NCBI RefSeq assembly: GCF_947623445.1
Contig: NC_135241.1
Location: forward strand, 6,326,501 to 6,390,500
DNA: 64,000 nt
From: Clavelina lepadiformis
Taxonomy: Eukaryota > Chordata > Ascidiacea > Aplousobranchia > Clavelinidae
Direction: 5' to 3'
Of the stretch, positions 1 through 64,000 are shown one piece after another (position 1 is the stretch's first letter; the number at the start of each line of letters is the position of its first letter). The position numbers were made by a program, and so were the translations under genes. The notes below the pieces were generated by a model that saw nothing but the letters and a program-made list of their open reading frames with translations, did no database searches and was not told where the DNA came from.

Positions 1-78
1 AAAACTAAAATCTAAATCTAAAATCAATTTGTTTATGCTTTTGATACTTCCTATGCTTGCAATGTATTCATATAATAG

Positions 79-257
79 GTGCAAATAAACCCAAGCATAT
101 GGATCCCAAACTCTTTGTTCCGTTTGTGGACAACAAGCATCTACCTGATAAGATCCGTACTTTTTTCCGTTTCGGAGTTCCTGAGATTAAAATGATCAAA
201 GATCAAAGCCTGTCTGCCAAAGAAATAAGAATTGAAGACACACCATTGATGTCGTAA
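79..257 (+). CDS. Terminal exon of an unidentified gene (partial)
   Basis: An acceptor AG at 77-78 is followed by an open frame of about 59 codons ending in TAA at 255-257. The incoming phase is one base, completed by GT at 79-80. The peptide begins GANKPKHMDP, contains the stretch LPDKIRTFFRFGVPEIK, and ends IEDTPLMS. It is mixed and hydrophilic, with no membrane segment or motif I recognise. It reads as the cytosolic C-terminus of a protein whose other exons lie left of the window. The family is not recognised and no function is proposed. Confidence 0.55.
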
Positions 258-1024
258 AACTTTCAGTTTGAAACAAATGAAAGTATTTTGTACATACAGC
301 ATATACCGTCTTATTGTGGTACCTTGCTTTATGCTTTGTATGATTAATATTTCAAGCTTGGTTTTTGTTATTTGAAAGTTTGCTGAACGCATTATCGTGC
401 GGGTTACTTTATGCCATGTCAAGAAAATTAATAAGAGATTTCTATTGCTAAACCATTCACTTAGTGTAGTAAATTCTGACAAGCATTGATTTCGTATATT
501 GAGCATTGATTTAAACTCAAGACTTACCTACCATAATTTTTCAAAAGCTGGTGCTGCGTTTAATTTTGCTGTTAAAAGGACTGGATCTGCTGTTAACAAA
601 AAGCAAATTTCAAGCGGAACAAAATAGTACTGGGCATGTGCCGAGTGCTAGAACGAACGTCACTATTTTTAAGTGTTCCCACGAACCAGAGCTAAAGTTT
701 TGGTTTAACGTTTGCTTTTTTGTTCAAGAAACGAAAAGTATAGCCTAATAATTATTTCAATGTTTGCTGCTGGGAATAGTCTCCGATCTTGTTGCTCTTG
801 ACAGAAGTTCAAAAATTAGAGCATAATACGTCACTCTTGATTTGTTTTAGAGTTTACGTTCTTAACGCTAACATTGACACAAAACGTTGCAACAACTCCC
901 TTTTGCGACAACAACGTTATACGCAAAGTACTTCTACTGTAAGCGCAGCAATTATCTGGGAACGTTATTTTGTTAGCAGGGTAATGGACATAATAAGATT
1001 AACACGTATATACTTACTCTAAGT
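258..1024. other. Intergenic, no gene seen
   Basis: AT-rich DNA between the partial gene and the inverted NTLP copy. Short open frames here lack splice signals and family resemblance. Confidence 0.5.
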
Positions 1025-1557
1025 TTTTACTTTGACAAAGGACGACTACTAAAAAGTAGTAGTAAAGAGTTTCGTAAGCAGCGCAATGTCAAATTGTTTC
1101 CCAAGTCCAAGCCTCTTATTGATTCCATTTGTCCCATGTTTATTGCCTTGGTTTTGCTGAAAGTAAACGGCATTGATTAAAAATATCATTGACGGTAAGT
1201 CGATAATTTTGAAAAGAGCATAAAATTGCAAAAATGGCAATTATCGTACGCGATAAACGGTGCAAATAATTAAACTTCTAGTGATAGGTTGATCTTAACA
1301 TATAAAGTTGTCAAGGAATAAAATGTTTCAGTTGCCTACCAGCTGATAAATGCGCTCTAAAAGTGCAGGTAAAAACATGCTTTTCTTTACCACCTACGCA
1401 AAAGACATGTGTCTTAATATTGGTGGCTCAAACATCTGCTCTTTTTTCATGGATGGAACATATCTTCCGATTCCCAACCAACTTTGTTGTCTTCGATGGG
1501 TTTCTTCAAAGAAATTCCCTGCTGCTTCATCGGATGGTGGTTGTTTGATGATCAACG
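1025..1557 (-). pseudogene. Decayed inverted copy of the last two exons of the NTLP precursor
   Basis: Read on the minus strand, this segment matches 4505-5075 of the peptide gene: the end of exon 4, the intervening intron, exon 5 and part of the 3' region. Because the intron is kept, it is a DNA-level inverted duplication and not a retrocopy. Decay is visible. The PYVI-type peptide is interrupted by a TAG (frame reads MSFA-stop-VVKK). The dibasic site after the LII peptide is now KQ, and the one after LPALL is now ER. GRYVPS-KK and EPPIL are still recognisable. No first exons or signal peptide accompany it, so it should not yield a peptide. Confidence 0.8.
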
Positions 1558-1750
1558 TTTGAATTTTATAAGTGCTGGTTCTTTACGATGGTTCTTAAAT
1601 AACTTATTCGATTTTGTTATGATAAATAACTTATAACTTATAAATATTTATGTTATAAATATTATACGAAATTTATGAAATTATTTTCAACAGCCTAAGT
1701 AATCTACTTGTTTTGTGATGGTTACGGTCACGTGATCATCTTTCTCTTGT

Positions 1751-2875
1751 CAGATGTTGTAATGCAACAAAAGATAATTTTTTACCTGATCTTTTTTCGA
1801 ACAAACGTAGCTCAAGATAGCATCAGTTGATGTCCCACCATTTTATACGCGGCAATTAAAGCTATTTCAAGCCTTTCCTTTTCTTTTACATGTATTTTTA
1901 TACCAAATGACATACTAAATTGTCTTTTTGATTATGCTCGTTCGTAAATCTTTCATGACTGTTTCACTGTGTGCAAGGTACTTTGCCTTAAAAATCGCTT
2001 CAACTGTAATTTGTCAAAGATGAGGAAAATTTTAGGAGCATTAATTAGTCTTGCGTAGGCTGTGTGTTTTTCAGCATATTATGACAAGTATAGGTTTCAA
2101 AAATTGTTTGTTTTAGTTATCGTCAGCAAGAAATTACAGAAGCCTAAATGCTTCAATTGAATCACCTGACTATTATTCAATTTGGTATAAAATTTTGTAA
2201 ATAATTTTTACAAATAAGTCAACCTGCAAAATCATAATATTGTACGAGTAACAACAACAAGTAGGGGCTAAAATGGAAGATAAAATGTTTAATGAATCTC
2301 ATTTAATGGAACTTCAATCAAACGTAACCCAATAGATGGTTTGTGCAATAAAAGTTAAACAGAACTGACATTCAAGTCTGGCCAAATGACATTTCAATAA
2401 AAGCGCATATGGAAATATTGCAGAAAGAGTATAGGCATGTGTGCTTGAGAAATTACGATTAAATGACAGGACTCTTATTAAATGTCAATCACCACAAAAC
2501 CTGCTTATAGCTGTACATGTTTTGGCTTCCTATAAATAAGTAATAGACTTATTATACATATGATAAACCGACCATCACATTTTCGATTATGCTGTCACAT
2601 GTCAAGATATGCTGGAACACAAACCACATACCACAACAGGCAAACTACCTTGCACACAGTGAAGCACTTATTAAAGATTTACGAACGAGCATACTCAAAA
2701 GCACAATTTTGCATGTCATTTGGTATAACAATGCATGTAAAAGAAAAAGAAAAGCTCGAAATAGCTTTAATTGCCGCATATAAAATGGTGTGACATCAAC
2801 TGATGCTATCTTGAGCTACGTTTGTTCGAAAAAAGATCAGGTAAGAAATTATCTTTTGTTGCATTACAACATCTG
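1751..2875. mobile_element. Fold-back element with ~235 bp terminal inverted repeats
   Basis: The left arm (about 1751-1990) and the right arm (about 2640-2875) are reverse complements at roughly 90 percent identity by eye. Both begin CAGATGTTGTAATGCAAC reading inwards. About 650 bp of unique AT-rich DNA lies between the arms. No transposase is visible, and no target-site duplication could be fixed. The open frame at 2560-2793 spans the loop and right arm, and the left arm carries stops in the matching frame, so I treat it as chance. Arms this long suggest a Foldback- or Mutator-like non-autonomous element, or an inverted segmental duplication. Confidence 0.65.
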
Positions 2876-3480
2876 ATACATATTGATCAACATCTGATAC
2901 ATCTGATACATTACATCATCTTATACATATTGTTATACAGATTAATCATCTCATAAAAGCTCTTTTCAATTTAGAATATGACAAATGATATCTATTTGTG
3001 AATAAATAGTGGTCAAAGAAGCCTGGACTCAATATGCAGAGTAAGAGCGATAATTAAAGCTTTACACAAGATGAGGAGAGAAGTGAATGACAAGAGAAAA
3101 AAGATTCTAAATTAAACTGAGCGATTATATGACGTACCTGACAAACGATGGATGCTAGCCTGGATGCATCTAGGCAAGTTGCAAGAGCCTTTTCAGCAGC
3201 TAGAATATTGACAAGCACGTATACAAATGGTTATAGCAAGTTCAATATAACTACGATCTTGTGGATGAGTATAAGTTTCAAACCAGTTCCGAAAGCAATA
3301 TACGCTACAAAATTAATCGTTTTTAATTTTATGTTTCTTAGCCTCTTAAAAGAATTTTTAAGTTTAAATTATTTTCTTTTTTAAGGTTTTTAACCATTTT
3401 AAAAGTATTGTTAAGTTCTTAGACTTCAATACAAATTTGACTTAAAAATTTGCTGAAGTATTACGTTTTGACGTGAGACA

Positions 3481-4988
3481 ATGATGACATTTTGGATGAT
3501 GATTGGGATTGTGATGGTCCACACATCTGCATGTTTTCAAGGTATTTTTAAACTCAGCAATAATTACTATAATTTAGTTAATAAAGTTGTTCAAGCAGTT
3601 AGTCAAGTCGCCTTTATAAACTCGATTTTATTTTAGAGATAGTGTTATACGCTCCCCGTAAGAAATTAATTACTTGGCGTGCTCCAGTCATCCAATATCC
3701 TTCACTACATATTATATGTGGATAACATAATTTATCGATTGTTAGTTTCTTTTTACACGACATAAAGCAATCAAGCTGCTATAGTGTACTATAATTTCAC
3801 TTGTATAGTTTTACAGTATATATTTATATAACATTGAATGCGTATAGATAACACTGTACTTTCAAAGCCAAGGAAACGCATATATGCCATTTTGTTAAGA
3901 ATAATCTTATAGGTTTAAACAGACTAAACAGGTTTAAACTTGGAGGTGCTAATCAAATTTTCAATGGTTTTTGTTTTAGGAGAAGCCTTATCGCTATCCG
4001 GCCAATCTAAGATGAGTGATAAAGAAGCGGTGGAGGTAATTGGAAATGAAACTACTTCGTCACAGCTTATTAGGGTTATTTAATAATGAAAAAGCTATTC
4101 TGCTTTCTTAAGCAAAAATACTACTTTAGCGGTATTGATTATACTTTTTTTTGTCTTTGTTTGATAGAACGGTCAAGGCGATGATGTAAACAACAAACTT
4201 TTTAAACTCTTATTAAACGATGGTGACGAATTAGAGCAAGAAGAACTGAAGCAACTGGAAAACGAACTCATATTCCACCGAAATCTTAATGAAGTCAGAT
4301 ATTTCTACATGATAGCTTTTTAAACCGTGTCTTTAAGACTTATTTCCTTTTCCTTTTTAAAGCCTACTCTTCTGACGTGTTTTAGCGTTGGGACGATATG
4401 GACAGCCTTCAGAATTTGATAAACCAGGCGCTTTCTGGTGGAATTACCAATGATGCAAACGATATATCCAGCGATATTTTTAACACTAACAACAAAAGAG
4501 GAGAAATGGATTTTCCCTTGATCATCAAACGACCATCATCTGATGGAGGAGAAGAAAATTCCTTTGAAGAAACCCTTCGAAGACAACAAAGTCGGTCGGG
4601 AATCGGAAGATATGTTCCATCCATCAAAAAAGAGCACATGCTTGAGCCACCAATTTTACAACGCATGTCTTTTCCGTATGTAATAAAGAAAACCAAGTTT
4701 TTACCTGCGCTTTTAAAGCGCATTTATCAGCTGGTAAGCTTTCTGAAACATTTTATTCTTTGACAACTATTTATGTTAAGATCAACCTATCACTTTAAAA
4801 ATTTGATTTTGACTCGTTTATCGTGTACAAATAATATATCCCTCGGTCATTTTTTATCATTTTAAGCTCTTTTTCAGATTTATCGACTTAGGCCTACCAT
4901 CAGTCATATTTTTAATCAATGCCGTTTACTTACAGCAATAAATAAACCACAAGTGGAATCAACAAGCAGGCTTGAACTTGGAAGATAA
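3481..4988 (+). CDS. Neurotensin-like peptide (NTLP-type) neuropeptide precursor
   Basis: Five exons (3481-3541, 3980-4035, 4168-4293, 4386-4733, 4878-4988) join in phase to 233 aa. Residues 1-19 are a hydrophobic signal peptide. Exon 4 carries candidate peptides bounded by basic sites: GEMDFPLII (120-128, KR both sides), QQSRSGIGRYVPSI (148-161, RR and KK; the N-terminal Gln could cyclise), EHMLEPPIL (164-172, then QR), MSFPYVI (175-181, then KK) and TKFLPALL (184-191, then KR). Each ends in Pro-x-(x)-Ile/Leu without an amidation Gly. Ciona NTLPs such as QLHVPSIL have this form, and neurotensin ends PYIL. It would be secreted and processed by prohormone convertases. The acidic spacer and the Cys-poor tail from exon 5 have no assigned role. 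Family assignment rests on motif form, so another non-amidated peptide family is possible. Confidence 0.8.
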
Positions 4989-5075
4989 TAATTTCACATT
5001 GCACTTTTTAGTGCCACGAAGCTAGTACAGGCCTACTACTACTTTTTAGCCTCATATTTTTTCAAAGTAAACATT

Positions 5076-6838
5076 TTGCCACAGTAACTATATTGGTATT
5101 AACTATATGTTGTGTCCACTTAACGTTATAAGCTTATATATATTTTAAATATGGCTTATGCAGTATATCTAGAAAGTTATCTACCTTAGTGCGAGGTGTG
5201 ATATAAGTTACAGTCGACTGTTTTGACGTTTGCTTCTGTCACAGTCGCTAAATGTGTTTGGTTATCAATTATTCACAGCGTCTGTATATATGTAAAAGCT
5301 TCATTAATTCATCAATACTTTTTGTCACTTTTGCAAAGTATTTTACAAACTGTGTTATAAGAATATGGTTTTGTGCATATAGTTGTTTGTACCTGGTGTG
5401 CTAATTGTAACATATTACTTGTAAATCGTGCTAAGCTATGAATCAATGCAAAATCAGCGCAAGAATCCATAAAGGTCGGTAAAGATTTTATTTTTTTTCT
5501 AAAATAGTTGTGTTGAAGCAGCGTTAGACCTCATCCTTTTACATAGCTATGTATGGTGAGGCAAAAAATATACCGCACAAATTTTACAAATAAAAACTTT
5601 TTATCCTGCTTCTTCAAGCACGGGTTTAAAATTCCATATACATTGATACAGGTTCTGTTGTGTTTTTTAATCAGTCAAGAATAAAGCAATCAAATCAAGT
5701 CTTTCAGAAGCAACACGATTGGGTTATAAATAATGTCATCAGACTAAAAAGAAACATAAGCAGTCGGCAGAAATCAGGGTTTTTGAAAAAAAAACGTAAA
5801 TTTGCATCTATTGCATAAAGAACTATCTGTCAGCGTCAGCAGTAGGCCTATGTATTGTGTTTCGGTTGTATCCTGATGTAACGGGCGAACTACTGTGTAC
5901 TTGACAACATTGCGTCTTCACCAGCAGCACGCTCTTCGCACAACGACGTGAGCACTACTACCACTAATACACTCAGACTTCGGCATGAAAATGGACGTCA
6001 AGTAATCTATAATGACGTTTTGCGTAAACGGTTAATGCGTTGTGTAGTCTATTCTGCGGATACACAATGAGCATATTACATCAGCGTGGTAAGACATATG
6101 ATAATTGATAACATGTTGCCCTATGGTTTGTTATTTGGCTTCACTGCGGCCAATGCACAATATCAAAAAATATGGATATACAGTGTGAATGATTTAAGCT
6201 ATGACGTTGTAGGTCTGTGTGTTATCAACTATAATGTCAAACATAAAATAATGCGCAGGCAATGATGGGATAAATAGGGTGACCTTGTTTGGGTTCGGCA
6301 ACCCATCCTAAAATATTTACCAACTGATGTGATGTCAAGGAAAATTTTTTATTCTTTTAAAGCAAAAGTTTATTAATATATCTAGGAAATGCTAATCCAG
6401 CTTGACTATGGCGAACCGATGCAACACAATTGCCCGCTTGCAAGGCCTAAAGATGCAAAGCAGTATTCAAGGACAAACAGTGTAACGAAATTATGTCACT
6501 TGTTATTTATCGCATTTTGTATTTTACCGTTTTTATGGTGAGTAAATTGTCTAGTGCGATGATTAGCCTACTTCACGGTGTTTTGGTTTTGGGTCGTGGA
6601 GGCTGTTCAATAAAATGAGTTCATTTCTTGGGTTTTACTGATGGTGTCGCCGTTCACCGTGAATGTAGGAAGACAGCCTGGCATTCGAAAGCAAGAATAT
6701 TCGGTTACAATAGTACAGCAGGTATTAACGAATATGCTGAGTCACTAATTGTAGTAAAAGCCGCTTACTTTCATCGTTTCAAAGGGAATCATATTTACTC
6801 CCAGGGCCCACCTAGTTATAAACTATATAGGCTATAAT
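5076..6838. other. Intergenic, no gene seen
   Basis: No open frame with splice support or family resemblance on either strand. It probably includes the 3' untranslated region of the peptide gene. Confidence 0.5.
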
Positions 6839-7574
6839 CAGGGGTGGGCAAACTACGGCCCGCGGGCCGCATGCGGCCCGCCGGCACTTGCAGAAACTCC
6901 TACTCATCACTTATTGTTTTAATTAAACATTTTACATGACAAAATATTATTCCCGTTACGAGTGTGTTTTTCTCTTCACTTTCAGTGCGTAAACACACTC
7001 ACGTCAGTCGCGCATGTATTGCAACATGCTCTCAGCAACTAGCCGTACACTTCTCACACATTGTTTGATCATAAAATACAAATACGGTAGCGGCTACCGT
7101 AGGCCTACCAGTACTTCTACTTTCCTCCAAATAGCTTTTCATTGTTATTTGAGACGCACAGTTTAATGTTTTCTACTTCGACAGGATTTTTGTTAAAAAA
7201 TAAAAGATTTATATTTTTACTCTGTTAAAATAAGTTAAGAAGCGAAAGATTGAAGACGAAAGTCGTGTTTTCAATAAGGAATGGACTGTTAAATACAATT
7301 TTATCGAAATTAGGAATAAAGCAGTTTGCTTGTTATCCCGTGAGTCTGTGGCTGTTTTCAAGGAGTATAATTTACAATTAAGAATTAAGAATTAGAAGTA
7401 CAATTTAAAGTTTAAACGTAACTGAGTGTGAAATACAAAAATTGTGTTTAATATGAATATGTGTTTATTTACACACCGGGTAAATTTTCCTACTTTGTAA
7501 TGAGAGTGTGCGGCCCCCCGGCTGCAACATTTTTTCAAATGTGGCCCTCAGTACAAAAAGTTGGCCCACCCCTG
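6839..7574. mobile_element. Non-autonomous hAT-like DNA transposon (736 bp)
   Basis: The left end begins CAGGGGTGGGCAAAC followed by a GC-rich stretch with GGCCCGCGGGCC. The right end reads GTTGGCCCACCCCTG, the inverted counterpart. The flanks are GCTATAAT on the left and GGCTATAT on the right, an imperfect 8 bp duplication. Terminal CAG/CTG and 8 bp target sites are hAT hallmarks. The interior is AT-rich and codes for nothing visible. Confidence 0.8.
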
Positions 7575-7608
7575 GGCTATATAGTTTAAAACAGCACATG
7601 ACAAGTCT

Positions 7609-7631
7609 GATAGATAGATAGATAGATAGAG
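7609..7631. repeat. (GATA)n microsatellite
   Basis: Five to six uninterrupted GATA units directly downstream of the hAT-like element. Confidence 0.9.
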
Positions 7632-8727
7632 TATCTATTAAAGGTGTCTATAATTGTAAGGATAACCAGAGAGTTCAATTTCGATGATACAATCAAAAAT
7701 TAAATCTTTTTAATCACTTAACATGATATCACAATGCTTCTTGAAACAAGTGGTTCCTATAAACGTGAAAAATGTAGCAACTTAAATATAATACGATTTT
7801 TACTGTATGAGTTCAAAGGTAGGGGTTGAAAGGTAAAGGCAAGAGGTCACGCTTTGGCGTTACCTGAAGATTATAAAGTACAGGTAGGTAGGCTACAATA
7901 CCTTATACTTATACAGATATAGGCCTAGGCAACTTAGTAAGCTTTGCTTGACCACAGTCTCTTCTGGTTCTAAACAAGGTCAAGGTACGAGTAGGGTGTT
8001 AGGCTATGAAAAGCTATACATGCATGTAGTGGGCTAGTGTACTGCGCAAAAAAAGAAAAGTGCGGTAAATTTATCCGCCAGTACATGGCTCAAATTAAAC
8101 TGTTGGCCACGCGGCTGTGGCTCACAAACTCACCTGATTGTTGCTGAGAAACTTACATGCCTGTGGCTCACAATTTTACGAGCCAGTAATTTAAAAACTC
8201 TGTCGCCTGAGGCTAAAAAACAACAGTCTATATAACCCTAATGACGCACACAAACAGTTACAATAACCTTCGACCTAAATATTATATGGTTGTACAGTCG
8301 ACAGTATATGAGGCAGTAGTGAAGGATTGTGCTATAGGTATACTGGTATACAATGGGCGTGCATTTCACTTAACAAAAAGCTTTTCTGATGTGATGTTTG
8401 GTTGACTGTACGCCGCCTTAATAGTTTCCTATAGATTGATAGACCCTTTCCAAGTTTTTTTCCGGGTGGCACCATCTTTTCAAGCAAACCTATATACTTA
8501 TCAATAGAAATTGTTGAACCACTTTGATTTGGAGTTTTATAAGTTTTATGGTAGTTTTACAACGTTTGGCTGTAGTGAAAGTTTCATAATTCAATAATTA
8601 TAGTATATAAGTTTTTAAGTTATGCTTGAATCTTGATAGGCATACTGAACTATAACACGTATAGCGTAACATCCAAGTGTTAAACAGTTTGTGTTGATTG
8701 TTTGTGCTGATTGTGTTATTTACATCC
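7632..8727. other. Upstream region of HINT3, nothing specific seen
   Basis: No coding signal. It ends with the 5' untranslated region of HINT3. An AG preceded by GTGTTAAAC lies about 40 bases before the start codon. Confidence 0.45.
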
Positions 8728-9198
8728 ATGGGTAATCAAAAATCAAAGTGCCCTTTTTGTGAGGTTGTAGAGACCATCTACAATGAACCCAATGAAGACA
8801 GCACTGATAATGACAGAGTTTTATCTTACAATGACAAGTATGCGATATTTCCTGATAAACATCCAGCAGCTAAGCACCATTACCTTGTGGTGCCAAGAAA
8901 GCATATCAACAATCCTAAAACATTGGAAGGTGAAGAGCATGCCAAAATGGTAGAGGAAATGTATGGTTTTGGCAAGCAATATCTTGAGTCTTTGGACACT
9001 GCAGAATTGGCTACAGATGCACGTTATGGTTTTCATTTTCCACCATTTATTAGTATTGAGCATTTGCACCTTCATGTAATATGTCCTGCATCTAGTATGA
9101 ACTTTACACACACAAATTTGTTTCGAGAAAACACTTGGTATTTTCTCAGTCCTCCGCATCTAGCTGAAGTGATAAGGCAAAAAGGAAGCCGAGTTTGA
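8728..9198 (+). CDS. HINT3: HINT3-like HIT-family nucleotide hydrolase
   Basis: Uninterrupted 156 aa frame from the ATG at 8728; the upstream in-frame codons contain no ATG. HINT3 proteins hydrolyse adenosine 5'-monophosphoramidates and acyl-adenylates. Visible features: CPFC (residues 8-11), the central HHYLVVPRKHI segment, and the histidine triad HLHLHV (112-117), whose middle His is the family nucleophile. The C-terminal SYWF-like region appears as TWYFLSPPHLAEVI. Vertebrate HINT3 has a longer N-terminus. Here the protein begins MGNQKSK, which fits the N-myristoylation pattern (Gly2, Ser6, Lys7), hinting at membrane attachment. The gene lacks introns, unlike its neighbours, but the sequence is not decayed. 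Confidence 0.9.
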   Translation: MGNQKSKCPFCEVVETIYNEPNEDSTDNDRVLSYNDKYAIFPDKHPAAKHHYLVVPRKHINNPKTLEGEEHAKMVEEMYGFGKQYLESLDTAELATDARYGFHFPPFISIEHLHLHVICPASSMNFTHTNLFRENTWYFLSPPHLAEVIRQKGSRV

Positions 9199-9624
9199 TT
9201 TCAATCTTGAAATTACTATCAATTATCAACCCAAGTTTTTTTTATTATTTACAAGTCCGTGTTATTTTTTCTAACATTCCTTTAAACCAGGTTAAATGTG
9301 ATTTTGCAATCTTTTTGAAAGCCATGCATGTAGTTTGATTGTTTCCATTGTAATATACAGTACATATATATATATATATCATTTACCATTTATGCGGTGC
9401 ATTATGTTGTAATCTACCTTATCCTGTAATAGTGCTATATCTACCTAAACGGTGTCAAACACTGCAATGAAACTAGTGTTGTGTTTTTGTGTGATTGCTT
9501 AAAAGAAAAATATAGTATGTTAGACAACATTGCATCGATGTATGGTAACTTGCCAAGTGTTATAATTCCTGTCATATGTGCCTTTTATGATTTCATAATT
9601 GCCTGTATGTAATAGTTACGTACA

Positions 9625-9630
9625 AATAAA
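9625..9630 (+). terminator. Candidate poly(A) signal for HINT3
   Basis: AATAAA about 430 bases after the HINT3 stop codon, on the same strand. Other weaker signals could be used. Confidence 0.4.
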
Positions 9631-10617
9631 CCTGTTTAACTTCGATAGTGAAGGTCAAGTATTAACAATATAATTATAACTTTGTCATATTATGTAATAG
9701 GCAAAGATAGTAGTATGCTTAGTTTTTTATGTATTTAAATCTTTCCTGGCAACAGAAAGTGTAACCCTACTTTTCCAGTTTTGTAAAGTACCTTATATTA
9801 TGTTACAATGCTGTACATGATTTAATCACTGCTAAAAATGATTTTTAAACAAAAACTAACCATATGTACGTAAAGTCATTATACAGTTTTTTGACAATGC
9901 ACGTTCATATACTGTGCTGCACAGTGTTTGTTGGTTTATTAGTTCACTGAATATCATATCATCAGTCACAATTGATGATTTATTTTCTTGTCATATATAC
10001 TGCAATTATAAAATCTTTGAATTAGTGTAAATGCAGAAATTGTTTAAACTCAAAAGTTATCTTGCTTCAAACTGCCGTTGTTCTTAAATCACATGAAGTA
10101 CTAAGTTGTTTAGAAATGATTTGCTTTATTTTTTATATGTTTCATATATATATATATTACTAGAAAGTTTATTGATTTTTTAAAAACTGTTACTAATCGT
10201 AAAATTCCAATAGTACTATGTGTAACAGCATTTCTTGTCAGTATTTTTTCTTTTAAGATTCTTTATGTATTGCACAAATGTGTAAAAGTTCATCACAAAT
10301 AACATTTTTGCATTGTACTTCAGTTTTTCTATCGATTTGTAACAACCTTCAAGAACTATATTTGTTTTACATTTGTGTGGTAATATTTTTGCAATTGGCC
10401 GTTTACAGTTTAACTTCAATTGTTCAACTTGGGCTTATTGATACCTATATAATAGCACCAGTTTACGCTGTGGATCAACTAGTAGTACGGTAGTGCTTCT
10501 GTTAACAATAGCTTAGTTAGTAGAAGTTTGTATTGTGCTTTAGAAAAGAGTAATTTACAACAAAATTTGTGTACTATTTCATTAGCGATGTCTACAAAAT
10601 ATAATTCTTTAATAAAA

Positions 10618-10632
10618 ATTATTCACTTTTAG
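10618..10632 (+). other. Splice acceptor just upstream of the PHAX start
   Basis: AAATTATTCACTTTTAG ends 20 bases before the ATG at 10653. No intron partner is obvious. In tunicates such sites often accept the spliced leader. An ATG followed at once by TAA lies between acceptor and start. Confidence 0.4.
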
Positions 10633-10652
10633 TGGTAGCTAGCATAATGTAA

Positions 10653-13600
10653 ATGATGGCAACAGCTGCTTCATATCGTTTAAATTCTCCTAGCAAAATT
10701 GATGAGTCATCTTCTGAAGAAGGCGAGTTGCAAAGCGATGATGAAGAGGATTTACAGCGTCAGGGAAAGCGTTTGAAGGTATCACCAAGTGTCACTACCA
10801 CAAGTCTGTCTTCTATACCTGAGGCATCTGGTTTGGCTGCAGAAACACGACCCATAAGAAGAAAACCAAATAATATATGGGGAGCAGTGTTAGCAGATCA
10901 ATCATCCATTGACATTTCAAATAGTTTTGGTGTCGTTGGAATGAAAAATTACATGCAACGGTATTTGTTGAACTTTATAATTATATTTTCATTAGCCTGC
11001 CTTCTCCAAATCTTTACATCAATTTTCACTTTGCATACCAAGTGGATGTGTTTGTCGGGATTAATTCAATTGGAATTACCAAGTTATTGTGAATTGAAGC
11101 CCTAGCTTAGGAAAAAATATGTAAAATTTTGTGGTACCCCTATCTTACTTTTCAAATGAGTCTAGAAGACCTTCCAAATAAACAGATCCTTAGTAAGAAT
11201 AACTTTTTAACGCATGTCTCTGTATCTGGCACTATGCAATATTCACTAGTTTTTGATTACCGGTACATTTAAGTGTATGGTTTTCACAATCTAGTTTTTG
11301 CATCGCTGGTAAGAAAAAATTCTGTTTGTTTCAATGGCAGGTGTTTTTCGCACATGAGTGTGGACATTGATGGTTTTCAAAACTTCTGAAGTTATTTTTT
11401 TTTAGATAGTAAAGTTTCAATCCAACGTTTCCATAAACTCAAGAAACGTTTGACATAAACTTACATTTATTGTATGTAGTGTAGTAACTAACTGTTTCGG
11501 ATAATTTTTTAAAAGTCTGTTGAAATCAAGAGTTATCTAAATGCATTGTTTTAATAACATTTATCTTATTTTGATGTTTTCTAACTTGAAGTCAACAGAA
11601 AGTTTTGATAAGTATTGTGAAAATTGTACTGGTATTAACGATAAGTTTTCACTTCCTGTTTTTAAATGAAATTTAAAACTTTCTTGGCAAATACACTCAT
11701 AAAAACATGTATATAATGATTTTGACATCATAGCTTAGTTTTATTTTTAGCGGTCCTGAATCTTTTTCGTTGGAGCTTGCAATGAAAGAAAAGAAACATC
11801 ATTTAGATGAAAGCAGCTCTGATGAAGAAGTAGGACCTTCGAAGGTACTGGTTTGCCATTTTGGGGATGTTTCTATGCAGTTGTTTCAGACATTTCATTG
11901 ATCAGTTACCCATTCGTCACTATGCACTTGGCTTGAGCACTTACTGGAAATTGGATATCAGCTATTTCCTTAAAAGCAGTTTTTCCCAGCCTAAGGGCTT
12001 ATTTTATGTCAACTGAATTTAAAGTTTTTGACAAACACAAGTTAGTTGTAGTTTTGAGATACTTTCATTGTAATTATGGTTATATCAAAGCCGGTCTGGT
12101 ACTGCAATTAATATTTCTTCAGTACAAACCACTTAGTTTGTAGAAGTTCAGTCAGATATGTTTCTATCAAAGAGCTCATTGTAAATGTGTGCTGAAAAGT
12201 AGACTTGGCATTTATCTTGTTTCAAAAACTGTTAATACATAAATTGGAGTTAGTTGTCCTGTATGCTGATTGCTGACTTTTATTTTTTAACTTTTGACAT
12301 AAGTGTACTGTTTCATTTTGTTCACCATGTGTTGTAGCAAGCAGTAGAAGGAGATGATTGTGATAAGTAATTTCAGTTAATTTTTTTGATTAGATGTTTT
12401 ATGAGTTAGTTTCAAATGTTTGCTTGTAAAATTTCTGTTTGTGATTTGGTACTTAGCCTTTGATGTATTGATGTAGTTCTGTTGTTTGCTTCAACAAGTG
12501 TTTTAAACCCACTTTTCCAGATATGTGTATTGTTGTTTTCTAGCCAATGAGAGTTGAAACCATGGATGAAGAAATGGAAAACTACATGATTCAGCGTCAC
12601 TTTTACAACCAGAAAATGAATTATGGAGGTAAGTTTCATGCTCCAAGCATATCTTTCACGTAAGTTTCATTTTTATAGAAAATCATTATTTTTATTATGG
12701 TCGATAAATTTTTCTTTTCCTGATTTAAACAGCCCCTTCGAGTGGATTAAAGCGAAAGCGTACTAAGAAAAATACAAAAGCAAAGAATAATGTCCCACAG
12801 TATAAACCTGGTCAGAGGGTAACTCTTAACAGAAAAGTTGATATTGGACAAGATGATTCTGAAGACAAAGTTGCCGAGGAGTTGACATACAGGTTGTTAT
12901 TATTATAATTTTAATTAATTAAAGTTAATGATATGCAGGCTCATGTACAAACTAATTGTTGAACACAATTTCAGAACGATATATCACTGAAATAACTCAG
13001 TAGTTTGCCTGAGTGTGTTATGCTGATGTAGGTTTAAGATTCATACTCACTCACATGAAACAACATTTTATAACCAAAGATTATGGGAAAAGAAAAAAGA
13101 CTTGGTCCGAGCTCTGGTCCATACTGTTGGTGTTGAGAAGTCCTTGCTTCTGTACAACAAGACTGAAGCGGTAGAACTCTGCGGCGGTATGATGACACTG
13201 CAGGTGATCATTAGAGCTGTGGGGATTAAAAGCTGCATTTCCATGAACAAAATGACATTTTTAACACATATTTGATGGAGTTTAGGGCACAAGAAGAAGA
13301 ACGCCTGGTGGGACGTTTTTACACCTTTTACGCAATGATTCTGACATAAACCAAGATGATGTTAACGTGAGACTTTTTTACTGAAATAATATACGTAAAA
13401 TTCTTTTACCAAGCTGATCTGCTAGTTCAAAAAGAAGTCTGTGCCCTATATACATTGCACAGGATTAAAGAAACCTACTTATTGTAGCAAAAGTTAATAA
13501 AAGAAACATTAACAAAACGTACATGCAACTTTCACTTATCCTGTATTACTCAATGCTTAAATTTGCAGAAAGTATTTGAGGCCGATTACCTTCGCGAACG

Positions 13601-13799
13601 TGAGGTTAGATTAATGTCGAAGAAAGCCAAAAAACAAGCAAAGGAAGCCCCCATTGACGTTGGAGAAACCCCGCAAAATAGTCCTCGCATGGAAAGTTTG
13701 GACATGACTAGCTGCGACCCCTCACTCGAGTTGCCTGTCAAACCCGAAGAAGAGGAAATGGACGACATGCAACTGGAGCAAAATGGCTCTAATACATGA
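10653..13799 (+). CDS. PHAX: PHAX, phosphorylated adapter for snRNA nuclear export
   Basis: Seven exons join in phase: 10653-10960, 11751-11844, 12544-12628, 12733-12892, 13032-13203, 13286-13366, 13569-13799. The product is 376 aa, close to the vertebrate length. PHAX bridges capped U snRNA and the cap-binding complex to CRM1 in the nucleus. NNIWGAVL (73-80) matches a highly conserved segment of vertebrate PHAX. A basic stretch LKRKRTKKNTK follows. The PHAX RNA-binding domain spans about 216-300 and includes GTRRRTPGGTFLHLL (274-288). Acidic Ser-rich segments near residues 17-33 and in exon 2 (DESSSDEE) are plausible CK2 sites, consistent with its phosphorylation-dependent function. The Lys-rich and Glu-rich C-terminus is typical. 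Confidence 0.93.
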
Positions 13800-16700
13800 A
13801 ATGTTTGTTGCGTCCATTTGTTGTTTTTCGATCTTATTTGGTGCCACGGAATGTCCCCGTGCTTTAATTTATTCAATCTGTATTTAGCTTTTCCAGATGG
13901 CTTGCAAAAAACTGGTACACGTTTCGCACGATCATGCGGTTGATGTAGCTTAAGGCCTAATTTCAGAGCAGCTTTTTAGATACCAGCGAAACGTGGCGTT
14001 GCCAACTATCGTAGTCACAGCATATATGTTGCGGCTGTTTCGCAACTGCCGAATCCGTATTCTGCTTTTCACTGCTCGTAATTGCGTAATTTAGTTTTTA
14101 CACTTTGTCGCATGGACAGTACTTCGTGTGAACTATGTTTGTAATCATGACTTCGATATATGTGCGGGGTTGCTTTAGCCCGTTTGTTGTGATTGTTTTG
14201 TTTTAAGTTTTTCAGTTCCTCAGCAACACGAAACATTTGCGATACCGATGAATCGTTTTTCGCACAATACGATTTTGCTTGTCAACATTATCATAACCCA
14301 CTCCCATGACTGATTAGTTTGTTTTTATTTTTTCCGCTCCACGGCGCTATAGGTCATTGGTTTGAAAGTCTATAACGCGTTTACAAAAAAGAACTTTCCA
14401 TAATGGACAATCTGTATGACGCCATCCTGAAAAACAAAAATTAGAAATTTTCGCGATGCTGATGATTTGAAGTATAGCAATGTTGTTTTAGGCTGGAAAT
14501 TTCGCCGTTAGCCCAACTTAGTCGCGGAATAGTTGTAAATTGTCGAGTCGCGTTAGTTAATTGCGGGTAAATCTGCTATTTCTCGTAAAATGGGATAAAA
14601 AATTTGCTTTTAGTGAATTACTGTATCTTGTGGTTGACAGCAAAGTTTATAGTGGCATTAAAACAGATCAACGTCCTTCCCTTGGATGATGGATCACGAG
14701 AAATTTCCCCAAAATTCTTCCTGCAAGTAGGCTTTGGACTAATGGCTAAAATTTTTTTCATGGCCGGCGGTTATTAGGCGGATAAATCTTGCCACTGCGA
14801 AACGGATATTTTCATAGAGGGTGTGTCCATCGGTTAGGTAATAACACTTTTCCGGCGAAATCATGCTTGCGTTAAATCACGTATAACTTACATTTCCAAA
14901 ACATGAAAACAATCTTTGCGTTAAATTACGCTTCTCCGAAAGGAAAGCGGACATTTACTTGGACTATTTTCCGGTCACGAAATGACTCGTAATTGCCACT
15001 GCAGACGTGACAGCGAAATGTTTCCTTAAGTCGGGATGTGGTTAAATACGTGAAAAATATCGTTTTCTGTCACAGTGAGACGTCCTTGCAATTATAGCCA
15101 GTTACAAAAAACCAACTTAATTGTGATTGGTTTTTCAATATCTTATTCACGTCTGTAGCTTGAGAATGTTAAATGTCCAAGATTCCAAATGAGCTGCTGT
15201 TTATTTTCAACTTGCTACTAGCCCTTGATTGAACAACAACGATTTTCTCACGTTCTCCCCATACACCACACTCCCAAGAGAAATCACGTCTGCCAGCACG
15301 ATCTAATTCTAACTTCACAAACCGTTTTCGTCATAACTGAGCATATGTAGTGTTGTCATTTGTTTGCGATCAATTTCTAAGAAAGAAGTATGCCTAAAAA
15401 AACACCCAGAATTGACATTAAATAAATTCGGCATAACTATTAGTTAAAACAAAAACGTGTCAGTATGAATAATGTATAAGCTTGTCTGATACAATTTCGA
15501 TTGGCAACGGAAGGAACGTTATTCAACAAGCCAAAAATACAATTTTCTCACCTCCGCAACCATATTTGTTGACTCTGAACATAATATTATAAACTTATGA
15601 TTCGTTTACTGAGTTATGCTTAAACCTTGGCATTAAATCTTCAAATGCCATGTATAAAAGCAGTGTTGTATAACTCGCTATTACTGTACATGCTGTTGCA
15701 CATGTGCGTATTCCCATCACGTTTACACCGTATCTGGACACAAAGCGAAAAATCAAGGTTAAGTTAGCTCTAAAATCAGGGTGAAAGTTAATCCAAAATC
15801 GCAGAAATAAGACCAAGTTTGTTACGGTTAATTATTTAATCTATCCGGGCATTATATCCTTATTGTTTCGTGTATAAATTTAATATTTAAGTCGACATCC
15901 TTATATATGTACTGTAGAAGTCCAACTCTTGGTTATTTTCCTTCCCTAGAGTCTTCTAGATTCTAGAAATCTAGAAGATATATTTTGTGTTGCATTTTTT
16001 GGCTTTGCACAGTGTGCATATTTACTGGGGGGTTATCGTGTATATTAACCCTTCTTATACACATTGCTATATTTTCAAATGTATATGATACGATACTTTG
16101 TTTAATTATTTGGCTGCAATGACATACCGTATAAAGAGTAAGTCTATAATGATCCTTTACTGGATGAAGAATTTGGTAATAGAATAGTAATAGAATAAAC
16201 TAGATGAAAGCGTAAAATCAATACCGTTTGGCAACACATACTGGGATGAGTAATCAAGTAGTCAACATCGTGCGAACTGACAAAGTTGAGATGAAACATT
16301 AATTTGCAATTTTTTTCTGTCCCTGGACAGCGAACCGCAGGCATAGCCTTCCACGTCATGACAAATGGCTCGGTCCACTAGACAGATACTTTGGAACTAA
16401 TGTCTTTGAAGCTAATGACATCTTTCAAACGGAAATTGGATAATAGTTTTCCCATTGTTTAGAAGCCTATGGACGCTGTCATTTAAGTGCTTCAATTATA
16501 GTCATTAGTCTGTGTGAGATCACGTAAACAAACGACTTAAATTTAAAACGTTTTTCAATGATTGTTATTGCTGGTGATGCTGTCGGTCTTTTCTAGAGCA
16601 ACCATTTTGTATATACTCCTATATAGACATATTTTAAATACAATTAATTGATTCGTAGTAAGAACCTTAATGATATATGGTAAAAATGCTTAGATTTTGA

Positions 16701-17588
16701 AGGTGTGGTATAACCTTTGCAAATAGAATAGATGAAAGCGCAATGTCCCTATATATAGACTACAGAGGAAGAAAGAAGTATGCACTGACAATCCGATTCA
16801 TTACTTTGGCGAACTGAGCTACGATCAGAAAATTTTTATTCGACTTTGTTTGGGTGCAGTTATATTAATCAACGAATGCCGGCAACTGTAATATTTTATA
16901 ACGCCAATAAAAATACAAACCATTCTTACGGTTTACGGTGGCGTTAAGGTGCTTTTATCGTTAAAATCGTAACAGTAAACCGCAAAACTGCAAACCGTAC
17001 CAGTAATCGCAAACCCTAACAAAATCTCACACAAAAAATAAAGGCTCTTAACCGCATTTGCTCAACAACAGGATTGCTCTTCGTATCAAATCAGTTATCA
17101 TGTACCTAATAGGAGCGCGGTAACGAGTCATCGGATATTATGACTTATTTAGTTCTGACTAATTTAAAACATGGGATTTTCAGTTTTGCTAGTCCGTTTA
17201 CGGTGTCGTTCTGTTGTTTTGCATCTTTCTGATGGCCTAGAAACTCAGTCACTACAAGGATTTAGTAAACCGATTCATCTTTTACAAACACTAAACGAGA
17301 CCATCAATGAAATTATGAGCGTAATCGTATTAACCTAAGCTTCCATAAGGTAACCTGTTTTAAACTGCTGGCAATGACAAATGTGGAGAGCATACCGGCG
17401 ACACTTTGATATACATATCCTTTCAAAAACAGGTTGTGCTGATTGTATAGTAACTTTAATGGTATTCAAATGAAACCTGTAGCGTTACAGAATTCTTGCA
17501 GAAATGTACAAAAGCATGCAGGCAGATAACAAATATTACAAAAGTACAACGTTTCAACGAGTGTTGCAAAACATTCATCGAAAAAAAA
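13800..17588. other. Long intergenic stretch, no gene seen
   Basis: The first part is probably the PHAX 3' untranslated region. About 13930-15080 is noticeably richer in CG dinucleotides than its surroundings but has no sustained open frame. 16860-17030 contains scattered GTTTACGGT-like words in both orientations. No gene or terminal-repeat element could be supported. Confidence 0.45.
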
Positions 17589-17594
17589 TTTATT
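17589..17594 (-). terminator. Candidate poly(A) signal for the 7TM gene
   Basis: AATAAA on the minus strand, about 160 bases past the proposed stop of the seven-transmembrane gene. Confidence 0.45.
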
Positions 17595-17753
17595 TATACA
17601 AATGCATCATTGTATCGTGTAAATCAACACTATTACGTTGAGTGCAATTCAACATTTTTCTTTGTGTCATAATTGGCTAAATACGTCAAGACTAATGATG
17701 TGGTGGATGATCTTGGATCACTTAAGGCCGTTTTCATCTTTATCGCCATTGAT

Positions 17754-20019
17754 TCAATCAGAACTGTTGTTATGGCTGCTGTCTTGACTTGTACTTTGTG
17801 GAATCCGTTCTTTGTGACCGTTTGCGTTGTAGTTTACTTTCAGGTGTGTCACGTGAGTATTACGCAAGCCATTCACAGATGAATGATTTTTTGTTTTTTG
17901 TTTGCTTTGTCGGCATCTGCATATAGATTGAATAATTTTAATGGTATCCATTTCAGATTAGTGTATTACTAAAAAAAACTGCAAATGTAAAATAGACATC
18001 AATCACTATACATGCTTATTTTACTCATATATTCAAAATATGTAAAATATTTATTCTTTTTCTGGTCTTTGTTCGTATTGTTGTGTCCTTTTATACAAAT
18101 GTGCATGAGGTATATTAAGGTATAATCTATTTTAAAAAATCATCAAAAAAATATTCCCTGGAGGAAAGATAAGCTTTAGGCGAGGAAGTGCGACCTCTTT
18201 TCTCGACCGACCACAATAAATTATTCACACCCGACCAGGATGTTATGGCTTTTCCGCGTCTTCTGAGCCATTGTTTAGAAAATAAGTAAAACTCTTGCGC
18301 CAGGGGAAATCGTTGGTTTATGGTTGCCATTTCTCAGTTCTTTTTTTTAAATAAATGGGTAAACTTTACAGGGTAAACTTTAACCTATATCTTGCTGCCA
18401 AGACAGCTTCAATTTATTCTGTTGCCGAAAATCGAATACAATGATGAATACCACTAAAAACACACTAAAACTAAACGGTATATTAAGATTGGCATTGAAT
18501 ACCAATAAAATGATACCGCGCCACTGTACTTAGCACTTACCCAGCGCATAGAGGGATTATCATGCGAGGCCAATCCCTGAAAGACATGATGATGCAGAGA
18601 ATGTTTACCATTAAGTTGACATCAAAGATCGCAAGATAAACCAGTTCGGGCACTTTAATCATCAACTGGATGATAGTGAAAATGACGTCACTAATGACGC
18701 ATATCAAAGCTAACACAAAGGCCTTCCGTATGAATCGAATAACTCGTTGTCCTTGCATTGTTTTGTTTCTAAAAAATATACAATGTATATAAATTGAATT
18801 TGAATAGATTGTTTGCAGCAATTTGCTAACAAACTTTTCGTTTTATCTAGTATAAAAAATGCACTGACTTTTTAAGTTTTCTTTTAGTTCCCGATTCGTT
18901 ATCGCTCGACACTGAGCTGGCACTTCTTTGTCTTTTCATGAGATCGCTAAAAGATGAGGAGGACATTCTGTTCTTGCTCTTCTTTTTTCTTCCCTCTTCT
19001 CTTTCTGGAGCCTTCCTGTACAGCACGTTTGCTTTTTTTATAAAACTGTTTTGAAAGGAGCCAAATCTCGGAGGTTTTCCGTTGACATCATTTCTAATGT
19101 CAACACAAGTATGATTTTTTGACTCAGTATCCAGAACATCTTTAGAGTCAAGACTTAGCCTGTAGTTGCTTTCCCAGCAAGCACTGCTATGATTGCCGCC
19201 CTTTGTCAGTCCGTTGGAACAAGTTTCTGACGGAAGATTATTATCAATGGCGTCAGGACTTTCGGACATAGACTCCTCATGCTTTTCACTCTGAGAGGAA
19301 TCTGTGTTTCGTTTGGCGGTGCTGGAAGTTCGGTATCTCTGTGTCTTTTTAGTCAGAAGCGGATACATAAAAAGTGCAAGAAGTCCCAGCTGAAAGCAAA
19401 CCGTAAAACAAACGACCATGGTCGGAACGAGGTCAAATCCAGATTTATGAGCAGTGTCTCTGCATCCTTCGGCCGAGGCGTTGTACTTCCAGCCGGTAAC
19501 GTCCGGAATAATATAGATCACTGTGAGCACAGCTCCTCCAAATAGCATCACGATCAAAGTCACGTAACTGAGAACAGTCACCGCCGGGTTCAGTACATGG
19601 GAAAGTACTGGATTGGCATAAAAGATACTTTGGCGCATCCAGAGGAAGATGTAAACCGGATAGAGGCTCAGAGAGTAAAATACTGTGCTGACGGAGACGG
19701 AGATAACGCATCCAGTATCTGTGTGCCATCCCGCAATTGCTACTCCTTGATCGGCCACAAATCGAAAGATAGCCATGACAACACTGACGAGACAGAGTCG
19801 ATAAAGTGTCTTTCCCTTTTTGCAGCTGATCTCTCTTCCAGGTTTGCACTTAGTGATTGTCGCATACCAAGCTAAACAAGCAAATAGGTAGAGCGCAAAT
19901 GCTGTTAGAAGAGCCAAAGTAATCTCCGATACGATCCAGTACGTTTTGTGGTATGGCGCGAAAGGTGGCGTGCGGAGATGTGTTTCGTTATCCATCGTTG
20001 TCACGTTTGATTGCTCCAT
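17754..20019 (-). CDS. Orphan seven-transmembrane receptor-like protein
   Basis: Three phase-compatible exons (18869-20019, 18541-18768, 17754-17916) give about 513 aa. Seven hydrophobic segments are visible, near residues 28-53, 72-97, 103-127, 147-171, 194-222, 400-421 and 427-447. N-glycosylation sites at N5 and N11 place the N-terminus outside. C104 before TM3 and C186 in the second outer loop match the rhodopsin-class disulfide, and N180 is a further sequon. There is no DRY after TM3 (it reads WMRQ) and no NPxxY in TM7 (DVNLMVNIL). The third inner loop is very long (about 175 aa), Ser-rich and basic. A Cys pair just after TM7 (CAGC) could be palmitoylated. The last exon is the least certain part. 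I do not recognise the family; a lineage-specific GPCR is likely but unproven. Confidence 0.7.
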
Positions 20020-23000
20020 ATTTTTCGTAGTAAAAGATGGTCGCTATAAGCTTATTAAAAACGCTGGTTGCTAAAATTAAGAAAAAAACAGTTAAAAGCC
20101 GTTGGCTGAATTCTAACAAAAATCTTCTCAACGCCACTTATCCTAACTAATCCAAAATTGCGGTTTTCTGAAACGCCAAGTTTAGCAACGATTTTTTATC
20201 TCTGTATGATGATGTATTCTACTGTATAATAAATCACTTTAAGCCAAAGAGATTTTATTGATTATTATTATACTACAGTCTACAAAATTGAGACACGAGC
20301 ACCTTTAAATCTTTTTTACGCGTCAAGTTTCATCTTTTTTACGTATTAGCAAAGAACAACTAAATTTGTATTTCAAATTCTTTGCTTACTCATATGTCGC
20401 ACAAGCATGCACGCATGAGAGTGCTTCTGATGTTATTCGTTTTTTTATGGAAATCTTTTATAATAAATCGTGGATACTTTTTTATAGAGAGCTAAGAAAT
20501 TCTTGTAGGTTCCAGACTCCAAGAAACAATTCTTCTTTCTTATATGAAAAATAATTTGTTTTTTAATGGTTTTAACTGTGAGATGTTATGTAAAGCTGTG
20601 TGATTTTGTTCAAACCCAGTAAACTCTAACACTGTTGAAACTACGTAAAGACAAGCTCGGTAACTGGGGCTCGAGCGGCGAGGAATTAATGCCGAGTTGA
20701 TGTCGCGCAAAAAACCATCCCCAGTCCGAAGATGACGACTGCAATGCCACATCATTCCTTACCATATCTTGAAGAATTGAGAAATACTTTAAGAAACTTT
20801 AACTACACTGTAAAAGCTGCCCAAAATGGGAAACTAAAAGATAAGAGACTACAAGCACCAACTCAAAGTTTTTTACAAAATACCAGTGCACGTGCATGAG
20901 ATATTTTTACTGGCATCGCGTTCTTTTGGACTGCAAACGTTTCAGGTAAAACTTTATTATTTTTAAAAATCTTTACAAAGAAACTAATTTTTATTTGAAA
21001 ATTTTTCTTCTACTTCCGTGATTACCGAAATTCCTATGCCGAAAACGCATGTAGCCTATACTATATATTGTACTAGGCCTACCATATATTACGGAGACAA
21101 GTGGGTCAATTTTACCCACGTAGGCTACCTCTGGCCTATACCCTGTGTCAAAAATACAAACTGTTTTCTTAATTTTTACAATATAAACTTTTTGCAGGTC
21201 ATTTACAGGTTAAAAGAAACTTTTTTGACTCATAATGCTTAGTTTGCAACCACCGCAAGAGCAGATTGAAGAATAATTTAACTTAGGAAAAACCTGAGTT
21301 CTAATTATACTTTGACTTTACGTTTAAATATCCTGTCAAATCTTTTGTTTACTATGCAAGAGTCACTTCTTATTTTTAACTCGCTACAGCTACAGTGTAA
21401 TCCCACGCAGTACCAACGGGGTTTCTTTGAAGGAAATCTTGAAACGTGTTTCAGAACATGAAGGGAATATCTTAAAAGCGGAAGACGATTGTTTTTCTTG
21501 ATGATTAACTGCCATGCCAGCTTCCTTTTTAGAAAAAGTGTAGGCCATTGTTCTGCAAATTGGCACGTAACATTTATCCGTACTCTCTCATGTTCTACTT
21601 GCCTCTTACGCATACACTCAAGATGTGAACGTCCTGTCTCAGCCTACATGCTTAAATTAAAAGTTCCCCACTAAAGTCGTATTCAAAATTTTTCGGCCAG
21701 TATTAACTTCTAGTGGTTCATGCTACTGTCTTCGGCTGAAATAAAATATTCATGGTAAACGTGTTATTAAAACTCGCCGGAAATCTCTTCAGACGAAAAA
21801 TATTTAGTTGCGGTCCTGGTGGAAACCGGCCGTGATCGGGAAATCCCCCTGGGACATCCGTAATACGACAAAAGAGAAAAAACTTCTCATATTTCACATC
21901 AGCTATAATGGTATCGGGTTATTGTAACACATTAGATCTTGCATTAGCGACTCTAACGAAGCTTGTATCGCTTTGAAAGCCCGTTTGATTTCTACGCCTT
22001 TTTCCTGGCTTGGCATAAACTTCGATAGATTTACTGCTGGTCATATAAAGGTATTTTAGACAAATTGCTTTATAACATTTAAATGTAAATGTGTATGCTG
22101 CCAACCACCGTCATAAAAATATTATTTCCTGATCAAAATCACTTGACGCAAAAACTTGTCCTGTGCGCTAGTCTTACACTAATATACCAATGATAAATTC
22201 CTCTCTAGATCCACCGTTACTGTAAGCCTAGATTAACAGTAAAAATCAATACCATTAACGAGCTTTTGTTGATTGCTGCAAAACCAAAACTTGAACGTTT
22301 TTAAACTGTGGATTTTACCCATCAAATGTGCAAATGAAAAGTTTGTTTTTCAAACACTTTGCTTTCTGGTATATGGTATTCAAACAAGTGTGGGAACATA
22401 AAAGGCTTCTGGAATACATGGAGTAGGCTATAAAAAAACCTTTGTCGTTTTTCATGTTTTTTAAATAAGTTAGAACGAAGTCTGTGTTCCTGTTTAATCT
22501 TTCGCCATTTGAAAAAAAAAGAAACATGAAAACAAACAGAATACTATCAGCAAAACAAAACATTTTGCTAAGAACTCAACAGCTCTTTGGCTACTCAACA
22601 TCTTAACCTCTACTGTCTTCTAATAGATATATTTGCTGCTTGCTTTTCCCAAATTGACTTCGGCTAGTCTACGCCGAGCAAGAGATGTATTCACCTTTTC
22701 TCTATGTGAGAATGTAAATTTGTCATCGAATTGAAACCTGCTACCTTGAAACCTTGTTTTTCATAAATATATACAATTGAAAAGCATTTGTGACCGTAAT
22801 TTCCGCTTCATATATCTCCTTCTATATACAGCCTATACGTTTGCACAAGAAAACCTCATTTGTAATTGAAATTGCTTTTCAGCAAATTTAGCACCGATAT
22901 CATCAAACATACGTACTCAGTAATTGAATACGTGTATACGCAAAGCTTTAACGAGAATTATGTTATTGGAAATCAAGTTGTACGTCTAATTTTCAGTGTG

Positions 23001-23581
23001 TTTTTCCTTTGATTTTTATATTGTTAACGTCACTTGTTTTCTGCTGCCATCACTGTTTATGTTGGACAAATTAGGGCATTTAAACCATTTTTTCTCTCCC
23101 AACATCTGTTTTTTTGAGAATTCTTTTTCCTGTTCACTACATCCAAAACACAGTAACAAGATCCAGATACAGCGCAGTAAATACCGAAGTATTGACGCAC
23201 ATACAATACCCTCAAACAGAACCAATTCTTGACATATTGCCATTGGGGTAGGGTGAGACAAGAAAGCAAGCAACCAGCCCAGCCGGCGGCATCTTAATTA
23301 GATGTAAAAAATGAGAGCAGCAACATAAAAAAGGAAGCAAATAATGAAAAAAAGAAAAGTAAACGGGGAGAAAAATGATATGTAAATGAATCTTTGGAAT
23401 TTTATATGTCAGCAGAGGTTTGTGAATTAGAAATAAAACTTCAAAGTTTTAAATAGGTTAACGCAATAAGAAAAAAGGTTGGAACCTATTGGTTTACAGC
23501 GAAGATTGATAGTAAGTCGAGGTCAACGCAGTGCCATCGATTACGCGACAATGATGGAAACGACGAGAAAAAAGAAACATG
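20020..23581. other. Intergenic, one dispersed repeat, no gene seen
   Basis: Upstream of the 7TM gene. Apart from the repeat at 20585-20735, no coding or RNA gene is supported on either strand. Confidence 0.45.
20585..20735 (-). repeat. Dispersed repeat, copy 1
   Basis: Shares a core with 26570-26735: ACAAGCTCGGTAACT here and ACGAGCTTGGTAACT there, then GGCTC, GAGGAAT and a later CGCGCAAAA/CGTGTAAAG stretch. The minus strand carries a tRNA-like GCTCGAGCCCC. A short interspersed element is likely, class uncertain. Confidence 0.5.
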
Positions 23582-23962
23582 CAGTGGTCTGGCAAAGAGT
23601 CGTTATGACTGGACAGTCAGCGACTTGACTTGAGTCCCTTTCTAAGAACTAAAGGCCTTGACTAGAGTCAGCTCCTGTTGACCACCGGTAAGTCTCGGCA
23701 TTAAGGTAAAATCAGTTTTCCCTTCTTTCTCCGAAACACATTAGGCCTATATCAAAGTGAAGTTTGCTTGTCCTCGAGAGCTTTAAGCTTTAATGGCAGC
23801 AAAGTAAAGCTAAGTTCCAAAAGTTTCCTATGGACAGAAACGGTGTTTTTGTTTTCTGTATGACTTGATTTCAGATAGCAACTAACTTGACTCGAGTCTT
23901 ATTTTCCTAAACACTTGCAACTCGATTTCAATGACTTGGTTACGACTCTGGCCTGACACCAT
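23582..23962. mobile_element. Candidate hAT-like MITE
   Basis: The left end CAGTGGTCTGGCAAAGAGTCG and the right end CGACTCTGGCCTGACACC are imperfect inverted partners. The interior repeats ACTTGACTTGAGTC-like words in both directions. No clear target duplication, so the borders are approximate. Confidence 0.5.
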
Positions 23963-23987
23963 ACGGGACGCTTTAATTCATGTATAG

Positions 23988-24271
23988 CAGGGGTGTTCAA
24001 ATGATTTCTGCCATGATCCACCACAACCAAACCTGACAACGTGATGATCCACTAAATACGAATAGTAAACATATTGGAGATGCTTTAAATTTTATAGTGC
24101 TTTATTTATGTAAATGTACCCTACATTGTAGGGCCTACAACATATTAATAACTTTGTAAAAGTCAAAAGTGAAGTGTGCTACAGCTGCAAGATTGTTTCA
24201 AGACTACATTGGAAGATCCACACAAAAAGTTGAAAAGATCCGGATCGAGATCCGCCATTTGAACACCCCCG
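23988..24271. mobile_element. hAT-like MITE with perfect 8 bp target duplication
   Basis: 284 bp. It begins CAGGGGTGTTCAAATG and ends CATTTGAACACCCCCG, 14-16 bp inverted repeats. ATGTATAG directly flanks both sides (23980-23987 and 24272-24279). No coding capacity. Confidence 0.88.
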
Positions 24272-24279
24272 ATGTATAG

Positions 24280-25108
24280 GTTCATATTAACTATTTGTGT
24301 CCACTGTTCAATCGTTTCAGTTTCATGAAAAAGGCGAGCAGAGGATCCCACAACTCACTGAGTGGTTGGTGAAGCAATAACACCACAGCTCAGCTGCAGT
24401 GATAAAAGAAGACCACAAAGCTCGCCCGATTTTCAAAAATGCCTATTATTCAATGAGAAAATTTCATATCCTAACTGGGTTAATACTATCGGCATAGTAT
24501 AAATTCGAAATAGTTGATGATTTCTGTTGTATTGTATACCGATATATCGGTTCACAAAATTATTAACAGTGGCATTTGGCACTACATTGAGCGCAGTAGT
24601 CAAACTAATTTAGAATTACCGAGTATAAAACATGTAGAAATATTTTTTGCTAGTTCATTTCAGACCCAGAGTTGCTTTTGCTTGTTTCACAGAATAATCA
24701 TACAAGAAGATATTTCACTGAATCATGTTGTAATGAAAGAAATATATCTGTAACAACTAGTAATTCAAATTCTCTGGTGTTATAATGTCCACAAATTTAG
24801 CACATACAAAGGTCAGCACATTTATGTGTTTTTCAATCACAATGTAAGCTCAGTTCTTATTTATTAAAATAGTGCAGGGCATTCACGCTTGCAGAAAATA
24901 AAACAGTTTTGTAAAATAAATTATGACATGTTTTGTATACATCTGTAAATGGTTGACACAAACAAGCATATTTAATAAATGCGGCTAGCACTAATGCTAG
25001 CATGCTATTTGGCATGTAATTTGCACCTACGACAGGCATGTAGAAAAATAAAACGACGCATTTGAATAAGAAACTAAAACGAAAGGAAGTGAAGTGATGA
25101 ATGTACTA
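24280..25108. other. Downstream of IFT20, no gene seen
   Basis: Contains a minus-strand AATAAA at 24865-24860 that could serve IFT20. Short open frames lack support. Confidence 0.45.
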
Positions 25109-26970
25109 TCATGTGGTTGAAAATTGATCAATGAACTCATTTTGTTCAACTTCTTGCTTTTCTAAGGCTTGCTGTTGCACACGTAGCCTGCAATTAAAAA
25201 TTAGATTTAGTTCTCCTGCAAAAAGGTAATTGTCATACTGACACCAAAAATAGGTAAATAATCACCTTTCCAACTGGTTTTTCTTTTCAGCAATTAAAGC
25301 TTGTAACTGTTTCTGCTCTGATTCACGTTGTTTAGCGATTGACCTCAACATGTTACGTGATCCGATTGCCTGTGAAACGCATTAATTTATGTGCCAATGT
25401 TTCATGTAGCAAAAAGACTAGTCATTCTCAAAGCAATACAGAAGGATACATGGCATACCATAAATCCACAATGAAACAATTAGATGGAAATAAAAGTAAA
25501 TGTGCTGTTATCAGTCAACAAGATTTCTGTGGTCACAATCAAAGAACTTATTTCAAGTTATATCACGTTGGACAGAAACATATGGAGACAAAATTTTTGT
25601 TGTTGTGGCTATCAGGGCCAGGAACGATCTACCAAAAGACTTCCATGATGTGAAAAACCTGAACTCTTTTAAAATATTACCAAAAAGCGCATTGTTTTCA
25701 CTGCTTTTGTGTTTTAACATTTTAAGTCTTTATTTTTCTGAAATGCTTCGCTTTTTTCTTTTATATTTTGTAAGTTACTTGTAGTTTTTATCTGTTTATT
25801 GTGAAGCGCTTTTCACCAGGTATAGGGTACTATACAAATGTTTATTATTATTATTGTTAAAATTATCAAATGTTTTACATCAACACAAACAAAATTGTTG
25901 ATAAGCATCACACGTAAAAGCACCAAACCTTCATCTTTTCTTTTTCAACTTCTTGAGCTAAATCATTGGTAATACTAATAAAACTGCCAACCATTTTCTG
26001 GAATTCTGCAATTTCTGTGAAATATACAAACCAATAATGGTATGGGTATAGTATCATCAAATAAAACAACAACTATATCCAATTTCAATAATTTGTGAAT
26101 TTATTAACGTGAATTTCATATTTCTAGACAGCTACTTAAAGATATACCAGGTGTCAAAATATATATACTGGTAATAATATGACATCAAAATGTGTTGCCA
26201 AACTTCCAATAGATATACACACGACCTTCCCTATGAAATATATAAGCTCAGTTTGTGTAAAAGCGATATGAAGCGATATAAATGTGTAACAATTACTTGA
26301 TTTAAAAAATGAAAATACTGACTAAACATGCAGTGGGAGATCTTTCCAAAACTTGATATTTCTGAACAAAATTGCAAACACAGCTGCAAAGTTTGAACAA
26401 ACAGGGTTGCATGATTAGTGAGCTTGATAGTGGAGTGATTACAGTGATGCGTTTGTAATAATGCACCCCACAATAATATTTTATACCCAATAGTGCTACC
26501 ATTATAAAGCCCTTGAGCAAGGCACTAACAGTGCTTGTTCCTATGTTTAGTGGTACTGGTGAACAGTTTCAACTTTGAGCAATACGACATAAAAAAAGAA
26601 AAGATGGTAATTCTGTATGTCTGTTGGAAGGTGCACACAAACGAGCTTGGTAACTATGGCTCAAATGATGAGGAATCAACGACAAGTTTAAGTCGTGTAA
26701 AGATTTTTCTCGATCCAAGGATAAAAGTCCTGATATATTATGTAGTATGATGCAACTGCTTACCATGATACCAAAGAACGATCTGAAAACGGAAGCTGTA
26801 TTTCGAGTTGCAAACCATAATGCATAATAAAATTTCTTACTTCCAACAAACTCTTGGCATTCCTCTTTCAATTCTCCAGTTTGCTGAGCATTTTCCGGTT
26901 CTAAAACTCTTAATTTATTGAGATCATCGAAGTGCAAGCCAGAATCCGCTAATGTATCTTCAGCAGTCAT
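25109..26970 (-). CDS. IFT20: IFT20, intraflagellar transport complex B subunit
   Basis: Four exons (26841-26970, 25929-26014, 25266-25369, 25109-25187) join in phase to 132 aa, the same length as human IFT20. The IFT-B subunit IFT20 links Golgi-derived cargo to ciliary transport. Diagnostic stretches are [16 protein letters not shown] near the N-terminus, LKEECQEFV, the middle EKEKMKAIGSRN, and the end EQNEFIDQF. The body is a predicted coiled coil rich in Gln, Glu and Lys, as expected for pairing with IFT54. Introns 1 and 2 carry repeats, including a LINE tail. The gene is divergent from the PP2C gene, with 588 bp between start codons. Confidence 0.96.
25480..25860 (+). mobile_element. 5'-truncated LINE tail in IFT20 intron 2
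   Basis: Opposite in strand to IFT20. The frame encodes [19 protein letters not shown], the WNxLP...SLNSFK type ending of jockey/CR1/L2-like reverse-transcriptase proteins. It is followed by an untranslated tail with GGTATAGGGTACTATACAAATG and a TTA-repeat end. Only the far 3' part is present, so it is a dead insertion. Confidence 0.7.
26570..26735 (-). repeat. Dispersed repeat, copy 2 (IFT20 intron 1)
   Basis: Partner of 20585-20735, diverged, on the same strand relative to the window. Confidence 0.5.
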
Positions 26971-27558
26971 TACAGGTAGTATTTTCCCTTTAACACTACA
27001 TAAAACAACTAATTTCTGCCTAATTGGACAACCTGCAGAAATTTTCCCATCACGTAAGTAACAGAAGTTAAAATCGTTTACAGTACCAATAACGTAACTT
27101 CACCCACTCAGCTCAAAATATGTTCAGTTTTGTTTTGTTTGGAAAAGTTTCTATGCATATTTTACGGTTTGGTTATTTTGTTTCATAACGATTAAAAAAA
27201 TTACCAACAATTTCTTTTAAATACGAAAGGCAATCAAATACATCGAAATGACAAGTTACCGATCCTGTTTTACTAATTTAATTAAAGTTTTTTTTATAGG
27301 ATTAAGGAAATTGCATCTAAAACATGTATTAACTTTCAGTAAATTATTTTATTGTTTTGTTTCTTACAACGGATTTATCAGCATGCGTGTTTACACCATT
27401 CTCAGTTTTCACAAAGAAAACAACTTTCATGATATCTGGTGCTGGTAGTTTCCCTTTGCTTGGTTTATGGAGCTACCTTTTCTACATACAGTAACCAGAA
27501 ACAGAGTATAAATAAGGCTGAGAGACAAGAAACGTGTTGTTTATTCCAGTTCTGAAGC
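26971..27558. promoter_or_regulatory. Shared divergent promoter region of IFT20 and the PP2C gene
   Basis: 588 bp separate the two start codons, so both promoters must lie here or overlap. No TATA box is obvious. GTAACCAGAAAC at 27491-27502 resembles an RFX X-box with one mismatch but is far from IFT20. Confidence 0.4.
27534..27549 (+). other. Strong splice acceptor 9 bases before the PP2C start
   Basis: GTGTTGTTTATTCCAG is followed by TTCTGAAGC and then the ATG at 27559. It would leave a nine-base 5' leader. This is the expected look of a spliced-leader acceptor, though an upstream untranslated exon is possible. Confidence 0.5.
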
Positions 27559-30500
27559 ATGGACTTGGTTCCGATGGAGAAGTTTTTTCATAATTATTTG
27601 GAAATTCACGAAGTAGCTGTGGGAAGTGATGGAAGATTGCCATTTCGATTGTTGTCGCAACGTGTAAGTGAAGATGAACTGGAAGCTGAGTGTACTGGCT
27701 TGGCTTTACAGCATCTGAAACAAAGGTAACAGTAATAGATAAGTTATATGTGCAATTAATTGATACAAGAGATGTAGGCTAATTTGTAATGTGTTATATT
27801 AATCTTCTGTGTATTGTTATTTTCTGTAAACTGCTAAAGTGGGGTAGCTTTTGTAGGTTAAGCTACGGCAAGTGTTCTCTAACTGGAAAGTTTGCTTTGA
27901 GTGCGCCGGATAAACACTCCAATAAATGTAATACCAAAATTTGCATCGCACCAACCAATGCAATAGTTCTATAATATATATAGATTTTAGGGCAAAACGA
28001 CAATTCTGCGTGCATACTTTTCTGGAAGACAAGTGTTAGGCAATAAATTTTTCGTCTGTTGATAGTACTTTTAACAATGGCAAACTTTATTTATTTTATT
28101 TATTTACCGAAATTTTTGAGATATATATGCTTTATCATCTATATGTTGTACTTTGCTTTCAAACAAAAGAAAGAATCAGTTAATCTAAAAAACTGTCTTA
28201 ATCAATATTGATAGACCTAGTTTACATTAATTATTGCAAAAACCCTCATTTTGTGTTATTCTATAGTGTGCACAAAGCTTTAGTTTAAATTGTTTTGCAC
28301 ATTTTTCTGTAAGACTATCCAGCTACTACAGTGAATGTCATAATCCTTATAAAATGTGTGAAATTTACCCCGTTATACAGTAAACAATCTTAGTTTGCAT
28401 TAAGAAATTGTACAGGCAGAGGTTAAATTTTCCCTGCTGATGGCTTGCATTGAAAACATAACTACCTCACCTACATATCAATGTTTGTTCATCCAAGGTA
28501 GCGCTGTTTGAATATAATTAATTGATTGGCTTTTACATTTACAAAATGAAACAAGCATATCGACAAGTGTTGTATATGAGTGTGCCACACCTTCTGCTGT
28601 GATTGCCTAATATTATGAAGTTTATACATGAACTTTCTTTTTGAAATTTAAACCAATAACTGTGTAAAATATCCACTAAACATGTGATTTTAGTAAAATT
28701 TTGATTACCATACAGTCAATATCAGCATACAAATTTTAGATGTTATATATATTAAGGCAAGAAGTGTTTAATTTCGGTAGTAGAAAGACATTGATTCTTA
28801 AAATTTTAATGCAGAAGTGCATCATAAAAGCGATTTACTTAGTGTTGTATTAATTACGTTAGAAAAATAAACTTTTCAATGCACATTATTATGTAAGTGG
28901 TATGCTTTCAGAATGTTTATTCTCAGACCGAGCTAAGTTTTTCCAAAACTTAAACCTGCAGCTTTTTCGCAGCTTATCACGATCTCTGTAGAAGACACGT
29001 TTTCTAATTATTTATATTTTGTCATTTACACATTGTATGTTGTATATTTAGTATATAATGTTAAACTCTGACTCTGAGGAAGGTCTGGTATAAGGCCCAA
29101 AACGTGTTAGTTTTCAATACAATATGAATATTTTTGCACTTGTTAATATTGCAATAATTTGGTATAATAATGCCATTTCAGCTTTCCTCCAAGTTATATT
29201 GTCCTAATTGTCATAATTAGCTCTTATTCCTACGGAGTTCTTCTGCAGATCTGATGATATTATAATGTTATGACTGTTTTATTTCGTGTGTTTAACAACA
29301 AGCGCTGTACTATAGTGTGGCCGTGTTTAGTATATGCGACACATTATTACTTCCAAATTACTTCAAATATTATAATTATATTCAAGAACATTGTCAGTTT
29401 GGTTATTCTACTGTGATGCCCTACTAGTTTATCAGTGTTTAACGAACACGCATATCAATGGAGTCAGATTGATCAAATACTAACTAATTACAACCAAAAC
29501 AAACTAGTAATAACACTTTCAGTTGACACAATATAACTTGAACCTATGATAACTTATCTTTGCTTGAGGTTGTCTTAGTGCTTTTTTCAAAAAATATGTT
29601 TTTCATATAAATTTTAATTTTTGTGTGATCCTGCCCATACTTGGATCTGTTCACCAAAACCACAAAAAAGGAGCAAACGTCTTTAATTACTTACTAAAGG
29701 CCAAGGGCATTACAACGTTCAGTAGTGCAGCTGGGTATCAAACATTTGTTCACATCATTGAAAGCCAAGCACTCTAACTGCTTGGCAACCGAGAAGAAAA
29801 ATCTTGCAACTCTATTTTTTGTTTACGAATGTTTACATCTCTTTAGTCAATTTGATCGTTATCTGGGCCGTAGTTATTGAGCCACTCGGGCTAAATATCA
29901 GGACCCATATCAAGTAGCCACTGTGTCATGCTGTCATCCACAACCTGCAGCCAATGCAGTTGGTGACACTCAGTCTCAATGTACTTGGTTATTTGTAATA
30001 GTCTGTTGTACAATGTAGTAGGCGTATAGTTTGCCTATGAGAATATCTACGATATGTACAGTATATATTATTTGTACATACATGTTTAAAGGTTGATGGA
30101 ACAGTTACCCATACATAATCTTAGAAACAGTGTTTGCTTGTATGCAGTAAACTAAAATACAGATACGCATGTCTATTTAGTCCTGCTTAAAATGCTCATG
30201 CTTTAAACTGGTATCTTTAGTTTAATAAAGAAAAATGTGCATAAATATATGCTTTGTTTTTGAAAAGTTTTACTATTTTGTTAACTAAATACTGTTAAAT
30301 TTTTTAATTTGCTTTTATGGGTTCAAGGCGAGTCTACAACACTAATATCCCGCATTCCTTGTTTTTGCGCATTACCAAAATAAGTATTACATATATATAT
30401 ATATATACACACATTGTTTATGGTTAAAATAGTTCTTTTTAGTGAGGTATTTTTATAAAAACACAAAAATGAAATATATTTTTTCCAGACAGCAGCCCAG

Positions 30501-33500
30501 AAAAAATTGAAGCTGAAGTCTTCTGTAATTTATGAATTTTGTGTGAATATAAAAATCACTTCAAACCATAAATCAGTTTTTGTTTAAATCCTGTCAGTAG
30601 CGGTATTTCTATTTGTGGTAGAGCTGAGTTTGACTATGCTCCCAAGTTATGGCAAGCAATCTTTTGGTTACAATGACAGTATGTATCACTATGATGCCAT
30701 CTAAACAAATGTCTTCAGTGTTGAACAGATGATCTTACGATGTTTACTTTGCTAACAGTTCTTAGGTTGTGGTTGCTAGGCTGTTCATTGTTCCGTGACT
30801 TCATAATGAAAGTTAAATATTAACATGGCTGGGAAATGGGCAAACTCGACAAATTATGAAATCGTTTTGACATGTTTGCAGGATGATAACTGGCCCAACA
30901 TTAGAAATTAAATGGAAATAAATGACCAGAATATTTCAATTTTGTTTGCTTTGCACTTTTTATATAAAGATAGACATGTTTCTGTTATGAGCACACTTGT
31001 GTTGCTTGCTTTGATTTCCTTGTAACTATGGTTATTCCTGCAGTGATTGTCCCGACCTCCTGGCTCTTCTTATCACCAGAGAAACTACAGACTCTGTATT
31101 ACATGGAGATTTATCAACAGCAAACAAACAGAATGATGATGGTGTACCATGTAAATATCACATATGCCATAAATAATTGCTTTGAATCAATTAAATGTTA
31201 ATGATTGCAGTTATTTGTATTCATTATTTGAAGTATTTATACTCCAAATTATGAATTACAATTCGTCAACTAGTTGATACTATCGTTATTTCAGGAAAAT
31301 ATAGTTATAAGTCTTTAACAGATGATTTTCACAAAAACTAAGTAATGTCTTCTTTTTTATTCATTATTCACAGATTATGACAACGCTGTACTGGCACATT
31401 TAATGTTTTCTGCTATCCATGAAACATGTAAAAAATGGAATGAAGAGCTGCCGCAGACTTTGCTAAATCATTCTGTTCCCCTACAGAGCTCGGATTATGG
31501 CATTCGAAATACAAGAAGAAAAATGGAAGACAAACACTCAATTATTCCTGACCTAAATATTTTAGTAGGCAAAAAGGTTTGTTATCATACACCACACACC
31601 ATTTTTATCATGTATTCCAACCTTATTGAGTGTATGTATTCGCTTACAATAATTATAATTATTGCGTTCGCTTACAATGATTTTAATAATAATTAAGTAT
31701 TATTGAACGTTGTTTGAAGGCATTTAATGAAAAAAGTAAAACTAACTGATCAAACATTTCATTGTGTGCAGGATGTCCCTATTATCCAATGGTATGCAGT
31801 TTATGATGGGCATGGAGGGCTTGATGCATCAACATATGCTGCTAAACATTTGCATTTAAACTTTATGAAGCAAGAAAATTGTCATACTGACGTTGATGAA
31901 GCATTGAAGAAATGCATTAGAAAAACAGATGATGACTTCTGCGAAAAAGCAAAAGTTGAGGTACTCGTGAATGATTATATTTAGACAAAATAATTTTGTG
32001 TTTTAATTGCTCTGCTGAAAGGTTTTTCGTTTCTAAGTACATCTTCCACAATGGGATAGGTAAATTAAAATAGGTTGTTGATCAGCAACCGTAGACAAGT
32101 ACACTTTTGTGCAGTATGTGATGTTGACCAGATCTTAGTAGTTCTCGTTTTACCTTCTTGGTATTGCCCAACATATGTTATGACAAAATGATGTGCGCTG
32201 TTTTCGGTGTTGCAATATCCTGTGCGTTTTGCTGATTAAATATTAGATCATAGTTAAATTAGGTACTGCTGTTAATACATCACGACTTAATTTCCATGTA
32301 GGATCTTAAACTAGCTTTGCTCTCAATAATGTTCATGTCTTATTATTGGTTAATAGTAGTGACATTGGCACTGAGTTATTTCCTATTTGTTGTTAATACG
32401 TATGCTATTTTCAGTTCAATCGTCTGTTCAAACATTTTTACTAATTGTTATTACAAAGAACAGCAAAAAATAGTCAACTGTTTATATTTTGATTATAATC
32501 AGTATCACTTTCTTGTGATTGTTCAAGAATCTTAGAAGTGGAACTACCGCTGTAGTTGCTGTAATAACTGAAAGCACATTACATGTGGCATGGGTTGGAG
32601 ACAGTCAGGCGGTGTTGGTGAGAAACGGCCATGCTATGACGGTTAGTAACACCCTAAATGATTTGTTGTATTGCAAAAAACATCTTTAGTGACTAAAGAA
32701 AATACAATGTTATGAGGTTTTTTAATATAAAGTAAGGGATTGGTAAAATGGAAATATATTTTCCGAAATGTGTGTTGAACACAAACTTAGGCTCGAACTG
32801 CTGATTGAGTTGTGTTAGCTTGCTTTTTTGCCATAACTAAAACTATCGTCTTTAAACAACAGAAAACAGAAGCATGATTTGGGTTATACACAATGGTAGG
32901 CCTATTGAGATGTGTCGAAGGTGAAATATCTTTTTTTATATTTTTGATTAGATAATGAATCCACATAAACCTGAACGTGAAGATGAAAAGCAACGGATTG
33001 AGGAATTGGGAGGATGTATTGTGTGGTTTGGAGCATGGAGAGTTAATGGAAGTCTCTCTGTATCAAGAGCCATTGGTTGGTTTATCCTAATACATTGTAT
33101 AGATATACACTGGAAATCAGTTTGCTTAACTTGCTTCATATAATGGACTGGTTAGGCCTTAGGATATCAAAATTAAACGCAATGAAACGTTGTGGCATTT
33201 ATTTTTTGTAAGTGCCATGATTTACAAATACACCACTGGTAATTAAGTATCATCTTCTGAAAGTGCCACTTGGTCTTGTATTAGTTTCGGTGTAGCATGT
33301 ACATTACTGTTTTCATCTGTTGTCCTGTTGTTTACGAACACATTGATGTTTACCAGAAATTATTCGTTTTTTCAAACTCTGTTTAATGCAGGTGACGCCG
33401 ATCATAAACCCTTTATCAGTGGAGAGGCTGATACTGCTTCTGTTCCATTGGACGGAAGCGAAGACTTTTTAATTTTAGCATGTGATGGTTTTTGGGATGT

Positions 33501-35888
33501 GTTTAGTGAAACTGATGTTGTGAAATTGGTAAGATCGGAAACGTTTGTACTGAAATGCAATAAGAAAGCCAGAGATGGTGTTTGATGATTCAACTAACGA
33601 ATTTTGTACAGGTGCGTGATCATTTATCAGAAACGAACGATAGAGCAACAGTCACACATACCCTTTGCATGAAAGCAAAATCGGAAGGATCAACCGATAA
33701 CATCACTGTGCTTGTGATATTCCTAAGGGAAGACATAAACCTCAATGAAGAAGGAGAACAAGAAGAACTGAGCAAATTGAAACTCACAGGTTTATTTTAT
33801 TGAACAGCAGTTTAAATAAGAGTTTGTCGTCGTCTGATGATCCCTGACGCGTCTACTCTCTTGTTTGTTGCAAATCAAAGATTGGATTGGACGTAGGCAA
33901 GTGGCAATTGTCACATTCCGTCCAATATGAATTTTATAGCGGTTACAACTAGTGACAAATAAGCAGTTAGTAGTGGAAAGCAAATCTATACAAGTATTGT
34001 TGTATTTTGTGTGAGAAAATAAGCTAGGTTGTTTCTAAACAAGCTCTTAGGGTTTTTTCCGTGGTCTTGTGGGCGCTCACTCATCGCACTGGTCAAAACG
34101 TATAACCGGATAAGTTTTTCTTTTTGTCAGTTTTTGTTTTGAACTGCATTGCCAGTTTGCAAAGTTTGGGAACCACTCCAACTTAAACCGAAAGCTTGAG
34201 AAATGCATCGCGCTGCCTTTTGTTGCCGGCGTTGCCGCAAATCAATATCTTTAATATAATAGTTGAAGTTTGTCTATTAAATCTGTACTTAATTTTGTTT
34301 TCACAGTTTTTTCTTTACTTTAGACGAAGAACAAATTGAACAACAACCGGTTGACAATAATGTGAACGCTAATACCAACAACAACAATAATCGTACCAAC
34401 AGTAATCTGCCAAACAACAAAACTAATTATGATGAATCAGCAAACAGCTTAAGTATGCTTCATGGGTTCCACGTTGAACCAGCTGAGAAGATAAAAATCC
34501 CGCACAGACTCCTCGTCAATTTTGTCAAAAGTGTAACTGAGAAAAAAGTTGAAAAGGTATAAAAAAGTTTTTTCGCTGAAAAATTCCATGCTCTCAATGA
34601 CAAAAACGTCGGTTTTAAGTCTTATTCGCAAAATTCACAAAAATAATGATTGCTGCAGATATTTTATGATAAATAATCCCTTATTGAATTTAAAAAGTTA
34701 TATAAACCAGGGTAGGTTTGCACGGTTTAACACCGAAATATATTTCATCTGTATACCTATAGCCATCTTAGGCATGTGTAGAATCTTATTGAATTTTGCA
34801 GCCGACGATCTTAGTAACCCAATCTTCCCCTCACACAAGGCTGCCACATTCAGTGTATAATTCCAGATGGACAAGGTTAGTACGCTTACTACGCTCTAGA
34901 AATTATTTGAAATGCTCACTTGGAAAATTTAGCTGGCATATATTGTGTCTGTTGCATTGAATCAACAACCTGTAACAAATTTCTTTACTTTTTCAATCAA
35001 GTTCTCAAGTGTCGCCAACATTTCGTCGAAGGGACACAAGAGGCAGTTTATTGTCATTAAGTACCATCGAATCTGTCACAGAATTGTCCTTTAACGAGAC
35101 AAAGGTAGGTTGTAAAGTAACAGTGTTTGTTCGACGGAAACAATGTTGATGTACTTGAGGTTAATGGCTGTTTGCATAAGTTGTTGCATTTAAGAAGTGA
35201 GCCAAAATGTTTTATGACAACAGTTACACCAGTCGTTGACTTATAAATAGCTTGCTCTATTATATTTTGGATTATGTTGGATTTTAAAATGAAAGTTTTG
35301 TTCTGTTTCAGAGCAACGATGATGCCAAGTCGGCAAACAGTCTGCCGTTAATTCACGACGTCCCACCAAAAGCAAGGGTAGGGCTAATGCTCAACTAGTT
35401 TATGTCGCCTGCAATTCATAATGGCTTATATTACGACGAGTGTTGCCAATCATAGTTGAAACTACTAACACTGGCAAATCTTAAAAACAAATTGATTTTG
35501 GCGCGTATCATAATTTGGCATATTCATTTAGCCTGAAAGAACAAGTACGACAACCTCACCTTACGAAAGGAATCAAGTATATCGTGCTTTGGGCTATCGA
35601 GCCCCTCATATACACAGTAGAGGACGCGCCAAGATACCTTACCACGCGAGCCTGGTTGTCACGTGCCAAGACGACAAGTTGCGATCATCTTCATTAAACA
35701 AACGGCATTCGGGCTCACTACCGGACGCTCTTCATGGGGTTTCCATTAAGAACGGACGAGTGAAAAACACAGAAATTGCCATAACCAATTCTTTATCGCC
35801 CACAATCAAACACAAACAGCTAAAGAAAGTCAATCATAAAGTTAAGATTGCTCACAGAGGTCGTCAGAGAAGTAGATCGGCGTTTTGA
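27559..35888 (+). CDS. PPM1E: PPM1E/PPM1F-type PP2C Ser/Thr phosphatase
   Basis: Thirteen phase-compatible exons: 27559-27725, 31044-31150, 31374-31576, 31772-31960, 32528-32641, 32952-33075, 33392-33528, 33612-33789, 34324-34556, 34802-34875, 35002-35104, 35312-35377, 35532-35888. The product is 683 aa. All PP2C metal-site motifs are present: RRKMED (139-144), YDGHGG (170-175), [41 protein letters not shown] and [25 protein letters not shown] closely matches the POPX phosphatases PPM1E/F, which dephosphorylate PAK and CaM kinases. A tail of about 280 aa follows the domain. It has an Asn-rich stretch in exon 9, a Ser-rich middle and a basic end. The long tail is more like PPM1E than PPM1F, but the gene may represent their common ancestor. 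The acceptor used for exon 5 (ends at 32527) is weak. Confidence 0.92.
27726..31043 (+). other. Large first intron of the PP2C gene
   Basis: 3.3 kb and AT-rich, containing the SINE at 29626-29793 and a (TA)n run near 30390. No nested gene is seen. Confidence 0.6.
29626..29793 (-). mobile_element. tRNA-derived SINE, diverged copy
   Basis: On the minus strand it starts near GGTTGCCAAGCAGTTAGAGTG (tRNA A-box-like) and continues to TGTTTGATACCC (B-box-like). It then shares the CTTGG.C.AGTAA and CTGTTC-containing body with the copy at 40026-40178. Confidence 0.6.
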
Positions 35889-36188
35889 TCGTGGTATTGC
35901 GCTTATATATGTATTTGATCATGTCTATTGCATTTCCCTTTTCTGATTTCTGTGGTGCAGTTTGTGTAGACCTTTCTACTTTACATATATGTGGAGTTTC
36001 TATTTTCTTAATATTTGTGACAAGTTCTTAACAGAAATATGTCATCAACAAACGGTAGTTATTGCATGTTTTTATCAACACCCCCCCAATTCTAATACTT
36101 GTGCTTTTCTTAAACCTGATTTTGTGTGCCTTTCTAACTTACACAGTGCATTTCACCTCAATATTTTTTCCGCCACTTGTACCTTCAA

Positions 36189-36194
36189 AATAAA
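36189..36194 (+). terminator. Candidate poly(A) signal of the PP2C gene
   Basis: AATAAA about 300 bases after the stop codon on the coding strand. Confidence 0.5.
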
Positions 36195-36908
36195 CTTGGA
36201 AGCCTGATATCAAGTTGCGTTGACATTTTGAAATTTAATTTTCGGTCTCACGTGTTTCGGTAGTAGTCGTACATAGCACAACCAAAGCACAGGTTGTTTA
36301 GACATAGTCAGTTTGCTTTCTACAAATAGAAACGGCCTGAGTTTGTTTCTTCTTTGCATGCGCCAAATATGAATATTAAAGTTAAAGTCTGCACAATTCG
36401 AGCATCCAATGGGTCATGTTGTCATTTAACATTATTATGTTGTTGTTAGCCGACCATGTTTTTCGTGGGGAAGATTAACATGGCTTTGGGTTCCAAAACG
36501 GCTTCTGAGCCTTTGGGATCGCGACTACAAGGGCTTTTCCACAAATTTTGGGGATTTTTTGGTGTTCCAACTCCCAAGTAGGAAGACAGAATGCTATACG
36601 CAGCCAAGACTGCTTGGCAGGATCAGCACAAAGTATTTAAGCTCTGGGTAGTTGCCACAAATACTTTTTTATTGGTTTTACTTGTTCGTCACCGCTCATT
36701 GTGCCTGAATTTGCCACTCTCCGTCACAACCACAGAACAGCTCAGAGTAAATGTCTGTAATGCTTAGAATCTTAGATCAAGAACATTACATGTTTTATTT
36801 AAATAATATTCAATTATTTCACGATATGTAGGCTACGGTTATCATACACTAAATACCTTACGTTGTGCTATACTGAAATACTTCGAACTACGGTAAGAAT
36901 ATCTATAC
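36195..36908. other. Intergenic, no gene seen
   Basis: 36450-36720 has a mixed-composition block (GGGTTCCAAAACGGC, CTTTGGGATCGCGAC) that may be an old repeat, but no ends could be found. Confidence 0.35.
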
Positions 36909-37201
36909 CAGGGTTTCTCAAACGGTAACCGCATAGATCGTTCTCCGTAGCCATGAGCAGATGCCTCACAAGTTAACTATAGTACAGTAGTAGGGGAAGA
37001 CGAGACGAAGCGGGACACAAGTCTCTCACGTGTTTGTGCTTGCTGTGCAAAATTAGAGGCGCTAAAGCTACTACATACGCAGTAGTGAAGTAAAAACTGC
37101 TTTGCAATAAACAATCTACATTTTTATTGACGGGCAGAGGGCCACGGATTTTGAGGGTCTCTGTAAATGGGCCACGAACCATGAAAGGTTGAGAACCACT
37201 G
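36909..37201. mobile_element. hAT-like MITE with perfect 8 bp target duplication
   Basis: 293 bp. Begins CAGGGTTTCTCAAAC and ends GGTTGAGAACCACTG. ATCTATAC flanks both sides (36901-36908 and 37202-37209). The right end is of the CAGTGGTTCTCAACC type common to many animal hAT families. Confidence 0.88.
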
Positions 37202-39016
37202 ATCTATACAATATTGATTACGATATCCTTAGACGTCAACTCACATATTCCATGGCACCCAGCTTGTTCGATTTCGATGTAACTGAGTGCCAATTAAACA
37301 ATGTGAGCCTAAATTTGTTGAAAATGGTACAGTAGCTTAGATTTATTGATCAAGTTCAGATCTTTTCCGAAAGTTTGCTGAAATGAAATTATGCCAAAAC
37401 TTATTTTCACTTAAACACTTTTCTATACGTTACGGTTACTATGCAGTTGTAATTAATTTTGAGTGATATCAATTGTTTTCTTCATCGTTTGAAATTTTCA
37501 AAATATTTAACACGGTATTTACCAATATAACTTTTGAACTGCATTGGAAATGCAAGTCGAAATAATGATTCAAGCGTAACTAAATTTTGATGACTTGTTG
37601 CTAAAAAACATAGACTATCTTTTATTTTTCAAACTGTTGGAAATACCTGAAAAGTAATACAATATTTCTTCGAACGACACTAGTTGTAGAATCGTGATTT
37701 TTGTTTTAGTCGTTTATCATCACCTTGAAGTTGGTCCTTGGTCGGCTGTAGCTATTGTTTTTTCAGATTTTGACTCAATTTTGCGTAAACACAGCAATAT
37801 GAAGAAAATCCAGACAAACGTTCATCCAGGGTTGGGACCAGTGGTGGGGTTTATATATTGTAACGTCCGGTTCTCTCACTAGCAGCATGCCATATTGACC
37901 CGAGGCCAATATATATATAGACCTTTACATACGCTTGTTGACTACCGGTTCGCACGAACCGGTACCGGTCTACCTAGTAATCGAATAAGTAATCGAGTAA
38001 ACGTTAGCGTAAATGATTTATTGGATTTGTAAGCGGCCTTTTTGGACTCATGTAACAAATAAATCGAATCATTACGCCAAAACCCGGAAAATATTCGATT
38101 AAATAATAATCAATTTTTCTAAGATTTTGGACAATAAATTGTGCGTTTTGGTCGATTAAATCGATTACTTTTCATATAACTTTCCAGAGCTTGGATGATT
38201 ACTTCTAGAACGTTAATCGAACAATCAATCGAGTAAAGCGATATTTTAAACTCCCAAAGAACGTATATTAAATTGTTAAGCTTCGAAGTAACATAAAATA
38301 TATTTAGCTAATTTTTGAGTATGAGTCTATGACATAAAATGCTAACGATTGAATAATCGATTACGAAAAACGATTACAACTACCCCAACCCCAGTTGTAA
38401 CACAGGAGTAATAGATACTTATCTTGACGTTTCCTACTCTACATAAATGTAAAAAATCAGTTTGATGCGACACTGTGAAAGGGGTGATATTAATTAAGTA
38501 TATAGTGTTAGCTAAGACCCCTTACTAGCCTGCACGATCATTGTAAAATCTAAAATTTCGGATTTAGAAGACCAGACAAGAATTAAGTTTGACTTAAGTC
38601 AAATACAAACTGAGAGATAATTTATGCTTTAACTTTCACAGGTTTGGTATTGGCAGAAAGAACAAGAAACTATGTAACATACCCAGATGAAAATTAAGAA
38701 CGTGTATACTGCGCTACTGGACGTATAATAGTAACATCCTTTTTTGTCACATGCCATCTTTGCGGCTTCTGTCATTCCTATAACTTAGTCGAGCGAGATG
38801 AACGGTGAAGTCTGACTACCTTTACGGCTATCACTCGATACTAACTAATCTCATCTGAAGGTCTAAGGCGTGTTATAGCTGATTAGTAATTGTCCTTGGA
38901 ATGAATTTCATTTTGGTCTGATAAATACACATTAATTTTCCATTTGTTTTATTAGTTCGACCGTCGAAGCTAAAAAAAGCTCAACATGTTGACGTGGTCA
39001 ATACGAGTACTACATC
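37202..39016. other. Intergenic with a possible TAATCGATTA-rich repeat
   Basis: 37827-38394 starts CAGGGTTGGGACC, ends ACCCCAACCCCAG, and is filled with AATCGA/TCGATT words, suggesting an old terminal-repeat element. A GC-rich hairpin lies at 37944-37963. The remainder shows nothing. Confidence 0.4.
37944..37963. repeat. Perfect hairpin, 9 bp arms
   Basis: Arms ACCGGTTCG and CGAACCGGT are separated by CA, followed at once by a second ACCGGT. This is strikingly GC-rich and symmetric for its surroundings. Confidence 0.8.
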
Positions 39017-39578
39017 TTAACCCTATCCATACCGGGCTCGCGACTTTGCCATTTTCACTAGGTGTGGCCGACATTGCACACACATTTTCAATGGTTAATT
39101 ACTCGAAAACTATACGTCGTAAACTGATCGGATTTTGACAGGTTTGTAGCAAAAACATCTGGCTTCCTGTATACATCAAAATTGTAAAGCAAAAGAAAGT
39201 GAATTTAGTGTAAATTAAGTATTTCCACAAGTGATACATTTCTAGAAATGTTTCTTGTTACGCCGCGCCCCCGCTGTGCAGAAAACCAGCTGACTGCGAG
39301 AAGAGAACGCAAGAGAATAGTTAGTCGAGTTAGTGGTTCGTCAATGAGTAAACGAAAACGATTCGCTTCAATGCGGAGAGAGAGAAAAATTATGAAAATA
39401 TGACAATATCTTAAAAATTGCAAACTCCAACTTTATAAAACAAACATGGACCGATAGCTGAACATTTTTTAGGAAAAGTCACCAAATTTCAAGTTTCAAC
39501 AGCAAACAATGCAACTGTACGCCACGTTTTTCTGTGACTGTGTGCAGGAGAAGCCACACCTAGTGAAAATAGAGTTAA
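39017..39578. mobile_element. piggyBac-like MITE flanked by TTAA
   Basis: TTAA occurs at both edges (39017-39020 and 39575-39578), with ends reading CCCTAT and ATAGAG. About 30 bp in from the left edge, TTTTCACTAGGTGTGGC has an inverted partner GCCACACCTAGTGAAAA close to the right edge. TTAA targets with CCC-type ends are the piggyBac pattern. The interior has no transposase. Confidence 0.65.
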
Positions 39579-40025
39579 GTAAACTGATATGCTACTTTTA
39601 AATATCTCGAAGACGGAGCGTTTATAGCAAAAAGACGTTGTAAAACCATTTCTGAACAGGACTTGCCCGAAAGCTAAATGTTAAAGTCACGTAAGACTAA
39701 AATTTGCAACCAAATACGGGCATCGTAATGTAATTATAAAGCTATCAATGTGGTGGTTACTTCACACACGATTAAATAAACTATTTTTTCATGCTGCGTA
39801 CATGCTCGCACTCCTGGCGACTCAATATTGATGCGATCTATCAACTTGTTTCTTGTATAGAAATCCGGTATTATATGGAACTGTAATCGTTATCCTCGGA
39901 CTGAGGAAAATCTTGGCACCATGTATATCTAGTGATGATCACTCATCGCTCGAGCCCATATGACCGAGCTAGCATTTGTGCAAATTCGATAGACTCATAC
40001 ACTTAAATTTTTTTCTATTGTGTTG
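39579..40025. other. Intergenic, no feature seen
   Basis: Spacer between the piggyBac-like MITE and the SINE. Nothing recognisable. Confidence 0.4.
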
Positions 40026-40178
40026 CCTGAATTTGGAACTGTTCACTAGCATTTATTAACAAAGGCAAGCGTCGTTAGTTCCTTGCCCAAGGGCTACATC
40101 GGTGGCGCCACCTTGTATCGAACATGGGCGGGGCGAGCGAAGCCTGCTCTCTAACCAGTCTATTACCAAGCCGACAGA
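40026..40178 (-). mobile_element. tRNA-derived SINE
   Basis: The minus strand begins CGGCTTGGTAATAGACTGG, then TTAGAGAGCAGGCT (A-box region) and ATGTTCGATAC (B-box-like). The body contains CCCTTGGGCAAGGAACTAACG and ends near CTAGTGAACAGTTCC. It is the better-preserved partner of 29626-29793. Confidence 0.72.
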
Positions 40179-40732
40179 TATGTTGACGTGATTACTTATT
40201 ATGGTCGCATATCCCGGTTTTCTACATATTGCTGTGCTTACGCAAGATTAAGCTTACACTTATCACGTACAAAAAATACAGATGTAGCCAACCAACTTCG
40301 ACTGGATATTAAATGTCTAAAACAAAATTCGCCATTTTGAAACTAGTTTTATCTAAATTTTAAATACAGCTTGTTCTTTGTGTAATTTATAAGGCCAATG
40401 CTTTTTTAAGATGAAGTGTTGTTATGTTATTGATCGAAATAAAGCTAATTCTACCTTTATCTTTGCCGTTAATACTTTTATGGCGCCAACAGCAAGTAAC
40501 GCCACATTAGCAAAATGTCACGTTTGAAGTTACATGTGTGAGTGTTGGACTGTCTGGCTTAGATGGGCCAGCCTGTTTAGTACAAGAGATTTGAGTAACA
40601 TATTACGATACTTACATCTTAATAGGCTAATTGTAAATCTGGTACTTGCATATATATTTCAAAAAATTAGAGGTCTCCTGTACTTTTGTACTTCGTATGA
40701 GGCTAAAGTTTCATAGAATATTACGTCATTAC

Positions 40733-41290
40733 CAGTGGTGGTCAGTAACGAAGTAGTTTTACGTACTAAGTAAAATTCTTCTACTCTGGCTATACTTACT
40801 GAAATAGTTTTGTTCATGGGTACTTTTACTTACAGACTTAAGTAGTTTGTAGGTCATAGTTACGTACCGGTACTCTGATACGTACGTAGGTTTAGCAAAA
40901 ATGCCGGAAGTAAACATTAGTGAGTGTTGCTAGATAATTTGTAGTAATTTTCATTAGAAATTGGTCAATCAAAGCTGCACAAAGCGTTAATTTTTAGTCT
41001 ACAACTTGATTTTCACGTATTTCACGCAACGATGCTCTGACAAATGACAAAAGTATGTCGGAAACTACTTAGCTTCATAAATTTATGTATTTCCCTGCGG
41101 TTGTCTTGCTTTTGGCAAGCTTTTGATAATTTGTGCTTTCACAACCTCATATTTTAGATTGATAACTAATTCTCAAACTACTTCTTACTTGAGTAGTTTA
41201 AAATGTTTTACTTCCTACTTTTCACATGAATAGTTTTAAACCGTAATACAGCACTTCTACTTGTAGTGAAGTAGATTTTTGCGGAGTAAC
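40733..41290. mobile_element. Candidate hAT-like element, right end unclear
   Basis: Begins CAGTGGTGGTCAGTAACGAAG and is rich in AAGTA/TACTT words in both directions, a composition typical of certain hAT MITEs. No matching CTG end or target duplication was found, so it may be truncated. Confidence 0.45.
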
Positions 41291-41649
41291 AATATTCATT
41301 CATTCATTTTATTTTTCACCTTCAATGTGTGGAAGGAAAAAATTGTGCTGACGTAGGTGGTAGTAAACATATTAGTAGTTATTGACAATAATTTCCAGAA
41401 ATTGGACGGGAAAAATGTGACAAGGCCTCGAGTGTTAAAGAATAGTTAAAGAGTAGTTATGTTATCTTTGTTTAAATAAGGTTTTATTTTTCTAACTATG
41501 CTGAGATTTATTCGTAGTTGTTGCAGCAGGGTGGTCATGTGGATTTTCCAAGAATGATTTTCTTGGAGATGCAGCTACCTAAAAATTTAGTGCTTTTCTC
41601 ACGCTCAATAGATTTTCCTTCCAACTGGAGTTTAATTGTGTTAGATTTA

Positions 41650-42412
41650 TGGCTGGGGTTGGTTTAAAATATCATGAAATTGGTTTTGGCGAAATTCAGA
41701 GTTAGCCTGTTGCTAATAAACCATATATGGGCAGTAACTAATTTCTCTTCAACTTCTTTTGCTAACTTATTGATATTTTTGCCTTGTTTAACTAAATTAG
41801 TGTCACCAGCAAACATAATTGCATCCATTTTTGTTAGACAATTTTTAAAGTCATTTACATAAATGAGGAAAAGTAAAGGTCCAAGAATCAATCCTTGTGG
41901 AACTCCATGTTGCATTTTACAAGTTGAGCTAGATAAGGTTCCATTAAAATCTACTACTTGGTTACGAGCAGAAAGATAGCTTTGGAACCAATTATTTGCG
42001 ATTGCTCTAATGCCGCAGTGACATAATTTCGCAAGCAAAATATCATAGTTAATTGTGTCAAATGCTTTGGAAAGGTCCAAAAACACGCCCACTGCTGAGT
42101 TGCCTTTTTCAAAACCATCTTTGATTTTCGTACTTAATGAAGAGGCTGCATGGCAAGTGGTATGGCCTTTTGCGGAACCCAAATTGGTTTTCAAAGAAAA
42201 AGATGTTTCTATTTAGAAAACTAAGTACCCTTGTATTTATTAAAAATAATCCAAAATGAGGATAAGACTAAGAGACTTATTGGTCTATAATTACTGCATT
42301 GGTGTGGGTCTCCCTTTTTATGTATAGGAATTATTTTCGCTGTTTTGAGGGACTCAATGAATTTTCCCGTGGACAAGGACATATTATACACAAATAAAAT
42401 ATTAAATAACAT
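41650..42412 (-). mobile_element. LINE reverse-transcriptase fragment (jockey/CR1/L2-like)
   Basis: The minus strand encodes reverse-transcriptase motifs in two frames: IPIHKKGD and NYRPISLL (42221-42412), then FLDLSKAFDTINYDILLAKL, HGVPQGLILGPLLFLIYVN and FAGDTN (41664-42194). The second catalytic motif should read FADDTN, so one catalytic Asp is lost. There is a frame break between the halves, and no endonuclease or 3' tail. It is an old, dead fragment. Confidence 0.85.
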
Positions 42413-42889
42413 AAATAAAATATTTTCAGGGCTGTTTTTAAGTGCTATTGCTGGTTTGATATGCTACTATATTTCTACTTCAGCAACTTATGTGGTTACT
42501 CTGACTTAACTGTTAACTGTTCATAATTTCTGTAACTGCTGATGAAATAGGTGCCGTTTGTGTTATGTTACTGCCTTTTGTTAGTATTTTAGTGTGTGTG
42601 AAATATACTCGGAAAGGGGTCTGTGTAGCCTATTGCATATTTGTGAGCGCTAGCCTACCACTCTGTAAATATAGTTCGCTTTGTGTGACAAGCACAATTT
42701 TCCAAGTTGAGAAATTACGTTCCACAAATGGCAGACATTATTTCAAATTGACGTCTCAGATTTTACTTTTTTACTCACACAGAAAGGCCCTATTGGAGTT
42801 GGAAAAAGATTGTAACTTTCGAGGTTTAATTTTGTTGGTATACTGTTTGTGCAGATACTTGTTTGTACTAGGTCTCCTGGTTGTTCAAA

Positions 42890-45800
42890 ATGGCTGAGTA
42901 CGATTTAACATCAAAAGTGGGATGCTATCTTGATCGCCACCTAGTTTTTCCATTATTGGAATTTTTGTCGGAACGTGATATTTTTGATGAGCGTGACTTA
43001 CATGAGGGCAAGCTTGAGTTGTTGAGTAACACCAACATGGTTGACTTTGCCATGGATGTGTACAAAACTCTTTATGAAGGAGAGGTAAAACATTTGCAAT
43101 TCATGTATATATATGTATATAGCTTTATTTATGCTTTCTTGGTTCTAATTGCAATGTTGTTATGTAGATGTCATCGCAATGAATGTACTTGCCTTGTGGT
43201 ACAGTACAAAAGAAGTATATAATGTATTATACTGTTAGTTGTTATATTGCTGCACTAACTCAAAGGTGCCCTTCTATAGTCCAGTGCAGCAATTCTTTAA
43301 AGTTCAGGATTCCTTTGATAAGATAAAAAAATTAAATATTAAATAATTGAATGAAAAAATATTTTTTGTAACTGCAACCATAAAAAGGTATAGTGCAATG
43401 GGTATAGAGGCTTGAGTGGTAAATCAACACAAAAATAGAGAAGCTAAGACGAATGAATAACCATATACAAGCCTCGTAATGCAGGTTGAACACAATTTTT
43501 GGATCGGTTAAAGACGGCATCAAAGGAAAGACAAGCACAATCTAGTGAAAGCAAGTAGCACGCAACATGAAATGACTTAATGCGCAATAAAAATATGTTT
43601 GTTTCGTAAATTTTTTGTCGAAATGAATCACAGTCAATCCATTGCTTTAAAGTTTATTGAAATTAATAGTGTATGTTCATTTTTTGTCCTCTTACCAGTT
43701 TTAAAACTCATATTTGGTTTAGGTGCTATTGTGCAGTTTGTAAAACACAGATATGTTTTTGAATGAAACAGTAAACTAGATGATTCTGCTTTACATGCAG
43801 TGCAAAGTAGTGTGATACACGAAGTTGAGTAAATACTTTTGTAAAAATATTAACGATGTATTCTTCCGACCTGAAAATTTCCGCAAATCGCTTTTGAGGC
43901 ATCACATTTAAAGATTACTGCCAAAAATGTTTTACTTGATGTTTTGTCTGACTTCATTCATTTTGTGAAGCTCAGGTATTGTACGGTATAGTGTTTTGAA
44001 AGTTGTATGAAAGTTGACATCCGACACAACAATGGTAAATGAGCCTACATACGAGAACAGATCGAGCGAACACACCCCTCACAAAATAGGCTTAATTATC
44101 GTTTTCACAAAACAAAAATGTGTCTCTGCAAATCCCATATTTTCAACGTTGAATGAAATAATATATTTTATTACTTTGAAACAAGTATACTTTTTCAAAA
44201 TGACATGAAATAAACGATAGATATTAAATAAGGTTCAAACTGCAAGCGCTCGGATTTAATTGAGCATCTTTCCGTCAAAGTGCGTTGTGCGGACAAGATA
44301 ACGTTCGCCAAGGAGTTAAAAGAGAAAAATAAACTCAAGAAGAAAGAGGCGAAGAGAACAATCCACGCTCCTCACCCAAAATGCTCTGCAAGTTGCAGGG
44401 TTCAAAATAAAGACACGCAGTTTGTTTTAAAGTGGACGGGACGCTATTAAAGCGTCTTTTAATGAACAAAAATCTTCTTACACTGCACATTTTGCCAAAA
44501 ATAAAAGAAGTTTGTTTGCTTAAACAGGTCTTTATACTGTACTACATCATAAGGCTTTAGGCTTCAAAACGATTTCCAGAAATAAAGCTTTGTGCTTTTG
44601 TTGACACGATAAGAAACAAGTCAGTGATTATTAAAAAATTAATTTAGAGAAACTTAACGCATGTTAGGATTTCAGAAAAATGCAAAACCTTGCCAAAGTC
44701 CGGGCGTGTCGTACTCCCGCACTCCCTAACTTGGCGCCCGTGATTGCACACACAGTGGAAAAAATGCAAGGTGACATTTTCAGAAGTCTTTGCCAGACAA
44801 AAATGTGAAACAAAGTGCAAAATGAAATATCAAGCCTGAATAATTTGATTTTGTATCGGACTCTAGAAATTTCTGGGTGAAAAGGGCTATCCCGCCTGCT
44901 TGCCACATTCACCTGTGAAGTAGCGTTTACTTTATCATACTGTGAGTTATAGTTTTGCTTTGATCTAGTGTGATTATCAGCTAAGTGTTATGTATTTTAC
45001 ACAGGAAATTCCAGTTCAACTTCGTGAGAAAAGGAACAAAGTTGTCTCCTTACTAAAGTCACACACCATTAAAACCGAACCGATTGTTCATATTTTTGAA
45101 CAAGAGGAAGTTCGCAAACAGGTTTGAATTTTATTCTACTTTTTTTTTTAATTGCTCTATCTTTTTTATCTAGCCCTTAAAAGGTTTAAACTCGCTGAAA
45201 TAACTACAGCGACAAGAAAACATTCACATCACATCATCACAAATCATTATTTTCCTTTGGTATTGTCAGAGAAATTTGTTTTTGTTTTGTTGCAACTCCT
45301 TCCTGCCTTATCCCGATTATAATAGCTGTGGCTAAACATTTTTTCATTGTTTTTGTTAGGTTTATTAATAAGGACACCTTACAGCTGTTATAAATATTTG
45401 CATTGTCATAGAAAATTTAACCCAAAGTAACCATGAACTTTCTTACCCAAGTTTTTCCAGAATTTAATAGAAGGGCAGCTCATAATATTACCAATTAATA
45501 TGGTATGCTAATGGATGTAAGCTGCTATAACCATACATTTTTTCTCTCACCGTGTTAAAGTAGTGAGTTAGTTAGTTTTTCCAAGTTGGTAGGAAACCAA
45601 ATTGACAGGTAGTTTGAGAATTGACAATTAATACTTTTTCATGTAAAATGTTTTAGTGAACTCAGTTCATCAAATTTGCCTTGAGTAAATGACGAAATGT
45701 GCAGCAAATCTCATGTGACCTTTTTAGTTCTTTTCACATGTATGTATGCACTTTTCCCACTCTTTCTCTCACAAAGTAAGGTTTTCCCCATATTTTTCTT

Positions 45801-47893
45801 GCACAAAAGAGTGTAAGCAGACAGGACCTGGTGTGCATTGCTTGCAGCATGACCCTCCTTGGGTCTTACCCCAAATTTAATTAGTTCGTCGTAACATAGC
45901 TGACGTGTTTTGAAAATCAAATAATAGGTTTTGAGTAATATTGCTGCAGACAAGCAAACTTGCTATCTGTTATTAGATTGAAGCTTCCAGAGAGGGGAAG
46001 CAACTGTTTGAATACCTTGAAAAGAACCACAACTTCAAACTTGAAGATCTTGATACCTTGTATAATTATGCCAAATTTCAATATGAGTGTGGCAATTATT
46101 CAGGTAACTTAGTTGACATTTCAGGGTTTTACTTTTAGGTTTGCATTTTACCAGGTATGATATACATCATTTTTCTTACATAGGAACCAATGTTACTGGA
46201 AGCCCTCATTGTGCTCATGGTGTTGTTACTAATGATAGGTTTTGTGCATTGACTTCGTTTACGCTATAAATGTTCCTTTATTTATGTAAATTCTGTTATG
46301 CTTTAAAAAGGTGCTGCAGAGTATCTCTATTTCCATCGAGTGTTAGTGCAACCGGATGATAAACGAGCTATTGACTCTTTGTGGGGCAAACTGGCGAGTG
46401 AAATCTTGATGCAGGATTGGGATACTGCGTGGGAAGATCTTCACAGACTACGAGAAAATATTGATTCAAATATTACTGCCAGTCCTCTACGTGTAAGTTG
46501 ATAACAATGGTTAATTTATCTAACTTTAGCAATCATGCAGTGGCATTCACAGTATCCTGACTTTTTAAAGAAATTCTTATCAAAATCATTAGCACTGTGC
46601 AAGTATGTTAACTTGAAATTTGGCACCACTTAAATTAACAGGTAACAATAAAACTTCTGTATTCTAATTTTGGTTACACCAACTTTGAAAAACTGAAAAT
46701 AATATAAATATTGAGTTTTCTCAACTTTAAGTCAATGAGTTTTCACTGTATTTTTTATTGTTAATTTGTGTTATCATTTTTAAGCTTCTTCAACAACGAA
46801 CGTGGCTCATTCATTGGTCTCTATTTGTATTTTTCAATCATGCCAAAGGCCGTGATGAAATCATTGATTTGTTTCTATATCAGCCTCCATATTTAAATGC
46901 CATACAAACAATGTGCCCATGGGTATTGAGGTATCTGACCACAGCTGTAATCACAAACAAAAGAAGGAGGCAGGTAGGAGACATCTGCCTATGACCTTGT
47001 CTGTAAATATTCAGGGATTTTAAAACCATGAGTTTGTCAATTTTTGTAGGTGCTGAAAGACCTTGTCCGTGTAATACAGCAAGAGTCATATACTTATCGG
47101 GATCCAATCACAGAATTTATTGAGTGCTTGTATGTTCATTTTGATTTTGATCGAGCGCAAGAAAAGCTGAGAGAATGTGAGACTGTTCTTGCAAATGATT
47201 TTTTCCTTGTCGCTTGCCTTGATGACTTCATTGAAAATGCAAGATTGTTTATATTTGAAACATTTTGCAGAATACACCAAGTAATTATGAAAAAGTTTCA
47301 GTTCATAAATTTATTTTGGAATTAATTTAGTCTGTTATGTTTTAAAGTATTGATTCAGGATTTTTTAAAGCAAACTCAATTTTTCAATTAGTGTATCAGC
47401 ATTGACATGTTAGCGGATAAATTAAACATGTCAGTTGATGAAGCAGAGAGATGGATTGTTAATCTGATACGAAATGCTAGGCTGGATGCTAAAATTGACT
47501 CTAAAATGGGCCATGTTATGATGGGAACACAAGCAATTTCTCCCTACGAACAGGTTCATTATCAATCCTACATTGTAGGCTGTTGTATTGAGAAATATAA
47601 ATTAATGCATTTTTATGTTGTACTGACATTTATTGTATCTATTTCTATTGTGTTATCATAAGTTTTTGTAATTATCTTTCTTTAAAAACAGGTAATTGAG
47701 AAAACAAAAAGTTTGGCTTTGCGTACTCAGATGTTAGCCACCAATGTCGAAAGAAGGTTGAACAAGGAAAGAGATCGGGTGGATGGTGTAAGTATAAGAA
47801 ACCAACACACTGTCATCTTTCTTATCCTTTCTAAGCTATGTATAATTTACACAGGTACCTCACTGGGCTGGTGGACCAAAAGAAAATTGGTGA
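42890..47893 (+). CDS. EIF3E: eIF3e (INT6), translation initiation factor 3 subunit e
   Basis: Nine exons (42890-43084, 45005-45121, 45977-46103, 46311-46492, 46785-46973, 47050-47280, 47392-47553, 47692-47787, 47855-47893) join in phase to 445 aa, identical in length to human eIF3e. It begins [20 protein letters not shown], with the conserved N-terminal helical region including [13 protein letters not shown]. Later stretches include [35 protein letters not shown] and [19 protein letters not shown]. The C-terminal PCI domain includes [21 protein letters not shown]. The final residues [12 protein letters not shown] replace the human PNWATQDSGFY. As an eIF3 core subunit it acts in the cytosol in 43S pre-initiation complex assembly. 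The first two introns hold no recognisable insertion. Confidence 0.97.
43085..45004 (+). other. Large first intron of eIF3e
   Basis: 1.9 kb, no nested gene or repeat recognised. Confidence 0.5.
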
Positions 47894-47915
47894 TTGCTTT
47901 GAATTTGTGAAAAGA

Positions 47916-47921
47916 AATAAA
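47916..47921 (+). terminator. Candidate poly(A) signal of eIF3e
   Basis: AATAAA only about 23 bases after the eIF3e stop codon, implying a very short 3' untranslated region. Confidence 0.5.
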
Positions 47922-48209
47922 AGATGGTTGTTAGTGGAGACCTTGTCATTGCATAAAGTGCGCTAAATGAATAACGTTATTTATGTCCAGTTCGTTATTA
48001 TGATAACCACATTTGTGTGTTAACATGTACACGGGGATGGATAGGTGAGCACTTGAGCAGCAAGCAAAACGAGTACTCATTTTAATTGAGGAATTTAATA
48101 CAGCAGCATTGTGGGAAAATTTCTAAAACCACAGTTGGTACATTTTATATTGCAACAGCTGGCATGAAATTAGACAAGTGCAACCACTCGGCAGAGAATG
48201 GCAAAAGGT

Positions 48210-50426
48210 TTATGATTTAACAAAGCAACTGTACATTTCACAAGTTTGACTTGACGATGAACCTTGATATTTGTCCAGTGGATATTTCGGTTTTTCACCC
48301 AAAGCTAGCTGACTAAGAATCACCCCAACAGTGGGAGAGAGCTTGAAACCATGACCTGCATGATTACATATTGCGTAATTAGATGATTAGGTTAACAATA
48401 AAAACAAAATGAATTTGGAAAAAAACCTGTGAAGCAAGCACCAATAACTATGTTCTTATGCTTATGGAAGTATATCCAGTATAGAAGTTTTGTCTTGTAA
48501 ATTTTAAACAAAGAGTAGATTTTGAATTAAATGATGACAGTACTTTTTTGAAATATTGGATATGACGTATACTGACAGGAACATGTCACATAGAGATGTT
48601 AGTCTCATCAAATTAGTTAGTTAGTCTCATTACTCACAGATTTTATGCAGGTTTCTGGAACTGACAATAAATTAGGATAATGCTTTTTGGTCAGCATTGC
48701 AGCGTTCTTTGCAGCAACTGTGTCAAAATCATGTCGCTTATCAGGATCAACTCGACTTCCACAGAAGTGTGACACCTAAACTCAAATTACTGATGCATGT
48801 GCAGTTACTCCAGCAAGTACCATCTATACTTAACTAACTTCTACCAATATTAAAAATGCACATAAACGATATGTCGGCTATATCAGAAAGCGCAAGCTCT
48901 TACTTTCATCAGACCAGAGTATTCCATGATTGGTATTGAATAAATGTGCTCATCAGCACTTCCATAGTCAAATATAATGCAAGGGAAGCCTTTGGATGCT
49001 TCAAAGAGATCTGGCTTTTTGACACCCCAATATGGAACATTTATCCTGAAAGTCTGAAATTAGATAAATTAATGTTTGCCAATAGACATAAAGGTGACAT
49101 ATAAAAACACTGTTTTCACCAAAAGGCAGTCAACAGTACTGTTGAAATTAGACTTGAATGGAATGCTAATGTCTTTAACACCAAATTTAGTTTGATCACA
49201 TATATATATCACCTAAATACCTTTAGCATACCATTCTTTTAGCAGAGTGACTATTTCACCGTAAGTAGGTCACGCAGCCCATAGTTAGAGATAGACTGTT
49301 AGAAAAATGCGTACGCAAAAAGTAGATTTAAGGTTTATAGGGTTTCATTAAATTTAGGTTTAAGTTACTATGTAATAACATTTAAGTTTGATTAACAAGA
49401 AACTATGAAAAATAGCTTTGAATAGATGATTTTTTCTGGTGAAATAGTGACAGCCTTTTTTTAAACATAATATATCAAGCGAAAAAATGGTGCTGCTCAC
49501 TTTTATTGGTAGTTGAATATGAAAAGCTTTCAAAATATTATTAGTCCAGGGCCCACATGTAATTACAATTGATTTTGCATTGTATGTAGCTTTGGTTGTA
49601 AGAATTTCAACCTCTTGAGGTGAGATTGTATTAATTTTTTCAACCTTTTCATTGTCTTGTATTACACCACCATGTGATAAAACTGAATCCTAAAACAAAT
49701 TACCAGCATGTAATACAGATTACTATCAAGTTTGTGGCAATAATATGACTTACGCTATTACTCAGAAAAAGTCATAGTTTTTTACTTTTAGAGCTCGCAT
49801 GCATTAATCTGCTTTCAATGCACCTCCAGTGTTTTCGTAAATGGCATCGTGACCAGCGCTTGACAGACCAGGAAATCTCTTGTCTACATCTTTGCTAGAT
49901 ATTACTTCATGAGGAATCATTTTCATTTTTTCTGCGTTTTCCTTTGATAAAAAACTGAGCAAACCACAATTCCTGAGCATAAATGCAAACAAGATTCAGT
50001 CAAATAATCCTATGAGATTGTAAACAACAACATCCAAGCTTAACATCAAAATTATAAATCTTTATTACACAAATAATTCCAGTTTGCTTCGTTTTTCCAA
50101 TGCATCCCATCTTTGAAAAGCTTCTGGCATCAGTTGGGCATGATGAGGGTCACTATACCAGTATCTTGTAATTCTCGATAATCCATGAGCTTCCTTCAGT
50201 ATGCAACAATGGAAACTGAATAAAAAGCAATCAGTGAAAGTGAAGCCCAAATAGCCTACTATATATGTAAATTTTTGAGGCAATTCAATAAATAGGAATG
50301 TTTCTTTCACGACATCAATGGTTAGGGCACCTGTTCCAGAAGCAAGACTTTCTTTTTCTTCTCAGCTAAAACATTAGCCGTCCACAAGCCCTGAATTCCT
50401 CCACAGCAAACATTTACATCATACAT
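48210..50426 (-). pseudogene. Decayed tandem copy of the PIPOX-like gene
   Basis: Eight exon remnants match the neighbouring PIPOX gene in order: 50331-50426, 50071-50215, 49786-49972, 49501-49689, 48905-49053, 48638-48775, about 48427-48496, and 48210-48355. Damage is clear. The FAD-binding GxGxxG has Cys for its first Gly (CCGGIQG). Two bases are missing in exon 2 where the intact gene encodes GSSHG. A TAA replaces CAA after GGALKAD in exon 3. Exon 7 is shifted by one base relative to the intact copy. The last exon encodes no peroxisomal tripeptide. Exons 4, 5 and 6 still read well (TCGPWTNN, YWGVKKPD, PETC). This suggests a fairly recent loss of function, or retained transcription. It was probably an oxidase before decay. 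Confidence 0.82.
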
Positions 50427-51060
50427 TTTCTTCCTATCTAATTAAGTTAGTTCAAGGCAAATGTGCAAAGCCGGTCCAATGCATTTTTAAATTAGTTTGA
50501 AAAGCTATAACTTTTCGAACAACACCTTAAAATCTAGGGTAATAAATAAACAATTTTTAGTGAATAACAAAAGAGAATGAAATACTTTCGCAAAATGACT
50601 TCAACAAATCGTCAATTTTCATTTGCTTATACACTAAATGCACTGTTTGAAACTATACTCAAAATATTGGAAGTAAATAAAACAAGCAGATATTCCTTTT
50701 CGATTTTAACTCCAATAAATGGTATTATTTTTGAAGCAAAGTAATTGAATAGTATTGTGCAATGCACACATTCCTATAGGCCTATTTTGGATAGCATGCA
50801 CATTGTCATTGTTGGAAAACTTCTTCAAGCAACTAGTAGTAAATTGCTATTGAGTGAACAGATGCATAAAACAAGCCGATACAGAAAAAAATTACACATG
50901 AGGGTTTATCATATCAGTAATAATTGCAAACATTTATGCTCAATCCAACTCAATTTAATCATCAAAATTATATAGAACAAGTCTACTAAACCAGCACCAA
51001 ATTAACTCACAGATACGTTATCTCAAGTTATTAAAATTACTATAGCTAAATCAAAATATA
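50427..51060. other. Spacer between the tandem PIPOX copies
   Basis: 634 bp, AT-rich. It holds the 3' end of the intact gene and any promoter of the decayed copy. Nothing else seen. Confidence 0.5.
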
Positions 51061-54000
51061 TCACAGATGAGATATTGCTTTGAATCGTTGGAGAGAAAAT
51101 GTCCCAATTTCATCTTGAACTTCTTCATGTAGTGCAAGTTGCCCAAGAATTCTTCCAACCACGGGAGATATTTTGAAACCACTACCTACAGGAAGAGAGA
51201 AACATCTTTTAAAACCCAATGACGTACTGCATAGTGATGATATAGAAATAGTCATGCTGAGCTCTATCCACACAAACACAATTAGTATAGAAGACAAGTT
51301 TACCCAATACATTGGTATTCAGAAATATTTGCAAAGTATCATTTGTAATTTTGTATACAAAACAAATTGATGAAAGGTATACAATTGATAGTTACATCAT
51401 GACAAATACAACATCCGAAGTTTGAGCAAGCAATACCTGAAAATCCAGCTCCAACAATAATGTTTTTGTGCTGTGGATGACAATCCAAAATACAGTCTTT
51501 ATCTGGTGTTACCTGGAAAAAAGATTTTATAAAAATTGCATAAAAATGTTTTTATCAAGGCCTTGGCTTTTTTATACTGAAGTTTTTGTTTTATTACTTT
51601 TTATGTAATTACAACTACCAACGAGCTAACTAACTAAGTACTGCATTGAATTCTACTAGTAACGGTAATTTATAGTTCACTAACTGACTACTGACAAGAA
51701 CCAACTGAACTTAGCTATAAGCAGTAGATAAAATTAGTTATCAAATTCCTCTTATATCAGTAATGAATACAGTTATTATTTGAAACTTCTGCAATTAAAG
51801 TAATCACATCTACTTTGGCTCAAGCCTTATTGTTTAATTCAGCAATTATACTATTTAACATGCTCTTTAGTAGTTATAATTTATCATTTTCTGTATTCTA
51901 CCCTCCACAGCAACAAGCACACTTAAAATTACAATATTTAAGCACATTAGAACGTATTAAGCAGATTTTAAGGATGATCTTACTGAGTATATGCAAGTCT
52001 CCAAAACAGCTGGCTCCGGAATGAGATTGGGAAAATGTTTTTTGATGCTACTTTTTAGAACCTTCACTGATAGGTCGAAACTCGCAGAATCGTAACAGTC
52101 ACGTTGATCAGGATCAATAATTGGCCCGGTGTGGCAGCAAACCTAAAAATTTCTTTCTTTCTGATTTATATAACTTTTTCTTTTTTGTGCAAAATCAATT
52201 TACTTTGGAAGAAAAAATTAATCACATTTTGCAGTTTGAAGGTGTACTCTACCGTGTAATTATTCAGCTTCTAATCCTTCTTTTTTGAACATTGTACGGT
52301 GATACTTTTTTACAATTCTCAGAACAGACAATGGATGTGATTTTCAATTTTATTTTACTATATATTTTTCACATAAAAGAATTTCATAGTTGCAGTTTTT
52401 ATAAAGGTCTTTTGGTGTTTGATGCTATCTAATAATCTTTTCTAGTGATGTTGAATTGTAAAAAGTACACAAGTTCAGCTTATTCCTTTTTACTCACCTT
52501 CATCAGATCAGGATATTCCATGATTGGAGTAGAATAAATATGGTCCTTCCCATAAAATATTAGTGCTGGAAACTTTTTGTTTGCTTGATATAATACAGGA
52601 TTCTTCGCCTTCCAATACGCAACACATATTCTGGTTGGCTATAAAACAACAAAAGTATTTGTAAAGTAAATTACACATATTTCCTAACTATTGTAGTCAG
52701 TTAATTAAAATTAAAAAAAATAAATTTACACTTTAAAAAGAAAACAAATCTAAATTTTAAAAAGAAACACCAGCTCAAATTACTTTCAGTACCAGATACT
52801 GTTTTTGTAGAGGTTGTCTTATGAGCAACAGGATGATTTTAAAAAAAATGAAAAAAACCTGAGACTTCTCTTACAGCAATGGGGATATTTAGGTCTAATC
52901 CACTTAGAGCTTTTTGGGTCCAGGGTCCACAGGTTAACACCATAGATTTAGACCGATATGATCCTTTGTTTGTGGTAACCACAACTTCACCCTTACTCAC
53001 CGGAGTGATTTTAATCACCTTTTCTCCATCATGAATTTTGCCACCAAAAGACTGAATGGATTCCTAAAAAAATGCAGAAAGCTAATACAGTTAGTCCTCG
53101 ATTTAACGGACTTCGATTTAACGGAGTTCGGATTTAACGGACTCAATATGCGCAGATCTATGAGTAAAAGAATGTACCAAAAGAACGGTTTTTATTGTTT
53201 TGGAATTCGACAGGCTACTTGTGTGAATGCGTGAAACGATTAGAAAGCTGTCTCTCATAACGTCACAATACCAGCGTATTGTGATCTATCAGCGTACTCT
53301 GTCAGCGTACTCTGTACTCTGTTAGCAAGAGCCTTCATTCGGTGCACCTTAGAATCCGTTAGAACCTGCCTGTGTTTAGTACGGTGCATTATGTCTAAGC
53401 CAAATGAAACACGTAAACTTGTGAACTTGTCGGTGATGCAGAAACTAGAACTGATCAAAAAGCTTGAAAAAGGGGCCAGCGTTGCGAGTGTTTGCGATCA
53501 GTATGGTGTCAAAAAACAAACAGTCTCAGACATTAAGAAGAGCAAGGACAAGATCGTGTCACCTTTGATCCGCGTGTCACCTTTGACCGCAATGCAACCG
53601 TTTCTACGGCTGCAAAGGCTAACTCCGCAACAGTTGGCTTTGTATGGAGTGCAAACAACATCAGCGGACCTGGAGGAAGCGTCGAGCAGGTCGAGTTGCA
53701 ATTCCACCAGCGACTCCCTCGGGCACACCTTACCATCTTCACCCGATGTGACGTACCTCTCGCCCAGCAGTTTCTCTTCCGCGGCGACAATTCCATCTTC
53801 GCCCGAAGTGACGTACCTCTCGCCCGACGGATCGTCATCCGAGCCGACAATTCCATCTTCGCCAGCGATGTCGGACCTCTCGTCTAGCGAGTCGTCCTCC
53901 GGGGTGATGTATCCATCTTCGTGGGAATCGAGCGGGACTGACCTTTCTGCTATTGTTTGGGAACGGGTATCTAGTTACCTTGCCGAGCGGGATCGGTTGG

Positions 54001-56724
54001 AGCGGTCTGTCGAGCACGTCCCCCCTACCGGCACTGGGTCCTCACTAAGTAGTTTAGACGATAATAGCTGCCCTGATAGACCTACTGATAGTTCTTCTGC
54101 CCCGGTCGGCGGAACACACGGAATTGCGGTCGCGGATGTGCATAACAATGATGAGGTCACGCGCTCTCCCCGCCGATTATCTCGCGACCAATCGGTAAAC
54201 CAGGAAACTGACACGGTTCGGTATGACGCCCCAAATCCCGTCAGTCTATCACCCGGAGTGAGCCCGGCTTGCTCGCTCCGTACAATTTTAAATTGCTACC
54301 ATCAAGGATGGTCGGACCTTGCAAAACTTTTTGCAGATTTGGAGCTGTGGACGACTGCCCAGAGTGCCCGGAAAGAACAACGTGTGTCTGTCCCCCGATT
54401 CAACCGTGGCGCGATGGCAAGATCTCAGAGGAAGCGCAGAAGGGGTCAACGTCGCGGAGACGATGGCCGATCTGAAACCCGGCCTAGCGCTCGGTACCGA
54501 AGAGGTGCGGCCCTTCGCTCAGCGTTCTGGAAAGACATGAAAGGTACCGTTCGCAAAATTACCGAAGGTTGCGCTAGTGAGCGCCGTTGCGAAATCGATC
54601 CTCAAGCGGCTTTTGGAAGGATCTCGACCCCAGGGGGAAGCTCCTTGCAGATCTGTTCGAGGTCTGTAGGTCGTGCCGTACCGTACCCGATTCGTGGCGC
54701 AGAAGCCGCGTCACTCTCATTCCTAAAAGCTCTGAGGGTGACATGAACGATTTGAGTGACTGGAGACCGATTTCGATCTGCTGCACGCTTTATAAGGTCT
54801 ATGCGTCGGTGATCGCCCGCCGAATTCAGCGTTGGGCCGTCGACGGCGGAGTGGTCTCACCCGAACAGAAGGGCTTTGTGCCCACAGAAGGCGTCTACGA
54901 GCATGTATTTATGCTCGACTCTGTCGTTGCTGATGCTCAGATGCGGCGTCGACCTCTGGTCGTGTCGTACCTCGACATCCGCAACGCTTTCGGCAGTGTT
55001 CGTCATGAATGTATTACATCTCTCCATCAAAGTACTGTAGTGTTTTATCGTAGGCGTGTTTTCCAAGCAAAAGCTAGAATTTGCGGTGACAGATGGTCTA
55101 CGCTATCAGAGAGTACTTGCTATAGCAGAGTACTTGACTGTACACTGTACAGTAGTGGGAGTACGGTATTTTCGATTAACGGACTTTTTCCAGCAACGGA
55201 CTGCTGCTGGTCCGCATTTGTCCGTTAAATCGAGGGTTGACTGTAGTTAAAGTATTGCACCCTACCATGTTAAAATTGCGATATAATACATTTTGTGCTA
55301 CCTGTAGGCTCTTTATGCATTGGTCTGCTTTCAGTATACCTCCAGATTTTTCATAGATACCAATAAAATTATTATTGACAATCAACCCTGGAAATCGTTG
55401 TTTGATCTCAGATGGCTGAAATATTTCATATGAAATGGACAAGTCAGACAAACATTTCAACATTGGCTGGGCATCTTCTTCAGTGAGAAGTGACAAAACA
55501 CCAGAATTTCTGCAAAACATATTTTATTTGACACGATTTTGCCCGGAAGTTTTTTTATTTATTTTGTTTTAATCGATTTATGACTTTTATTAAAAACTGC
55601 TTACAAAAATAGCTTAGAGCTGGTTTTCATTTCAAGTTCATTCCATCTTTTAAATGCTTCTGGCATCATCATTGCATAATGCCGATCGATATAGGAATAT
55701 CGAGTTATTCTGGATGGACCATGGGAACTTCCTCTAGTATGTGGCATAGGAAACTGAATAAATTACATATCTCAGGCATTACTGCCAATAAACCGAAGAC
55801 GTTTCAATGATAGATATGTTACTTTCTTGATGGGTTAGCTATCTTAAGCCTTATAGTTCAATTTAACAATGTTTTACTACAAAGACCACGCCCAGCCAGG
55901 AAAAATGAAAATATATGTATTTTCACATGTAAATTTAGAACAAAATGGGGAAATTGTAACCCGGATTGGAAAGTTTGCTGTTTTCGGGGAAAAAATTCCC
56001 TGCGCAACAAGCTTAAAATATAACGATTACATATGCATGCAAATCGTTCAGAAAAAAAGCAAGTGTGCACAACGTTGTTTATTTCCCAAAAGAATTGTGT
56101 GGGTAAGACTTTTTCTAGTGAATTGTGTTAGAAGTATTGTCAGGTTTATTTTGAAACTATACAGTATGAACAAAAATGTCCCACTTTGGAAATATATTTT
56201 TAAGGATTCTGCACAAACACAAAAGATTTTGTTTATATGTGTAAAGCAGTCCATGGATTTTTCATCCCCTGCGTACTTAGCAAAGTTTCCAATCTAGATT
56301 GTCCTCACTTACAGCCAAAAATATTCATTGACAGCAGAGTTTCAAAACCAACAACGGTCACTCTCACATTATATACAATTTTAGCAATGAAAATACTAAA
56401 CCACCGGCTATATTAACTGGATTTACTGAAGCCATTTGAACATCTCTAATCTCATCAATATCAAACCTCAATTAAAAAAAAAGCAAAATGCAAAAAGAAC
56501 ACCAACTATTCTGATTATTCGTTAGTAAACCAAAAACCCGGTTCAAGCATGTAATCTATGACAAAAGCATACTTCACACTTTAGATGAAGCATTCTGAAT
56601 CAACTTAAGGACTTACTTGCTCAAGCAAGAGAACATTTTTGTTTCGCTCTGCTAAATAATGAGTGGTCCAAAGTCCTTGAATACCACCACCACAAACAAT
56701 CACATCATAAAACTTATTAGTCAT
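51061..56724 (-). CDS. PIPOX: Peroxisomal sarcosine/pipecolate oxidase (PIPOX-like)
   Basis: Eight exons (56617-56724, 55605-55753, 55302-55509, 52875-53063, 52498-52638, 51984-52142, 51437-51512, 51061-51185) join in phase to 384 aa, close to human PIPOX (about 390). The family oxidises sarcosine, L-pipecolate or L-proline with FAD, releasing hydrogen peroxide. GGGIQG (12-17) is the dinucleotide-binding loop. HTRGSSHGPSRITR contains the family GSSHG motif (44-48). TCGPWT marks the substrate-domain strand. ETC (Cys315) aligns with the Cys that carries FAD covalently in monomeric sarcosine oxidase. NIIVGAGFSG and GFKISPVVG follow. The C-terminus is SHL, a valid peroxisomal targeting signal 1. 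Intron 3 is enlarged to about 2.2 kb by a Tigger-like transposon. A decayed copy lies directly downstream. Confidence 0.93.
53545..55020 (+). mobile_element. GC-rich LINE fragment nested in the Tigger element
   Basis: Composition jumps to clearly GC-rich with CG-rich codons, unlike everything around it. One frame runs in from the transposase HTH to 54746. It carries Ser/Pro repeats and a basic region (RSQRKRRRGQRR). The frame at 54587-55228 encodes reverse-transcriptase motifs: VTLIPKSSEGDMNDLSDWRP, SPEQKGFVPTEGVYEHVFM, then VVSYLDIRNAFGSVRHECI. The YADD and later motifs are missing. The motif style recalls R2/NeSL-like non-LTR elements, but that is tentative. Borders are approximate. Confidence 0.65.
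53725..53920 (+). repeat. 60 bp coding tandem repeat (3+ copies)
   Basis: An exact 60-base period encodes 20-residue units of the form TIPSSPxVTYLSP followed by a Ser-rich spacer. The last copy is more diverged. It lies inside the 451-codon open frame at 53391-54746. Confidence 0.85.
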
Positions 56725-57847
56725 TATTAGATGTAATGTTTTCGAGACTGCAAAACAGCAATAACAAAAGATAAAATTTGCGAAACCTAGCCTATTTGAG
56801 AGTGCACTTGATGGAAAAGTACGTTTTTGACCAGAGTTGCAACAATGGGAAACCACCACATATGATAAAGGTAAACGATATACTGTTTTAAATTACTGGT
56901 GGGATGTGGCGTTAAAAAAATGAAATGACATTGACCTAATATTAGCGTTATAAGTTTCATATCAATTGAATTCAAATATTTACCAAACTAAATTATACAA
57001 AATTAGGCCTAATAAACCGATATAATGAAAACAATATACAGACTCCACCGATCGTTACATAATGAATTTATAAATGACAATTGATAATAACGTGAGGAAC
57101 AACAATTAAAGTTAAGGTCACATAAAGTTAAGATCACTTATTGACGTTGAGGAAAATAGTTAATTTACAGCACTTAAAATTATAGTTTGTAGGAATTGTT
57201 AGGTAAAAACAACGTTTTATGCAAGGAAATCAGACATAGTACAACGTAAGCGCTCACGTAATGATTACTTTATTGCCGTACACGAAATGTATTACCATCG
57301 AAAATGAACATACTTAAGCCAACTTCAAATTTAAGTTGCACCAAGACTTACTATCGAGGATAAAATCTTGACAAAACTCCCCATTTAACCAAAATTAGGT
57401 CTCGCAAAATGTTGTTGGGACGCGCAGGAAAGTTCGTAGAACGATTTTACATTAGGCTTATCCTATGTTTGCATGTATGATTTTCAAATTTTATTTTATC
57501 TGTTTTGGCCCATATTATAAAACATTAAAAATAACATAAGCCATCCTTGAGTTGAATCTAAGCGGCAGAAAGCGGACCGAATGAATAAATATAACCCGCG
57601 GTTTATATTCGAAGATAGCAGTAGCTCGCAGCTGTAAAACCACTCGACCACGACGCCAAAAAAGGCAGTGCACAATTGGTGTTTTGATCAACACCGACAA
57701 CACGCGTTTGCGTTACTGCTTATGCCTTTGTTGCCTGCCTGGTGAGAGAGTTTAGTTTTTCGCGAGGTGCTTGCCACTAACAAATTTATCAGCGAATGAT
57801 GAGTGAAAGTACATTTTGGTTTAACGGTGTTGTTCAGGCCATCAGTG
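56725..57847. promoter_or_regulatory. Divergent upstream region of PIPOX and TRPM
   Basis: 1.1 kb between the two starts. A strong minus-strand acceptor (GTTATTGCTGTTTTGCAG, AG at 56749-56748) lies 23 bases before the PIPOX start. On the plus strand an AG at 57836-57837 precedes the TRPM start by 10 bases. Two overlapping upstream ATGs (57796, 57799) open a 32-codon frame that ends at 57894 within TRPM exon 1. Confidence 0.45.
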
Positions 57848-60800
57848 ATGCAACCGTCGAATCCAACGGAGCGAAGCCGACTGACATCGGGTGAAGAACC
57901 GGAGCCGGTGAGGACAGTTTTTTTTTTAAGTCATTTTTCATGGTGTATTTGTTTTGTAGTTGATTTATTTCAAAATGCATGGAATAAAGTTTTTATTTTG
58001 ACTTGTAAAATGTAAACATTTAACTTGCCGCAGGCCAGACTTGGAAAAGTTTTTTTTTATGTATAGTTTTTTAATTTCATTAGCAATTGTCTATAAAGAT
58101 TTACAGTAGTATTTTGCCATTTTTGGACAAAAATCACACTTTATGCACAAATGCGCAAATTAAAACACAGCTTTGAGCCAACCAACCTGCACATTTTACA
58201 ATTTCCATCCACACATATTTTTAGAAAAAGTCCTTGACTCAGTCAATTTTTTTTGAACATAATTCCTGTCTGGCGTAAAGTGAGCAGAGCTGTAAAGATT
58301 ATGAGCTTTTTTCTGCCATATCATTCCAACAGTCTAGAAGCTAACTATGTTCGAATAGCAATCCATTAATCAAATTGAAACCATTATTATATTTTGGACA
58401 TGTTTAAAATCTCACTAACCTTAATAGTCTAAATTTATCCTCAAAAGAGATTGCATCCAGTATCCAGGCAAATTCATCAGCTATGTTCTTATGGTCAAGA
58501 TAAATTTCCTCTTTATCTAAAAGGATATGCACAAAATACAAAGTAAGGATAAAATTATAGCAGCAAAAAATGAGAAAAACTTTGAAAAATGTTTATCACT
58601 ATCAAAGCCTGACGAATGATTAAAGTTGGCTTCATTCATTTAGCCATAACGATTTACCAAATTTTGATAAGAATTGATGAACATTTATCTGGTTCCCAGG
58701 ATTTTTTGATTAGTTAGCGATTTCACCAGTCAGTTCTGCACACGTGTACGTTCCAGTGTGTGATTTCAGTAAATCTTGCCATTAAATACAGACTCGGTTC
58801 AGCTAAAATTAAAATGAGTGGCAGATAAATTTTAGTCTGGTTGCAGAATTATGTTTTCTAGCACAGTAAATACGATTATTTTGACAATTATCTTAAACTC
58901 TTTAACAGGAGAAGTGTTGGATTGAAATTAACATTCGAAAGCGTGAATGCACAAAGTTTATTCCCAGCTCCGCCAATACACATGAAGTAACATTAAGGTG
59001 ATTCTTGTTTTTACAATTAGGTTGTATATAATTATGTTTTTGGATTACTGTTTAAGTATGTAATCTGTAGTTGTGTTTCAGTATATAGTTTGTATTTTTA
59101 ATTTTACTGGAATTTAACAATATGTCTAAACTTCTATATTACTGTACTTTAAAAAACAATTGATAAAATCATTGTTGTGGACAGCATCTAAGTACATATG
59201 TGCTTTTGAAGAGTCATTGGTTGTTGAAAGTTAACAAACTCTCTGCTTTAGTCCACGCAATCCTGATTGCTCTCTAATCTCCGACATTGCTCACTCACAA
59301 CTTTAATTTCATTGGATTTGGGTGTTTGCCATCACCTCCCATATTGGTGTTAATTTGGACAAGTTTATGTGGCCTATTTTCAACTTGAACACATAAAATG
59401 TTTTAGATGTGGCTGTGGAAGGTTGTTTTCTGATCATCATTACTTAAACACTACCGGTTTGATTGAAGATGAAGAAATACTGCCTCTTGGTGCAACTGCA
59501 AACAGTCTTCATGGCAAGGTTGCTGTTGTATCTGAACTTTCTTCCGCCAAGCAATATGAAACTTCATTCATCCAACCTGAATCAATAAATATACAGTGAG
59601 TTCAGTGATGTATGTCAGAGCTATTCAACTATTAATTAATTAATTATTATCAATAAAAGTCCTGTTAGATCAATTAAATGTTTAAAGATTTCTGATGAAA
59701 TTTTTTTATTCACATCCATGAAAGTAGGATCTGGTATTAATAACTAGGTAATATTTAAATGAATACCTGATAATTTTTGAACCCATGTTTTAGCTAAAAC
59801 ATAACATAACAGAACTGGTTGGTAACCTAGTTTTAGTTAGCAAAGTTACTGCCAGATCTGGATCATGCAAACGAATTATATACAAGGGATTAGAATATAT
59901 TGTAACAACTCACTTACTGCTACAAGTCTTATAGACCTGTGGTTCCTCAAACACAGTTTTAGGCATTACCAACCAGTGAATTGTAGCCACCATATACAAC
60001 TCATAAAGCTTTTTAAAATTCTTTCTCCACTAAGGTCAACTTGTTTTACCCCTTTCTTTTTTCTCAAATTCCTGGGATTTAAGATGGAAACTAATTCCAG
60101 TATCCCAACACTACATATTGTAGGATAGGCCAAAATATGCTCCACCAACAATTGACAAATGTGCATTTTAGTTGTGGGAGGATATAATATTATGGTCTAA
60201 TATTGAGGTTCAGTTTCAACACTGAAAAGGTATGGATTCAGATTGTGGTCTGACAGTTGAATAGCCTTGATGTATATACAGTACCTGGCAATTAACATAT
60301 TTATGTTTAAAATTCTATTTTTCTTTAATTTTCCATCCTTTTGTCTTAATCCAGTGGTTCTTATCTAGTTTGGGGTGCCAGTTGATTTTGGAGGGCTGTC
60401 GATTAGTGTCACTCGTCATAAGATTATAATATTTCTACATAACTTGAGCATAAAAATGTTTTAATTATCCACAAAATAACTTCTAAACAGGTGTAAAGAT
60501 AAAACAACTTTCAATCGAATTCTCTTTTTGTATTGTTATAACATGAGAATGGACCATGTCAAACTAGTTGTTTATAACAAACGAAAATTATGAAATCATA
60601 CTACAAGCTTCGTTTTTTATCAGGTCCTTATTTTTAGGTAACATATGATAAGCATAACTATCTAGTTGGCAACAATACCTTGTAGACGTTGTAGGCTAAC
60701 ATTTAGAGTGCTTCACAAATATCTACACTTTTAAACAAACAAGTTATCGTCTTGTAAAAGTACAGGAAAGTCCCATAACACATGAGTTATTTATCACCAG

Positions 60801-63790
60801 CCGGATATACACCTATACTGCATTACAAAATTTATATGTGTGTATATATATGTAAATATATATATATATATATGGTGTGGTGTTTATATACGGCATAATT
60901 GTTGGCCATGCTTATTAGCTTTTATTCCTTTCACATAATTAAGTATAATTTGAAGGTTCATATGTTGTGCGGTTTTTGGTTGGATTAAACCAGCTGTTCT
61001 TAACCGATGGGAAGTTTTGCAAGTTCACTCACAAAGAAGTTTTGTTGTAAATGAACATGTATTATATGCTCTAGCTTACTGTTTAATGCGCATTTTGCAC
61101 TGTAGCTACTGCCCAATGGTCTTATACACCCAAGGAGGGATGGCCAAGTTACATTTGAATTGATGTTAAGAAAATTCATATATTAATTATTATACTGTAT
61201 ATTACTAATCTGCATAGACTTTGCAATTGTGGTATGTATCAGAAATGTAAGGACTTGATGATAGCAAATCTGTTAAATTGAAGTGTTTGGTTGATTAGGT
61301 TCAATTATGTTTAGATGTGAGGTTTACTTAAGGTCTAGCTAAAAAACTGTTACAAACCAAAGGGAGGAAATTTGAGTTTGGTATAGTTGGGAAAACAATA
61401 TGTAAAAGATTAAGAAATGCTGGATTAACCCATGAAAAATTGCATGCTAAACTTTTCGTATGGTAGTCAGATGTTTGAAGCAGGCTCTGGTAGGGTTGGT
61501 CACTTCTGTGTGTCGAAAATCTGGGTAACTCCCAAAATGGTTAAGAACAAATATCTTATATCACTTTGATGAGGATCAGTTTTAGTATAAACTTGTAAAC
61601 AATATTAACAATGTCAAAAATCGTGTAATTTATATTCGTATATGAATGGATTGAAATACTTTGCTATATAGTACAATGATTAGGTCAAAAGATGGTGGGA
61701 GTAAGTGGAATATTTCACAACACACATCCCTATTTCCAACTGATGCGTATGGAACATTGGAATTTCAAGGAACAGGTGAAGGTGACAAGTCACAGGTAGG
61801 TAAAAAAAAGTTACTTTCAGTGTGTGACTTCATGCGTTTTGCTACAGTCTGTCGATGTACTATTTCATAAAACTTCTGCTGATAACGATGAATTTGTGGT
61901 TTTGATTTTCTTGGTTATGGTGTTGATCGTAAGGAATGGGATAAAGTGAAGTCGAAGTAGAGATAAAATCAGTGTTATATTTAAGCCTATAACATAGTAT
62001 TGTGCAATGCAGTGAAACCCTTCTCATTTTGTTGTCTTGTGATATTGTGCGATTCAGAGGTTAATAGTCATGTGGTCATTGTAACCATCTGTCTTGGAAA
62101 GTTGTAAACATGTTAACTGGCACATCACTTTGAAATATGTCATAACTGCTAAAATGTTTGCATGTGATGATTTTATTCAAATTTTTTTTATGTAACTGCA
62201 GTAGATATCAAAGTTCCATTGTAGAAAGTTATCTATCCAGTATTAAGATGGTACATTAAGATAATCTCGCTTTGATGCGACTTAGTCTCACTGGTATTGT
62301 CTAGTCAAATGAAACTTTGAACAATGACACAATGTTTAAAGTTACTAATATTATATATATGAAAGCACACTGTATAGAATGTTAGTTCTACAATTATACT
62401 ATCGACAAATAGACGTATAACATTGATGAAATTAGTGCTAAAACATTTTATATTTTGTGATTTCTGAATCTTCACAGTACATACGACTTGCTCATGATAC
62501 CAAGCCAGATTTGGTTCTTCAGCTTTTACTAGATGAATGGAAACTTTCAGCACCAAAGATGGTGATATCAGTGCACGGTGGCGCACATAATTTCCAACTT
62601 CAGTCTAAACTTCATAGGTTAATTTGTGTTGTATTTACTGTTGAGACCTCTTATATTTTGTTCATTTTTACGATGTGTAAACTGCTGATTTTTCAGGGTA
62701 TTCTGCAATGGTTTGATAAAAGCTGCCAAGACTACAGGGTCTTGGATTATGACATTTGGTCTGAACACAGGTATCATTTTAAAAAAGAATAATACTTTTT
62801 GTCTCTGAACATTATAATAGTTCAGTTTTGTTACTTGAAAGACATCAGCGTTTCATGCTAGTTTATTTGTTGTAAAGTATTGCAAGTCGTGTCTTAAAAC
62901 CTTGTAGGTGTTGGAATGATTGTTGGTGACGCAATAAAAGAACACAAAGCAAGGTCACGCAGGAAGATTGTGAGCATTGGTGTCGCACCATGGGGTGTGG
63001 TGGATCATAGAGATGATCTTATTGGTTCCGAGGTTGGTCTACTTTATGTTGCTTTCTATATTCCTCTTTTTAATAAATAGTTCCTGCATTTCAATGTTAA
63101 TTTTTCAAAATGCAGCCTATTAGCGCTTACCAGACCATGGGAAATCCTTTAAGTAAAGGTTCTGTATTAAACACTGCTCACACTCATTTCCTGCTGGTCG
63201 ATAATGGTACAGATGGAAGGTACGACAGCGAGTTGAGATTTAGAAGGCAACTTGAACGACGGTTATCTCAGCAGAACATAAACCCTCGTAAGTTAATTGA
63301 AAACTCATTGAAATATTATTACTTCCATTAACATAATTCAATGTTGCTTTGGATTTTTTTTAATCAAAAATATTACAATTACATCACAACACCAATTAGT
63401 ACAGGAAACTGCTATTTCTTGAGTGATGTTACATCAGTTGTAGTCATCTTGTTGTAATATATAACACAACATAATGAGATGCTGGCAATGCAATCAAGAA
63501 AAGCATGTTTTGACAATAAGAAATATTTTTTTTATAAAAAAACGATTGTATTTTGTGGTGAATAGCCGACTTTTTAACTTAATTTTAGAAGTAAGCTTCT
63601 ATTCTTAGCTGTTTTTGTTTCCAGATCGTACATCGATGGTATGTCTGGTTCTTGAAGGTGGTAAAAACACAATCAATGTAGTGCTAGAAAGCGTGCGCCA
63701 GAACCCTCCCATACCGGTCATAGTGTGTGATGGAAGTGGAAGGGCTGCTGACTTACTTGCCTTTGCTCATCAGTATGCTGATGAAGATGG
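57848..63790 (+). CDS. TRPM: TRPM-family cation channel, N-terminal part (gene continues past the window)
   Basis: Nine phase-compatible exons are visible: 57848-57907, 58909-58997, 59407-59595, 61672-61795, 62478-62617, 62697-62770, 62908-63032, 63116-63287, 63625-63790. They encode about 379 aa, and phase 2 remains open at the right edge. The product is the start of the cytosolic melastatin homology region. Diagnostic stretches are [119 protein letters not shown] and [17 protein letters not shown]. They are closest to the TRPM1/3/6/7 group. Channel, coiled-coil and any kinase domain lie outside. The exact start is uncertain because of upstream ATGs. Confidence 0.93.
60352..61550. mobile_element. 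Candidate old hAT-like element(s) in a TRPM intron
   Basis: The left edge CAGTGGTTCTTATC and the right edge GGTTAAGAACAAAT are imperfect inverted partners. A second hAT-like start, CAGCTGTTCTTAACC, lies at 60991 and suggests nesting. A (TA)n run sits at 60841-60873. No clean target duplication, so borders are weak. Confidence 0.4.
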
Positions 63791-64000
63791 GTAAGGCCTA
63801 AGGAATCTATTTTTAAATTTAATACAGTTTACTGATCCACTTTCACATCAATAAATTGCTTTTAATCTTAGTCTACATTTGCTTAAGCAATAACGCGAAG
63901 AGTTTTCAATGATATAAATGTTTGAATAACTAAATGCATTTTCAAGTTATTGGTTAGTATTGATACCAAAGCTTTAGCATGGTTTGTAATTTCACAAAGG
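63791..64000 (+). other. TRPM intron cut by the window edge
   Basis: The donor GTAAGG follows GATGG at 63790. No acceptor is reached before the end. Confidence 0.6.

Follow-up and report, generated by a model that had tools for sequence, protein, structure and literature searches.

The neurotensin-like peptides (NTLPs) of Ciona are unamidated and carry P-x-[ILV]-[ILV] ends. A locus in the genome of Clavelina lepadiformis, an aplousobranch ascidian (PMC10884593), raises the question of whether a precursor of this kind is present also in this animal. The locus lies near one end of the window, by which we mean the whole stretch of DNA that was analyzed (64,000 nucleotides of contig NC_135241.1, from position 6,326,501 to 6,390,500 of the forward strand), and all coordinates below refer to the window unless a contig is named. 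The results of our analysis indicate that the locus is probably a single Clavelina gene that encodes a secreted, NTLP-type neuropeptide precursor, accompanied by a decayed head-to-head duplicate.

Gene model and candidate peptides

The first-pass annotation had placed five exons between positions 3481 and 4988, and these are borne out as an in-frame join with GT-AG borders, the splicing of which was read from the sequence. The join gives one predicted open reading frame of 702 bases on the + strand, encoding 233 amino acids followed by the stop codon, and its four introns, all of the GT-AG type, span 438, 132, 92 and 144 bases. The predicted coding exons are the following.

3481..3541, + strand: coding exon 1, with a signal-peptide-like start, MMTFWMMIGIVMVHTSACFQ; donor GTATTT
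3980..4035, + strand: coding exon 2, propeptide; acceptor TTTTAG, donor GTAATT
4168..4293, + strand: coding exon 3, acidic propeptide; weak donor GTCAGA
4386..4733, + strand: coding exon 4, remaining propeptide and all candidate peptides; acceptor TTTTAG, donor GTAAGC
4878..4988, + strand: coding exon 5, C-terminal propeptide and stop; acceptor TTTTTCAG

The span of exon 3 contains only one further in-frame GT, namely GTAAAC at 4186. The N-terminus of the predicted precursor is hydrophobic (mean Kyte-Doolittle value of 1.47 for residues 3-18) and its start has no basic n-region, there being no basic residue at this place; the C-terminal segment is basic. In-frame stops are found 5' of the exon-1 ATG, and AATAAA words occur 3' of the stop codon at 5589 and 5680. 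Six basic pairs are present in the precursor, starting at residues 118, 129, 146, 162, 182 and 192, and the following candidate peptides can be recognized.

4500..4526, + strand: candidate peptide 1, GEMDFPLII; flanked by KR and KR
4584..4625, + strand: candidate peptide 2, QQSRSGIGRYVPSI; flanked by RR and KK, with an N-terminal Gln that may form pGlu
4632..4661, + strand: candidate peptide 3, EHMLEPPILQ; flanked by KK and a single R
4665..4685, + strand: candidate peptide 4, MSFPYVI; flanked by a single R and KK
4692..4715, + strand: candidate peptide 5, TKFLPALL; flanked by KK and KR

Candidate peptides 1 and 2 are separated by a 15-residue spacer, PSSDGGEENSFEETL, and the second contains two internal single Args. 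That five peptides lie between basic sites, as had been proposed, holds in full for peptides 1, 2 and 5, which have dibasic sites on both sides, but less so for EHMLEPPILQ and MSFPYVI, whose common boundary is monobasic. Since PPIL is followed by Gln-Arg and not by a dibasic site, candidate peptide 3 would end in Gln or else remain fused to MSFPYVI, an uncleaved Arg giving an 18-mer with the PYVI end. The ends had also been described as Pro-x-Ile/Leu types at basic sites, and Pro is indeed found at position -4 in four of the five peptides, whereas VPSI (within YVPSI) has it at -3 and PPIL, one end of the five, does not lie directly at a basic site. The strict form of the end, P-x-[ILV]-[ILV], directly precedes a dibasic site in three of the five peptides (PLII, PYVI and PALL). 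The reported absence of an amidation Gly is confirmed, for no Gly precedes the basic site in any of the five.

The clustering of these ends was compared with chance by permuting the non-basic residues within the 76-residue peptide region in 200,000 shuffles. The loose motif P-x(1-2)-[ILV]-dibasic is observed four times, a count reached in 36 of the 200,000 shuffles, and the strict motif P-x-[ILV]-[ILV]-dibasic three times, a count reached in none of them (0/200,000), both values being post hoc because the end motif was defined from the finding itself. Loose motifs number 20 across the six frames of the window, in which the candidate gene is the sole stop-free cluster (at least two loose motifs within 90 residues). 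The putative coding status of the gene rests on the open five-exon frame together with this motif cluster.

The predicted precursor would enter the secretory pathway and be cut by prohormone convertases at KR, KK and RR, perhaps also at single Arg, with a carboxypeptidase removing the basic residues from the cut peptides. Neurons would then release GEMDFPLII, (p)QQSRSGIGRYVPSI, EHMLEPPILQ, MSFPYVI and TKFLPALL as free acids, the targets of which may be G protein-coupled receptors like those for tunicate NTLPs.

The inverted copy and the upstream block

A second set of related sequences lies head to head with the gene, and it suggests that a duplicate arose in this orientation and subsequently decayed. 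The features concerned are these.

2638..2876, + strand: probable promoter block and short non-coding first exon, the exon role being deduced from the sequence
1750..1988, - strand: promoter and first-exon block of the copy; 92% identity to 2638-2876
1083..1555, - strand: decayed copy reaching from the 3' portion of exon 4 through intron 4 into exon 5; 81% identity

The alignment of 4518-5002 with 1083-1555 (- strand) has 403 identities in 499 columns (81%), and that of 2638-2876 (+ strand) with 1750-1988 (- strand) has 221 in 239 (92%). No further matching blocks were found between the gene and the inverted copy beyond these two, and the 194 bases from 1556 to 1749 match nothing elsewhere in the window except for a 13-base word attributable to chance. 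The copy (1083-1988, - strand) is without exons 1-3 and the 5' portion of exon 4, carries an in-frame TAG within peptide 4 and has lost the AG of the exon-5 acceptor; given the missing exons, the stop and the lost acceptor, it is therefore considered a pseudogene. This decayed head-to-head copy constitutes an internal record of the loss of such a gene.

Comparison of gene and copy over 72 codons reveals 27 base differences, distributed as 7, 12 and 8 over codon positions 1, 2 and 3, with 21 residues changed (stop included). The values of dN and dS, computed without the stop codon, are 0.134 and 0.131, a ratio of approximately 1, and purifying selection is thus not evident in the gene or in the copy; with this ratio, dN/dS was rejected as support for constraint on the gene. 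Conservation of the peptide cores does not significantly exceed that of the remainder of the compared region (4/23 changed vs 17/49 elsewhere; Fisher p 0.17), and these two results lend no help to the coding claim.

The upstream block contains a TATA box at 2779-2785 and a first exon that ends at 2840, followed by the strong donor GTAAGA at 2841. There are 18 differences between the two upstream blocks, only one of which falls after 2791, at base 5 of the donor. As the TATA box and the donor lie within this well-kept shared block, transcription probably starts near 2800, approximately 680 bases upstream of 3481, and we infer that 2638-2876 comprises the core promoter together with a first exon that is non-coding. 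Thirteen acceptor candidates are listed before 3481, the most pyrimidine-rich tract being at 3341. The better preservation of the upstream block with respect to the coding part could be due to selection or gene conversion. The two head-to-head blocks (2638-2876, + strand, and 1750-1988, - strand) are nearly unchanged after 2791 even though the coding part of the copy has decayed, a situation that may reflect gene conversion or retained promoter use.

Homology searches and alternative readings

Searches with the joined precursor retrieved no Pfam family above cut-off. DUF2240 remained below it (E 0.24), and PF07421 was absent from the families reported up to an E of 10, a range in which the filters drop most matches above approximately 0.1. 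Two matches in the PDB sequence search, one to flagellin (E 0.0047, propeptide residues 42-110) and the other to a tRNA ligase (E 0.54), were taken as chance. The genome searched comprises 209.06 Mb in 95 contigs, with the window on contig 2. Against it, the precursor protein yielded six matches (E up to 10, best candidates scored), every one of them within the gene or its inverted copy. Queries with the gene's DNA and with that of the upstream block recovered these same two places, again among the best candidates scored.

The vertebrate Pro-NT_NN profile had no match in the genome, the 14 controls in the same search being equally silent. Rat NTSR1 produced 24 matches (E up to 0.001), to distant GPCRs, and the best by E-value shows 31% identity. 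This match alone of the 24 was checked back, in the PDB, and it retrieved somatostatin receptor type 4 first; no NTSR orthologue was recognized in the genome within this scope. Open frames were listed for seven loci among the NTSR1 matches. GPCR genes whose open frames are long and single (L009, L010 and L014) lie clustered on contig 6, at ~18,582,000-18,618,000, and L009, the one of them that was checked, has its best match among somatostatin receptors. Judged by their titles, none of the papers retrieved concerns Clavelina neuropeptides.

Elsewhere in the window, the Rfam scan (gathering threshold) and the tRNA scan each returned 0 hits, and the domain scan covered 10 of the 24 open frames of at least 110 amino acids. 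A DcpS_C/HIT domain is found in the open frame at 8698-9198 (+ strand), a CENP-B-type DNA-binding domain at 53244-54743 within 53244-55228 (+ strand) and a reverse transcriptase at 41667-42212 within 41664-42212 (- strand); a further reverse-transcriptase-like frame, judged by eye, lies at 54581-55228 (+ strand). The CENP-B-type and reverse-transcriptase frames (53244-55228, + strand, and 41664-42212, - strand) are probable remains of mobile elements. Other frames match IFT20 (26569-27099, - strand), PP2C (33247-33585, + strand), the N-terminal part of eIF3 subunit 6 (42872-43222, + strand) and the TRPM SLOG domain (62442-62792, + strand).

The assignment to the NTLP family made in the first-pass annotation stands in part. 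The locus has the features of an ascidian precursor of the neuropeptide type, its predicted peptides being unamidated with P-x-aliphatic ends, but membership relies on short motifs set against the Ciona peptides, with no Pfam match above cut-off; we regard it as plausible, and common descent with vertebrate neurotensin as unsupported. The absence of any alignable homologue in the genome, Pfam and PDB searches would also suit a true neuropeptide precursor belonging to a family that is unrelated or restricted to this lineage, the NTLP-like P-x-I/L ends of which arose by convergence, the more so as the candidate peptides are unlike one another and short aliphatic ends arise easily in parallel. 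Such an origin is unlikely, though it deserves serious consideration, for P-x-[ILV]-[ILV] ends that recur and lack amidation form the very pattern of the Ciona NTLPs.

The dN/dS near 1 with respect to the decayed copy, the lack of a significant conservation excess in the peptide cores and the basic C-terminal segment might instead be expected of a secreted protein of a different nature, such as a structural or antimicrobial one that undergoes cleavage, in which the basic pairs would be incidental. This reading appears very unlikely, given the clustering of motif ends before dibasic sites and the strict form not being equalled in any shuffle. That the main locus is itself decaying or silent like its neighboring copy, as the same dN/dS, the weak exon-3 donor and the single Arg between peptides 3 and 4 might hint, is hardly credible in view of 233 uninterrupted codons over five exons and a promoter and first-exon block that is little changed. 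We retain the reading of the locus as a probable gene for an NTLP-type precursor.

Comparison with known peptide systems

As in the NTLPs of Ciona, the Clavelina peptides are predicted to lack amidation and have a Pro close to the end with aliphatic residues after it. They differ from the Ciona peptides in that their sequences are not identical, one end has Pro at -3 and one peptide runs into Gln-Arg. MSFPYVI resembles the PYIL end of vertebrate neurotensin, being likewise a predicted free acid with basic residues around it, whereas comparison with the vertebrate neurotensin/neuromedin N precursor (PF07421) gives no profile match, and the predicted Clavelina precursor has more peptides. A broader proposal, in which NTLPs are ascidian-wide and share descent with vertebrate neurotensin, the end of MSFPYVI being a retained PYIL-like link between them, seems to us improbable. 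A true NTLP-type precursor in Clavelina would nonetheless push the origin of NTLPs back beyond Ciona, and it would provide new peptides to test, one of which ends much as vertebrate neurotensin does.

The CiLF and CiYFV/L peptides of Ciona end in LF and in YFV or YFL, as their names also indicate, whereas those of Clavelina end in P-x-I/L. The CiLF and CiYFV/L precursors are described as containing multiple peptides (PMC12441681), as is predicted for that of the Clavelina gene, likewise in an ascidian. A 2022 review groups the CiNTLPs among Ciona-specific peptides and ascribes to them partial neurotensin-like sequences; it also reports that CiNTLP6 suppresses the follicle growth induced by the tachykinin CiTK in Ciona and that a calcium assay confirmed a predicted receptor for CiNTLP2 (PMC8936170). 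The closest parallel is offered by the Ciona NTLPs, CiNTLP-1 to -6, and their precursors A and B. Like the candidate gene of Clavelina, they combine an ascidian source with more than one peptide per precursor, CiNTLP-5 and CiNTLP-6 both being produced by the CiNTLP-B precursor (PMC12441681).
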